Assembly: GCA_950295325.1 (NCBI GenBank)
Contig: OX485804.1
Coordinates: 47,058,001-47,122,000 of the forward strand
Reading direction: 5' to 3'
Length of the DNA stretch: 64,000 nt
Source: Polytrichum commune
Lineage: Eukaryota; Streptophyta; Polytrichopsida; Polytrichales; Polytrichaceae
Positions 1-64,000 of this stretch are shown one piece after another. A model generated the notes under the pieces. That model did no database searches and was not told the DNA's origin. It was given only the letters and a program-made list of their open reading frames with translations. Numbering within the stretch: the stretch's first letter is position 1; the number at the start of each line of letters is the position of its first letter. The position numbers and the translations under genes were made by a program.

Positions 1-548
1 GATGAGGAATGTGGGAGGCAAGTCAGATGTGATGAGGAGTATGGGAAGCAAGTCAGATGTGATGAGAAATGTGGGAGGCAAGTCAGATGTGATGAGGAAT
101 ATGGGAAGCAAGTCAGATGTGATGAGGAACTTGGGAAGCAAGTCAGATCTGATGAGGAGCTTGGGAAACAAGTCAGATATGTTGAGGAGCTTGGGAAGCA
201 AGTCAGATCTGATGAGGAGACATATACCTTCACAACATCATTCTTGGCTTGGCATTAGTACATGGAAGACACCCCAGTGGCGCCCTAAACCAGATTGTTA
301 TGCAATGCACATGTTACGTGATGAGGAATATGGGAAGCAAGTCAGATGTGATGAGGAACTTGGGAAGCAAGTCAGATCTGATGAGGAGATTGGGAAACAA
401 GTCAGATATGTTGAGGAGCTTGGGAAGCAAGTCAGATCGGATGAGGAGACATATACCTTCACAACATCATTCTTGGCTTGGCATCAGTACATGGAAGACA
501 CCCCAGTGGCGCCCTAAACCAGATTGTTATGCAATGCACATGTTACGA
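1..548. repeat. Nested minisatellite: 30-bp units inside a 229-bp repeat
   Basis: Seven 30-bp units of the form GATGAGGA...GGGAAGCAAGTC run from 1 to about 210. Four more run from 320 to about 439. The block 91-319 (four units plus about 109 bp of unique spacer) is repeated almost exactly at 320-548, so there is a 229-bp higher-order period. Because 30 is divisible by three, each frame stays open and reads as a 10-residue repeat (MRNxGSKSDx). I regard that as a by-product of the period, not evidence of a gene. The array continues off the left edge of the window. Confidence 0.9.
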
Positions 549-2257
549 TCAATCGGAATCACAAAAGCAAAGGAACACTGAAACTCACGTTCAATGAGGA
601 GGTCTTGTCCGTGTATGTTGTCCGAATCATTGCTCAAATCGCATCACTTCATTGAACTCACTCTAGTGCAACCGAAAGTTGGAGTCTCTACTGAACCAGC
701 AGGTTACAGACAATCATGGGTAGGTGGACGTTTGAAAGCACACACTCCCCGAGGGCGGCATTCTTCCCCGCATGGATGGGTGAGTGAAAGGCATGGGTTC
801 GTGAAGGCCATGGATGGGTGAGTGAAGCCATGGTCATGACACTGTGGCGGCATGGGGGGGGGGCTTGGGTGACAGGGTGGCTGCTGCTACAGCGTGGCCA
901 GCGTGACAGGTTGGCTGCGCAAGGTGACAGCGTGGATGCTGGGAGCACCGGGAGGGGAACTAAAACCGCCCGGGTCGCGATGTGCAGGTTTCGAGGACTG
1001 ACGCGGGTCTGCCATGCCTCGGAGTCCAAGCTGGAGTTAACACATTTGGGTTTCGTAATGTTAGGGCATACTGGCTTGCAGACCCGCTCCGAGGCCGACC
1101 CCCGCCCGGGATAAGTAGGCCCCGAAGCCCTGCCCGTGATTAGATGCCCTGCCCGATGCCCTGCCCGAGAATATATTTTTTGCCCGGTTTCACTGCATGA
1201 ATTTTATTGCCCCGCCCGGGAATGAAATAAAACACTACACTAATATGAGATAATTAGCAAATCCAATTCATGTGGGGGCAATAATGAACATAATATTGTT
1301 GTTAAAGAGGTCCGTTCCCCTCCATTGGAAGGACTTGGCAGTTGTAAATGATATCTTCTTCATTCAATGGACCCACTCACACTCACACCCTACAAAGAAT
1401 AAGTTACGAGGATTTTATTTTTGTTTGGGTTGATAGTGTTATTTGTAAAGTAAAGGAGATGAAACCATGGCTTTAGTCCGACTCCCACCCGCCGGGTTTA
1501 TGAGAATCAACACAAATTCATTTCAAGTTTTCTTAATGCTTAAGTTACAGTACACAAGAAGTGGTGTCGAGTTATTGAAAATTGGCTTTCTTGCTTGTTC
1601 TACTATGATGGGTGAGTCAAGCTAGCCTTGCATAATGGGTATGGGATTTAAATCAATGATTTCCATGTGTATACTCTATTTTAGGTCTTATAATTCTCTC
1701 AAGGTTTGAGAGGTGGAAAGAGGACGTCCCAAAAGTTTCAAAATGGTCTCCAATGTATGACCAATGTTCAAGATTGAAGTCTTCAATGACCTTCAAATGT
1801 GATTTGGCCCTTCAAATATACCTCTCTCAAAATAGCCCTTCAAAATGCAACCCCAAATTGAAAATTAAGACATCACTTGAAGTCCTCAATATAATCTACC
1901 TGCCACAAGAATCAACAAGCATAGGGCATTGTCACTACAAGAAGTGGAGTTAGATGGTTGATTCTTAATTCTTCACATTGTACTAGAAACATGTACCATA
2001 TAATTCATGCACATGTTTAATATGAGTTTTGTATTTCATTCTATATTCCTGGATTGACGTCTTGGATTTGAACCAACTCTTCAACTAAAGGGCTGAAATT
2101 TGAGAGCCCTTCAAAATGAAACTCATATGAGGGCTTCAATCTTGAACATTGTGTACGACGAGCTAACGATCTCTTCGTACAAAGTTTTCTCAAAGACAAA
2201 CGAACCCATGGTCTTGTCCTTTTTTGAGGGACCTTAAGGAAAACTCTAATGTCCAAG
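549..2257. other. Non-coding, moderately repetitive stretch
   Basis: I see no convincing gene. 771-830 holds short direct repeats around ATGGATGGGTGAGTGAA. 1085-1215 is rich in TGCCCG/CGCCCGGG motifs. The longer open frames here (594-821, 688-1029, 818-1114) overlap on both strands and show no recognisable domain. Confidence 0.5.
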
Positions 2258-2345
2258 GAGTTTTTTGGGCATAATCGGTCAAAATCCCTAGTGTTTCCAA
2301 GTCCAACCAGTTACAATCCACCCTTGACATGTGTTACCTTGATAA
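2258..2345 (-). mobile_element. Partial copy of the GATCGGGG hAT-like MITE
   Basis: The stretch TTGGGCATAATCGGTC followed by TAGTGTTTCCAAGTCC and CCAACCAGTTAC matches one end of the MITE family found complete at 53.8-55.1 kb. The other end is missing or too diverged to place. Confidence 0.45.
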
Positions 2346-2990
2346 GTGTTAAATTTGTGTTTGTGTTAAGGAAAATTGAGATCCCCCTCAAAAATCTAAA
2401 AAATACACTAGTAAGTGTTAATTGTTAGATGTGAAGAGAATTTACAAACATTTTCTCCCCTCGTCAATGAAGTCAACTCAATAAGTGTTAATTTGAATGA
2501 AAGTGAGGCTATGAAATTTTATCACTTGGATGAATTCAACATAATCCTAGACCCTAAACCCTAGATAGAAACTCCGGTCCTCTTGCGAGGCCGGCGTGAA
2601 TAAAGTGTATGTTCGTCTTGACAATGAGCCAGTGCCCACCTGGCAAAGGAACATTGGTACAAGACTACTCTCCCCTTCCGGGAATAGACACTTTAGTAAC
2701 CAGAAACAAGTAAAAGTAACGCATAGTAGCCATTATCAAGTATTTACATCATTTGTAATGGTATAAAACGAAGTTTATTATGTTGATGGTCACCAATTCA
2801 TGGTTCCTAGGTTGGTTGGAGAAGGATGTTTGTGTTTACAATTATACGGTCGGGGTTCGATTTCTGTTGGGTCCGTCTGAGCATTATTGTAATATCCATG
2901 ACTTGGTGCTGCTAGTGAATTTATCATAGGCAGGAAAGTTGTACCAACCAACCGGCCCCTACCCATCTTCCTAAGACAAGTGGTGACACC
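2346..2990. other. Non-coding; short telomere-like tract
   Basis: No gene seen. A short run of CCCTAAACCCTA-type sequence lies near 2551-2566. At about 2853 a GGTTCGATT box resembles the B box of tRNA-derived sequences, but no tRNA fold could be drawn around it. Confidence 0.4.
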
Positions 2991-3049
2991 GTGCTAATTG
3001 TTTAAAACAAATAGTGGTCTTCACCACTACCCCCCTCTTTGTATTCTAT

Positions 3050-3945
3050 TGGTATTGATTGGTTGTTTTCTATTCATCTTTTATGTAGAAGGATTGATTT
3101 GGCATATTGTATAGCAATAGTGTTTATTTCTTTAAATGTGTGTTTGACAAAAATTTCAGATAATTTAAATTTTGTTTCCAGTTGTTTCATTGACGGGACG
3201 TGTGTAGTACCTCTAGCACAAGCCGAGATGACTATAAGTGGATCTACTTTCCATCCTTGGTGAATGATGCTATTAATTAATGGCTGATATTTTTGAATTT
3301 TATTTTTTATTGTATCTTGTGAGAATATGTCATTTGTGTATGTGAATTCAATAAATTGTAGGTGAGGTTGTCTGCTGGGTTTATTGGTGGAGTATTTTGG
3401 TGTGGAAGTTCTTTAATACATAGTAGATCAGGTTGAATCCAGTGTTGCAGTGACATCTCTGTTGTCTGCATGTACAAGATAGGAGCCATAGGGGGACTGT
3501 ATTTTCTTGTGGGTTGTTGTTAAATGTCCCTGCATTCATGAGGGTGTAGCATTTTGATTTTTGTGATGATAAAATTAATTTTCTTAATTCTCATACTGCT
3601 TTGTTATGTCTTTTGGTTCTAAGGGCATGTATGTGGTGTTGATTACATTTTAGGAGTACATGGAGCCATGTGTCTGCATCAAAGGAGTTGCAAATCGGGC
3701 ATGTTATTGATGGAAATCTTTCTATGCCAAAAAATAGTTGTTTTCTAGCATTTCCCACGTATTGTCCAATACGGAATTTTAGTTGGCTTGTTTTTTATGA
3801 ATCTGTTATTGCAGGGTTAGACCAAAAGTTATTGGATATTTTATTATCTATGTCGAGGTTCATTGTCCATTTGCTAATGTTGGAGAATTGTTCTGCCATT
3901 ATTTTTAAGTTGTTTTCACGATCGTGTTTAGTGATGTATGTTTGA
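3050..3945 (-). pseudogene. C-terminal tail of the copy 1 RNase H element
   Basis: Reading the minus strand from about 3.85 kb gives remnants of a Cys-rich segment, a WLHVLLK-type helix, a KRHNKAV-like stretch and, at 3489-3307, a piece ending IQPDLLCIKELPHQ. A last conserved block, whose core reads DPLIVISACARGT, lies at 3263-3050. The equivalents in copy 2 are at 26.8-27.1 kb and 27.25-27.50 kb. Frames are interrupted repeatedly. Function of the tail is unknown; in LINEs a Cys/His tail is thought to bind nucleic acid. Confidence 0.5.
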
Positions 3946-4001
3946 AGGCATCTGACAGGGCCTTTGTCAGGTCTCTTTCTTGGTCTAGGCCATATGTCTT
4001 T

Positions 4002-4520
4002 TTAAAAGTAGTATGGTGTAGTATGTGCAGATTCATATGATTTGCCAGCGAATCTATATTCATTTTTAGTGCCGTTTTTTGCAAGTTGGTTTGCTTGTTC
4101 ATTTCCTTCAATGTTTATATGTGCTTTGACTTTATATATTGTGGTAGGTTGTGTTCGGCTTTTTAACATTTCTACCATAGATGCTAATATGGATTTATCG
4201 GCATGGTTGTTATGTTGGGTTGGATGTTTTATTTGTGTGTTGAGTACATATAGACAGTTGAGGCAATATGTGAATATGTGTGCTGGTTCGTTCTTGTATT
4301 TGGTAGCAATTAGTCTAAGTGTTTTATGTATGGCCATTAGTTCGGCTTTAAAGCTCATTTGTAGTCCAAGTAATCTTTTTGATATTTATACTTCTGTTTT
4401 TGTTGGGTTGTAAATTCCGTAGCCAGCTTTTTCTTTCTTCCAGTGTCTGTAATTAGCTTGTTTAGGTAGAACGAAAGATCCATCGGTGTAATAGTTGTAT
4501 TGTGGTGGGAATTTTGGTAT
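4002..4520 (-). pseudogene. RNase H domain remnant of the copy 1 element
   Basis: The minus strand shows YYTDGSF (about 4490), then AGYGIYNP, then KAELMAIHKTL (in the open frame 4358-4002), FTYCLNCLYVL, and YKVKAHINIEGNEQANQLA. This is the RNase HI pattern D...E...D...D. The first Asp and the Glu are present. The third Asp position has changed (FTYC where FTDS is usual) and the last reads N in GNEQAN, so at least two catalytic positions are lost. A stop also separates the first motif from the rest. The domain would have cut RNA in RNA-DNA hybrids during retrotransposition. Confidence 0.65.
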
Positions 4521-4775
4521 AGTATTTATTTCGTAATTTGATAACAGTGGTATGTGTGTAGTTGACGGGTTGATATGAGGTGGGTAGAGTAATTTATTCC
4601 ATTTGGTGTTTTTGTTTACGGGTGTGTCACGGGGTATGAGTGGAGCCTTTTGTATGTGGTATTGTGTTATTTGTAAATTTTTTATTGTTGTTTTAATTGT
4701 GTCTATTTGGTTGGGTGTGCCAATGCTGTGATTTTGAGAGTGGATACAAAAGATGTGGATTGCTAGTGGTTTTAT

Positions 4776-5483
4776 TCATGGTTTGTTTAGGTCTTGAGGG
4801 ATTGTTGGTTCATCGTATGTAATGGTATCTGCAGCAAAATGGGCAATAACGTGCGTGTCAAGAAATTGTCCAATATGTGGTGAGTAATTTTGGTACCAAT
4901 TGATGTCCGGTATAACTAGTATTGTAATGGTAATTGGGTCATTTTTGGCTATTAAATTTGCCCAATATATTGCTTGTTGGGCCATTTCTTCATTATGTGG
5001 GTGAGCGTAACCAATTCCTTTCCATTTATATTGAAAGATGGTGCCAAGTGATCCAAAAACTTTGTCTCTTGCGAACGGGAAGTAGAATTGTGTAATATGT
5101 GTAGAGCATGTTACTGGTGAAGAAAAATATGAGTGTGAAACATTGAATATTTTTGTTAGAGAATCAAGGATACATTGCAGGAGAGTGTGTTGTGATGCTT
5201 TTAATGGATTTTTTTTCGGAATTTTGTAATTATATCTTTGATAGAGCCATACTACTTCTGTTTTAAATGATTGCGTTTGAGGCACTAGACCGTGTGTGCT
5301 GTAGATGACTTTGTTGTATTGTTGCCATAGCCATTTTAGTATGGTAGTTGGGATGATAAAGAGGTGTTTTCCGGTGTCTTCATATATATGAGTTGATTCG
5401 TTTTGTGATTGTATAGTGTTTTTAACAATGGTTGTGTCTTTTTTTAGGTTGCATTTTATTACTGAGATTTGAGTGTGTGGCAT
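4776..5483 (-). pseudogene. Conserved 235-codon block of the copy 1 element, possibly methyltransferase-like
   Basis: An open minus-strand frame of 235 codons begins MPHTQISVIKC and ends TIPQDLNKP just before a stop. A core motif, FGSLGT then KWKGIGYAHPHNEE, then ITILVIPDINWYQN, is repeated in degenerate form at 25.05-25.25 kb in copy 2. The pattern W-x-G-x-x-Y-x-x-P-x-N followed about 30 residues later by a hydrophobic strand ending VIPD-x-NW loosely resembles NPPW-type methyltransferase modules such as those in PCIF1 or in DIRS-like retroelements, but the catalytic NPP is AHP here. I treat that as a weak inference. The conserved block itself is secure because two copies share it. Confidence 0.45.
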
Positions 5484-6240
5484 TATTATAGGTGATGGTA
5501 TGAATCTTGTATCTTTAGTTTGTGCTAGAATGAAGTGTGTAATGACAATGTTTTTGTAGTAATTGTGTTGATGTCTTGTGTAGTATTCTTTTAGTAGTTT
5601 GATGTTGTGTTCAATTATTGGAGATTGGTTTAGTGAAAATAGTTCACGTTATGACATCCATTTGTTGTATGTTATGTTGTTTTGTAATGACCATTGACAT
5701 AGGTATGTGTTATATTTTCTTGTTATTTTATATTTATCTTTTGTTTCGTTTTATTCGTGATTTAGTATAGTGTGTATGGGAAATCTTAGTGGGTTATTTT
5801 TTATGTTGGGAGGTGGATTGGTTTGTTTTATTTGTTGTGGTAATGGTGGGCGTAGAGGATTTTCTAGTATTATGGGTGTTAGTTCTTGATTGTCTATTAT
5901 ATATATTGGTTTGAGTGCGCGTATTTGTGGATGTCTGTTACATGGAGTCGTGCAATCTTGATTGCAGCTTGGGTAGCAAAAAAATTGTTCCGCTATGTTT
6001 AGTGCATTTTTTTCTAATTTTGTTGGAGTTTGTAATAGATTTGGAAGTCCTTTGGTGACATCAAGTTTGTGCCATTGGGAAGGGTGGTGTGTTTAATTTT
6101 ATGTATGTTGTGAATTAGGAGTTTATGCAATAGTTTAAGAGATAGTTTGGGGTTTAAATGTGGTAGTTCTACTATGACACTAGATTTCTATTCTTGTTCT
6201 AGTTCTGTCATATGGAGTTGGAAGTTTTCTTCTATGCTTT

Positions 6241-6879
6241 TGAGAAACCCTAAACCCTACTACCATCTAGAACAACAACATTAGTATATGTAGAGAATGA
6301 AACCATACTCATTATGAATGCACATGAGTTCATCAATTATGAACTGGAATTTGATCTAAACAATCCCTGTATAATTATCAAGGAGGGAATTATAGGTATA
6401 TAATATATTTGATGAAAGAGATGATGCAATTGACAATGTACCCATTGAAGAAGCTAACAATGTGCAAAATGATGATGTGTTGGTAGATAGAGTAGGATTC
6501 AAGGATGTTGAAAGTGCATAGGTGAACTTGAAACAATTTTTTGGAACATAGACCTCTTGACGTTACACCTCTCTTCCAAAACATGGGAACACTTCAAAAG
6601 GAAATAGGATTTGGTGTGCACAAGAATCTCATTAAACTACTTTGGTTCATTCTTCTACTACGTTTAGATGTATGATGACATTCATACCTTATGTATTTTC
6701 ATCCTTTATATATATAAATGTCACTATTTTAAATTCCAAAGTCACTTAAGTGGCAATCATGTAAGTTTTACAAATTGTCTATGCTACCTTAATGAGTGTT
6801 AAAATATTAACACCAAATAAGTGCTACATGTTTCCTTGCTTCGAAGTGTTACCATATGTCGAAGGTGGATTGTGCATGT
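6241..6879. other. Non-coding
   Basis: Starts with a short telomere-like tract (AACCCTAAACCCTAC near 6245). No gene or clear repeat structure was seen in the rest. Confidence 0.4.
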
Positions 6880-7256
6880 TGTGTTTTTTTGGGTTTTGTT
6901 ATTAATTTGACACATGTTCCATAGATTCCTCTAAAATGATCGGTGATTTTATTTTCCTGAAGTCGTGAACTTCAACTGGTTATTTCTCAAACTCAACCGG
7001 TTCATATGTAACTACACTATTTTATCTAATTAGTGTGGGTTACCATTTGGAGTTACACATTGCTATAACATTTTATTGAGAGCATCAATCTTCACCCAAA
7101 TAACATTAGTAGTTAGTATGCCCATTCAAGAAAATGATATAACTTAGTTGGTAAAAAACAAGAATGTTCGTAAGAAATTAAAGCAACATGTAACTCCAAA
7201 TGGTAACCCACACTAATTAGACAAAAATTGTAGCAGCCAATTCTCCCCGTTCATTG
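6880..7256 (-). mobile_element. GATCGGGG hAT-like MITE split by a nested insertion
   Basis: The MITE family of 53.8-55.1 kb is recognisable at about 6880-7018 (AAAATGATCGGTGATTTT, then TTCAACTGGTT, then CTCAACCGGTTCA) and resumes at about 7226-7256 (AATTCTCCCCGTTCATTG). The two parts are separated by the inverted-repeat element at 7019-7225, so that element inserted into an existing MITE. Confidence 0.6.
7019..7225. mobile_element. Small inverted-repeat element nested in an older MITE
   Basis: A perfect 33-bp inverted repeat lies at 7025-7057 and 7189-7221 (core CTAATTAGTGTGGG and its complement), with a 131-bp centre. Similarity extends outward by about ten more bases (CTACACTATTTT against CTACAATTTTT). 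It has no coding capacity and is best called a foldback or MITE. Target-site duplication could not be fixed because both flanks belong to the disrupted host MITE. Confidence 0.65.
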
Positions 7257-8247
7257 TTTTGGGTATTTTAAGAGGCCTAAGTTACTTTAAGTTAAATGCC
7301 CTTTGGAATATGCATAGGACAATGTATCGGCCCAAGTGCCCTTCCACATGTAGTTACACTTTCACTGATACGTGCAATTAGGTTGCTTTTACAAATAAGT
7401 TGTCTTTTCTACCACCAAATACCACACAAGCCCATCAATTAAGTGGTGGGAAGGTATTGGTTATGACATTCAAAGAAGTAACATCTTATTAAAAGCTACA
7501 AAAAAACTATGAAATTTTTTTCTAGAAAAAACTTTATAAAAACATCATCTCTTATTCTATCATATACAAGTCAAAACATATAGCTAAAGCTAGCTCCACG
7601 AGGAACATAGATGTACGAGTGGTTAAAGAAAATAAAGTAATATACACCTCATTAGAATGAACTACCTCGGCTTTGGTAACGATTTCCCAAAAGATTGTCA
7701 AATATAATAATAATATGGAATCAAAATGTTTGCCATTTTTACTATGATTCCAAGCCTAAAACTTCATCTACAAATAAAAAAATTACCAATGAACGTGTAG
7801 AAACAACAAAAACTTAACAAAATGTTTGATAGATTTTGATAGAAAACACTATATTCGTTAATCGGAGACTTTCGAAAGTCTCAAAATAAAATCTGCCCAT
7901 AGTTTGGGATGCCAATATTGTGGGCATACGGAATATTGGGAACATCAAGAACATAACGATTTAAAAAGTTGCACGTAAAGAATATTCTTATTTCTAAAAA
8001 TAAAGAATGTCAATTAAAATGCAAACGTGAGCTCCATGTGGAAAATAACAATCGAATCTAAAAAAACAAATGGTTTATGTCATTATAGAGTTTGGGGTGC
8101 GCATCCCATAAGTAAGGCTCTTATGAATTTGGATGGCACATCCCAAACGTATACCACAATGGAGTGTGACAAGTCCATGAAGTCTATTAAAAACCAAGTC
8201 TACTAAGCATCCATGTTTTTCGCCATGAACTCCCACCTATGTTATGT
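7226..8247. other. Non-coding; contains a short dispersed palindrome
   Basis: An 18-bp perfect palindrome, GAGACTTTCGAAAGTCTC, is at about 7865-7882. Its flanks (CACTATATTCGTTAATC before, AAAATAAAATC after) match 25.96-26.13 kb and 55.76-55.93 kb, where it lies beside LINE sequence. No gene was seen. Confidence 0.45.
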
Positions 8248-11200
8248 TTACACATCTCCGTCTTCCGCTTCATATCCATTATCGGCGTCATTTTCCGCAG
8301 CTGCAATACGTGCCAAGTTGTCTTTGGCAAAATCTATATGTTTTTGGGGGATGGTCATTGTTTCTGTTTTGGAACCTTTGCGCGGCTTCCAAGCACAAAG
8401 TATAGTATCCGTGTTTATCCAAACCGGTGTGTACGCTGAGTCCACTGTCCACTTAAAATTCTTTTTGGTGTCCCAACCTAAATAAGTGCGTAGCACGTTC
8501 TGGTCTTTAGTACTTGGACGACAATATTCCACCTCAATCTGACGAAAGTTGGGGCTAGTTCGAACAAAATTGGGTGAAGACAATGCTTTCATCAACCAAA
8601 TTGGCTTGGGATGTTCCTCATCCCCTGCTCGTACAAGGACCAAATAACCTTCATGGCAATCAACACCTACACGAAACGACGGTGCCGGTCGATTGCAGGC
8701 AGGGCCAACGTAATGCTCGTCCATTGCGAACTCTTCACGAACGTCTCCATTGCTAAAAACCATGGTGTCGGACTCGACAACCGTCAAACGACTTTGTGGC
8801 CAAAATCCTTGTGTTAAAGTTGTACGGGTGTCGCCACCAAGTGTCATTAGGGCCGAGCGAATGCGATCCCAATACGCAATCAAAGGTTCATGAGTATCTC
8901 TAACACGTCTAGTGATGTCCTCCTCACACAACTCTTTCCAATATTCAATGAATCCGGATATGCCTTTGATGATTTCCGGCCCATTCCTCATGGGGTCGGG
9001 TTTGCAAGGCTTTGGGTTCCCATCCGGGAGCAAACATTTCCCATCATTGTCTTGACGCCATACGAGAATACCATCATCCGGTCCCCAATTAGGAGATGTG
9101 CACAAAAACTTAAATTGCATGGCTGGGAGACCATCATCCCTTATATAGAATCGGAATTGTTGTGCTTTGGTATGCCCCACCAAACGGTCCCCTCCCTTCA
9201 ACATGTATGACTTGATGAAGGCCTTGAAATTTGGTACTTCCTCAATTATGTGCGGAATTACTGGCATATGGTCCAAATCCATATACGATTTCATAAGAAG
9301 AGGTATGGTTGGAAAATCTTCTTCATGCAACTTCATGCTCCACCGTCCGAATGATGCATCAATGTCGTCGTGTGTATGTCCCACCATAAAAAACGACACA
9401 AACACCTCCTTGAAGATTCCTTTCGCCACGAGCAATGACCAAAAACAAAATACGTATCGACATTTGTTGTCTTTCGCGCAATTATCAAGTTGAACGTGAA
9501 GAGTTGGGGCAATGGTTTTGTACAAATAGGTTCTCCCGGTGGTTCTGGCAATGACGACATACAAACCTCCTTCCCCGCAAGCACTGCTTCGTAAAGGGGT
9601 GTCGTTCCACAACCATCAAAAAGTGCACGTGATGAATGTAACGGCGGCTTCTCCAGATCGCGCAAGAGTTTTGCAAATGAACCCACTGTGTGGTTAGCAT
9701 CGCCAGGGTAAAAATCCAACCCATAATGGGCATACTTTACGTCTCCATGGCCGTGGGCAATCATCCCTGCGAAAAAAAACAAACGATGTTTGAACAACAA
9801 CAATAACAACGACAACTCCAAACGGAGGTATGAAATTGGACATTTGGCAAACACACCCAGTAAAATTTGAGAGAATTTGAATACATATTTGTGATTCAAT
9901 ACAAACCTGTGACAGATACGGGCAACTTGAAGAGACCATCCGTGGCCTTAATTTTGCGTGCATAACAAGGGCATGCGGTCTTGGCGTGGTCCATTTTATC
10001 ATGGATGATTGTTAGAACCTCTGTAGGCCTCATTATGGATAGAACACGGTTCTTGTAGTAATCTTGACGGTGAGCCTCTTGGTTGTTGACATGTTCAATA
10101 TATTTTGCTTGGTGTCTAGTGTGGGATTCGGTGCCTATGGGGTGGGCGTCTCGAAGACCTTTGTATTTTTCACACGTCGTACACCTAGCGAACTTGTCCC
10201 CAGGTCTCTTCAAAATGTATTCGGCAAACTATTGGTTTTTAATCACACTCAACTTGGACAAAGAAATGGGCCCACATCCCGCTATGCGACCCACTTCATT
10301 GATGTCCGTTAATATGTTCTTCCATTTTGTACCCGTGGGCAATACCATTTGTACAACTTTCTCCCCTGACGACAATGTCCTCGTCTTGTGGGGCATTGCA
10401 TCGGCCAATGGGACTATGATGGTGGAGAGTGTCGCGGAGGCTTGGAGTGTAGCCTCCCTAGGTTTCTTTGTGCCCGAATTGCCATGAAATCGAGAGCGGC
10501 GACCGAACAATGAATATTTTTGAAACCTATAAAAGTCAGACTTTGACACGGCGTGGATGGTATACCACGCAGTACAACACACTTCCACATTCTCAAGTGT
10601 GACCACCTTACGCCCATGGGTGTCAATGTGGACATTTCTGTGGACCTCGAGTTTCTATGCCGATCTCATACGGAAATCCGCAAGCCACATCTCTTGACGT
10701 AGGGACTTAATTTTCTCCCGCGGGAAAAAATTGGCAACATTTCCTCTCGCAACAGTCTTTGGCGGACACAAGATGGATAGTTTCGTCTCCCAATATGCGA
10801 TCCCGTCGACGTTCCTTATCTCCACGAGGCACACGGTTAGAATCATATCTGCGTAGGCCTTTGCGAGGACGTATTTTGGTCAACAAAGCTAATTGCGTTT
10901 GATTATGGCGGCGCTCATGGTCCAACAAGCTTACTCCGTCATGGAGAACCCGACAAAGAGGCCATCGACGCAAGGAAAATCTCCATGTCACCGGGACGTC
11001 AAGCGGAAGCAAAGAATTCAAGATGCACACACCCACATCATCGGGACCAAGGGGGTTGGCATCAACACAATCACGGGGATCAGAGTTTCTACATATGCCA
11101 TCTGCCACGGGGACACCAACATCATTGAAAAGAACAACATCAAGGCCCACCCATTGCTCCCTACCGAAACCGGCACATAACGGAATGTCATCATTGTCAT

Positions 11201-11371
11201 CCCCGGAACGTATAGATTGTTCGTGCGCTTCAAATGATTCGTGGGAGGATGCATCCACAAACCCACCCATGGCATTTGCCATGCCATGACTACCCGCCGA
11301 TGGCGAAGATAGTTTACAGTCATCATCGGAAGAGGAAGCTTTTGTAGACAACTCCAATGAACTATATCCAA
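8248..11371 (-). pseudogene. DUF7869-type transposase-like gene, broken
   Basis: The minus strand encodes a long protein of the family now called DUF7869 (name from memory). The hallmarks are HVQLDNCAKDNK and FFMVGHTHDDIDASFGRWS in the segment 9612-8248, preceded by FARCTTCEKYKGLRD and DKMDHAKTACPCY (10213-9908). Upstream come KPREATLQASATLS (10606-10229) and an acidic N-terminal part (11371-10850). An intron is likely at 9906-9767 (CAG|GTTTGT...TTCGCAG|GG). Damage: in-frame TAG at 10655-10657 and at 10229-10231, a one-base loss in a C run at 9506-9509, and a frame change near 10.85 kb. The Asp and His motifs suggest an RNase H-like nuclease fold. The copy at 47.6-49.2 kb lies inside terminal inverted repeats, which supports a transposase role. 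Confidence 0.7.
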
Positions 11372-11529
11372 CGTGCATCGCCATCCAACCTAAACAAACC
11401 ACCAATAAAATGACCAACACAACAACCACCGCAATGCATACAAAAGTGGATACGAGATATGCCTACATATATGGCTCAAAAATCACAAACAACTCTCGCC
11501 ACACCGTTGCGGGACCTCACATATGAAGA

Positions 11530-11728
11530 CGAACATGCGTTCGACAACAGCTCGATGACATGCAAATCCTACACGGGACTCAGACGTCCCTGCACAACGG
11601 AACCCCATTCCGATATATATTACCCGTGAAGGGCTTTGGGTCAAGTCGCCAATAAAACATTGGAAGGGTTGTCCACCACCAAGGGACAACACAAGCACAT
11701 ATATTCACGAACGCGCGGACGAAAATAT
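11530..11728. repeat. Two degenerate copies of the TACGAACG palindrome
   Basis: 11530-11543 reads CGAACATGCGTTCG, one change from the 14-bp palindrome core. 11701-11728 keeps matching outer arms (ATATT...AATAT) around CGAACG-CG-CGGACG, with four mismatches over 28 bp. They look like old or decayed members of the array that starts at 11836. Confidence 0.55.
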
Positions 11729-11835
11729 CAACCCAATATACAATAAAATCTAAATGGGACATATTATAAGAGCATCTAAAATATACTTGCCACTTTATCC
11801 ACATGCAGTAAGCATCATATTTGATGGGCGAGTGT

Positions 11836-12609
11836 TTACGAACGATCGTTCGTAAGTTCCAGCCGAAACTTAGGGGCGGATGCAAACGACCGATCATCTG
11901 TATGTCATAGCCGCGACAGTGTTTGGAAAAAATGATTGGACACGTCCGAATAGAGATATCTATAGCCACGTTACAGGGAAACATGTTATCCAATAACTAG
12001 TGGAAAATGACAGTCGACATCTATCACTAAATCATGATTGCATAGATACGAACGAGCGTTCGTATCTATCATAAACACGGTGTAGTCCTCTACACATGCT
12101 TGCGTCAACAGGCCTGTTGGTGGATGCGTGGACGGTGGACAGGTGGTATTTACGAACGTGCGTTCGTAAAATTCAACTAACATAATTCTCCGCGGACACA
12201 AACGGTAGTGAGAAATACGAACGCTCGTTCGTATTTAACTTGCATATTGTTAACGTGGCCAATGCACTGAAGTGTATAAATTAAGGAATGTTTTTTGGAT
12301 TCTTGAAAAATAATCCTAGGTGATATTTACGAACGCACGTTCGTAAATATCCCATCACCAGATGTTCCGTTGGAGAAAACGGTTACACGGGAACTCATGC
12401 GCGTCTGGGTCTTGAAGGTAGATATACGAACGTACGTTCGTATATCATCGACACAATTTTCGTGCCTAGTTCTGTCTATAAGGAACTCAATGTCGAGTAC
12501 GGTTGTGATCAACTTACGAACGCACGTTCGTAAACAACTCATATCATATCGATGTACCTATTGTACATGTGCTACCAACTCACGTTTACGAACGTGCGTT
12601 CGTAAACGT
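11836..12609. repeat. Palindrome array A: eight TACGAACG-N2-CGTTCGTA copies
   Basis: Eight palindromes in 770 bp, full extents (spacer): 11836-11855 (AT), 12042-12069 (AG), 12149-12170 (TG), 12213-12236 (CT), 12322-12351 (CA), 12421-12446 (TA), 12514-12533 (CA), 12582-12609 (TG). The inner arm ACGAACG is invariant and the spacer is always two bases. Arms reach 9-14 bp, and the outer parts differ between copies (ATAGAT, AAAT, GATATTT, GATAT, ACGTTT) but are mirrored within each copy. Centres are 65-210 bp apart and spacer DNA is unrelated between units, so this is neither a simple tandem repeat nor a CRISPR array. It lies upstream of the DUF7869 pseudogene (-) and about 4 kb upstream of the ParB-like gene (+). 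Confidence 0.9.
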
Positions 12610-12759
12610 CCGGTATTTGCGGCGGTATATACGGGTATGTGTAGTCTGTAGTGGACCTGGGTGGTGTAGGGTTGGCGCACAAGAAAATGGTTTGAGCGCG
12701 TTCCAGTCAGGTCTGTGGAGCGCACACTTGGATGTGCCGCAGAAAAGAGCTCTTCTGTG

Positions 12760-12789
12760 GGGGGGAAGAGCTTTAAGTACCTTCCCCCC
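12760..12789. repeat. G/C-run hairpin
   Basis: GGGGGGAAG and CTTCCCCCC form perfect 9-bp arms around a 12-base loop. Role unknown. It lies just after palindrome array A and is unrelated to it in sequence. Confidence 0.6.
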
Positions 12790-13924
12790 GATGGTTCAAA
12801 ATCCCTTGGATGCTATTTAAAAAGCGGATTCCCGCCGCCTACTTTGACCTAACAATATGCCATTCCATCCATGCGCAATATATAAATAGCATTATGTATG
12901 GAACATGTCTTGCGTGCACGCAACATATTGTAAATCTATAAATCCGTCGCACACCTTAGTTGTTACCAAGGTCGCACGAAAATATGTCTATATGTCTATA
13001 TGTTTATATTTATATATATATATATGTATATTTTACTATTTTACTATTTTATATATGGGTTATTATATTATATATATATAGGTTGATGGGTTAACATTGA
13101 GTATTAAATTATTTACGACTAAGGTGTGAAGTCCAAGTGAATTGATGAAGGTCTAAGTGATATATATATTCACACACACAATGAGGTAAGAGTGGCTAAG
13201 AACATATTGTGGAATCCCCTAAAATTGTAGGTATCATATGATTCACATAAAAAAAATGCTTGTAATATGGTCACCAAGTGCATGAATACCAATAAAAAGT
13301 CGCTTAATCCATAATGGCTTGTGCTAGGTAGATTGAGGACATTTGGAACTGGAGGCTCACCAAACATCGGCCCATATTAATATGAATCATTGTTGCAATT
13401 CATCATTGGTGAAAATTAAAGTTTAATGCACTAGTATTCGATCGTTAGTTCAAGTTGACACCTAATTAAATGACTTGACGTCCTATTGGAAATTCACTTT
13501 AGGTCCACCATGGTGTGAAAATGGATAACGAATTTGGAATGGTGCATACAATAGTATGCACTTACAATTATATATTTGTATTATTTGCAACAAGAAGTAT
13601 GTGCATGACCATAGCTTAACTGTTGATTTAAGTTGAAGTCTTATACCATTCATGTTATAATAAGACTAAGTGTGTATTGTGTAATCAAATTGCACTCAAA
13701 ACTATTAAGGTGAAAGGGCTAGCATTTCAAAATTCACTCTTCACCCCCTAAACCAATGTTTTATATCAAAATGATAATTATTGGCATGAGTCTAGATTAT
13801 TATAGTTGCTATGACCCAAATAAAGCAATTTCCAATCGAACCAACATTGGTAGACCATTTTGACATGATGCGCATAGACCACAACATGGCCATATATAAG
13901 AAAGGTTGGTAAGATAAAAAGATG

Positions 13925-13966
13925 TAGGGTTTAGGGTTTGGGGTTTGGGGTTTGGGGTTAGGGTAT
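13925..13966 (+). repeat. Interstitial plant-type telomeric repeats, degenerate
   Basis: About six units alternating TTTAGGG and TTTGGGG run in one direction. This is the plant telomere motif, here inside a chromosome arm, probably left by repair or transposition. Confidence 0.7.
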
Positions 13967-14150
13967 AGAGTTTGTGAAAGAGTTGTCTATGTGGTTTGCG
14001 GGCTTAGGGTTTAGATTGTTACTTCAATGCATTATATACACAAACAATATCGACTCCTAAATAATCCATATCGCACTAACTTAATTTATGGGAAGCTCAT
14101 ACTATCAATTGATACTACTAGCAAAACATGCGACCACATGGCTAAAATAT

Positions 14151-14496
14151 ACTACACTAAATATGATATTTAGTGTTTGATTGTATAATATAGTGTTGTT
14201 ACGCTATCATGGTCAACACTAAATTTCAATTCTTTGATAATTAGTGTTGGACATATTAAATGGGCCACCACATTTCCTACTACCATGTCCTTTATGCTTT
14301 TATCATTGTTAATTGTTTTTTTCATATTAATTTCCTTACACAAAATTTGTGCATGCGACATCCACATATTACCATTATAGTTGACATTAAGTGTTTGAGT
14401 TCGCAATGAATAGTAGTTACCTTCATAGGGTTAGTGATATTTAGTGTACTATGCGTTTGTATTTAGAGTATCTAACACTAAATATCATATTAAGGG
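14151..14496. mobile_element. MITE with TACACTAAATATGATATTTAG ends
   Basis: The left end at 14151-14183 and the right end at 14472-14493 are inverted copies (AATATGATATTTAGTGTT). Several AGTGTT motifs lie inside. The same family occurs at 59074-59453. There is no coding capacity, and I could not fix a target-site duplication. Confidence 0.55.
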
Positions 14497-14882
14497 TGGT
14501 TCAAGCTAACACCTCATGAAATTAATGACATCGTATTGAAAATTGAATTTTCATCCACCTCTTGTGGAGAATCAGATAGCCCCTCTCCACAATTTAAATT
14601 GAGTCATTTATATATGTAATATTTATTTGAGGAACCATTGAAGAACTTTAAAGATGTCTCGTTCATGAAAACGACATTTGCATCTTGGGGGTGGATTCTT
14701 CATCGAAAACCTACTAAATGACATGAATTGTTAAATACAAATTATCTGAACATACTTTTCTAAAATATGTTTACAAGGAATCCATATGTCGAGGTACTAA
14801 GGGGATACGGAAAGTCAAATTTATGTCCCTAAACTAAGCTCCTCCCATCTCCTATTTCATTTTTCCTGAACCCTCATCCCTC
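14497..14882. other. Non-coding
   Basis: No gene or structured repeat recognised between the MITE and the C-rich repeat. Confidence 0.4.
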
Positions 14883-15130
14883 CATGTCCCCATGGTATCC
14901 CCTCATCCCCATCCCCTCCCCCTCCCCTTCTCCCATCCCATCCTCATCCCATCCCCTCCCCATCCCCTCCCCATCCCCTCCCCATCCCCTCCCATCCTCA
15001 TCCCCTCCCCATTCCCTCCCCATTCCCATTCCCCATTCCCATTCCCCATCCCCATCCCCATCCCCATCCCCATCCCACATCCCCATCCCCCTCCACATCC
15101 CCATCCCACATCCCCATCCCCCTCCCCCAT
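14883..15130. repeat. (CCCCAT)n-type microsatellite with G-quadruplex potential
   Basis: About 250 bp of CCCCATC/CCCCTCC units. The minus strand is therefore made of closely spaced G3-G4 runs, enough for several quadruplexes, and the plus strand could form i-motifs. All frames are open for 60-100 codons on both strands, which is a composition effect. It lies just upstream of the probable 5' leader of the ParB-like gene. Confidence 0.9.
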
Positions 15131-15620
15131 CCCAGCCCTTGCCAGTGGCCACTAGCCACGTGGCCGCCGCTTGGAAACCCTAGCGGCGCCGGCTACCTCC
15201 CCGCGCCCCTCTCTCTCCTCCTCATTTGTCATTTGGAGCAGAGGAGGAGAGGAGCTCTTAGGTGCGGCGAAGCCCTTGCCAATTTTAGAGCCTCATTGTG
15301 AATGTTGTTTTGTTGTGTTGTCAGAACCTTGAGAATAGGAAAGCTTGAGAGTAGGAAAGGTTGAGAGGTTGAGAGTTATAGAAAGCTTGAGTTTTAGAAA
15401 GCTTGAGTTTTAGAAAGCTTGAGAGCTTGAGTTTGAGGTTGAGAGGTTGACAGTTTCAGAAAGGTTGAGAGCTTGAGAGCTTGAGAGCTTCAGAAAGCTT
15501 GAGTTTTGTGAAGCTTGTGAGTTGTGTACATCAGGGTTTGTGTAGGATTTGCATATAAGTTGTGAAGGCTTGAGAGTGTGACAAAGTGAAGGCAGGAGGA
15601 TTTGTGTGCAACAATTCAAT
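15131..15620 (+). promoter_or_regulatory. Probable promoter/5' leader of the ParB-like gene
   Basis: GC content rises sharply at 15130, where the GC island begins. 15331-15530 is a purine-rich direct-repeat tract built on AAAGCTTGAG/GAGAGCTTGAG. It ends with AATTCAAT|GTGAGT at 15621, a strong plant 5' splice site. The next matching 3' splice site, TGCTCTGCAG at 16560, is directly followed by the ATG of exon 1. I infer a leader exon ending at 15620. No clear TATA box was seen near 15.2 kb. Confidence 0.35.
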
Positions 15621-16560
15621 GTGAGTACAGGTTTCCTTTACAAATCATTCCTTCACAATATGAAATTGTTGTTTGATGAATTCCTTGTGATTTGTTTTCT
15701 GCATTATGAGGTATGTCATGTTTTGTATGAAATAACACTTTCCTCTTCATTCTGAACTATCAATCACTGACTCGCAATTTTGTTCTGATTCCATTTTTCA
15801 CTTGTGTTTCATCAATCTGATCACGAGTTGCAGGATCATGAACAATGCCAGATTGCAACATTCATACCAACATTTATACGTATACGTATATATATATACG
15901 TATATGTACGGATATATATGTACATAAATAAATATACCATTTCCTAATCCCAGATGACCACATTTACGAACGTTCGTTCGTAAATGTGGCGTGAATACAT
16001 GCCTTACCCCACAAACATATACGAACGTGCGTTCGTAAATACGCACCTCACCCTCCATTTTTACGAACGCACGTTCGTATATTCGTCTATACCCTGTACA
16101 TCAGAAAATCCTCAAATCCAATTACACATACAAAAATACGAACGAACGTTCGTAATCACAAACTATAACAATATACCAAACCCTTCATGGTAATTGTCTG
16201 CATTTCCAAGTAGCATTATTTACGAACGCACGTTCGTAAATAAGAACTAAAGTATTAATTCACCTATTTAGAAGATGCTCATGGAAATTCGAACAACCCT
16301 CGTGGAAATTAGATAACCCTGGACAACTCGTGGACTTGTTTAGAAACAATACGAACGCACGTTCGTAAACTTGTGTCAAATACACCTTAGCAACCACATT
16401 CTTTACGAACGATCGTTCGTAAATGAAATCAGCAAAGACATCATTACAACTTCTCACGGGTATCTATAGCCAGAGTTCAATGATTAGTGTATATGATTTG
16501 CTTTGTCAATTACGAACGCTCGTTCGTAAACACAATACTAAATGTTTATGTGCTCTGCAG
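15621..16560 (+). other. Predicted 5'-leader intron carrying palindrome array B
   Basis: Bounded by GTGAGT at 15621 and CTGCAG at 16555-16560. It holds eight TACGAACG palindromes, with a further AT-rich TATACG tract at 15878-15930. The intron is predicted from splice sites only; no transcript evidence is available. Confidence 0.4.
15958..16529. repeat. Palindrome array B: eight copies in 570 bp
   Basis: Extents (spacer): 15958-15989 (TT, 15-bp arms beginning CCACATTT), 16020-16037 (TG), 16062-16079 (CA), 16137-16154 (AA), 16216-16243 (CA), 16350-16367 (CA), 16402-16423 (AT), 16510-16529 (CT). Some copies have only the 8-bp core arms, others extend to 13-15 bp. Centres lie 42-129 bp apart. 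The sequence between palindromes is AT-rich and unrelated from one interval to the next. Confidence 0.9.
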
Positions 16561-17853
16561 ATGGCCAGACCGAGCAGAAGCGCCATTGAGATGTTCGCAG
16601 TGCAGATAGATCAACTACCAGAGTCAGTGTCCGACCCCAACGGAAACGATAATTATGTCCCCAAGGAGGACTTCATAGGGGAATGGACGGCACTGCCAGA
16701 GAAGACATCAGACGGTCTTTTCTGTCTTCGCTTCACATACGAGCTGGAAACGACGCCGGACCAGCCAGAGCAATGGGTGCAGATGAAGACTTGGGAAGTA
16801 GAATCAATTGAGGCACAAGGAGATTATGTGATTCTAGACATGAAAAACAAGAAGGATCACATTAACCTATTGTTAGAGTACAGGAGACATAGTTTCTCCT
16901 ACACATACGCGGAAAATAACGTAGTGGCTGATGCCAAACACTTCCTCAAGGACCTCTTCACGAAGTACGCCCTGAGCTCGTACTGGACAGCAAGGAAGTT
17001 GGCCGCGCTCTCCTTGAATATCTCCAAGTACAATAGCGCGGTCGCGGAAGCCAACAAGAAGAAGAAGAGCCCACGGAAACCATCCGCATCCGGGGCAGGA
17101 GGATCGCGAAGTGCACCCAAGCAGGTGCCTTCCGCGAGCAGGGTGACGGAGGGTCCCAGCTGACATTCCACGCCATCGAAGAGGTCCCGGGACGAAATGG
17201 AGAGGTCTGGGGTAACATAGGGTGCTGAGGTGAGCTCTCCTCCCGTGATGCCAACCCCTTTAAAGAAGGGTGAGAATCCAGATGCGGTGAAGGCAACGAA
17301 GATCCTACGAGATTTCAATAATTACTCGAAGGATTGCTGGCCCATGGGGCGCCACTTCACGTTCAACGTGGACTGCTTCAAGTGCGAAAAGTCACCCAAC
17401 AAGTGGGTGGTAAGGTCTCGCGAGAGCGGTGGGGTGAAGTGGCAGATAAACAACCTCATGAATAACGTCAAGTGGGATAGACAGACAGTCTGCGTCATGC
17501 CCAAGGGGCTGACATTCCGACCGACAGAGGTGGATTGGCCGCGAATCCAGAATGGAGAATTCTGGATTATAGATGGTCAGCACAGCTTGGAGGCGTCGCA
17601 ACAGATCCTCAAGGACGACAACTTCCAGCACGAGCTGAAGGCTGACCTGCGGTACTGGAAGGCGTTCTTGGTCTGGTCGGACGATTGGGACAAGCTGCGC
17701 AAGATTTCAACCTTCCTAAACTCGGGGAACAAAATCAAGGCGTTCGAGGCTTCGTGGGCGGCTAACATAGTGGCTGCCAGAGACGTCTGGGTGGCACACG
17801 GATGCCCACCAAAGGAAAGGGAGAACGCCAAGAACCAGTCTCCCCAATGGAAG
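16561..17853 (+). CDS. Exon 1: N-terminal region and ParB/DGQHR-like domain
   Basis: Starts ATGGCCAGACCGAGC right after a 3' splice site. Codons 1-195 are a globular region I do not recognise, ending in a Lys/Ser-rich tail. After the two stops at 17161 (TGA) and 17218 (TAG), the same frame continues. Codons 338-342 read DGQHS within FWIIDGQHSLEASQQI, followed about 45 codons later by STFLNSGNKI. A hydrophobic strand, DGQH[RS], a helix and then a LN-x-x-x-K-type segment is the pattern of the ParB/sulfiredoxin-fold DGQHR family (ParB N-terminal domain, DndB-like proteins), which bind nucleotide and DNA. Between the stops the frame reads TPSKRSRDEMER, like a nuclear localisation signal, so I favour decay by C-to-T change over an intron there. 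Ends AAG|GTGAGT. Confidence 0.55.
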
Positions 17854-20800
17854 GTGAGTTTACGAACGAACGTTCATAAAGTGTTAGATTCATGAAAACT
17901 TCAATTACATACTCAATTTACGAACGTGCGTTCGTATTATGTGCAACACTGACATCTTGTTTTGTGCAGGCATTTTGCGACGCGATGGTAGACAAGTTTT
18001 CTTCCATCGATATGAAGTCCACCACCACCAAGTCAGTGCTTGAGCTGAAGGGTGAGCTCAGACTGATCTGCTGCAACAGGGACACCTGGGACTTGTGGAC
18101 ACAGTTTTTTGATGCACACAGCTCGGGCGATTTGGTCAATCCCGACACCGAGGAGAAGTACAGCACGGAAAAAACCGATGAGGCGCCCCCACTACTGAGG
18201 GAGTTCTTTAGACACCTCCAGGGATTGACGGAGTCAGAGCTGAAGAGGTGTGCGATTCATGTTCTTGGGAACACCGTGGGAAGAAACCTTCCCTATCCCA
18301 AGATCTTTTTGAAGAGGCCAAAGCACAAGCCCGGCACGTACTCTATCAAGGAGTGGTGTGACCACCGGAAGCTGAAGACTGCTGCCATGAGAGAATTGAG
18401 CGTACTCGCACCAGAGTACAAAATCTTTGAAGTCGACGGCGACATCAACTGGCCGCAATGGCAATTGTTAAAGGTCGACTACAACATCAACGGAGCCTCC
18501 ATGCGCAGTCTGGTCAAGGAGCACGCCTCGGTTTTGAAGTTGAAGGGGAACAAAAGGACTAAGAAAACCGACACGGATCCCCACGAGGTAATGTTGTACA
18601 TACAATTTTTGGAGAGGAAGAGGAACGCCACATTCGAAGGGGTGGCAAGGTTTTGCGTGATGACCTCCGGCGTGGAGAGGGTCACATTTTCCAAGTGGGA
18701 CGGCACCATAAGCAGGGCCGAGGTGAGGGAGGATCGACGGGGTTGCCCTTTTGCCCTGATCGATTTCAGGGGGATCCCGGGTGCGTCAAGGCAGGGGGGG
18801 AAGGACATTCCCTTCTACAACCCCTTCATGGCCAAGTTCATGGAGTTCAAATCGCCGGCCATGAGGGAGCCACACGTTTGGCTGTGGATAGTCGAACAGG
18901 AGAAGCTGTCGGTCGTCACAGAGTTGTACGAGCAGAAGATCAAATTCGAGTACAACATCTTCCACAGCACGTACGTGCCAGCGAAGACGGAGGGGATCGT
19001 GGCCATCAACGAGGCCAGGGGCAACAAGCAAGTGGGAGCGGTCAGCCTGATTTTCTTGACGTACAATGAGCTTAGGAATGGGCGACCGCCTATCAAGGCG
19101 AACAACACGTTCAAGAAAATCTACAGCATCCCGCATCCCCCTCCCAAGGATCTGCTGCAAGAGACCCTCTACACCATCTTCCCCGCCATGGAACTCAGGA
19201 TGGAGTTCTACGTCTCTATATTGCAGAGTCTGGTTATAAGTGGAGAGACGGTATACAACGTATGTGGAGGCTCCAAATTCATGTATGCGGCAATGGTAAG
19301 TTGTCCAGACTCCATTTATGAACGCTCGTTCATAAAGTTAACCAACTTCTCAACGCATTGTTTCAAAGTCGCTGCACGTGACGCATTGATGTTTACGAAC
19401 GCTCGTTCGTAAACATAACCCCCTTCGTAATGTAATGCTTGAAACTCGTTGCACACCACGCTTTGATGTTTACGAACGTGCGTTCGTATTTTCTGACCTT
19501 ATTGCTCTCTTCTCACAGATGATGGGTCTCGTAGTCAACACCTTCGTTGACGCTATCGACGAAGAAGACTTCAAGTTCCACCGTGCGAAGGCGTCGACGA
19601 TGGACCTCAAGGACATCTCTGTCCCAAGGATGGACTTCAGTATGCCCGCCGACGAGGGCATACCACTCCACGATTCAAAGGACGACGAGCCCGCCCCCTC
19701 CGCCAACGTGGACGCCATTCTGCAGTCCTTCGACGTACCCCCGCTTCGGATCTTGCCGCCAACGACAGATCTTCCCGACCCTCAAGGGACTCCGGGTGGT
19801 TATACAGGGTCGTCCGCGGGGACAACCCTGGACCTCCTCCCCGCGCGAACGTCTCTTGCGGAGCCTTTCGGAACGCCAGGCGGATGCTCGACGTCACAGT
19901 CTCCAAGGCCCGCCGTGGTTCCGAAGATGGAAACCCTGGACATCCTCGACCAACGCTCGCGTCCATCTTTGGACCTCTTCCGCAACACGAGGAGGAGGAT
20001 GAAGAAGACTCCCTACGTGGAGTTGCCGCCGGGAGCAATCATCGAGGTCTCCGACGAGGACGAGGGGGACATGGACATCATGGCCAAGCTTGGGGTGGAC
20101 TACGACAAGAACAAGCGGGTGAAGGAGGAGGCGCTTACCGTCTCTGAGCTCAACGCCAAGCTGGAGGCGAAGATGAAGGAGGAGATGGCTGCAGCCCAGG
20201 AGGAGAGTGCCAAGCATCTGGCCAGGCTGCAAGAGCAGCTGAGGGAATCAGCGGCCAAAACTGACGCCATCTTCGAGATGCTCAGAAACATGCAAAGCTT
20301 CTCTGCGCCGGTCCAGCAACCTTACCCCTTCCCCCCTGGAGGATACCCCTCACAGCCCCCACCTCCAGTCATGTACCAAGGAGGGCCTTCCCACCAAACA
20401 GCGCCACACCCAACGCCGGCGGGAAGTCCATTGCCCCCGGAGGTGACGGCGACCGCCTCAACCTCCCACGATGCAATCACGGTGGCGCTAAGGGAGGATG
20501 AAGATTTACGAACGCGCGTTCGTGAATCTTCAGGTCCGGCAGTCCTCACCCCTCCCCCTTCAAGGGTAGGACTGCCCACAGACACGGACACGACCTCTTT
20601 CACCGTCGTCCCAAGGGTTGTAGATAGGAGGGGCGATGACACTGCGCAACACACTGACATGGTCATTGTGGAGGAAACGCAGGGGAGCCCCAATGACTCG
20701 GCAGGTCCGCGTGGGATGGTCGTGGAGAGCCCTGAACAGGAACGACATCCATCCGCGCACATGGAGGATGTCCGCATGGAGAGACTCGACCTGGGCGGGG

Positions 20801-22313
20801 ACGACGACGTGGAGCTCATCCAACAGACCCAGTCGTCTCAGGCGGAGCGTCCGGCGGAGGTCATGGATCCAGAGGCTGTTGCCCCAATGGATATTACGAA
20901 CGCGCGTTCGTTAACCAAAGAGGTAACTCATCTCTGAGAATGCCAAATGTTTTACGAACGCGCGTTTGTAACATCACTAACCCCCGCGTTGTGTTCTTGG
21001 CGCTTCAACTCCATCGACATCACGTTGCCCGCGCGAGCCTTTTTCTACGTGATCCCTTGGGCCGATCAATTTTGTAGGACACTGAATTTTTTCCTTAGGA
21101 AATTTTGATAGATTATCACGCGAGACAATTGTACATATTCACCGAATTAATATATGAGCAGACGATCTCTGCTCGCATCACCACAACTTATTGCATATTC
21201 TCGCGTCTTGTGTTGTCTGTGCTCTTGCGCGTCTTTGCATTCTTTGCATACACACCTCACTCACTCACGCTCGTTCGTAAAACTGTGCGACCCCCTCTCG
21301 ACTTCCTTCGCGAACGAGCGTTCGTATATGTATGCATCCGCGCTCACGAACGAGCGTTCGTAAATGATGCGCACCGCCCCCGCAGCCTTCATTCACGAAC
21401 GCTCGTTCGCAATTGTGCCCTTGTGCATATTTCCTTGAACCCTCCTTACTTCCTCCTCTTTTCCCATAATGCATCGTCTTTATTTTGAACGCAAAAATTT
21501 CATTATTGGATCATAGAATTAAACTAGTCGCGTTGTTCATCACAGGACCCCCCGGAGATAGGTCGCAACCCCTCGACCAGTGGACCTCGAACCCGGAACA
21601 AGCCTTTCATAGTTTTTGACCTCAACGGGGTCTTGTGTCACACCCAACACATCCCCAGGGTTCCCACGCGTCCCTTCCGTCACCCCGACGAAAGGGACTA
21701 TGACGGCGAGCTCGACACCCTCATAAACCGCAAGGCTGTCCGCGCCCGTCCCGGCCTGCGCGACTTCCTTCGCGAGGTGGTCGAGTTCGCCCACGTCGTT
21801 GTGTGGAGCTCCATGGTCATGGACAACACGGAGCCCATCGTCGACTTCTTGTTCCGTGATCTCCCGCGCCCTTGCCTCGTCCTCGGCCAAGAGGAATGCG
21901 ACGAGCTGCTCGACGAGAAGGGCCAACCGGTGCCCAAGTTTGGCGGTCGAGGCGGAGGACAACAGTTCCTCAAGGTCCTCCGCTCAAGACTCTGGCAAGG
22001 CGTCCCCCGTCTGCAGGGGACGCCCCACGGGTGGTGGCCGACTCCTGAGAACACCCTCCTCATCGACGACAGTCCCACCAAGAGCGTGTTGAACCCCCCG
22101 GGCAACGTCATCTTCCCGGACACTTGGACTGGCGATAGGCAAGACACCTTTTTGGTCGATAGGCTAGCCCCCTACCTTAGAAGGCTCGTGCTCCACGCTG
22201 GTAGCATCCCATTTTTTGTTAGGTCCAACCCCTTCGGCAATGCGGCGCTAAGCCCCCGCAATAATGTATATAAGAGCATCATGAGGCTCGCCAAACTCAA
22301 TAAATTGATTTGA
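16561..22313 (+). CDS. Composite gene: ParB/DGQH-like, methyltransferase-like, coiled coil, FCP1-like phosphatase
   Basis: Four GC-rich open blocks join through phase-0 GT-AG introns: 16561-17853, 17970-19295, 19519-20922, 21546-22313. Introns are 17854-17969 (GTGAGT...GTGCAG), 19296-19518 (GTAAGT...TCACAG) and 20923-21545 (GTAACT...TCACAG). All three hold TACGAACG palindromes. The last exon has no ATG of its own near its 5' end, which favours one fused protein of about 1,600 codons. If intron 3 is retained, translation stops at 20935-20937 and the phosphatase is separate. Two in-frame stops (17161, 17218) break exon 1 unless a 78-nt phase-0 intron (17143-17220, GTGACG...ACATAG) is spliced out. 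I infer a mobile-element or selfish-system gene; I know of no exact counterpart. Confidence 0.5.
17859..17936. repeat. Two palindromes filling intron 1
   Basis: 17859-17880 (AA spacer, one mismatch, CGT to CAT in the right arm) overlaps the last base of the GTGAGT splice site. 17919-17936 (TG) has only the 8-bp core arms. Together they take up a third of this 116-nt intron. Confidence 0.85.
17970..19295 (+). CDS. Exon 2: region with permuted methyltransferase-like motif order
   Basis: 442 codons, open throughout, phase 0 at both ends. Codons 264-268 read IDFRG after CPFAL, and the exon ends GETVYNVCGGSKFMYAAM. In beta-group (N4-C/N6-A) amino-methyltransferases the catalytic [DN]PP[YW] strand comes first, and an H-x-x-x-K...GD-x-V-x-D-x-F-x-G-SG-x-T-x-x-AA segment comes last. 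Here the last segment is well mimicked (HPPPKDLL at about 19132, then GETVYNVCGGSKFMYAA), and IDFRG sits where DPPY would be. ParB-like plus this methyltransferase type is a known bacterial and phage fusion. With DPPY absent the domain is probably not an active methylase. Assignment is inference. Intron 2 cuts right after the motif-I-like helix. Confidence 0.45.
19315..19488. repeat. Three palindromes in intron 2, spaced exactly 77 bp
   Basis: 19315-19336 reads TTTATGAACG-CT-CGTTCATAAA: both outer CpGs have changed, and symmetry is kept. 19389-19416 (CT, 13-bp arms with ATGTTT) and 19471-19488 (TG) follow. Centres are 77 and 77 bp apart. The flanks of the second and third are similar (TTGATGTTTACGAACG, and CGCTGCAC against CGTTGCAC), so at least one step was a local tandem duplication. 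Confidence 0.85.
19519..20922 (+). CDS. Exon 3: disordered linker with coiled coil
   Basis: 468 codons, phase 0. It begins MMGLVVNTFVDAIDEEDF, completing the domain of exon 2. It then becomes Pro/Ser/Asp-rich with NTRRRMKKTP followed by an acidic patch (EVSDEDEGDMD). Codons about 198-255 form a charged helix with heptad spacing (KRVKEEALTVSELNAKLEAK, LARLQEQLRESAAK), a likely coiled coil for dimerisation. A Pro-rich stretch follows (YPFPPGGYPSQPPPPV), then an acidic tail. Two TACGAACG palindromes are in frame here. The exon ends AAAGAG|GTAACT; if not spliced, translation stops five codons later. No enzymatic domain was seen. Confidence 0.5.
20501..20530. repeat. Palindrome inside coding exon 3
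   Basis: 14-bp arms beginning AAGATTTACG with a CG spacer and one T/G mismatch. It is read in frame as DLRTRVRES without breaking the protein, so it was inserted or formed inside the coding sequence and tolerated in a disordered region. Confidence 0.8.
20896..20911. repeat. Second exonic palindrome, near the exon 3 splice site
   Basis: ACGAACG-CG-CGTTCGT, perfect over 16 bp, read as TNARS. It lies 11 bases before the predicted 5' splice site at 20923. Confidence 0.8.
20952..21409. repeat. Palindromes in intron 3, partly decayed
   Basis: 20952-20971 (CG, one mismatch: CGTTCG to CGTTTG), a right half-site only at about 21268-21280, 21311-21324 (AG), 21346-21361 (AG), 21396-21409 (CT). The last three keep the CGAACG-N2-CGTTCG core but have lost the outer A/T of the arms (GCGAACG, CACGAACG). 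All lie inside the 623-nt intron 20923-21545. Confidence 0.8.
21546..22313 (+). CDS. Exon 4: FCP1/NIF-type HAD phosphatase domain
   Basis: 255 codons plus a TGA stop at 22311. KPFIVFDLNGVLCHT (about codons 19-33) is HAD motif I. The nucleophile Asp is kept, and the second acidic residue is Asn (DLN instead of DxD), as in some plant FCP1-like proteins. RPGLRDFLREVVEFAHVVVW then SSMVMDN supplies motif II (Ser). LLIDDSPTKSVLNPPGN followed by DTWTGDRQD supplies the double-Asp motif and the usual C-terminal FCP1 pattern. The length is normal for an FCP homology domain. This family removes phosphate from Ser, typically on the RNA polymerase II C-terminal domain. The exon follows a clear 3' splice site (TTCATCACAG) and has no ATG near it, so it is probably fused to the upstream exons. 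Confidence 0.7.
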   Translation, partial: DPPEIGRNPSTSGPRTRNKPFIVFDLNGVLCHTQHIPRVPTRPFRHPDERDYDGELDTLINRKAVRARPGLRDFLREVVEFAHVVVWSSMVMDNTEPIVDFLFRDLPRPCLVLGQEECDELLDEKGQPVPKFGGRGGGQQFLKVLRSRLWQGVPRLQGTPHGWWPTPENTLLIDDSPTKSVLNPPGNVIFPDTWTGDRQDTFLVDRLAPYLRRLVLHAGSIPFFVRSNPFGNAALSPRNNVYKSIMRLAKLNKLI

Positions 22314-22424
22314 AATGCCTCCATGTCTTTGCTTGTTATCATGTGGTTCACATATCTAATGCTTGCCCCGTTTTTGGATGTCTTTTGTTGTTGTGATTGT
22401 TGTTGTTCTTGTTCTTGCCCATAG

Positions 22425-22949
22425 TCTGCCCCCATATGCGACGCCCCTGTGGTCGACGGCTCTTCCCGTCCCCTCTCGCTCCCCGCATCCCCTTCCCGCG
22501 ACATCACGGACTTCCAAATGCCATCCCTCTACCACTTCTCGGCGGTCGACGCGGCCTCGGCCGTGGATTACTCCCGCGACGTCGGCATCGACGACGGCGT
22601 CGTCAACAGCCCGCCCCCAGCACTTGTCCCCCGCGCGTACGCCCCGTCGCCCTCCCCCCTCTCCAAGGAGAAACGGACGCTCGTTCGTTTGGGACACCTC
22701 TCGCCCTCGAGGGACGACGCCGTCGCTCGTCGCGGGCCGAGCCGCCGTCTCCGCATGGAAGGCCCCCGTTGCCACACCTCCCCCGCCGACTCCGTTCCTC
22801 CCCCCGCAACGTCCTCCGCGATCGTGGGCCCTCCACGCCTCGACTCCCCCCCGCCATCCAACATTGCAATAGTTCCATCGGCTCCGGATGCTCCCGTCGA
22901 CGCCCCCCTCGTTCCCACCGTTCCCCGCATGGACGTCCCCAAATCCAAG
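22425..22949 (+). CDS. Pro/Ser-rich reading frame downstream of the phosphatase
   Basis: Begins after a 3' splice site-like GCCCATAG and reads SAPICDAPVVDGSSRP... for 175 codons to AAG|GTGCCC (22949). It is rich in Pro, Ser, Asp and Arg, with no recognised domain. Several frames are open in this GC-rich DNA, so coding status is uncertain. A degenerate palindrome at 22671-22690 is read as KRTLVRL. It may be a further exon of the composite gene or a separate gene; no donor in the right phase was found between 22200 and 22424. Confidence 0.3.
22671..22690. repeat. Degenerate palindrome, last of the series
   Basis: AAACGGACG-CT-CGTTCGTTT: 9-bp arms, one mismatch, and the terminal TA/TA of the core replaced. 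It keeps the two-base spacer. Confidence 0.6.
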
Positions 22950-23101
22950 GTGCCCTCCTCAACCCTAAACCCCTTTCCCGCTTTTGCTTTCCTTGTCTTC
23001 CGTTTGCGTGCCGTTCTCTTTACGAGCGCCCATCCCAAACCGCCCTCATTATTTTCCCCACTCCATTCCTATTCTTATCTTCCTATGACGTTGTTTCGCA
23101 G

Positions 23102-23410
23102 GTGGCTACCCGCTCGCTTGGTGCCCGGCCCTCCTCCACGTCCTCCTTGGATAGGCACGCCCTCAAGGCCGCATCTTCCGAGTCCGATCGTTGTCTGGCC
23201 CTCCGGAGAAGCGCAAGTTGTTCCCTTTCGCAAACGCCCTCGTATTCTACTTATAATACCACCTCGTACAATTCGGGAGCGCGTCCTGAAACATGCAAGA
23301 ACGACACATATTCCTATCCAGGCAACACACAAGGATTCAGTCGTGGGCCTGAGATTTTTAGAGCCATGGAGGCCGCCAAAAAAAAGGACTTAGCCGCAAA
23401 AAAAAAATAG
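23102..23410 (+). CDS. Possible terminal exon of the Pro-rich frame
   Basis: A 152-nt intron (22950-23101, GTGCCC...TTTCGCAG, phase 0) would join 22949 to 23102. The exon reads VATRSLGARPSSTSSLDRH and ends with a Lys-rich tail before TAG at 23408. The alternative frame at 22950-23393 is also open and contains RKRPRILLIIPPRTI, so a frameshift or a different splice is possible. GC content drops to AT-rich just after 23410, the right limit of the GC island. Confidence 0.25.
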   Translation: MATRSLGARPSSTSSLDRHALKAASSESDRCLALRRSASCSLSQTPSYSTYNTTSYNSGARPETCKNDTYSYPGNTQGFSRGPEIFRAMEAAKKKDLAAKKK

Positions 23411-23879
23411 TGGGTCGGACTAGTGTGACTAGAAGCGTACTAGTGGGACGGACTCCCTAAATGGGCTTAGGTGTAGAACATATTTAAGTGCTTACTTTCT
23501 ATGCTATTCCAAGTTACTCAAGACATTGATGGTATTTCCATTATAATTGTATTTCTATCCCAATTAATTCATTCAACTTCCATTCATTCTTCGCATCTTT
23601 CCTTCCATTCATAACGAGTTGTCATTTCATACGCAACTATTTTCATGTATGCCGCACATTTTTGTTCACTTCCATGCCTTTATGTATAATAATAGTAGCA
23701 TACCATTATACATATGGGATTTTTAGTCGTCATTACTGGTCCATTTTTGAAATGTACATCCTTATATAGTCTCATAATCAACAAAAAGTCTCCAAATACC
23801 GAATATAGTGTTAGAACAAAGAAAATGTAAAATGCCAAACCTTATTTTCCATATGTCCTTCAAATAAAGTGGCCCTCCA
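23411..23879. other. Non-coding AT-rich sequence
   Basis: No gene seen. It separates the GC island from the next decayed retroelement. Confidence 0.4.
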
Positions 23880-24012
23880 AAAGGGAGGATAAAATAGAAG
23901 GACACCACTATAATATCACCCAACTTCCCTTCGATATGGAAGTTGATGAGAATGAATTTTCCTTTGACTACCCTTTAAACTTGGAGAAGAAAATTAAGAA
24001 CTAGATGTAATC

Positions 24013-24240
24013 ATGCACAAGGTCAAAGAGATATTGTCCACGATGAAAATAAAATATGGTGAGTTAATTGGTGAACCTATATCGATTATGTGTTTTCACA
24101 AATTTACCTCAAGGAATGGTACAATTAAACTTCACCTTAAAAATCCACTAGTTAATGCAAAAAACCTTCTCCAAGGAACAAATGCCTTCATCTTGATTTT
24201 GGATGATAAATAACCTTGGAGAGAAAAAATCTACAAATCT
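24013..24240 (+). pseudogene. N-terminal, gag-like piece of copy 2
   Basis: Open for 66 codons with IKLHLKNPLVNAKNLLQGTN followed by AFILILDDK. The tone (a short single-strand-binding-like domain before an RNA-dependent element) recalls ORF1/gag regions, but I cannot name the family. Confidence 0.3.
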
Positions 24241-25170
24241 TATGAAATGTTAGCACTCAACAACCTACTCTCAGTCAAAATCATAAGCTAAACATTAATT
24301 GGCAAAAATTGGTTCAACAATTTTGAAGAAGTAGTAAATAAATGATTCGACCGAACATATGACTATGGGAACTCTAATGTCCAAAACATGAAGAAAATGA
24401 ATTTTGTTGGGATAGTAACAACATTATCGGGGCAAGCAAAAAAATCACTTCAGTATGAAATTTTTGATGCTAAATTTACATCAAGGGATAAACTTACCGA
24501 GAAAGACAAAGAAAGAAAAAAATGCTCTTATCCTTATAGTAGAAAAAAATATTGATACAATCGAATATAAATTAAAAACACACATGAGAGAAAAAAAAGT
24601 GGTAAACATATATTTTTAAATAAAAAACTATAAATACGTGAGGAGTTGTAATGTACAATGTCTAAATATAGCGTACCAGAAAATTTGTAAAGAAAACACC
24701 AAATTTTCTGGAAAATATGTAGAATTCACCCATATCCAAAAAGCTTAGATGGTATAAATACACATTTTCAAGAGGAATTGACCAAACTCGGATTTTTGGA
24801 CATAAACACAATACTTGCAAATATTGGAAACTGCATCCTCTAAAGGGCTCACAAGACAAAAAGTCAAAATAATGATGGAAGGGGAAACTCTAAACTACGC
24901 AAAGAAATGGCGGAGAGGGAAGAAAATGTATACCACATACCGACAAATCCATGACATCCATAGCTACCTAGCTTATAATCTTCAAGAAACAACTACTAAC
25001 AACAATAGATTATATTCTCGCCATTTCGTATAGATAAAATCTTTGGGTCTTTTGGTAACACATTCTCATACAGGTGGCAAGGAATATGTTATGCTCACCC
25101 TCACAATGAAATTGAAGCCCAAACAACCATCCACTGGGCCAGACTGACAACTAAACACGACCCACATACC

Positions 25171-25507
25171 ATCACAATACTTATCATCCTAGATATAAAT
25201 TGGTATCAAAATTTCACCCCACATTTAGGCCCCTTCTAATACACACATGTAATTACTCACGTACCATACACCACTAAATACGAGGAACCGACAAAACCAC
25301 AAGAATTTAGCGAGCGACGTATAGAATCACTCACTATATATCACAATACTTATCATCCTAGATATAAATTGGCATGAAAATTTCACCCCACATTTAGGCC
25401 CCTTCTAATACACACATGTAATTACTCACGTACCATACACCACTAAATACGAGGAACCGACAAAACCACAAGAATTTAGCGAGCCACGTATAGAATCACT
25501 CACTATA
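25171..25507 (+). repeat. Tandem duplication of about 170 bp inside copy 2
   Basis: The stretch starting CACAATACTTATCATCC at 25173 is repeated from 25341 at an offset of 168-170 bp, nearly identical to CACTATA at about 25507. It duplicates part of the WYQNF block and so is later than the element itself. Confidence 0.85.
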
Positions 25508-25959
25508 AGAATCTTTTGCATACATCACCAAAATAATAGTATCCGTACTACAAAACAAATAGATACAATAGAAAATATATGCAACAACCTTAACATAACC
25601 TGCACAATCACACAAATTGCCCCTCCTACCCCGCAAAATATAGAAGTCAAAAAAGTAAAACATGGAATGTGAGACCTTAATTCCCAATCCCAAATTCACA
25701 ACCACATAACACAATCCCACCAATTTCCAACTACGATAATGAAATAGCCCTTACATCCCCCCCCCCATACAGTTTTTACATGGATGGATCCTTTAACCCT
25801 TTAAAAAAAGTAGGAAACATCTAGCTACGGGAAGAAGTTGGATATGGTATGTACAATCACGAAAAAAACAATATTAAACTTGCAATAAGACTACCAAGCC
25901 TACAAAACATAGTTAGAGCATAATTAATGGCCATTCACCACACCCTCACAACAATAAGA

Positions 25960-26130
25960 CCACTTTATTTGTTAATTAAAGACTTTGGAAAGTCTCTAAT
26001 TAAATGCAAATGCTTTAATATCTAGTTCAATTTCTTTATGTGATGACATGTATTTGTGCCAAATTGGTTAGTGCCGCCCATGCAAATCACTTTATTAAGT
26101 CACATTGAATATATTTGTGTGTTATTCTTG
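25960..26130 (+). repeat. Fragment shared with the LINE region at 55.8 kb
   Basis: AAGACTTTGGAAAGTCT, then GATGACATGTATTTGTGCC and AGTGCCGCCCATGC match 55.78-55.93 kb closely. It interrupts copy 2 just before its RNase H remnant. Confidence 0.7.
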
Positions 26131-26219
26131 TTCTTTATTTGAAAAACTATGTTCTTAAATAGTTTCAAAATCATGAAAAAGTCTATGATTACCAAATATA
26201 GTGATTAAGTAAAGACTAC

Positions 26220-26530
26220 CCAAATGAACCCGCACACATCTTCACATACTGCCTTGATGGTCTATATGTGATCAAAAACCAAATAAAACATCCCACACTA
26301 CACAACAACCACCCCAATAAAACCATACTAGAAGAAACAATTAACTCCCTTATACAAAGAACTCAACTCACAACACTATACAAAGTAAGAGCACATGCAA
26401 ATATCAAAGGCAACGAGGAAGCCTACACACTTTTGCTAAAGAAGGTACATCAAGAGAACACTACAATGCCTCACAACCACATGAATTTGCCCACTCAACA
26501 CCGTACTACTACCAAAGAGACGAATGACCA
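26220..26530 (+). pseudogene. RNase H remnant of copy 2
   Basis: Reads NEPAHIFTYCLDGLYVI, then TTLYKVRAHANIKGNEEAY. This is the same domain as at 4.0-4.5 kb. The D of FTDS is again Y, and the last Asp is lost (EEAY). The first half of the domain is missing or scrambled by the inserted fragment at 26.0 kb. Confidence 0.6.
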
Positions 26531-26533
26531 TTA

Positions 26534-27134
26534 ATGGGAACAACTCCCAACAAAGAACCTATTAAATTCCTAGAAAAACATCTCAGGAAATCCAATAAGA
26601 ATAAAAATCTAGAATTGATCCCTATACTATATCCCAAAATAGATAAATGGATAGTCAACGAGAAAATAAATAATGAGCTATCAAAAATTTTGGACAAACA
26701 AAAACATAATAGACTCTCAAAAAACATGTCTTCGAAAATTGAGACACTATCAATACATGGAGAATGCCAGGAAACAACTGTTCTTTAATATGGAAGCCTT
26801 TCCATCAATCACATTGCCCATATGTAACTCCCAACACCCTGATACATGGTTACATGTACTTCTAAAGTGCAAACAACACCACGTACATGCCCTCCAAACC
26901 AAAAGACATAATAAAGCAGTATGGGAATCAAGAAAACTCATAGTGGCATCAAAAAAATCAAGATGCTATGTTCTCATAAATGCAAGCACATTCAATAATC
27001 CCCCAAAAAACATTGTCCCTCCATGGCTATTACCTTGCACGTGTGATCAACAAAGATGCCATTGCAATGCCATATTCAAACCAAACCTTCTATGTGTGAA
27101 AGGACTACCATATCAGTCTCCACCACTAACTTAA
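26534..27134 (+). pseudogene. C-terminal tail of copy 2 with Cys/His motif
   Basis: Two overlapping frames (26534-26788 and 26673-27134) give PICNSQHPDTWLHVLLKCKQ then HALQTKRHNKAVWE, then PPWLLPCTCDQQRCHCNA. The C-x2-C...H...C pattern followed by RHN-x-x-V is typical of the end of RNase H-bearing retroelement polyproteins. A frameshift near 26.7 kb splits it. Confidence 0.55.
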
Positions 27135-27500
27135 CCTAATGACAACTTAACAATACAGTTCATTGAATTTACATACTGTTATGATAAAGTACTAAATGAA
27201 ACTATAATCCAAAAAAATAAAATACAAACCATTAATAGACAATTTTAGTAACAGAGGTTGGAAGATAGATCCACTAATAGTCATCACGGCAGGTGCTAGG
27301 GCAGCCACACACATTCCTTCTATATAAAGTATTAAAACAACATTCAAAATCCCTAAGCTAAACATCAAATACACATTTGAGGCAATCAATGTCATCGCCA
27401 TACAACATGCTCTGTCCATAATTCTACACAAAACGAGGATAGAAAACAATGAACCACTACCAATAGACACACAACTACCATAGCAACCCCAAATATCTAC

Positions 27501-29559
27501 CAACCAATAAATAATTAGGATTACAAAAGAATAAATGCCAACATTGGCTAAGGAACTGTCATAACTTATGGTAGGGGTTGGTGGCTATAGGATACACTTT
27601 CCTACCAAGTAACTCACACAACAAATACCAAGTTACTCACATCACAATACAATGCTCATACAAGGCCATCAGGGATTGAACCCGGACCACTAAACATGTG
27701 ATGCTACAATGAACCACTGAAAAATCTTATGACTCTGCGGCCACATCATGAAGAAAAATGACCATATACCCCTACAACACCACAACCACACTAACCTTAA
27801 CACTACAAAGATCATCCAATCACTTAATTTCCATGATCACTTTGGTCACTCTGGTTATTATAATGCCCACCCCGAGAGGGGTTAGTAGTCATAATACCAA
27901 GGGTGGGTCAAACGAGCATTTCAATCACGTTGATCCCATTGAGGTCAACATTTCTTCTCTTTATTATATCAAGAATAGATTTATTAAACAAATACATGTG
28001 TTGCATTTCATAATACTCTACATTCTTATGGAAGAGTGTGCATCCTATAGGCACATTATAGGTTTATCTACCATAAGTTTAGGCTTTTTTTTTAGTGGAA
28101 TGATTAAAATGAGTAGATAACACCACATATGGTATTGACATATCATGTGAAAAATACCCGGGACATCCATGTGAAACTCCAAAGTGCATCATGTTCCTAT
28201 GTGGTTCTTGAATTCCTTAGCATATGTAAACTTTGCCATCCATGCAAGATAATTGCAAGCATTGTTAGCAACATACTATGGTCTAATTCCCATTTATCTA
28301 TTAGCACACTTCTTATATATAAACTTATTGTCTTCATTTGATCCAAAATCATACAACATTGTTGTAACATACGAAGTGACATGACACAAAGAGAAAAATT
28401 CCTTGAGTTGCCAAATTCATTTTGTTCATGTCCAAGTATGATGAGTTGGGACTTCTTTGCCTAGATGTGGGCTTACTTTGCAAGAGTTTGTGAATAAGAG
28501 AAACCACATTGTTGTTGTAGATAATCCTAAAGCATAAAAAAATATATCGTGCCATAGAACACACCACACATTTCTACCATGCTATTGGTCAAAGTAGAAG
28601 ATGTTTTGTTGGATGATAGCTTGTTGGGAAGATCTTGAGGAAGAACTATAACATACACTTTTCACTTTCTTCCTTAGAATAAGAATAAAGGAATGTACCA
28701 ATAAGGTAACAATGCAATCTTGGAAGCTCATCATATTCAAACAATTGAACAAAACCAGTGGTTTTGTGGAATGAATTCATCTAAAGATTGTACATGTTGT
28801 TTCTATATCATAAGGTATATAAAGACTGTCTACTTCCACTTTAGGCCTTGTATGAGGCCATTTGGTTTGATTGTGTGACACACGAGTCCACGTATAACTT
28901 AATATATGTTAAATATATTATCCACATGAATACAATATGACCATCAATGTATATAAATACATTGATATATGAAATCCATGTCAACAAATGGATTGATGCC
29001 TCGATAATGCCTATATAACAAAAATATTACAAGTATCCAAGTAAATATTGGAAATCTAGGCACAACTCAAATCCAAGGCCTTCACCATGGATCCTATGAG
29101 GGCTCCAGGTTTAAGCCACCTTAGATCCAAATAGTGTTGAGATGGGTAACCTTCAAAGTTCCTAGCATTTGATTGTGTAGTGCACCCTTGATCATAGTAA
29201 GAGTAGATCCAAATGAACATAAGGGAATTCAACTAGTTTGCGGCTAAAGAAGGAGCTCATTTCTGGAAGGAGCCTCATAACATTATTCAACTACATGGTT
29301 GTGTTCCATTCTATATTTAGTAGTTGACATGGGCCTTCACTATTTATCTTCATGGGATGAAACTTAGGAAACAAGAAGAAATTGATCTTGGTATGCATAA
29401 TGAATAATGCCGGCCAAATAGTGAGAATATTATGAATAGTGTTGGTATTTTCAATGCTAATGTTGCTATGAATAGTATTTTTGGTGTACAATACTAGGAT
29501 GGACAATGTTTCATGTGAATAGTGCTAGGATGAACAATGATTCATGTGAATAATGTCGG
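27501..29559. other. Non-coding; possible tRNA-derived SINE remnant
   Basis: At 27671-27682 the minus strand carries GGTTCAATCCC, a Pol III B box, with a tRNA-like context (TTTAGTGGTCC before it). It may be a SINE remnant; I could not draw a cloverleaf. No gene was seen in the rest, and the frames at 27758-28120 and 28129-28567 have no recognisable domain. Confidence 0.35.
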
Positions 29560-29567
29560 GAGTCTAA

Positions 29568-29978
29568 CACGGGGGGTGCACTTCATTGTCAAGTTGAACA
29601 CCACGTGCGATAAAACAAAATCTACTTTTTACATAAAGCATCACCAAAATGGTTCAAAAGTTTATGATTTTTTTTTCATGAGTAGATATACATAGTATCT
29701 ATTACATAGTAAAAATTGGTAACCAAATTTGATGATTTGTTTTTTTTTATAAAACATACCGTTTCTAACTAGAATGACGCAACATTGAACTAAAAAAATT
29801 ACTACAAAAAATGAAGATGACTAAAAATTTCAAAAAAATATACAAAAGATATTATCAATGGTTATGTGTATGTAGAAAAAATATCATAATTTTAAAAATT
29901 ATCTATGGCATGTAATATAGGGTAGCAAAATTTTATCGCACGTGGTTATGAAATGTAAGGGGGTGTGACCCCCCCGTG
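29568..29978. mobile_element. hAT-like MITE, CACGGGGGG family, with 8-bp TSD
   Basis: Starts CACGGGGGGTGCACTTC and ends GTGTGACCCCCCCGTG. The inverted similarity runs inward to CCACGTGCGATAAAA and TTTTATCGCACGTGG. It is flanked by perfect 8-bp direct repeats GAGTCTAA (29560-29567 and 29979-29986). 411 bp with no coding. Eight-base duplications are the hAT signature. Confidence 0.8.
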
Positions 29979-29986
29979 GAGTCTAA

Positions 29987-30758
29987 CTCCACCCATATTT
30001 CCAAGTATCAGCCTGAATGTATGGATAGAAAAAGAATATTCCTACTTTGTTCAAGGAGTCCATATAATATAATTGGCATATTTCAAGGTCACAGAACCAA
30101 CCCACATGGCTGAATAATGTTATGTTGGAGGCAATATAATGTGAGGTCCTTCCAATTCTTGTGACTCTGCCCAATTTGGATTTCATACAACCGATTCAAA
30201 GATGAAGCAATACCATATTTCACATTGGTAGCAACATTGGAGTCTCCTCTTTCCTTCTTTGGTCAACCTTGAAACTCCCAACTTGAAAATGTCAAGTGAT
30301 ATTAAATCAACAATATTGGTACAAATACCATAGAAAATAGGTAGTGCTTGTGACATGCGATCGATTCCTCCACTGCTTCTCACCTGCACATGCGGGTCTT
30401 TTTCAAGTCTCGTGCACTTTATGGCAGTTCTTGAGTCACACTCATATGTGCAAGAATGGTGGTTTAAAACTAACTTAATTGTTGACCCTTATCAAGCACG
30501 GAGTGTTAGATTAAAAACGCAAATTGAGAATCAAGAAATAGGCTGCATCGGTTTCCATGTATGCACTTCTATAAGATAGTGTTTTTTTCAAGGTTCTGAA
30601 CAAGCTGCAAACACATTCTTACACGTTCTTATTCAGGGTAACTTAATGGCGAAGTGGATTTGACAACATGCCTTAAAATTACAGATATTTATGTTATTGA
30701 GCGACTCACTCCATCAAATAAAGCAAAACAGAAAAGAGAGATTAAAGTTGAGTGGTTC
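29987..30758. other. 3' flank of the WAT1-related gene
   Basis: No separate gene recognised. The 3' untranslated region of the minus-strand transporter gene should lie at about 30.4-30.76 kb, but no polyadenylation signal stands out. Confidence 0.4.
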
Positions 30759-33700
30759 TCACCCAAGCAATGGCTCTTTAAGGCCATCGATCGAGGAATT
30801 TGTCGCACTTTGGTTGTCCAGGATTGGCCGCATTTTACCGGATGCTCTTTGACCCCAAGCTATGAGGAAGAGGCCCACAATAATAAGAATTGAACCTATA
30901 AAACTGGACAATGTTGAAAATTTTGATGAGCAACCAATCCAACTTGAGGATTGAGAGTTCAAATAGAAGACGACCCAACCATAATTGAGGGTACCAACCG
31001 TATGGATGTGATCCATAAATGGACATCAATTTCCTTTAGAAAGTTTTTGTCATCTACCCAGTGAAGTAAAGGCTGAAGGAGTTCTATTAGCATCCTCAGA
31101 GATTGTACATGAGACCTCTTGTTCAAAATGGAAAATATCCCTGGACAGATAAGTTGGCCAGAACCTTGCAACCTTCATTTTTTAAAGATGAATAGTGTGA
31201 GTATTATGTGAAAAGGGCTTGAGTCTTTGTGGATTAAAACCTGAATTAGCATACTATGAACTCCTTTGTTTCAACTGACAACTTAGAGAAGCAAGCATGT
31301 TTAGTGTAAGTAGAAACCTAGGTAAACTAGATTCGACCTTGAGGCATATAAAAACCAGCCGATTGTTTGTACTACAATTTTATCCTCGTCTAGGTAACCG
31401 GAATGCATAAGGACCGTGCTTAACATAAATTATTCAACTGTCGAGAATTCTAAATGCCCCAAAAGAAACCAAGTGAGATATTGAGAAGGAAGGCAGCCAT
31501 TTGTGCGTACTTACCTGCCCAAATAGAATGCCTCCTTGAGGAAAATGAAGGCAAAGATGGCAGTCGGGATGGCTTGAAATGGAGAATAACTTGCAGCCAA
31601 AACAGGGCCGGTCTTAGAAATCGACCAAGCAATTACTCCAACTGATAGACATGACACAACTGCTCCCTGTTGGGCCAACAAACATAGAAAAGCTAAGTTA
31701 AAAGAACCGAACCATGAAGATCATTTCATCACGAGTCCACCATGGCCAAAACTCAGTCCACAATGGGTCCTGAGGATAACATGAGTAGATGGGTCTTGAT
31801 TGGTAAACTTTTCCAACTAGCCCACTTCTCCTAGGATATGAAACACTTGATTTAAAGTACAAGATGGTTGACAAACCCAAATCGAGGCCACCTAGCCACT
31901 TTCCTAATAATATTCGGAGCTTTTATGAGCATCTTATTCATGATCGAAGTGAAGATTCTCGTGCTCATTAGATGATCATATAGGTCGTCTTAGTTATATG
32001 TTGACAATTAAGTCTAGAATGGTGATCATATTATGAGCATGTAGACCAATCTTTGTTAAACACATGTCTTTTTGGTATCCGTTCTTGGAGCCACACCTAA
32101 CCACATACCACTCAAATATAGATATCCAATTGAGATAAGTAACTGAATTGGACACATCTACCTTAGATTCATAGAGTGCGCCTTGAATTTCATATTACAC
32201 CCAGACAAAATCCGTGTCAAAATTGTATCCTGTTCTTGCTACGTGACTCACAGAGTTGTCATTCCCAACACCTTTGAGGAAGTGACCGTTCATTTTGTTT
32301 AAATACATGTCTTCAGGACATAACGTGTGTTGAATATGTTGGAGTCTTTGACACTTGGAACGTTTAATGCATATAGGCCCTTATGTAGTCTACGGTGGCA
32401 GGGGTCGTAGTCAAGAACTTACATCAAAAAGCACACGTGTGACAATGAGATTGGAATATGTGGTCACACTGTAATAACCATTCTAGGCGTGATAATTAAC
32501 ACATTTGGGAGGATCTAGGTAATTGTTTCAAGAGTAAGAGAAAGATTTCAATTTGACTTGTTTTAATTTTTGCATCTGAACTCCGATCTTCATGAAACTT
32601 GAAATGACAATTTTTTTGATTCACAGTTCTGAACCAGATGACACAGTTCCTGCTCCAAGATCTGACCAAGTGACAATTTATTGTTATCACCGAGAAGGCC
32701 CGTGCCATGAGGGAGTTGGAAGTGCCCATGGTGCAACGACGATGTAGCTTATGTTGGACAGGAATGGTCTGTTTGTGTAAGTGAAGACTCTGTTAATTAT
32801 GCTCTGTAGTCAATGAATGTGTCATATTAAATTTCCTTCAAAAATAAAACAAAATCACATTCAGAGACCCAAAAAATACTTCTCTGTGAAGGTCAAGGTA
32901 TGTGGCCCTTTTGTGGACACTTCCAGATCCACATACAATTTCTGGGCATGGGATTGGATCGGATCGAGAATTGTCTCCTCCAACTAGCAGTTTTCAATCA
33001 AATAGATTGTCCAGTTTCAGAATTGAAGTTTCAGAAGCTTAAATTATAGCAGGTCAAAGTAAGGATTCTGTTTCTCCCTAAGTCTTCACACATGCCCTCC
33101 CAGTTTCAACGTCATTATCGGACCTAGAATGGTGTGTGTATCTTGAGCACATAGTCCCATCTCATCGTGCTGCGTGCCTTTTGGTATCCGTTCTTATCTG
33201 CAAGCCTTGCCAAATATACGACTCAAATAAAGAACCACCACCTTCGCGTGAGCGATGTACCTTATGTCAAGTAGATGAGGGAGTCATTAAGCTTGAGTGG
33301 GTGTGGAGTGCAGACCAAGTTTAGACACAATTTGGAAGTCAAGCTTACAGCATATAGAATCGCCGCAACTTCGGTGAGGCCAGGAATGATCCAGTCGCTG
33401 GGATCTTTGATGAGGGCCGCCCCAGTGGTCATGAGCATGGCCTCGCCCATCGAGAACACGGATGCGGCGAGCGAGATTGGAGCTGGATGCTTCGCCAATG
33501 TCACCGACTGTGCATTCCATCAGATTACGTCAAACATCATCACACGTTCCCAAATGCAGTAAGGGTTTCAGACCTTGGACAACTGCCTAAATAACTATAG
33601 TTAACTAGATTTTTTTCAAGTAACATTTGAGGGAACAACTATAGTTAACTAGAAAATTTTCAAACAACTACAACTTGGGAGTTCCAAAATGTATAAGGAG

Positions 33701-36700
33701 CTAGCTGGCAAGTTCTTTCGTTTATGAATTGAAATTTGTTATAATAACTTCTTTAAGAGACCTTATGTTAGAATTGGTGCTTGTCACCCATGTTGGCCCA
33801 TCCCAAGAAGGAATAGAACCCACCGTTCCTTGCAACGGTTGAACCCATTATACTCTGAGTTACTTAAAGATAATGAGGTCGCGCTCATTGGGTGTTGATT
33901 GAGTGCGAGCCACAAATGGAATCAGGTCCCAAATTTAAATTTTTTGAATAAATCTTGAAAAAAGAAAGGATGTAGATGCTATGATCTGTCATGGTATTAC
34001 ATTGCAGGCTATGCCCAACTTTAGGTAACTAGATATAACTATAGTTAAGTAGATTTTTGGAAAACTGAAATTAAAAAAATTATAGTTAACTACAACTTTT
34101 GGTAGGTCAAATCACAAACAACTATAGTTACGAAAGGCAACTAGTTAACTACTAGTTGAATTTGTTGGTTAATTGTCCAAGGTCTGAAGGGTTTTGAAAA
34201 CAATGAAGGTGAAGTGGGCATGACACGGATACATTGCCCCCGCACCCACTCCTCCTTGCATGTTAAACATGCATAATTAGGGCCACTTTATACTTGGGGC
34301 TAGATTGAGGGTTGACCCAAACTCTCATAATTTGGGTCAATAAGATCGCTCGGTTTCATCAAATCTGTTCCAAGGGCTTTATAACAGGGGTCGGCTTGAT
34401 CACTCACTCATCCCATGTGGCGTCCTAGGTGGTACAATTTGGCGCCAAACCATAGGGTTGGCTTGAAGAAATTAGGATGAGCCTTTCCTTGGCCCGAACT
34501 TTGAACATGGGTTGGATTGGGTTCATCCGTTGGATAATGAACATCTCTACCGTTGGTCCATAAAAGGTTATTTCTCTTCACTACACTTTCCCCTCAAGAA
34601 CATCGGGACCTAAAACCGGGCCTCATCACTTTACATGTGAGAAGGTTGAGCCCGCAAAAGTTGATAAAGTTGGGCTGGATTGAGGGCTTAATTACACATG
34701 AATCAAGCTAGTGCTCAGGTCGGCCCCAAGCCGTGTATAAATTGGCCTTTTGTTCGAGACATTAAACATATCAAAATCCAGGTTGTAGCGATTTCCCTCA
34801 TAATTTCTCGAGTTCATATGAAAATCTTATTCATTATCCAAGTGGAGATTCTCTTTCTTTGTAGATGATCATGAGGCCCTCCAGCCCCTCCCCCACAATT
34901 GATATGTTGTTAATTATTTAACCTTAAAAAAGTAAACAAACTTGGAGCACAAAGTCCAATCTCTTTTAAACAATTTATTGGTCTTTGTTCTTAGATGCAC
35001 ATTGTTGTACATCACTCAAATGTGTTCATTTGTGATAAGTTACCTGATGTGGCACTTACCTTAGCAGGGAAGTATCAACATATGCCAACAATGATTGGAG
35101 ATGGGTTATAATAGAGGCGCCTATTCCTGATTAGGACCCCATTGCAAACTCTAGACATTGGTAATACGTTCAGATCAACTTTTGGCTTCCAAAAATATAT
35201 AGTAATTTGAATGCAAGGAATAAAATCACCAAAATTTTTGTAGACCTCCTAATTTCTATCTTCCTATACGAGAAAAATTGCACCATCTTATACTTCTACA
35301 GATCTGGTGCACAATCTCTTGAGTGATTAGTTATGGGCGCCTCTACTCTATTGTGTAGACTCTCCTCACACATGAAGAGGTGGCTCAACTATATTCTTTA
35401 GTGTGGCAGTGAAGGTCAACCATCCATAAACGACTAGGTCCATTTAGCCACTCACTAAGGTCATTTAATGCTGACATGGGTAAGATTTATAATTTTTAGG
35501 CAACCAGAGTTAAGGTTTGTGTGCTGGTAGCTTGTGATTGAATACCCTCATAAGAGTTTCGAACACTGTTATAGCCGAGCATTAGAACTTAGATGAGTGA
35601 TTGTGGGTTAACCTATAGATTGACTATCTCATGGGGTGGACTCTTCATTGGAATCCTAAATGACGTGAGTGGGTGACTATGAAATAAAACCCCTCTTTAT
35701 GAGAAAGTTATAGAGAATAATGAATGTAACGTATTAACAGTAGGCTAGAAAATAGACTCATGTATTTATATAAAGCTTTTCAATTTAATGCCATAAATGC
35801 CTCCATTACATACACAAAATATGAATAATGAAAGACATAGGCCTTTCTTACATATAAGATCCACTTTCACTTTCCAATGAGAAAGTCATTGTACATATTT
35901 TTCATGCATAGGATATAGCTCATAATAATCTAACCTTAAAACACATGAATTTTGGATGAAATAAGGTAAATTGGATGAAACTAGCACATCTTTTGTCAAA
36001 AAATTCTCAAAACCTTAGGGCCCCTTTTGTTCATTTACCTACACTTCATAATTATTAATAGCCTCTTAAAATGTACATACTATAAAAAGTAAACCTCTCC
36101 CTACTGTATAAGTCTATGTATGCTAATTAATGCCTCAAGTTATACCCTTTCCTAAACTCAAATTAGTTTGTACATGATATGAAGAGTCCACCCCTGGGGT
36201 CAACTATGTGTTACCATAACTTTATTTGCATTCTCTTTAGAATTTGTTTCTCTTCGCAAGAAGACTAATTCCCCACTATTATGCCCCCTTCCCACTTGAC
36301 TTTAGTTAAGACCCAAAGTATTTCCTAAAAACCGGGTAAAGCTCCCTCGGTTATAGCGGAGGCATCCGACTATCTCAATGCACCTACAAGAACTTGCTCC
36401 GGAGATTTTCAAGTAGGTTTTAGTTAAGTAGCTTTCACACATGTTCATGGTTTAATCTACCAAGCAATGCATGTTGGGTAGTTTTTGTCCCATCCCCAAA
36501 TGCCTTACTACTCACCTATCTTACCCTCGGTTTTTGTTAATGGAGCTCCTCGTGCCCTCATAGCTAAGACTAAAAAGCAACCAATCACAAGGGTGGGAGG
36601 CGACACTTTTAAAGTTCCTATATTCTTGCCTCATGTTTAGGTACCGAAAAGAGGGTCGGTGGTTGAGGCTTAAAACCTCCACTTTTAAGCCATGCCACAT

Positions 36701-39700
36701 CGTTTGCCACCTAGGCTCGGCACTAAAAAGAGCCGTATGTGTGAACCCTAAATAACTAAAACCGCTTTTAGACTAAAACTACTTCTAACTAATGTCAAGT
36801 GGGAATGCCCCATTACTCCTCTTAAACAAATGCGAACTCTCTTATCCCAATTGGTTATAGATGCCTCAACCTTAGTAGATTGTGAAGTTGTCCCATGATG
36901 GATGGCATTTTTCCATGGTCTAATTTATGAAAAATGCGTTTTTTTAAAGCTTTGGGCCTTTCACTAGATGTAAACCAAATGTGGACCAAGAGGAGTGATC
37001 ATCCACCAAAAAATGAATGTGTTGATTCTTTTAATATATGTCCAAAGAGGGTTGTTTTAGGATTTCTTTTTCATGTTTGACCTTCTCCCCTTCTTCTTCC
37101 CTTCTTTCCTCTTAACTACGATAAAATTTGGCAAAAAGGATAAATGATTAAAAATAAATAAAATGACATTTGTCTGCCATGGTTCCCTAACATTTGCAGC
37201 AAGTGAACCTCTTTTGCCTCTCTCACCACAAAATCCATTGGACCATGACATTCGACAATGCATGCTTGATAATAAGCCTTTTGAAGACCTCAAGATTTAT
37301 GGTCACTCTTATATTTGTTTTATTGATGTAAACCGATGTGGCCCTGGGATGAGTTCAAAGGCCGATCACATATTTTATAGGAGCAAGGGATGACTTCATG
37401 GTCCATGATGTAAACAACCCCTCATGGGTTGACCCATGCCACCTGGCGCTCACTAACTAATTAGGTTGGAATTTTTGCTTTAGGGTTTGACTCTTGCTGT
37501 GCTTACTCGGGGGGTTCACTCCCTCTTATATTTTGCATACACGTGCGTTCGGGACCTATTTATTGGGGGGGGGGGTTATTTACCTTGTAGAAAAGATTAT
37601 AAGGTGATGGCATTTTACATGTAAAAAACCTGAAAATATTATATGTGATGGTATTTTACATGTAAACATGTTTCACTATTTTAAAATCCCCTATTTTGCA
37701 TGTACATTTTTTGCAAAATTTATCTACAATGAATATATTGGACCCTATTTTTTTATCGCACGTTGTTCTACGATTTTCGCCAGTGTACCCCCCGAGTATG
37801 CTTACTAAAAGAATGAGTGAGGTAGACATGCTTAAATCGAGCACAACACCGGTAACTTATGAAACACCTACATTTGAGTGGTGGATCTAAGAATTGGCAC
37901 GAAAATAACATGTGTTTAAAAGAGATTGGACTATGCGCTCAAAATATGCTAACCATTCTAGGTTTGATAGTCAACAAGATTGAAGGGATCTATTTGACCA
38001 CGAGAAACTTCACATTGATAATGAATAAGACATTCATGTCAACTTTGAAAATTACAAGATAGATGACTCTGGACATGATTTGGATTTGCTAATCATCTTG
38101 CACTAATTGTATGTTTCATATCCAATGAGAAGTGGGTGCAGAGAGAAAATATCTACCTAAGGCATATCTACCTCACCCGCTCTAGAGAGATTCACCTTAG
38201 ATGGACATTTTTTTGGGTCCAAACTTAGGTTGGTTCGCCTTCCATAACAATACTGAGTGTCTAACTCTCATTTTGTGGACCCTCATAATGGAACATTGAG
38301 ATGCTTGAAAAGCTGCGCTAGGAGACTAAGATTTAGGCTGTGCTCTCAACATCTCACTCTTATATTCTAAGGACCCACGCCGCTCAGTAATGTTATGTCA
38401 CCTTTTGTGGATAACTCTACTATATTCTATTCCCACATATTACTCATATCATTACCCAATACATGTGTTGAGTTTTATATCTATATACATATATGGGAAT
38501 AGCAATTGCGAGGTCAAGGTGATAGGATGAACACTACACTGATTATCCCAATTATTGTGTATTACTATTCGGAGTAATACGATGCAATAACCTCGTACTC
38601 AAGAGTTTGATTTTTACTAACGAAAGTTCAATAGGTTGTTAGAACAAAAATGACTTTGCTTGGTAAAACATTACATTCTCAATAAAATAGCTATAACACT
38701 GTGTAACTTTGAATAGTAACACACACTAATTGGGATTATAACCAGAGTACAGTCTAACCTCCTTAATACGACACTCGTTTATACCACACCCCTCAATATT
38801 ACGACACATTTTTGCGCGACCACACTTTTTAGTTCAAAACTCCCTCTTTTATACGACTATGACACTTGATAACGTGACATTTAGAATCTCCGTTTTGTCA
38901 TATTAAAGAGGTAGTTAATGCTAAAAATTGCTTTCATCTATGTTATGTACATCTAAAATACATCTGTTTTCACTTGGGAACTACTTGGGAACTTCACTTA
39001 TCATTGAGAACTTAATGATAATTAGGGTTACTAGTGTACACTGGACATGGTTAGGGTGAGAGTGGCCTCCGGCCTAGTATGTTGCCTTGTACAAAGGTGA
39101 TATAATATCACCAATATCTTGATGCTAAATGTCATGCATCATTGTTCTCTAATTTGCTTATTACAGAACTCCTTATATTTCAGTGTTAATGAAGTGATTA
39201 GTTTTCAAAAGTTAGCAGGGAATTTAGATAAGATGACAGTTGCCAACTTGGGTAGGCAACACCATAGATCTTTGGACTCCTCGTTCAAGAGTTCTTGAGA
39301 ATAATTGTATTTGTTTGGAGTTATGAGTTATTACTTCATACCATCTACATTGCTTAAACTCGTTGCATACATATATACTAAGCTCACATTACGTATGTTT
39401 TCGTATTCCCTCAATAATACAACAACTTTTACGCCATTTGTCATATCAATGAGAAGACAACACCTCGATACCACGACTTTGTTTTGTTTTTGTTTTCCAA
39501 ACGTGTCATACTAGAGAGGGAGAACAGTAGTTAACTCACATACCTGAATGTTGATGAATGTTCCAAGGCACAAGGTATTGCCCACTAGACAGAGGGCCCC
39601 GAGCTTCCAAGGGTCGAGAATGAATCCCAACTTGTCTAGCATTCTTACTACAAGCAGCTGATCAAGAAACTCCCGTGGATGCTCTTCCAGCAGCAATGTT

Positions 39701-42626
39701 GAGGGCCCCGATTTGGGTGTCAATAAGGGTGGGCCTTTGTAGAAGGTCATGAGTATGGCCCCCGAAACACACGCTGCAAGTCCAATAATCTTAGCTTGCC
39801 CACACCGATGCTTGAATCCGACCAATTCCACCCTGCTCACACGATTTCCGTGCACTTAGTATCAATAATTTTCTTAAGGTAGAAATACCATAACCCGTGA
39901 AAATAAGGTGATTCACATTGAAGATCTGGTCTGACAATCATGAGATAGTTTTCCAAGATAGACGAGAAGGATTCATGAAGAATGCAAGTTGTTTCATATT
40001 TTTTTTGCCTTATACAAAAATTGCTACAATTTTTCAAAGTGGAAAGTTGTTCAAACCCCTACTCGTTCACTAGATTCTCCCTACACCGAACACGGTAATC
40101 CGCATTTCCATATAGAACATCGTCTAAATCGGTTATCTCATGAGTACATTAACACTTGACTCCCATTGGCTACATTAACTGTACACGCATTGAAGTTGCC
40201 GCCGAGCCATGATTGGTTTTAGAAATGGCACTTCACCATTATGACATCGGTCTAGTGCACGGCTACAAAGTGGTTAACGGGTTATGGTATTTCTACCTTA
40301 CTTATGGATTTCCTTGAGAGAGAGAGAGAGAGGACGCCAACTTAGGGTTGGTGTAGATGAGGGACGCTTCATCATTGATCTTAGTCGCAAGCTTAGGGAT
40401 TTCCTTCATAACTTTGTTTTATCCCTTTGCCACTTACCCTGGGCAGCAAAAGAATCCGGCCAAAATCTGGTGAATAAACATCATGTTGTGCTTCTTAAAA
40501 TCCGAGGGCCTTAGTGTTGTAGTGAGGTCTTCGTGAAACATGGTATCTCTTTTATTTAGAAAGGGTGAGGGAGAATGAGGCTTATTAATGTTATGTTGAA
40601 TTTCAACAAATAGTGTTGAACCATTTTGAGAAAAAACATGAAAAATCCTTATGCTCACTTTGTCTCCAACCAGATTTGCGATATTGCAATGGCAAGTTGG
40701 CACTTTGGTTTAATAAACCAACCCATAGACATGAAAGTGCCCCTATACACTGTGAGAAGTTGCTCACTTTGACATCAAACTGTGACAATGGCCACTGAAG
40801 TTAAAGTTTAACCCTTGTGTATAACCATTCAAAATTTTATTGTTAACACAATTGAAGAGAGCGATGTGACTATTTAAAGAATTATAGGCGAAGGTGTATT
40901 TGACTTCGTAATGAATCAAATCAACGCTAAAAAATTAAAAGTGGAGTTGGAATTGCCCATAATAGGGCCACATATGATATCTTATGTGCACATTTGCTGA
41001 CTTTTGTTCTATATCGGACGAGTGGAGTTAATTAGCTTCCCCAAACCTTTGGATGGTGCAAATGTTGACACTTACTTATAGTTGGCTGCAATGATAAGGG
41101 TGAACACTGGCACCAAGTTTTGCATAGCCGAAGCAAATGTCGCATTTGTAAGTACCAATCCACTGTAGAATAGGAACTGGTTCAAGTACACCCTGTCACT
41201 TGAAGCAAAAAATAATTAGAGACTGGATTCAGATATTTAGCAAAGATATCCTTACAGTCTTGTTTAAAACTTATGTTTTGGTAGGGGACTTTCATCCCAC
41301 TTTTGATGATTTATAATGTATAAGGATTGTTCAAAGTGGTATCAGATACCCCGATTTTGATGAATTGAAATAGAGATGTCTGAGTTTGGCCAAGAGATAG
41401 TCATATTTGCAGCATAGCTGTCAATGTAATACATGAAACTAAAAAAAATCAAGAAAAGTTGGCTTCATGACACACTTTCATAAAGATGTCAGATGAATAT
41501 ATTGTCATCTTGAAAGATGTGATTGTATCAACCTATGATCTGTCAATGTAATATGGAGAATTTGTGGTGTTCTATGGCAAGCAGCAGGGGTGGTAGAAAA
41601 TGTGTGACTTGTGAAGACATACTAGAGAGTTTATAAGGTGGGACTCTTGCAAGACTTTGAACGGTCACAATATTTCTTATAATATATCCTACAATGTTCA
41701 ACAAATATGTATGTCTCTGTTGCCATATGCCAGAAAATTGACTACTTTAATCAATATTGTTGTGCATAAAATTCGATAAAGTGAATTAATCTTCTCTAGC
41801 ATGCGTATACTGCTTGATTAGGGATGTGATTAGGTACCCAATAACACAGATGGAACTTGTTCACTCTCATGTCAATGTTAAGTACTTTTCAGAGAGTTAA
41901 GAGCATACCCAATAAACCCCATAAGAACGAATTTCTTGAGCGCAAGGATCGTGAGTGGTTTTCGCGTTTTACTGCAAAGAAAACAAAATGAATTTGGATA
42001 TTAAAAAATCACTACAAAATAAAAGAATCGTTTGTTTCTTGTAAGGTCCACTTGAGTCACAATGTATGGGGTGGTTTCTACTTCAACTAGTAGACACTAA
42101 AATGACAGATGTTACAATGAGATTGGGTTGTGTGCTCAAAACATAGACATCTTTCTAGGTTCAAGAGTTAACAAAATTTGTTAGCCTGGTCTACCTGATC
42201 TGTTTCACAGAATCTTCACTTTGACCTCTTATAACTGTTGCATATCAATTCCGTTTCTGAAATGTGAAATGACAATGTCCGTGAATCACAACTGCTAACC
42301 AGATTAGACCAATCCCGATCTGATCCAACAGCCAACATTGTAGGTGGCCGGGAGTTGGAAGTGCCGACAATACTAGGGCCACATACGTTAATAATAATGT
42401 ATGGATGGAAGAGTGCTTACTGTTCATAAAAGTATGCAAATGGAATGAGGATGCACAGCCCAAACGCGTTCCTGTAGACCGCGAAGGCGAGCTGGTGCAG
42501 TCCCGTAGAGAGGGCAATTTTTGCGAGTACATAGTAGCCCCCAGTGGCCACCTCAGTTAACAACAACAAAGCATGCACCCCTGCCCTCACTCCGTCTGGG
42601 GAACCCCCTGCGTACCTAAAACCCAT
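30759..42626 (-). CDS. WAT1-related (nodulin MtN21/EamA-like) transporter, seven exons
   Basis: Exons on the minus strand: 42626-42421, 41971-41909, 41192-41076, 39832-39544, 33507-33349, 31666-31515, 30903-30759 (TGA at 30761-30759). All junctions are GT-AG and phases agree (2, 2, 2, 0, 0, 2), giving 376 residues, the normal family length. Diagnostic blocks in order: GGYYVLAKIALSTGLHQLAF and VYRN in exon 1, NQFLFYSGLVLTNATFASAM in exon 3, IIGLAACVSGAILMTFYKGP in exon 4, HPAPISLAASVF in exon 5, GPVLAASYSPFQAIPTAIFA and FIFLKEAFYLG in exon 6, GSILIIVGLFLIAWGQ and a C-terminal LKEPLLG in exon 7. This is the ten-helix, two-EamA plant family of small-molecule exporters at tonoplast or plasma membrane; its substrate cannot be read from sequence. 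I chose MGFRY at 42626; MFYAW at 42644 is possible. Intron 4 is 6.0 kb and holds several MITEs. Confidence 0.88.
31790..32260 (+). repeat. Degenerate dispersed repeat in intron 5/6 region (family R1)
   Basis: TTTTCCAACTAGCCCAC...CAAGATGGTT...GAAGATTCTCGTGCTCATTA...GATCATATAG is matched in the same order at 59970-60540 and, less completely, at 34780-35070. The lower part overlaps exon 6 flanking intron DNA only. Family unknown; no ends defined. Confidence 0.5.
33567..34189. mobile_element. MITE with TTCAGACCTTGGACAA ends, in intron 4
   Basis: Perfect 16-bp terminal inverted repeats (33567-33582 and 34174-34189) and a 4-bp direct repeat GGGT outside them. The interior carries five to six copies of ACTATAGTTAACTAG-like palindromic sequence. 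623 bp, non-coding, 60 bp from the 3' splice site of intron 4. Confidence 0.7.
34780..35070 (+). repeat. Degenerate dispersed repeat R1, partial
   Basis: GAGTTCATATGAAAATCTT then GTGGAGATTCTC and GTAGATGATCAT align with 31.92 kb and 60.09 kb. It lies inside intron 4 of the transporter gene. Confidence 0.4.
35071..37505. other. Intron 4 interior, no internal gene seen
   Basis: The frames at 37057-37393 have no recognisable domain. Nothing structured was found beyond short homopolymer runs. Confidence 0.4.
37506..37796. mobile_element. hAT-like MITE, CACGGGGGG family, copy 2
   Basis: Starts CTCGGGGGGTTCACTC and ends GTGTACCCCCCGAG. It is flanked by TGTGCTTA and TATGCTTA, 7 of 8 bases matching. 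It shares TTTTATCGCACG near its right end with the copy at 29.6 kb. It lies in intron 4 of the transporter gene. Confidence 0.7.
37797..38747. other. Intron 4 interior between two MITEs
   Basis: No gene seen. 37920-37990 (GACTATGCGCTCAAAATATG...TTCTAGGTTTGATAGTC) resembles 42.12-42.18 kb, another degenerate dispersed repeat. Confidence 0.4.
38750..39527. mobile_element. Tc1/mariner-pogo-like non-autonomous element
   Basis: Left end TA|CAGTCTAACCTCCTTAATAC and right end (reverse complement) TA|CTGTTCTCCCTCTCTAG share a 25-bp imperfect terminal repeat ending at GACAC, with TA on both sides. The CAGT start, the CCTC..TAAT pattern and the TA duplication are those of plant Emigrant/Lemi-type pogo derivatives. 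The right end is 16 bp from the 5' splice site of exon 4. Its right third recurs inverted at 61.2-61.45 kb. Confidence 0.55.
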
Positions 42627-44791
42627 CACCCATGCATAAAACAATTTTACTCAAGCGATTCCAATCCTTAGTCAAATTGTTTTTGAACTTATCGTCATCT
42701 TGAAGAGACGAAAGAGAGAGAGATACAAACCCGATATGAGTAAGAAATGCTTCATCCATGGTCATAGGTTTAAAATCCTGTATATATATGTTAACCTGAT
42801 GTAGTCAGATTCAAGGAGCTGACCTATGGACAAAGTGCTATTGTCTTATGTCAGCGGTGGCTATCATCTTTACTAAGGATGTCTGAAGTCTACAAGAACC
42901 CATCACTCCATTGGGAAGGTCTAGCCATGAAATCAAAGTGTTTGCTTATCTATCATGCATGGATAATTTCCCTCTTGGATGTTGAAAAGAAAAACAAGGG
43001 ATCCACGCCATGAACAAAAGTAAGAGCTACATTGGGAAATTCAACATTTAACCAACAAAGTGGGGCGTTTTTCCTGCAGTTGACATAGTTAGATGAAAGA
43101 ATGACCACCAAGAGCAGATTGTTTTTGTACTCCCATTCAAAATGGAACAAATACCCATTTTTCACCACTAACTAATGGATCCAAGAATCTCTGAAGTACG
43201 TAAGTACCCATCATCCATCACCCAAATGTAAAAGTCTGCCTGCACAGGAAACAAGTCTAGTGTCTGCCTTAATTTTCACCCTAAATTAGCCTGAAGGCCA
43301 AAAGGTCACCACGAAATTGGGAAGGGTGCACATGCATACCCACGCAACATTCCCCACATGGTGGCTTAGTTCGGACAAACTTCGAGATCACTTGAGTCCT
43401 TCAGTTTCGATCGAATTCTTTCGGATTCCTCAAACAATTCCGGGAACAACTTCAAGCAACAAGCTCATGTGTAGGCTTTCGAAGCAGTAGCCCTCGCGTA
43501 AACCTTCACAGAAACACCTTGACACATCACCATGCGAACCATCTGCAGTATTTGAACAGTGGACATGCATCAGTCTGGGGAGACATTTAAATTGCTGCCA
43601 GACTTTAACAAGGGAGTATTTGATTATTTAAAGGAAAGAAAGAGACCAGAATCAAAGGCGACTCAGGACAAAGTAGGTTCGGAGGATTTTGAAGATATGT
43701 ATACATGCATTACAACCTGCCATGTGTGATGGACCTCAAACATCATCATCATCATGTTTTTGGCTACTTCAAATACACATCTGCAGCAGAAGAAGAGTAA
43801 GCTTATGCCATGAAAAGGGCACTGCAAAAGGGTTCCACCAGTATGCTCCAAGCTTTTGGTGGTCAAGGCGGGTTTTGTAAGCGTGCAGAAAAGTGGCAAC
43901 AGATACATCATCACATCACATTTATGGCCGTACTAAAAGCTTGCAACCAAAAGTAGTCACAAGAGCATCAGAGCCACATAAATGTTATATTCACGACTCA
44001 TCAGTGGGAACGACAGAAAGAATTCTTACACTTCCAAGAACTGCAAAAATCCACTCGCATGTAACATTACTAAGCTCCACGCGCGTGCCACGTACCTTAG
44101 AAGGCAGGAGAATAAATCCGCCAAGAACCAGGATTAAACATGTCATAATCTTAAAAAGAACCATTAGTGCATCCACAAGATCCCTGGAACACGGAATCTC
44201 TGCTATGTGTAAGAGAGGCTTAATTACCTGTAACGGTATAACATATGCAAGTAGTGAGAAGAATACAAGAGTAATCCTAAACCCTAAACCTCCAAACATC
44301 AACCTAGGCTGCATGCCTATGGGGTCATGAATGCAGGAACTCAAGGATTACTACTACTACAATTCCAATATCTAGATCATGGTGTTCATGACTACTGTAA
44401 GTGGAATTAACCCACACACGTTCTAAAGAATGCATGCAACGGTGAACATTTGACAGGAGCATGAGATAACTTTCACTTAAGCTGGGGTCCGGGGGTAGTA
44501 GATTAGATTGAATGAGAGTAGTGCATTATTGATGACGTCCCTTCCTGGGAAGATGGAGGTAAAGCGGCGTGGGGACGCTACGACCAGGGCGATTGATCAT
44601 CCGAGGGCAATTACGGAAAAAGAGAGCTACACACATTCGAATCGAAGGAATCCTATCAAATCAGTGATGCCGATGTCAGTTTGTAGACCTCTACTACACT
44701 TTTGATACTTCCCAACAGATTCCGAGTACTGATTCAGATTTTTGAGGGAGGATTCCCATGCAGACACACTTTTCTTCCCTGGACAGGTGTT
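42627..44791. other. Upstream region of the WAT1-related gene
   Basis: The transporter promoter should lie just above 42.63 kb on the minus strand. No TATA box was assigned. The longest frames (43991-44344 and 43893-44330) overlap on opposite strands around a CCTAAACCCTAAACC tract and show no known domain. Confidence 0.4.
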
Positions 44792-44992
44792 CAAATCGGG
44801 GAGAACCGACCGCTCGTTGCACGTGAACCGGTTGAGTGTGAGAAACAAGCGGTTGAAGTTCAACAGTTCAGGAAAATTACCCATCATTTAAGAGGAATCT
44901 ATGTGGAATATTCCTCAACTTTCATGTGACCGGTTGGACTTGGAAACACTAGGATATTGATTGACTATGCCCAAAAATCTCCCCGGATACTG
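44792..44992 (+). mobile_element. GATCGGGG hAT-like MITE, isolated copy
   Basis: Begins CAAATCGGGGAGAACCGACC and ends CTCCCCGGATACTG. It is flanked by CAGGTGTT and CATGTGTT (7 of 8). Internal landmarks (GAACCGGTTGAG, ACCGGTTGGACTTG, CAAAAATCTCC) match the 54-kb cluster. Confidence 0.7.
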
Positions 44993-45047
44993 CATGTGTT
45001 CATCAATTTTGTATAGTTTCCCTTAAAATAAGGAGGAGGGTATCTTA

Positions 45048-45898
45048 GGGCTAGTTCACACGGTCCCAAGTCCAAGTTCACTTGGGGTCAAATCCGTGCA
45101 ATCTCAACCGTTGAGGGCCTGGAAGTTGGGACTTACCACTTCACACAAGGTCCCAAGTCTTAAGTCCCAAGAAAAAAGAAAAAGAAAAAAATGACGCCCG
45201 TATATAAATGCCGGCATGAATATGAGCCCGTTGGCCTTACATTGATCACGGTATTATGTGATGCAGTGTACGGTGTTATGCCTCCTTTAGGAGGTGGGCT
45301 CTGGTGACATACTAGTTATCCCAATTTGTTAAGGTGGGGGGACATGTGTTTGTTTGTTGTCTAGTTTTCTCTTGTTTAGTACTAAGTATGTGAGGTATTT
45401 GATAGCGTTCTGGTGTATGTCTTTCATAAGGTTTTTAATGCTGGATTTTGGGATTTTTAGTTTTGTGAGTTTGTTTAATATGGAGTGTTCGTGTATGGCT
45501 CCTCTTACTCTAGCCGTGATAGTAGTAAGGGGGTTGGTTTTCTATCCATTATTTTGGATGGTATTATTTAGTGGGTCATATTTGGTGTGCTTATGTGTGA
45601 GGTCTTAATTAAGTCCCAAATATGACATGGATGTCTACATGACAATACTTTTTGGAGGTGAGGCTCAGGTCTTGTGTTGAGAGTTGGGTCAAGCAAAAAG
45701 CTAGACCCAACTCACAACACAAGTCTCCATAAATGTTTTTGGGTATAAAGAAAGCAAGATAAACTAACCAATGGATGTCAACCATATAATTTTTTAATTT
45801 TTTTGTAAAGGATTCTTGAGGCTTAAAACATGGAACTTTGCTCGCATGTTGGGACTTGTTGACATGAGTGGGACTTGGGACCCTATGTGAACCCACCC
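45048..45898. mobile_element. PIF/Harbinger-like non-autonomous element with 3-bp TSD
   Basis: Starts GGGCTAGTTCACACGGTCCC and ends GGGACCCTATGTGAACCCACCC, an imperfect inverted repeat of about 27 bp (GTCCCAAGTCC inside). It is flanked by TTA on both sides (45045-45047, 45899-45901). TTA duplications and GGG..GTTC ends are typical of PIF/Harbinger and Tourist elements. It carries a fragment of the RNase H retroelement family at 45320-45605. Confidence 0.7.
45320..45605 (-). pseudogene. Captured or nested tail of the RNase H retroelement
   Basis: The minus strand reads NPLTTITARVRGAIHEHSI then LVLNKRKLDNKQ, the same terminal block as at 3.05-3.26 kb (PLIVISACARGT) and 27.25-27.50 kb. It sits inside the Harbinger-like element and is probably an internal capture or a nested insertion. 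Confidence 0.55.
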
Positions 45899-45901
45899 TT
45901 A

Positions 45902-47187
45902 TTCATCTATGTTTGTTATAAGCAGTCGCTTGTTAACCAAGGCACTTCCAACAACTCTTTTTTCCTCTTTTCCCCCATTATGCAATTCATAACGTTACTC
46001 AATAATAGGTTGTTGCATTGTAAGGCAAGGAATTTTGCAAGCATAAGGCCCCTTTTATGTTGGGCCAAGGCCTCACAAAACAAAACAATACTTAGTTTGA
46101 AGATTGTTCATTATGTTCTACTAAACTACACTAAATTATCCAATTAGTGAGGGTGGTACTAATTCAAGTCACACCCACAATCTAGCCAAATCTCAAAGTT
46201 ATCACAGGCTAAGGTTGCTATTGAGTGACACTATATTCATTGCTATAATAGATTCTATGCTCATTTACCATAGATTTTGAGAAAATCAGTGCGTGCCACA
46301 TGCTTGTTAGTGAATAGTGCCAAGTGCCGGTACTTTAAGTGAATAGTACCAAGTGCTGAGATTAACAATGCTTTCTAGTCTTAGACCTAAATTTTTTTGG
46401 TGGCACTAATTCATAGTGTAAAGGAATTTAGTATCACCTTCATTAATTTCCGACACTCACTAATTAGTTTAGTGTATCAAGTAGGTAGCTATCACCCAGG
46501 CTTGGCTAACTGGCATTTATACAATTCATTAGTAAAAAAATTGATATGAAGTTTGGAATGGCAATGTCAGGGTCCCATGTGCAATGTCCAACCTTCTTAG
46601 CAAGTTTGCAATAACACTCTACAATCATTGCAAGTGAAAATCATGGTTTGGAATGAAGTATTGTTGGGACTACCCCTCCCCCTTTAGAAATTGTGCAGAC
46701 TTGGTGGTAGATTTAACCATGGTATGACCTCTACTTTATGGAATTTTAGGATGAATTATTGAGGTACGTATGCCTACAAATATTCTCTTAGGGTATACGT
46801 AAATGTATCTTATGATATTATCTTCATATTTTATTTTTATGTTGTATAAGTACTCTAGCTACTTTATTATATATACTTAGTTCGTTGTTCACCCATAAAT
46901 TTTATATAAGGGTACTAATTTGAAGATGGCACAAGCACATGACATATGTTTTCAATGAAGGGTGAAACTTAGTAGGAAATGCTACATGTTTAAAGAAAGC
47001 TTTCCCACTTCATATTACTTGCCAACCTACCAAGGCATATCGATTCATCTAGTAACCACCACTTGCCATGTGACTACATCTCTTATAATAATGTGTTCGC
47101 CCACATACAAGAGACAAGGTACATGCCCCATATGAATTTCAAAAAGAGAGCACAACAAAGGGGTCTAAATATATGTTATGAGATCAA
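45902..47187. other. Non-coding
   Basis: No gene or well-defined repeat recognised. AT-rich, with short AGTGCCGGTAC-like direct repeats near 46.31-46.36 kb. Confidence 0.4.
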
Positions 47188-47191
47188 GATG

Positions 47192-49523
47192 AACACAGTA
47201 TTGAGGAAAACCGCCCATGGCCTTTGAAAACCGCACTTGCTCCCTCCCTCATAAATATAGGTGAAACTAGAGGTCTCAAAAAATTATTGACAAAAATTGC
47301 ATTTTTTATCAATGCAACCTGGAATAAACATAATACTTGTAACCTTGCATACATTTCATAGTTTTATACATGTTTAGATTAAAGAATTATAATAAAATAT
47401 TATGTAATATATATTTATATATATACACAAACATGTATATATATATATGCGTAGAATACACAATGGAATATCAATACCTAATAAGACTAGAAACAAATCA
47501 ACCAATATATATAATATTGTCTACTGCTAAAACTTGTATACTATTTTGCAGCTACTCCTAGTCATTGTCTTCTGTTGCATGTGCATTGTTGTCCACTTGT
47601 TCATCGTTTGTTATTTGGGATTGATTTGCCATGTGCTCTAACAAATGAAACGTCATTGCTTTTGGAATGGATATCTCTTTCTGCACGATGTTTTTTTCAA
47701 CCATACAAGTCTCGATTTTTGAAGATGGTACCCATGAGGTGATTGCTGTATCTAAGTCTACCCAATTCGACGGCTCATAAGAGGGAATCCATCTTCGTTT
47801 TAGGCAGTTTTTATATCTGTGAGTCCACATGCCTGGGTCATCTTGTAGAATTGTTGGTTTGGGCCAATACCATATTACCTTCATGCATCCTGATTATGTG
47901 GAAACATTTCTTGTAGCCTTTACATTTCCTAGAAAAAAAGGTATGCCCAACCTCATATCATCAATACTGCTATTCATAGCAACAAAATGTCCAACTTTGA
48001 CATCGTTAAATGGATCAAATTCCGGATAAGGATCTGATGTGGTTTCCTCCAAAAATGTAACATGTGTTGTATGAACATGTCCTTGTTTCCTTGTAGGTTT
48101 GGAGCTTTTGCTATGTGGTTTTTCACGTCTCGGCCCAAAATATCCCCTCTCTTGTACTGCTGGAAGATGATCCAAAATTGCACTCGGTGTTGGTACGTTT
48201 GGACTACCCTCGCCTATTTGAAGTTCTCCCAATCCATTCATATTCTCCTCCCTCTCAACATGGTTTTGTGACTTTATACTTTCGGGCCAAAAACTTGATT
48301 GTTCCCATAGCTCTGAGTTGCTCTTCTTAGGGAATTCGCTGAGATATTGTAACAACCATTTTGTATCGTCAATGGCTTGTAAATTACGTTCAACCTGCAT
48401 CAACTTCAAGACGCATCGTTCTTTCCATTTGATAAATTCCTCCAATGCTCTCATCTCTTGTTCAGTTGCCTCCTCCGCTTTGGCAAACTCCGGTTTTAAA
48501 TCTCATTCTGGCAATTCATTCAAGCATTGATAGCCATTTGCAGACTCCCAATTTGAATCTCGAGCATAGTTCTTGGTTTGAACGAATGGTTTGTTATTTT
48601 TCAAATAAAACCTGATGTGATGGGGTTTGGAAATTCCCACGAATGCGTCTGGACCTGTAAATAGGTATGGAGTGATGAATTTCTTCCAATCCCAGATGTA
48701 TTCCAAGTGACGAGAAGTTCTGAATGTTTCTGTAGGAGATGTGTCTTCCTTCACCAAGTCTAACAGTTGTTGCATTGAATCGATGTCTTGCCGCTTGAGT
48801 GTTCCAGATATAACACTGAATCTTTGGTCTATGTCTTCATGCGTGTGCCCAACAAGAAGAAAACCTAGATGTATCTCCGCAAAGTAGCCCAAACCAACAA
48901 GTGCAGCACACATACCGAACATGTATTGGTTCTTGTTTTCTCGGCCACAGTTGTCCGCTTGAATGCGTAAGGTTGAAGGGAGAATGCCTCCACGTCGAGC
49001 TTTCACATCAACAATTGCATACATTATGGATGTAATCACTTGATTGCTATCATGCTTGTGATGGGAGTCAATCCAAACACCCGAATACAATCCTTCCCCG
49101 TGTACGAGAACACTACACAAATGGATCTTCACATACCGCCCTTCGATTCCCTTCACTGATTGTCGTATCTTTGGTGTATCACCGATTGTCGTATCACTGA
49201 TTGCAGGCTTGTTTACCAAGTGTAGTTTTGATGATTTTTACTATTTGAATATAATATTATATGTGTTTTAAATTTATTCTTAATATATTTATATCGATAT
49301 TATATTTATTTATTTCAATATGGTTGAATGGATTTATTGTCAAAGAATTTTTTTATAAAATAACATAAAAACAATGTGCAAACTTGAATTTCTTTAAAGG
49401 CTATGCATCCCTTATAAATAAATCTCAATATACAATTCATTACTTACATTATCATCATATTTGAATTGAATTGACAAGCAAAAACCGCACTTGGCCATGA
49501 GCGGTTTTCCTGAATACTGTGTT
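47192..49523 (-). mobile_element. DUF7869-type DNA transposon with terminal inverted repeats and 4-bp TSD
   Basis: Left end AACACAGTATTGAGGAAAAC then CGCCCATGGCC (47192-47222). Right end, as reverse complement, AACACAGTATTCAGGAAAAC then CGCTCATGGCC (49523-49493). The two match at 29 of 31 bases. GATG flanks both ends (47188-47191, 49524-49527). A second CCGCACTTG motif follows inside each end, in direct orientation. The only gene inside is the DUF7869-type frame at 49219-47558, cut off at its 5' side, so this is probably an internally deleted copy. Clean ends around this gene argue that the family is a cut-and-paste transposase. The 4-bp duplication fits none of the commonest plant superfamilies. 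Confidence 0.75.
47558..49219 (-). pseudogene. DUF7869-type transposase, truncated and with two stops
   Basis: One frame of 554 codons runs from 49219 to 47558, interrupted only by TGA at about 48503 and TAA at about 47893; both fit C-to-T changes of CGA and CAA. Signature blocks: LRIQADNCGRENKNQYMFGM and LGFLLVGHTHEDIDQRFS, near residues 80 and 120, then a C-terminal region with VKVGHFVAM and IWYWPKPT. Compared with the 8.2-11.4-kb protein it is clearly a distant relative, and the N-terminal several hundred residues are missing upstream of 49219. The invariant D (ADNC/LDNC), N-K and GHTH-x-DID residues are candidates for a metal-binding catalytic site. Confidence 0.75.
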
Positions 49524-49527
49524 GATG

Positions 49528-51871
49528 ACAAAAATAATTATGACAAAAATAATTAGTTTCAACCCCCCCCCCCTTTCTCATGTCTTCTTCTTTTCTTGTA
49601 ATTATTTCTATGTCTCTCTCCACATGTTCATACCTTATGAATTCATTAAATACATTGTGGTCAATAAAGCTTTCATCAATTCCAAATTTATCATGACTAT
49701 GATGCATTTAAAGGAACAAATAGATCCATGCAAGGAGAATAGAAGATATTATGCAACTTTTGCACTAATTTACTAACTAGTGCGACCCACATTAATCATC
49801 ATCGACCCTTATTTATTGTTTAGCAATCACAAGATGGCAATTAGTAGAGAGGGTGACAATACTTGGTGCTACTGTACATGAAAAGACTAATATTTGGATA
49901 AACCTAGACAAAATAAATATATAAAAATATAATTTGCCATATTACACTCATAACTAATCTATGAAATTCAACATGCAATGTATACAATATACACAATGCA
50001 TAATGCACGTATAATATACATAGTGTGTACAATTGATACAACACACACAATGCATCCAAAGACAACATGCAACATTTCACACCAAAAATAATTATTGCAT
50101 AGATTTTTGATCTATTGATCTATTGATCTATTGATCAAAATACATTATAAATACTTCTTTGTGTTTAAAGACAATTAAAATTTTCATTTTTCTGGTGAAT
50201 CCTACTATGTCTCCTACTAGAATTGTAGCAAGACTCTCCTATAACCTCTGAGTAGAAAATGCCTATATCTTTGAGCAAACCTCTAATCAATTGGGCATTG
50301 TGTGCCTTTATTGTACAAGCCAACATTTAAATGTATAACTTAACACATGGTTGCAACAAGTCATCTTGGTTTAGCTTTAAAAAAAATAAAATCCTATACA
50401 ATTTTTTGATTATCTCATGAACTTCTTGAAGAATCCTCAAGTGACATTGATCATATGATCTAGATTTAAGGAGATTGTACATGCAAAATGTTTGCTCTTC
50501 TTAATGTGTGAAGTCCCAATTTCTCCAATTATTGATTTTAGTGGCTGATATATCTCTATTTTAATTTGTTTAAAAAATTCGATAGGTACACAATCTCAAA
50601 TCCACCTTAAGATGATGAAGGTAATTTGCAGTTGTGGGGGGAAGATGAGTGACTGGCGGCACTCTAGTGCACCATGCACACACAAGCATGCCCATAGTCT
50701 TGAATGAATTTACCTAACCCCAAATGAATGTGGAGGTGAACTGGTCAAATCTAGTACATATTTTTTGGGTATAGCTTGCAATCAAGCATTGGTTGGCTGG
50801 TTGGCTAGAGAGCAAACACGACAAATGTCTTCACAAACCCTAGACTAAAAAATGGCAAATGCTTTCATAAATGGGAGGGATTTGGGACCGGTGGTGAGCA
50901 AAGATGCTGAAGATGGAGGAATCACCAATGCAGACGTCCAACAATAGTTTTCCGGGGTGAAAACTGGGGAAGGCACTAAGTTAGGCACAGAGATTCCGAG
51001 GCCGGGGTGTGTGCAAGCGTTTGGTGGCATGTTTTCAGGGTGGGGGTGGGGGTGCGGGTGGGTGCAGGTTCTTGGTGGCAAGATTCCGGAGGAAGGATGG
51101 GCTCAATAACTATCAATGGCATTCAGGGACCCACAAAAAGTAGGTGGCAAGCAGCAAGTGCGTAGCTTTGTTGAGACTATGAGGGTAGCTGGCATTTCCA
51201 AGCACCAACCCACGAATTAGCAAGGGGTTGGAGCGATGTTGCTAGTATTTGGGGTCGGAAGCGCTAGCAGCTCACATCATCAATACTTACCTTGCTCCCC
51301 TAGCCCTATATATGGGCACGGGCAGCCAACAAGGTCAAAATGGACCAATCAATCACACCCAGCCCACAATTCAAAGGGAATGTGGGCAAGTAACCCAAGT
51401 TTTTAAGTTGTGCTTGGGCAAAGTGGGATCAGAGTCCGAGGAGTTCTGTAGAGAAAACGGCTATTTGCCGAGCTTTTTGGAGGTGGCTCGGATTTTTCAA
51501 TTTTTACCCGGAAGTGGGCCTAGAGAGTGCAAAATTTATCTGTTGATAGCCCCCATTTCCTAATGTATTTAGGCAATTAGCCGACATTTGTTTTTTCATT
51601 TATGCAATTTCCGAGAGGTCTAAAGTGGGGCCGGTTTTATATTTGGGTGGTGGATGTGTCATTGTCATTTTTTTCTTCTTTTTTTTTCAAGTGATTAGGA
51701 TTAAATAATGTGGGCATTCACTCTCCATTTTTTTTCGTCTAAATAGTATCCTTAGTAGGAGTTGAACCTGGCAAAGCCCCTACCATATTAGGGCTAAGGA
51801 TTTAGCCTTCGGAAAATACAAGCACCACAAAAGGGTCCAAGTATTATCCGGAGGCTAGATAGTATTGACAA
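49528..51871. other. Non-coding AT-rich sequence
   Basis: No gene recognised. Contains ACACAATGCAT-type direct repeats at about 49.97-50.06 kb, four ATCTATTGATC repeats at about 50.11-50.14 kb and a G-rich patch at 51.04-51.06 kb. 51.30-51.55 kb is open on the plus strand (104 codons) but unrecognised. Confidence 0.4.
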
Positions 51872-52261
51872 TTAGCATGAAATTTGCGTACCATTGCCGT
51901 TAGTATCAATTGCCTCAAATGAACAAGACACATCACTCACACTCACTGTATTAGGAGAATTCAAATAAGAAGAGGGATTAGCATACAAAAAACGGTACTT
52001 ATTGTCCTTCTTCCAAAGTGGGATAGCATCACCAATTATGTCATCTACCTCCTCATCTGGCCCTTCCAAGGCAATTCGCAGCATTGCATCGAGATTCTTA
52101 CTACCCAACCTATTTCTAACTTTGGTCTTGATCAAATTCTGCATACTGAAAGCACGCTCACATGTCGCTGTAGAAACACATTGCACATGAGCTAACTTTG
52201 CGATGAAGTGGACGAGCGTTGTGCACTGCTGGCACTCCCTCAAACAATATTTTTGTCTCAC
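51872..52261 (-). pseudogene. hAT transposase C-terminal dimerisation region
   Basis: The minus-strand frame reads VQCVSTATCERAFSMQNLIK then TKVRNRLGSKNLDAMLRIAL and EGPDEEVDDI. STA-x-CER-x-FS...K...RNRL...LD-x-L-x-RI is the hallmark of the hAT C-terminal dimerisation domain (the form found in ZNF862-like proteins). The catalytic core and zinc finger upstream are not recognisable, so this is a fragment. It may be a relic of the autonomous partner of one of the hAT-like MITE families nearby. Confidence 0.8.
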
Positions 52262-53786
52262 TGTAAGTACAGTACCTCACAGTTTCGCAGATCTCCTCAT
52301 AGTTTTGCAGAGCAACAACAACGAAAACCTCTTGAAACTATTGTCATTCAACAATCCAACAATTCTAGAACTCAAAAACTCATAATGCAAATGAAAATGC
52401 AAGCTCCACCGCTGCGGAATGGAAGCTGTGGCGGGAAGCAAGTAACCCTAAACCACAAGCCACACTAATCCTAAACCACAAGCCAACAAGGCATAGTCTC
52501 CAACTATGCATAGTGTTGAAAAAATTACCTAAAATATATATATTTGGTCGGCTGCCCACCGTGAAAGTAAAATTTCAATCGGTAATTTGCCGTGGATACT
52601 CTAGGGCAACTTGCCTTAATGCCGGCATTTTTTTTCTTCTTCTAATCGGCCCATTTCCGTAAACCTTGATTTTCTTCCGGAACCCCTTCCTAAACTTTCC
52701 AATTGCATTTGCAAATTCTCAAAATCAACCGGCTAGCTTGTAACTAACTGCCGGCACTACCCGTTCATTGAGTGGGATGCATCGTGCTGGGGGCGGTACC
52801 AACAACTAGAATATCAAAATCTCAAATCAATCCTCTTAAAGATGAAGTAGGGGAATGTCTTCCTGAAGGTCACTATCATTGTGCAAGCAACCACCTCCTG
52901 AGACGTGGCCCAATAATGAAATCTCTTGATTTGTGTGTTCTTGAAGTTGAGATTCCTCTTTGGCAAATCATATGTTAATTGCCAATTTCATCGGGCTGAA
53001 ACCTGAGCTTGGATTCTTGGAACCTTGGATTGAAGCTTTGAATTCTGAAATTAAACAGGGCACGGTCACTTTCAATCAGAAGTTGGCAATGGTTTCCTTT
53101 ATCGTAAGTGTGACTCATTAGCCACAACCAAACATGTGCTAATGCAATCCCCCTTTCACAATGATTTTGATACGTCTGTATTTCATCCTCGGTCCCAACT
53201 TTTGATGTTGACAATCCCTTTGGCTTGGAACTTCCCACACGGATTACTATCAAATGACTTCCTCCAGAATATCTTCAACTAGCCCTTGTGACAATAACTA
53301 AAGCTGATGAAATATTACGTTGTGACCCAGACAATGCTTCTCTGAAACACCACGATTTTATGATTGCGCTAATATTTAGATAGGTTGGGTTATACAAGTG
53401 GATTTGACCACATTAACATGTGAAGGTTTTTTCCAAAGCCATAATAGATTATATGATTCCCTTCTAATCAGGTGCCAGGTATGTTTACCAACAAAACACC
53501 TGATCAGAAGATACAAATCTATTCCGTCAAAAAGATAGGGATCAGATGCCTCCACCTGGTTCAAGACTTGGATACTACACCCTTCAGGAAGCTAGTGAAT
53601 GACATTCCAGACCTCAAGACACACGCCATGGTGCTTCCTTACCCAAGGATAACATACATTCACCCAGACAGAATGCTCAAGACACCAGAAAATCAAGCCC
53701 ATCTACCTCAGAAAAGATCGCTGAGGTAGTCGATCAAATTTTCTTGAACTCTGGAAATTTGAATCCAGAACGGAGGCCGACAAATT
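52262..53786. other. Non-coding; degenerate MITE traces
   Basis: 52.70-52.77 kb (CAAAATCAACCGGCTAG, GTAACTAACTGCCGGC, CCGTTCATTGAG) is a diverged end of the GATCGGGG MITE. CCTAAACCACAAGCCACAC repeats lie at 52.45-52.49 kb. The plus frame 53472-53729 (85 codons) has no recognisable domain. Confidence 0.4.
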
Positions 53787-53794
53787 CTCCTGAG

Positions 53795-54021
53795 CAATGA
53801 TCGGGGAAAACCGGGAGTTAGTTACAGATGAATTGGTTGAGTTTGAGAAATAACCGGTTGACGTTCGAGACTGCAGGAAAATTACCGATCATTTGAGAGG
53901 AATCTAGAGAATATACCCCAAATTAGAAAAAGGAAAACCGAAGGATGTCAACATGTAACCGGTTGGACTTGCAAACACTAGGATCTCAACTGATTATGCC
54001 CAAAAATCTCCCCGATCACTG
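53795..54021 (+). mobile_element. GATCGGGG hAT-like MITE, cluster copy A
   Basis: Starts CAATGATCGGGG and ends CCCCGATCACTG. Perfect 8-bp direct repeats CTCCTGAG at 53787-53794 and 54022-54029. 227 bp. The CA-R-TG ends and 8-bp duplication identify a hAT-type MITE. Confidence 0.85.
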
Positions 54022-54171
54022 CTCCTGAGGGCTTTACCTTGGAAGCACGTAGGAAGTCGAAGGGCAAAGTGAGGGTTGAGGTGATGACTTGCTAAAAAGG
54101 TCCAGGTACTTGTCTCCCTCAAGCAGGCACATCGCAAATCCCAAGGTGGACTTTCTGGAGCTAAAACGCAG

Positions 54172-54399
54172 CAGTGATCGGGGAGATTGTTTGGGCATAA
54201 TCAGTTGAGATCCCTGGTGTTTGCAAGTCCAACCGGTTACATGTTCACATCCTCCAGTTTTTCTATATTAATTTGGGGTATATTCCATGAATTCCTCTAA
54301 AATGATCGGCAATTTTCCTGCAGTCTTGAACTTCAACCGGTCATTTCTCAAACTCAACAGGTTCATTTGTAACTAACTGCTGGTTCTCCCCGATCATTG
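54172..54399 (-). mobile_element. GATCGGGG hAT-like MITE, cluster copy B
   Basis: Starts CAGTGATCGGGGAGA and ends CTCCCCGATCATTG; the interior is in reverse orientation to copy A. No clear 8-bp duplication remains (AAACGCAG against ACACACAC). Confidence 0.75.
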
Positions 54400-54483
54400 A
54401 CACACACTCAGACAAACAGGTGCCTAAGCCTCGGCTCTCGAAATCAGAATCTTCCTTGGGGGCCGATTTTGGAAAAACAGGAG

Positions 54484-54692
54484 AAGTGATCGGGGAGATT
54501 TTTGGGCATACTAATCGGTTGAGATCCTAGGGTTTGCAAGTCCAACCGGTTACATGTTGACATCCTCCGGTTTTCCTTTATTAAACTGGGGTATATTTTA
54601 TAAATTCCTCTAAAATGATCGGTAAATTTTCCTGCAGTCTTGAACTTCAACTGGTTCATTTGTAACTAACTGCCGGTTCTCCCCGATCATTG
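54484..54692 (-). mobile_element. GATCGGGG hAT-like MITE, cluster copy C
   Basis: Starts AAGTGATCGGGGAGA and ends CTCCCCGATCATTG. Flanked by perfect 8-bp repeats AACAGGAG (54476-54483, 54693-54700). Internally deleted: the stretch with the CTCAAACTCAACC motif is missing. Confidence 0.85.
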
Positions 54693-54858
54693 AACAGGAG
54701 AGATTGTGCTTGATAATCCTCAACCTTTGGTCAGTACAGTGGCCTTGGACGTGATCACAGAGCCCATGGAACAGTTCTCAATCTTGGAGACTAGGCCTTC
54801 AAGTATGAAATGGTCTTCATGGAATTTTTTCGGGACAAAGAGGCGAGCCACCCACGAG

Positions 54859-55089
54859 CAATGATCGAGGAGAACCGGCAGTTAGTTGCAAATGAACCGG
54901 TTGAGTTTGAGAAATAACCGATTGAAGTTCAAGATTGCAGGAAAATTGCTGATCATGTTAGAGGTGTTTATAGAATATACCCCAATTTCATAAAGGAAAA
55001 CCGGAGGATGCGAACATGTAACCGGTTGGACTTGCAAAACACTAGGGATCTCAACCAGTCATGCCCAAAAAAAATCTCCTCGACTAGTG
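54859..55089 (+). mobile_element. GATCGGGG hAT-like MITE, cluster copy D
   Basis: Starts CAATGATCGAGGAGAACCGG and ends CTCCTCGACTAGTG. Flanked by CCCACGAG and CCCAGGAG (7 of 8). Confidence 0.8.
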
Positions 55090-55388
55090 CCCAGGAGCAA
55101 GAAGTGTCGGATACCAAATTAGACAGGAACCTTTCCTCTCTCGCAATTATTCATGTTGTTGGTGACATGGCCTTATCAACTAAAATGAGTCAATTGGTCC
55201 GCTCAATTTAATGTAGGGAACTTGATGGGAACGTAATGATTGCTAGTTGGAACAAGAGAATACCCGTTGAGGGTTCTCAAAATACAACTCAACCATTCCA
55301 ATACATCCACACATGTTTATAAAACCATACAAATAATCAATTGTAATATGGAAGATCTCATCAATTGTGACAAAAATATTATCTCATA

Positions 55389-57345
55389 ATGGCCCAATTG
55401 GCAATACATGCTCCCTCTAGCCCGCGACAAACAGACCGTACGGATAATCAAGAAGATGATTTAATTGTGGATTGCATACAGGAAACCCAAAATATAGACC
55501 AATCCCTAAGCCAATCAACGGATGACATTGCTATCCTTGCCACTATGCCCGAAGGAAGGGTAGATCACCTCCCTTTCACTTCCACATTCTCGACTCCTCG
55601 CATTCATGAAGGCGGTTCATCACTTGCCAAGATGGATTGGTTAGGTGCCATTCTCAAGCATATTGGTCTAATGGAGGAGGATGAGTTGGAGGTTTTTGTC
55701 GATGCACCTGATGACAAATTTGCACCAACTTCCCTTACTCCCCCAGGCTCCACGAGTGACAAAGCATTGAATCACTATATTTGTTAATCAGAGACTTTGG
55801 AAAGTCTGAAAACAAATGCAAATGGTTTAATTAATATTTGGTCCAATTTCTTATTATGATGACATGTATTTGTGCCAAATTGGTCAGTGCCGCCCATGCG
55901 AATAGGTTTATTAAGTCACATGAATATATATTTTTGTTTTCCTTGTTCATTAATGTATGGGAAATCAACTATGACCAAAAAGTTGGGGTTATTAAAGATT
56001 ACATTCGTAGTCTTTCCTTAAAGGTTGATGTCCTTTGTTTGCAAGAGCATAAATTAATTAAGAGGTGATATGGTGGATGGAACATCAAGATGCTTCGGAG
56101 GAGGGATAACTATTGGTCTCTTAAAGCTAGTCCTAGCAATTAGGTTGAGGACAGATGAATACGGGCCGGGAGAGGTGGCATCACCATGTGCTTCCATCCT
56201 AGACTTAAACCTTTCATTTACGACCAAGGTTTCCCTTGCCAAAAATAAAGTCCAATGGATTAGATTTAAGGGGTTAGATGGAGGATATCTTGGGAGTTTA
56301 TGCATCTAATAGTTTTGGAGAGAGGTGTGTGATGTGGAATGAAGTCTTTCAATTCATACCAACATATTGCAAATGGATCATGACTGGTGATTTTAACATG
56401 GTTGACAGTCCTTTACATAGATCCTCATCCTCATGCAGCCGTCTGATGGGATTAAAAGAAGAGCTCGTATGGGCAGATATTAAAAATAAAACAAAATATC
56501 GAAGATTATTTTAGTAAAATTGATGGCCCTATTTACTCGTGGGATGCCTTAAGGATGATGGCAATAGGATCCTTGCAAGGTTATATAGATTCTACTCCTT
56601 TTCTAGCTCAATCTAAAGGACGTCTTCCCATTTTATGCATTACGAGATACCTGGAGATTCAACTTTTTTTTTACCACCATCCAATCTCTTTTCTCATTAA
56701 TTTTAGCAATAGCCCTCTGGGTGGTTCCTCATGGAAGGCCAATGCTAGATTTCTCCAAGAGGCCAAGGATCTCATCAAGGCCATACGGGAAGCATCTCCT
56801 CCTCATATGCCTTTTTTAAACTAAACTTAGAAAAATAATTAAGTTCTACAAATAGTTTCACATTGCTAAAGCAATTGAGGTTAGGATTAAAGAGGCTAGG
56901 ATTAGAAAATCACTTGAATTATGGCAAGTTATGCTCCATTCCGATCCACATAATGAAGCTAACAAATCCACCATAAAGGACCTTAGGACTTAATTACAAA
57001 TATTTTTGGACAAAAAAGAGGATGGGCATAGAATATGGTCTAGAACTAAATGGACGAAATCAAGACATAGGATGAACAAGTATTTCTTCTCATTCGTCAA
57101 AGAGCAACCAGTGGGAGGTCTTGTCACCAAACTTTATGACAAAGATGACACAAATGTCTCATTGAGGATTTTGGAAGGTCTGCAATATTTTCAACTCCAG
57201 TATCCGATGAACAATAGGAGGAATTTTGTGAGGAATTACTAAGTCATGTCCCATGTAAATTCACACTTGAAGCTTAGGGCGGTTAAGGCTCTTGCAAAAG
57301 GAAAAAACCATTAGAGAAACTTTGAGGCCTCAACATGCCCTAGAG
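55389..57345 (+). pseudogene. LINE remnant: ORF1-like piece, endonuclease and linker
   Basis: 55389-55787 is a polar 132-codon frame (possible ORF1 remnant). From 55.92 kb broken frames give VDVLCLQEHKL (the endonuclease N-E motif), GGITIGL, GDFNMVDSPLHRSS (GDFN catalytic motif at about 56385-56400) and then YSWDAL. At 57.0-57.24 kb comes FFSFVKEQPVGGLVTKLYDK, the usual linker before the reverse transcriptase. This order is that of APE-type (L1-like) plant LINEs. Several frameshifts and stops separate the pieces, so it is dead. The reverse transcriptase that should follow is absent here; one appears 6 kb away at 63.4 kb. Confidence 0.75.
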
Positions 57346-59073
57346 TTTTTTGAGGAAAGTGCATTGTTTGGAGGCCTACATGCTTAGGGAAGACACTAGG
57401 GATGTAACCAAGTTGGGTACTCCACCTTAGGTAACCAGTGAAAGGTAGAAGCCGACGGGAGAAGGTCTCTAAATCTGCCAACGTCGAAGCAGTACTCCCA
57501 AGTATGGTTCATTGCATGATTGGGCAAGGGTGTACCAAGCTCGGGTCACCATACATGGGTACAAAATTGGGAGGTACTATGAGACCTTCTAGGTTAATAT
57601 TGGCATTTGTTGGTGCACTTTCGAAGGGGTCATTGTTCATGGGTACCAATGTCCTTCAACCCCCTCCCATTGGGCCAATCTTGGCTATCAAATTTTTTTG
57701 TACAATAACTTGGTTACACGTACAGAGTGAGTGGAAATAGGGGTTTGGGTATGGAATACAATATGCACGGTTGCTTGGCTTTCGTAGCATGGTGCTCGCG
57801 GTCGCAGCCTCGCTCTCGCTGCTGTACCCGTGCACCCGCGGTTGGTGAGTACGCCCATCATCGTTGACGGGTGGCTACCGGAGCAACCGGTTGTACTTGG
57901 GCGTCATTGACATCGCCCGGGCAACCAAGCCTGCCCGAGGAAAATGCAAGGGTAATGACGTCCCCTCCCCAAAGAGACATGGAGGAACTCATGCTCATGA
58001 TGTGAGTGCCATTTTAAATCGCATCACACACAAAAACTCATGATGTGAGTTCCATTTTACATCTCATGACACACAAAAACTCATTGACCTAATCAAACTC
58101 AAGGGCCAAAAACGTTTTAAACTCAGTAGTTGTACTGAAATCTAAACCCACACACCAATTATGTGATAATTCATGATGTGAGTGTCAGTTTACATCTATG
58201 TGTTCCACACATTCACTCTATATGAGCACTTCAAGCTTTGGGTCTTATGATCTATTCTAAAATACGTAAAAGTAAATTATATATACAACATAGTTGTAGT
58301 TGGTGGGTGTGAGGGCCTTGTCCCATCATTCTAAGAACATGAGCAAAGGGGTCAGCTTAGATCACAAGCGGACTTCATTTAATGTTTTCATATTTCATAT
58401 GCAAGGGTGCAACATGTTGGGATGGCACGAGTTACAACTAGTTTCTTGCAATACATAAGAGTTCCAAATTTTTTTTTTGAAACCATGACTTCATATTAAT
58501 CAAAATCATGACATAAGTGGGGAATGATTCTCTTATTATATAAGAGTTGATATTGTCCCCCCTCTATGTTGCATTTTGAAGGGGTTGGGAGAGTTTAAAA
58601 TGGAAATAACATCTCTAATTTGCAAATAACGATAATGTGTGCATACCTACTTTGTAAAATCTCACCTTGGCAATCCTAAAACATGGTTAGAGCACTAGAC
58701 AATGTTGGGACATGTTGTCAATACCAACATCTCCAATTGTATGTTGAAGGTTGAATTTGAACCAAAGAGCAGTCATTCACATGTTCCCATGATCCATCCT
58801 CGCAAAATAGAAGTTGGCTTCTCCCCTTTAAATATGCAACATATGGAGTGTATGAGATCTTCACCCCTACATAAAGGAATCAACCATCAATAATTTGTAA
58901 TCTTTGACCAAATAGAATTTTAGCTCCATTTTTCTATGCAAAAGCTCGTGTTTTGCAAGTTCATAAAAGGATGAGTTTTCATGTAGGCCCCTTGCCTGCC
59001 ATATTCTAGTATTAATAAGGACAAACCCGCCCAAATGTAGAGGGAATCTAGTGGGTAGGGTTCGCATGTGCCA
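57346..59073. other. Non-coding; includes a GC-rich patch
   Basis: 57.76-57.96 kb is GC-rich. 58.01-58.07 kb has CTCATGATGTGAGT direct repeats. No gene recognised; the frame at 57438-57740 has no domain I know. Confidence 0.4.
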
Positions 59074-59453
59074 ACTACACTAAACATGATATTCAGTGTC
59101 ATATGGTACTTAATGTCACTATGGTAACTTTTTGGATGGCACTTCTTGTGAATGAGTCAACAAATATTGTCATTGATGATGGATGAGTTCATCCATTGTT
59201 CAAAGCCATGCCTTCTCTTGTTAGTCATTTGTGATGAAATATTGTCATGGATGACTCAAATTTGGATGAAAAATCACTTGGTTAGTGACGGTAATTACAA
59301 CACTGTAAATCTTTAATCTTCCAAAAATATTACAAGGAATGACAAATAATGTTAACTTAACATCTAGTGTTGGTGACACTACCATAGTTTACAATTGGTA
59401 TTGAGCAAGACAATTAACATTGGTGGCACTAAATATCATATTTAGTGTAGCTA
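59074..59453. mobile_element. MITE, same family as 14151-14496
   Basis: Left ACTACACTAAACATGATATT and right (reverse complement) GCTACACTAAATATGATATT ends, 24-bp inverted repeat with three differences. About 380 bp, non-coding. Confidence 0.6.
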
Positions 59454-59969
59454 CTCCCAACTTATGAATTTAGGCCCATTAGTAACCTCCTCCTCCATGC
59501 TAAAATTGGGTCTTCAATCCTTTGGTGTCCGAAACGTGTAAGTTAAAGATTTTTTAGTGGATGCATGGAAATTTAGCGGCATGTGTCCATGGCCCCCCCA
59601 CATTCTAGCGGACTGCCAATATGTGTTTGGATGACGGCTTGTGCTTAACTACATACAAACCCCTCCAACCCAATATTTTCTAAAATCTAATGGATGAGCA
59701 GCCTACATGGAAACTCACCATAAGCTTAATGGTCCCACACCTTGAAGTGCTTTGTGTAGAGCGAGCATGTAGAATATGTATAGGGTCTACTCTCTTGGTG
59801 ATTGGTATTCCCAATTTAACAATATGGCTCAAGATTGCTATTTGATGTGTTACCGTGAGGCACTGAGGCGTTTTTAAAATGGCCACTTCGCACTTTATGC
59901 AAGCATTTCACTATTGCGGTTGCGTAACCAATTGTTGAATGACCCATTGTAATGTTAGGTAGACGAGTC

Positions 59970-60540
59970 TTTAAATTGTTATTTTTTCCAACTACCCTAC
60001 TTCTTGTAAGATATGAAACACACTATGAGACTTGAGCTCAAGATGGTTAGACCCTAAAATGAGGTTTTAGCAACTCTCCTTATGATTTGTGGAGCTCATA
60101 TGAATATCTTCATGCAATGTCAAAGCAAAGATTCTTGTGCTCATTAAAGGATCATATAGAATCTCCGACCGTGTTGACTATTAAATCTAGAATAATTAAG
60201 TGATTTGAACACGAGTCCAATATATTGTAAACACATATCTTAATCACACCCACTATCTTTCATCACATGAGAATGATGGAGCAGGTTCCATGGCCTCTCA
60301 AATGTGCAGTGAGACTAGGACCCATCACAATCACCATTGCGAAGACCATTGTTTTCATGGATTGGAGTAGAAGTATGTGGACCTATTGCATGCACTTCCA
60401 AATCCACATATAATTTTAGCCATTGCATGGGGCCGACAATACCGATTCTTACTTTGTAGACACCACACCAAACCACGTGCTACTCAAATATAGGCATCTA
60501 ATAACCAAATATAACCAGAGATTGGTTGTCTACACTTTAC
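59970..60540 (+). repeat. Degenerate dispersed repeat R1, third copy
   Basis: TTTTCCAACTACCCTAC, CAAGATGGTTAGACC, GAGCTCATATGAATATCTTC and TTGTGCTCATTAAAGGATC follow the same order as 31.79-32.26 kb. No ends or coding capacity. Confidence 0.5.
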
Positions 60541-60551
60541 ATCAAATAATA

Positions 60552-60887
60552 GAGTTATCCTTTAATTCATCATGACTTTTGGTAGGGAGTTGGTTGTTTT
60601 GCTTACAAACCCTTCCATATTTGGTAAGTTTTTGGTGCATGCGTGGAGGTAGTGTGGAAGTTTGAACAAAGAACATTCTATATCGGTTCATAGAGGGCCA
60701 AACTCATTTTAGCACCTCTTGGCATGCCAAAATGAGTTTCACCCTCCATGAACCAATATATAATGTTCTTTGTTCAAACCTCCACACCACCTCCACGCAT
60801 GCACCAAAAACTTACCAAACATGGAAGGTTTTGTAAGCAAAACAACCAACTCCCTACCAAAAGTCATGTTGAATTAAAGGATAACTC
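60552..60887. repeat. 336-bp foldback: two 160-bp arms, about 93% matched
   Basis: From GAGTTATCCTTTAATTC (60552) to its complement ending at 60887, the left arm up to about 60711 pairs with the right arm from about 60728. Only scattered mismatches occur, and the loop is under 20 bases (AGCACCTCTTGGCATGCC region). Landmarks: CATGACTTTTGGTAGGGAG, GGTGCATGCGTGGAGGT and TTTGAACAAAGAACATT in both arms. A transcript would form a long near-perfect hairpin. It could be a foldback MITE or a young miRNA/siRNA locus; no flanking duplication was identified. Confidence 0.85.
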
Positions 60888-60985
60888 AAATACCACTATC
60901 TTGACCCAAGCGCAAACTACAATATGCCAATTACATTGTCCTTGAACCAAGTAAGAATGCTCACTCAATGTTCTTGCATTCATGC

Positions 60986-61019
60986 TAAACCCCTTAAACC
61001 TTAAACCCTAAACCCTTAA
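60986..61019 (-). repeat. Interstitial telomere-like tract
   Basis: CTAAACCCCTTAAACCTTAA then ACCCTAAACCCTT, degenerate plant telomere units on the opposite strand to those at 13.93 kb. A shorter tract lies at 62637-62661. Confidence 0.6.
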
Positions 61020-61216
61020 CTCATAGTATTATGTCGTTCTTCTTAAAATCTGGTGAAATTTCTTCCAAGCCTTGCACTTCGAGGTTATCTTATTGATATC
61101 GGCTTAGGATGACCTTAAGTGACGGATGAGAGTTATGTCCTCCAAGAATTAAAGAAATTAACATGCAAATTCATCCAAACAGAACATGAATGTCATTATT
61201 GTTTACCCTCTTCAGT

Positions 61217-61445
61217 ATGACACGTGTGAGAAACACAAAAAGGTCATGTTATCTAGGTGTCGTCTTCTCATTCATATGACAAGTGGCGTAAAGTTGTCAT
61301 ATTACTGAGGGAATACGAAATCATCATAATAAATATGAGCTTAAACATATATATACAACAAGTTTAGGCAATATAGATGGTATGAAATAAGAGCTTGTAA
61401 CTCCAAACAAATACAAATATTTTCAAAAACTCTTGATAGAGGAGT
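61217..61445 (-). mobile_element. Partial inverted copy of the pogo-like element
   Basis: The reverse complement matches 39.27-39.50 kb: GACACGTGTGAG, CAAGTGGCGTAAAGTTGTC, ATTACTGAGGGAATACGAAA and GATGGTATGAAATAA. It lacks the left part of the element. Confidence 0.65.
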
Positions 61446-62300
61446 CCAAAGAGTGTAGTTGGATTGACATCCCCCGCTACCTCATTTTATCATTAGAACT
61501 CTCAAATGAGAGGCAAGCAATTGGGCCTCATGGTTGGACACATACACCTTCATTTTCATTGGGTTATAGCCATGCATATATTGATTGGGGACAAGAAACG
61601 GTTTTTGGATTAAATTTGGACATAGTTCCAAGATTTGAACTATTTGGTTGATTCATAATTGAATTGTATGGGCGGACCCCCAATACGCTAGCAATATACC
61701 TACTTTTCATGATGATACATCATAACATTAAGTAGCAATGCTAAGAAGGTACCCTTTGAATACCCGCAAATTTACCTCAACAAGAAGGGAAAAGTTTGCA
61801 AAGCAAGGGTGAATGAATGGATAATTAATCAAATATAGAAGCTTAAAAAAGGTATCAAAGAGGTTTCCAATGCGGGTGTCGGGAGACTTTTCCAAAAAGT
61901 GCAACTACCTTTTTGACCTAACCAACTTTCCCGTTGCTTTATAGCTATTTAAATTTGTTAAGATCGTAATTTAGCCTAGATTAGAACCTTTATCACCACT
62001 TGGCATTAGTTTTGTCCTAGAAACCGACATAATTAATACTAAGCATTGAAAGTAACTACCCAAATAGATCTAAAATAGCCTAAGTAAAACTCAAACTTAG
62101 TGTTACTTTTGCTCTTGAAAGAGCATCAAACCGGCACGCGCCGGTTTGATGCTCTTTTAAGAAGGTCAATTCGGGCTTGCTACTTAATGTTATGTGAGTT
62201 GACAATAGATATTTGAATAATATAATATTTGAATATGATTATATTATGCCAAAAGGACATATGTTGAACAGAGATTGGACTATATTTTTAAAATAAAGAT
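61446..62300. other. Non-coding, with a perfect 18-bp-arm hairpin
   Basis: 62118-62157 is AAAGAGCATCAAACCGGC, four bases, and its exact complement; three more base pairs (CTT/AAG) flank one mismatch on each side. No gene seen in the rest. Confidence 0.6.
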
Positions 62301-62873
62301 CACGGGGGGGGGGTCACTGGCAAAAATTTAGAAAACCACGTGCGAGAAAATATAGGGTGGATTTTATTCAAGACACATAATTTTTACATTCTTTTAGATA
62401 TACAATAGCGTCCTCTAAATGTAAGTTTGGGAATTATATATAATGTATGGTGTGGTTTAAGTTGTGGAATTTATTATTATTTAGATATAAAGTAGCATAA
62501 ATAAAAATAAGTTTAATTTTTTAATATTTATAGGTTCAACATAAATTATGTGTCATTAGTGACATTGGATGAGAAATAAACAAATGTATGTGAACATGTG
62601 AATGAAGTTGTTGAAACGGTTACCTAGATGAAAAGTACCCTAAACCCTACCCTAAACCCACAACTCTTTATTATTTATAAATAAGATAGGGTGATTAAAA
62701 TCATGCATCTTTAAATTTATATACAATGACAGGGTGTTAGAAAATACCATCCAGTAGAAATTTAACTACTTCTAGGGTAGAAAATATTCAACGAAGGAAG
62801 GTAAATACCCCCCCATTAAATAGGGGGTTCTCGCACGTGTATACATAAATTAAGTGTAGGTGCACCCCCCGTG
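62301..62873. mobile_element. hAT-like MITE, CACGGGGGG family, copy 3
   Basis: Starts CACGGGGGGGGGGTCACTGG and ends GGTGCACCCCCCGTG. Flanked by ATAAAGAT and ATAAATAT (7 of 8). 573 bp; shares CCACGTGCGAGAAAA near the left end and CTCGCACGTG near the right. A telomere-like CCCTAAACCCTACCC tract lies within it. Confidence 0.75.
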
Positions 62874-62931
62874 ATAAATATCCATTCTATTTCAAAGGAT
62901 CAATTTCCCTCATAATATACTCCCAAGCCTA

Positions 62932-63337
62932 GTGTTGAGTAATGCCTTGGCCTTGGAGTTGAGGCATGGACAAGGGCATGTGGGACACGGCGGTCCGCTC
63001 CTTTTTTTCTTCAGCGGGCAGGCCCCCGAAGCCCGTCCGGCACGATGTCCTATGTTGACCTGCAATGGCCGGTCTTGCAAATGCACTTCACTTGCAATGG
63101 CCGGTTACCGCCCCGTCAAAGTGTACCTAGTCCTTTCTCTAGGTTGCAACAGCGAGCGCCAAGTTGCAACGGCGAGCGCAAGGTTGCGACGGCGAGGGCG
63201 AGGCTGCGGCGGCGAGGGCAACGGTAGCGGCTGCCAAGGCCAGGCAGCTGTGCATATTGTATTCCATATGGGGACCAAGAGAATTCTTTGCGTTCTTAAA
63301 CGAATCTTAAGGGGTTGCAAGGCTAACACTACGGGAG
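62932..63337. other. GC-rich stretch with a short minisatellite
   Basis: 63144-63225 repeats GTTGCAACGGCGAGCGCAAG and variants about four times. Frames open on both strands here reflect composition. No gene recognised. Confidence 0.5.
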
Positions 63338-63370
63338 GGGCATGTTGAGGCCTCAAAGTTTCTCTAAAAT

Positions 63371-64000
63371 GTAGTTAGGACTAGCCTTATCAAAGGTGTT
63401 TTCCTCCCTCAATGCAATTCCAAAGAAATCAATAGCTAGTATGCGGATGACATTTCATTTATTGTGAGAGCGGAGGAGTCTAGTGTGGATAATGTTGTTA
63501 AGATTTTATTTAATTTTGGAATTGCTTCTCGCCTTGAGATCAATTGGCTTAAAAATGTGGCATATTGATGCAGCCGAGGAACTCCACTAGATTGGGTGGA
63601 GCAATATCAATGGAAGTGGGTTGCAAGTGGAGATCTTTCTAATCTACTTGGCACCCCTTTTCATGCCCCTTTTGGCCTTTGTTTGGAGTTGTAGAACATT
63701 GACCAATTTCTAGTAGACAAGGTTAAGGCTAAGTTTAGGTACTGCAGCTCCACCAAATTGTATTAGCGGGTCGCATCCTCATTGTGAATCAAGTATTGAT
63801 GTCATTCCTTTGGTACTTCATTGCGGTGCGGATTGGCTCAAAGAAAGTTTTGTGGAAGGTTAAGGCTTTGCTACAGAACTACTTGTGGTTGGTTATGAGA
63901 ACACAACAAGAGCACAAGTGAGGTGGGACGATTGCAAAATGTTGTAGAAAGTTGGAGGTCTTAGCCTTACCTCCCTGGAGGATGCTATGTGCACACTTAT
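63371..64000 (+). pseudogene. LINE reverse transcriptase remnant
   Basis: YADDISFIVRAEESS (YADD at 63440-63451) followed by LFNFGIASRLEINWLKN is the reverse-transcriptase catalytic box and the next helix of a plant LINE. A TAG stands directly before YADD, where Q or another residue is usual, and further stops follow. Downstream pieces (LGTPFHAPFG, VDKVKAKFRYCS) continue the usual post-RT order. It runs off the right edge. It may be the 3' part of the LINE at 55.4-57.3 kb. Confidence 0.7.

Follow-up and report, generated by a model that had tools for sequence, protein, structure and literature searches.

The palindromes of the window (the 64-kb stretch of Polytrichum commune DNA analysed here) lie within a DNA transposon of which further copies are found in the genome, and in these copies the palindromes are conserved and change in step with the protein of the element's DGQHS gene between two sister families. 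We read this as a large, self-recognising DNA transposon whose DGQHS protein would bind the palindromes of its own family and control the transposon's genes, and assign this reading as a whole a probability of roughly 0.68.

The window copy of the transposon is flanked on both sides by a 4-bp duplication, AGAA, and inverted ends with 4-bp target duplications were seen in all six insertions of which both ends were read, the terminal inverted repeat pattern having 336 + 352 matches in the whole genome. Out of 954 candidates, 150 copies were scored, with identities of 91–100% in the DGQH domain. The preliminary description, which had taken the palindrome array for part of a probably mobile element, is borne out in this by these ends, duplications and copies; the interval that it gave, 11836–21409, does hold the palindromes, but forms only the middle of an element spanning 7845–23812 (Table 1). 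An inverted repeat at 3.0–4.3 and 26.2–27.5 kb, considered as a pair of element ends, was dropped once the true ends had been found. Mutator elements have target duplications longer than 4 bp, and the 4-bp duplication sets the present element apart from VANDAL and Mutator elements; Sola1 elements have a 4-bp target duplication. The transposon carries a DUF7869 gene (93 scored copies among 1969 candidates), the DGQHS gene and a NIF-type HAD gene (149 scored copies among 1265 candidates), and the DUF7869 protein would be its transposase. A second DUF7869 gene in the window, at 47894–49237, is without such palindromes. L010, the only non-autonomous relative whose sequence was read, has both genes missing and retains 33 exact palindromes, its arrays being tandem repeats.

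Table 1. Features of the transposon, in positions of the window
Feature	Position	Strand	Basis or content
DNA transposon, ~16 kb	7845..23812	.	borders by comparison with other copies
Left terminal inverted repeat, AACACTATATTCGTTAATCGGAGACTTT	7845..7872	+	
DUF7869 gene, main exon, putative transposase (P0007)	8251..9615	-	Pfam PF25273 DUF7869, E 8e-34
DUF7869 gene, upstream part in another frame	9333..9947	-	weak DUF7869 match, profile positions 14-53, E 0.15
Array A, 8 exact palindromes	11837..12604	.	TACGAACG-N2-CGTTCGTA scan of the window
Array B, 8 exact palindromes	15965..16528	.	TACGAACG-N2-CGTTCGTA scan of the window
DGQHS gene, exon 1	16561..17853	+	exon borders modelled; DGQH domain 17230-17853
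Intron with two palindromes (17861, 17919)	17854..17969	+	GT/AG and frame
DGQHS gene, exon 2	17970..19295	+	442 open codons
Intron with three palindromes (19317, 19394, 19471)	19296..19518	+	GT/AG and frame
DGQHS gene, exon 3	19519..20937	+	two imperfect palindromes inside (20507, 20895)
Five imperfect palindromes, 1-3 mismatches, between DGQHS and HAD genes	20953..21411	.	
NIF/FCP1-type HAD phosphatase-like gene (P0006)	21546..22313	+	Pfam NIF, E 3.7e-16
Right terminal inverted repeat, reverse complement AACACTATATTCGGTATTTGGAGACTTT	23785..23812	-	

Allowing up to three mismatches, the palindrome TACGAACG-N2-CGTTCGTA occurs 29 times in the 64-kb window, 19 times exactly, as against a mean of 0.08 and a maximum of 1 in shuffled sequence. 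Twenty-eight of these sites fall within 11837–21411, the remaining one being a poor match with three mismatches at 22672, which agrees with the earlier count of about 28 palindromes between 11.8 and 21.4 kb and none elsewhere. When perfect 8-N2-8 palindromes of any sequence are considered, the window holds 24, three of them outside 11.8–21.45 kb; none of the three is of the TACGAACG kind, and one lies just within the left transposon end. None of the 19 exact sites is in an exon, the modelled coding sequence making up 41% of the element. From the strand of the DUF7869 gene, array A would be on its upstream side, and array B probably lies inside a 5' intron of the DGQHS gene: a donor-like AATTCAAT|GTGAGTA is found upstream of array B in 18/23 loci, and CAG immediately precedes the ATG of the DGQHS gene in 20 of the 22 loci printed. 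Array B and intron 1 together hold 8 to 15 sites per locus. Across the genome there are 4680 sites, and the 100 of them that were listed all belong to the transposon group, 96 being assigned by their position close to a gene or end of the transposon and the other 4 from the sequence; palindromes scattered over the genome independently of DGQH genes, which would have counted against the preliminary description, are not what these 100 sites display.

The sites also appear to be under constraint, which we count as support for the above reading. Over the two places aligned across 22 loci, the palindrome core diverges by 1–2% and the flanks by 21%: in intron 1, the core departs from the column majority at 8/703 letters and the 15-letter flanks at 278/1307, and at the last array-B site the corresponding values are 6/352 and 137/649. 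The N2 centre departs from the majority at 15/88 letters in intron 1 and 13/44 at the last array-B site. Among close copies the excess of conservation is small, both in a set of eight (core 15/1008, flanks 41/1849) and in a set of three (core 0/526, flanks 2/912), which weighs against the reading.

The strongest evidence comes from a sister family, in which TACGGACG-N2-CGTCCGTA replaces TACGAACG-N2-CGTTCGTA, the two differing at one symmetric position (A5/T14 vs G5/C14), and in which the DGQH domain is 51% identical to that of the first family. The 23 family-1 loci contain 176 family-1 sites and no family-2 site; the 20 family-2 loci contain 116 family-2 sites and 6 family-1 sites, a single one retained in each of six loci, along with 8 mixed sites spread over seven loci. 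Because the copies share descent, these counts (176:0 and 6:116) do not represent independent events, and there is one clear palindrome switch. Genome-wide, the 4680 pure family-1 sites are joined by 1382 pure family-2 sites and 118 mixed ones, and none has C or T at the switching position; within family 1, none of 53 single mismatches falls at that position. The inverted ends are common to both families and the DUF7869 gene is 85% identical between them, as compared to 32–54% for the parts of the DGQHS gene and 62% for the HAD gene. The matched change of gene and palindrome points to recognition by each transposon of its own DNA, so that the earlier proposal of an element protein recognising its own palindromes gains strong inferential support from the switch, with binding itself standing as a prediction. 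The palindromes co-diverge with all parts of the DGQHS gene and less so with the HAD gene, and thus binding could instead be due to the HAD protein or to some partner. Beyond the core, covariation between the arms is weak in family 1 and stronger in family 2, in both cases inflated by related copies; the family-2 arms show symmetry above independence at positions 2–5 and 9, a feature not called for by the simple binding of a dimer.

The motif DGQHS is indeed encoded at codons 338–342 (set A1 numbering) as had been described, but the frame is interrupted: stop codons at 17161 and 17218 in the exon-1 frame indicate that the DGQHS gene of the window copy is broken there. Over 431 codons, the exon-1 frame is free of stops in 14/22 loci (the window included and L011 left out), and the five stops in each of L021 and L024 may be a frame effect, as one fixed frame was used throughout. 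Exon 2 is 84% identical to that of L011. The dN/dS of the DGQHS protein is 0.014–0.031 in five between-group comparisons with computable dS (1.0–3.0), three more being saturated, with two closer pairs giving 0.055 and 0.147; the constraint that this suggests on the protein is likewise counted as support.

As to the kinship of this protein, a relationship to ParB or DGQHR proteins is unproven. The ParB/sulfiredoxin-like context that the preliminary description saw around the motif found no support in the sequence searches: a Pfam scan of the DGQHS protein gave no match, ParB included, and P0003 scores 11.8 bits against the NCBIfam DGQHR profile (TIGR03187), far below the cut-off of 58.85. That profile matched 4/14 members of set A2 (best E 0.15) and 1/12 of set A1 (E 0.09), and a search of the whole genome with it returned none. 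An AlphaFold model of P0003 from the single sequence (pLDDT 33) is uninformative on the fold. Searches of PDB sequences gave one match for P0003 (E 0.75) and none up to E 10 for set A1; nine weak matches for set A2 and six for set A3 (best E 0.064) were taken as chance. No relatives were found in the viral contigs, prokaryote genomes and phages searched; two plasmid records from one Rhizobium strain match at E 1. Within set A2, 13/14 rows have DGQH and one VGQH, the next residue being S or N and never R; with respect to the FxxxN and QR motifs that the available text on the DGQHR/DndB family names (PMC4619093), there are an invariant F and N, as FLN/FMN plus a further N, and mostly RQT where QR is expected. 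Salmonella DndB is an autoregulator with the DGQHR motif, and its site in its own promoter is given as TACG-N10-CGTA (PMC4507180), a pattern that the palindromes of both families fit as a sequence match. The present system resembles DndB in its DGQH motif, this site and the placement of sites beside its own gene, and differs in the fifth motif residue (S/N rather than R), its eukaryotic transposon setting and its many sites, some in introns. With its site matched, DndB is a more apt comparison than the parS sites originally invoked, and nothing found points to DNA segregation.

Similar in organisation are the Arabidopsis VANDAL transposons with their VANC proteins. As reported (PMC5735166, PMC10398659), these share with the present element a transposon-encoded protein accompanied by arrays of a short motif, found in introns and ahead of the transposase gene, a motif type that varies by subfamily, an accessory protein that is less conserved than the transposase, and target arrays forming tandem repeats (here in L010); one difference is that their motif is the 9-bp YAGTATTAY, as opposed to an 18-bp palindrome. 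As in VANDAL/VANC, the motif arrays here are family-specific and occupy non-coding parts. No DUF1985/DUF287 or Mutator-type transposase domain was matched by Pfam among the proteins scanned. A giant Sola1 transposon of Ectocarpus carries an accessory protein with ParB-like and methyltransferase parts proposed to bind its own transposon, and the same report mentions similar algal proteins, citing its references 50 and 51 (PMC12477816, as far as its available text goes). Both are giant DNA transposons with a prokaryote-like accessory gene opposite in strand to the transposase; no target site is named for the Ectocarpus protein in that text, unlike the candidate sites here, and no methyltransferase motif was found here, either as a Pfam match or, within the scanned stretches, as a [DNS]PP[YFW] pattern. 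Given VANDAL/VANC, which operates in a similar manner (PMC5735166), and this brown-algal gene (PMC12477816), the earlier statement that no described plant system of this kind was known no longer holds. If the DGQHS protein were kin to ParB, VirB would be a further parallel, being a ParB-superfamily protein that serves anti-silencing rather than partition, albeit in bacteria and against H-NS, according to the part of the source available (PMC10653881). No description of the present system itself was found among the papers listed in literature searches, judged by titles and the openings of abstracts, mostly of papers outside subscription journals.

In the mechanism that we favour, the putative DUF7869 transposase would act on the inverted ends shared by the sister families, and the fast-diverging DGQHS protein would bind TACG-RACG-N2-CGTY-CGTA palindromes as a symmetric dimer; the sites in question are those that sit ahead of the transposase and HAD genes and those within the introns and 5' region of the DGQHS gene itself. 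Such binding would mark the DNA of its own family only and set the expression of the transposon genes, most likely by keeping them open against silencing, as VANC does for Arabidopsis VANDAL. From the comparisons above, the DGQHS protein is very probably the palindrome binder, and it is likely to act on expression; that this action is anti-silencing or activation has about an even chance, with repression being distinctly less probable. A more specific version can be offered only tentatively: a eukaryotic, transposon-borne DndB/ParB-like switch that loads at self-coded palindromes, spreads or clusters, and shields its own family from silencing, one symmetric position (A5/T14 vs G5/C14) co-evolving with the protein to set family specificity, such that sister families might share a nucleus without cross-control.

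Repression is the chief alternative: as a DndB-like autorepressor, the DGQHS protein would shut the transposon genes as it accumulates and limit copy number. That each of the three genes has sites on its presumed 5' side is in keeping with this, as is the precedent of DndB, which binds within its own promoter (PMC4507180) and, according to other reports, represses in an ATP-dependent manner (PMC12704722, PMC10853773). Yet many sites are intronic, array B and intron 1 alone hold more of them at each locus than a simple repressor needs, and the exact sites of L010 are hard to explain by the repression of genes that are absent, all of which makes this account doubtful. Neither a ParA-like gene nor a P-loop ATPase was matched by Pfam among the proteins scanned, and the scanned DGQHS and HAD stretches contain no P-loop pattern. 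A parS-like role in segregating an extrachromosomal form, which the clustering of palindromes close to a gene for a protein with a ParB-like motif might suggest, is extremely unlikely in view of that missing ParA-like gene and of copies that are dispersed insertions with target duplications.

In Spm/CACTA elements, subterminal repeats serve as sites for the transposition complex. Similarly, the palindromes, being short motifs that cluster within a DNA transposon and are retained in the non-autonomous L010, could give the transposase or a helper additional places to bind. We hold this improbable, since the nearest palindromes, not counting the poor match at 22672, are 4.0 kb from the left end and 2.4 kb from the right end, the palindromes switch between families that conserve both ends and transposase, and the second DUF7869 gene has no such sites. 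The palindromes might instead act as stem-loops in transcripts or introns, as the palindrome-bearing DGQHS introns, the extended symmetry of the family-2 arms and the 53 single mismatches of family 1 (pairing kept in sense RNA in 28, in antisense in 15, in neither in 10) would allow. However, the 12 C-to-T changes are balanced by 12 G-to-A changes, most of the sense excess is due to a single A-to-G change at position 2 common to related loci, and with repeats of one change in one context counted once the sense and antisense values are 18:15 (n=41) in family 1 and 15:12 (n=33) in family 2; as the N2 loop is moreover too tight unless a base pair opens, RNA hairpins are held unlikely. Sequence alone is compatible with a host DNA-binding protein whose sites the transposon captured, but this is very unlikely when the 100 listed of the 4680 sites belong to the transposon group and the palindrome changes with the transposon's own protein.

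These transposons offer candidate sites by the thousands and a natural specificity switch of two families, two proteins and two palindromes, in which the 118 mixed sites provide an internal control, which makes the idea of own-transposon binding directly testable. If it is true, transposon self-recognition would have been made from parts other than VANC, and a eukaryotic transposon protein would be tied to the site of a regulator from a bacterial defence system. Within the transposon, CpG content does not cleanly track the palindrome arrays, a further point against the reading; for the element as a whole, the CpG observed/expected ratio is 0.96 vs 0.48 in the remaining window, which is suggestive at most with regard to methylation.

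The feature is a real, mobile element under constraint. Its ends, set by comparing it with its other copies in the 408-Mb genome, lie at 7845 and 23812 of the window, and its termini are inverted repeats starting AACACTATATTCG; 4-bp target duplications flank 6/6 insertions in which both ends were read, and the terminal pattern occurs genome-wide 336 + 352 times. The DGQH domain, i.e., the motif-bearing domain of the DGQHS gene, is 91–100% identical in the best 150 of 954 candidate copies genome-wide, and groups of copies sharing the same score and frame point to a recent burst. Exon 1 of this gene has two stops in the window copy and is stop-free in 14 of the 22 loci read (the window among the 22).

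The palindrome TACGAACG-N2-CGTTCGTA has 29 sites in the window at up to 3 mismatches, 19 of them exact, against 0.08 in shuffles; the array claimed in the preliminary description is thus real. Perfect 8-N2-8 palindromes of any sequence number 24, and none of the three outside the palindrome stretch is of this kind. Coding sequence makes up 41% of the element and holds 0/19 exact sites under a model that omits the ORF at 22.4–23.4 kb.

Features of the element, its sister family and a non-autonomous relative (window positions unless a contig is named)
Feature	Position	Strand	Details
DUF7869 gene		minus	Pfam E 8e-34
Array A (presumed upstream side of DUF7869 gene)	11837-12604		8 exact sites
Array B (probable 5' intron of DGQHS gene)	15965-16528		8 exact sites
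DGQHS gene		plus	three coding exons (model)
DGQHS intron 1			2 sites
DGQHS intron 2			3 sites
DGQHS exon 3			2 imperfect sites
Imperfect palindromes	20953-21411		5 sites
NIF-type HAD gene	21546-22313		Pfam E 3.7e-16
Poor palindrome match	22672		1 site
Target duplications, family 1			AGAA, ACCT, CAAG, ATGT
Target duplications, family 2			ATGG, ATAG
L010, non-autonomous relative	C1:638001-648000; ends C1:639070 and 648560		33 exact palindromes, expanded tandem repeats

Exact palindromes number 4680 genome-wide, and the possibility that they occur without any link to DGQH elements was checked on the first 100 listed, all of them close to the beginning of contig 1. Every one of these was assigned to element sequence: 96 adjoin element genes or lie between or near element ends (by eye and position), and the remaining four (fetched as L055 and L056) lie in or beside element sequence with the palindromes masked, the element match in L056 being only 71% and starting about 150 letters from the site. 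For a second pattern, 50 of its 66 genome-wide sites were listed and checked; nine places without a near gene match form eight stretches (L057–L064), all eight with element sequence, and the other 41 were assigned by eye to listed element genes; for two of them the gene in question is 5 to 10 kb distant.

A sister family was found via the common ends (L033/L034 and L035/L036; length 17.3 kb). Relative to the window-type elements (family 1, with the A-type palindrome), this family 2 keeps the gene order, at identities of 85% for DUF7869, 62% for HAD and 36, 51, 54 and 32% for the parts of DGQHS; its G-type palindrome, TACGGACG-N2-CGTCCGTA, adjoins the same genes and introns. The 23 family-1 loci hold 176 A-type and 0 G-type sites, and the 20 family-2 loci 116 G-type and 6 A-type sites, one each in six loci; the count includes 18 additionally fetched family-2 loci, retains L048 and L049 with their shifted or broken DGQH frame, and is exclusive of L010 and L055–L064. 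Across 41 loci there are 8 mixed sites, confined to seven family-2 loci; genome-wide there are 118 (54 + 64), against 4680 pure A-type and 1382 pure G-type sites. C or T at the switching position gave 0 sites genome-wide, while a reversed control pattern gave 37; in family 1 this position accounts for 0/53 single mismatches. Among the best 150 of 936 candidates, 122 belong to family 2 (74–100% identity) and 28 to family 1 (51–52%). A Fisher test of family against palindrome type gives 2.7e-76 but ignores kinship among copies; since these share descent, the honest count is one switch event.

Both sites and protein bear signs of selection. Array B and intron 1 hold 242 sites in 23 loci (8 to 15 per locus), 176 of them exact. 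Counted against the majority in 22 aligned loci (L011 left out), the core of the intron-1 sites differs at 8/703 letters, the flanks at 278/1307 and the N2 centre at 15/88; for the last array-B site the counts are 6/352, 137/649 and 13/44. The core-flank contrast is smaller among close relatives: 15/1008 vs 41/1849 in eight window-like copies, 2/416 vs 19/780 and 0/526 vs 2/912 in two trios, and 1/224 vs 3/408 in one pair. The dN/dS of the DGQH domain is 0.014–0.031 in 5 computable between-group comparisons, synonymous sites being saturated in 3 more, and 0.055 and 0.147 in two closer pairs.

As to whether the palindromes work as DNA or RNA, single mismatches are even between C-to-T (12) and G-to-A (12). 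Pairing is kept in sense RNA by 28 of all 53, in antisense RNA by 15 and in neither by 10, the sense excess being mostly one A-to-G change at position 2 common to related loci. With each change and context counted once, the figures are 18 sense and 15 antisense of 41, and 15 and 12 of 33 in family 2; no strand is clearly protected, and DNA is therefore the likelier working form. In family 2 (e.g., L033:4672) perfect complementarity of the arms reaches far past the core, as much as 27 letters away from the N2 centre, and the sequence involved varies from site to site; arm symmetry there exceeds independence at positions 2–5 and 9.

The element matches the Arabidopsis VANDAL transposons and their accessory protein VANC in motif layout, family-specific motif type and a faster-diverging accessory protein: in VANDAL elements, motifs occupy introns and the upstream side of the transposase gene, their types differ between subfamilies, and VANC diverges faster than the transposase (PMC5735166, PMC10398659). 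L010, in which an HAD fragment (72% identical) is present and the DUF7869 and DGQHS genes were not found, keeps and multiplies the arrays, and this speaks for a benefit gained in trans. The 32 near-full-length copies at 97–100%, L010 among them, were counted for the stretch next to its array (8150–10000), rather than for the arrays themselves. A brown-algal transposon, Sola1, is described as having a ParB-like plus methyltransferase accessory gene that perhaps binds its own transposon (PMC12477816); unlike there, a methyltransferase motif was not found in the stretches scanned here. The earlier proposal had two parts: mobility is borne out by the ends and target duplications, and recognition of the element's palindromes by a protein that it encodes is well supported, albeit not proven.

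The ParB label stands as a motif-level lead. It is strengthened by Salmonella DndB, a DGQHR-motif protein reported to protect TACG-N10-CGTA palindromes in its own promoter (PMC4507180): both family palindromes fit this site, a match of sequence only. The window has 20 matches vs 0.2 expected, 19 being the exact palindromes; by our own estimate, about 1 in 256 random outer 4-mers would fit, the likeness having been noticed post hoc. On the other side, none of the sequence searches on the DGQHS protein proves kinship to DGQHR or ParB, and its structure model was uninformative. A ParB-fold survey gives sulfiredoxin as the most frequent form in eukaryotes, and 'transpos' as a word stem is absent from its main text (PMC12704722).

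Several further observations concern the genes. The N-terminal part of the DGQHS protein (window 16561–17160) weakly matches the phage family phrog_21482, of unknown function (E 0.0011), and that of family 2 (L034:596–1885) has a weak YEATS match under the cut-off (E 0.015). In the HAD protein, as in its relatives from family 2, the first catalytic motif is DLNG; a second D is usual where this has N, and hence the protein may be catalytically altered. Compared with the C1 copy, the L003/L004 copy (C3:7.04 Mb) has a gap between DUF7869 and DGQHS about 14 kb wider, and similarity ends upstream of array B, as would be expected of a nested insertion.

The observed/expected ratio of CpG is 0.96 for the element and 0.48 for the remainder of the window. 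Within the element, once the palindromes are masked, array A has the highest value (1.14), followed by the DGQHS exons (0.83), array B (0.57) and the spacer (0.44), and there is therefore no clean link to the arrays. Elsewhere in the window, a second, different DUF7869 gene (47894–49237, E 1.6e-50) has no palindromes of the TACGAACG-N2-CGTTCGTA kind nearby. Left of the element, in strongly skewed sequence, an ORF with a PCIF1_WW match (4776–5648, E 4e-12) adjoins one arm of a 67% inverted repeat (3045–4292 vs 26223–27467) that spans the element while itself lying outside it, and positions 1–547 are a minisatellite of 30-bp units within a duplicated 229-bp unit.
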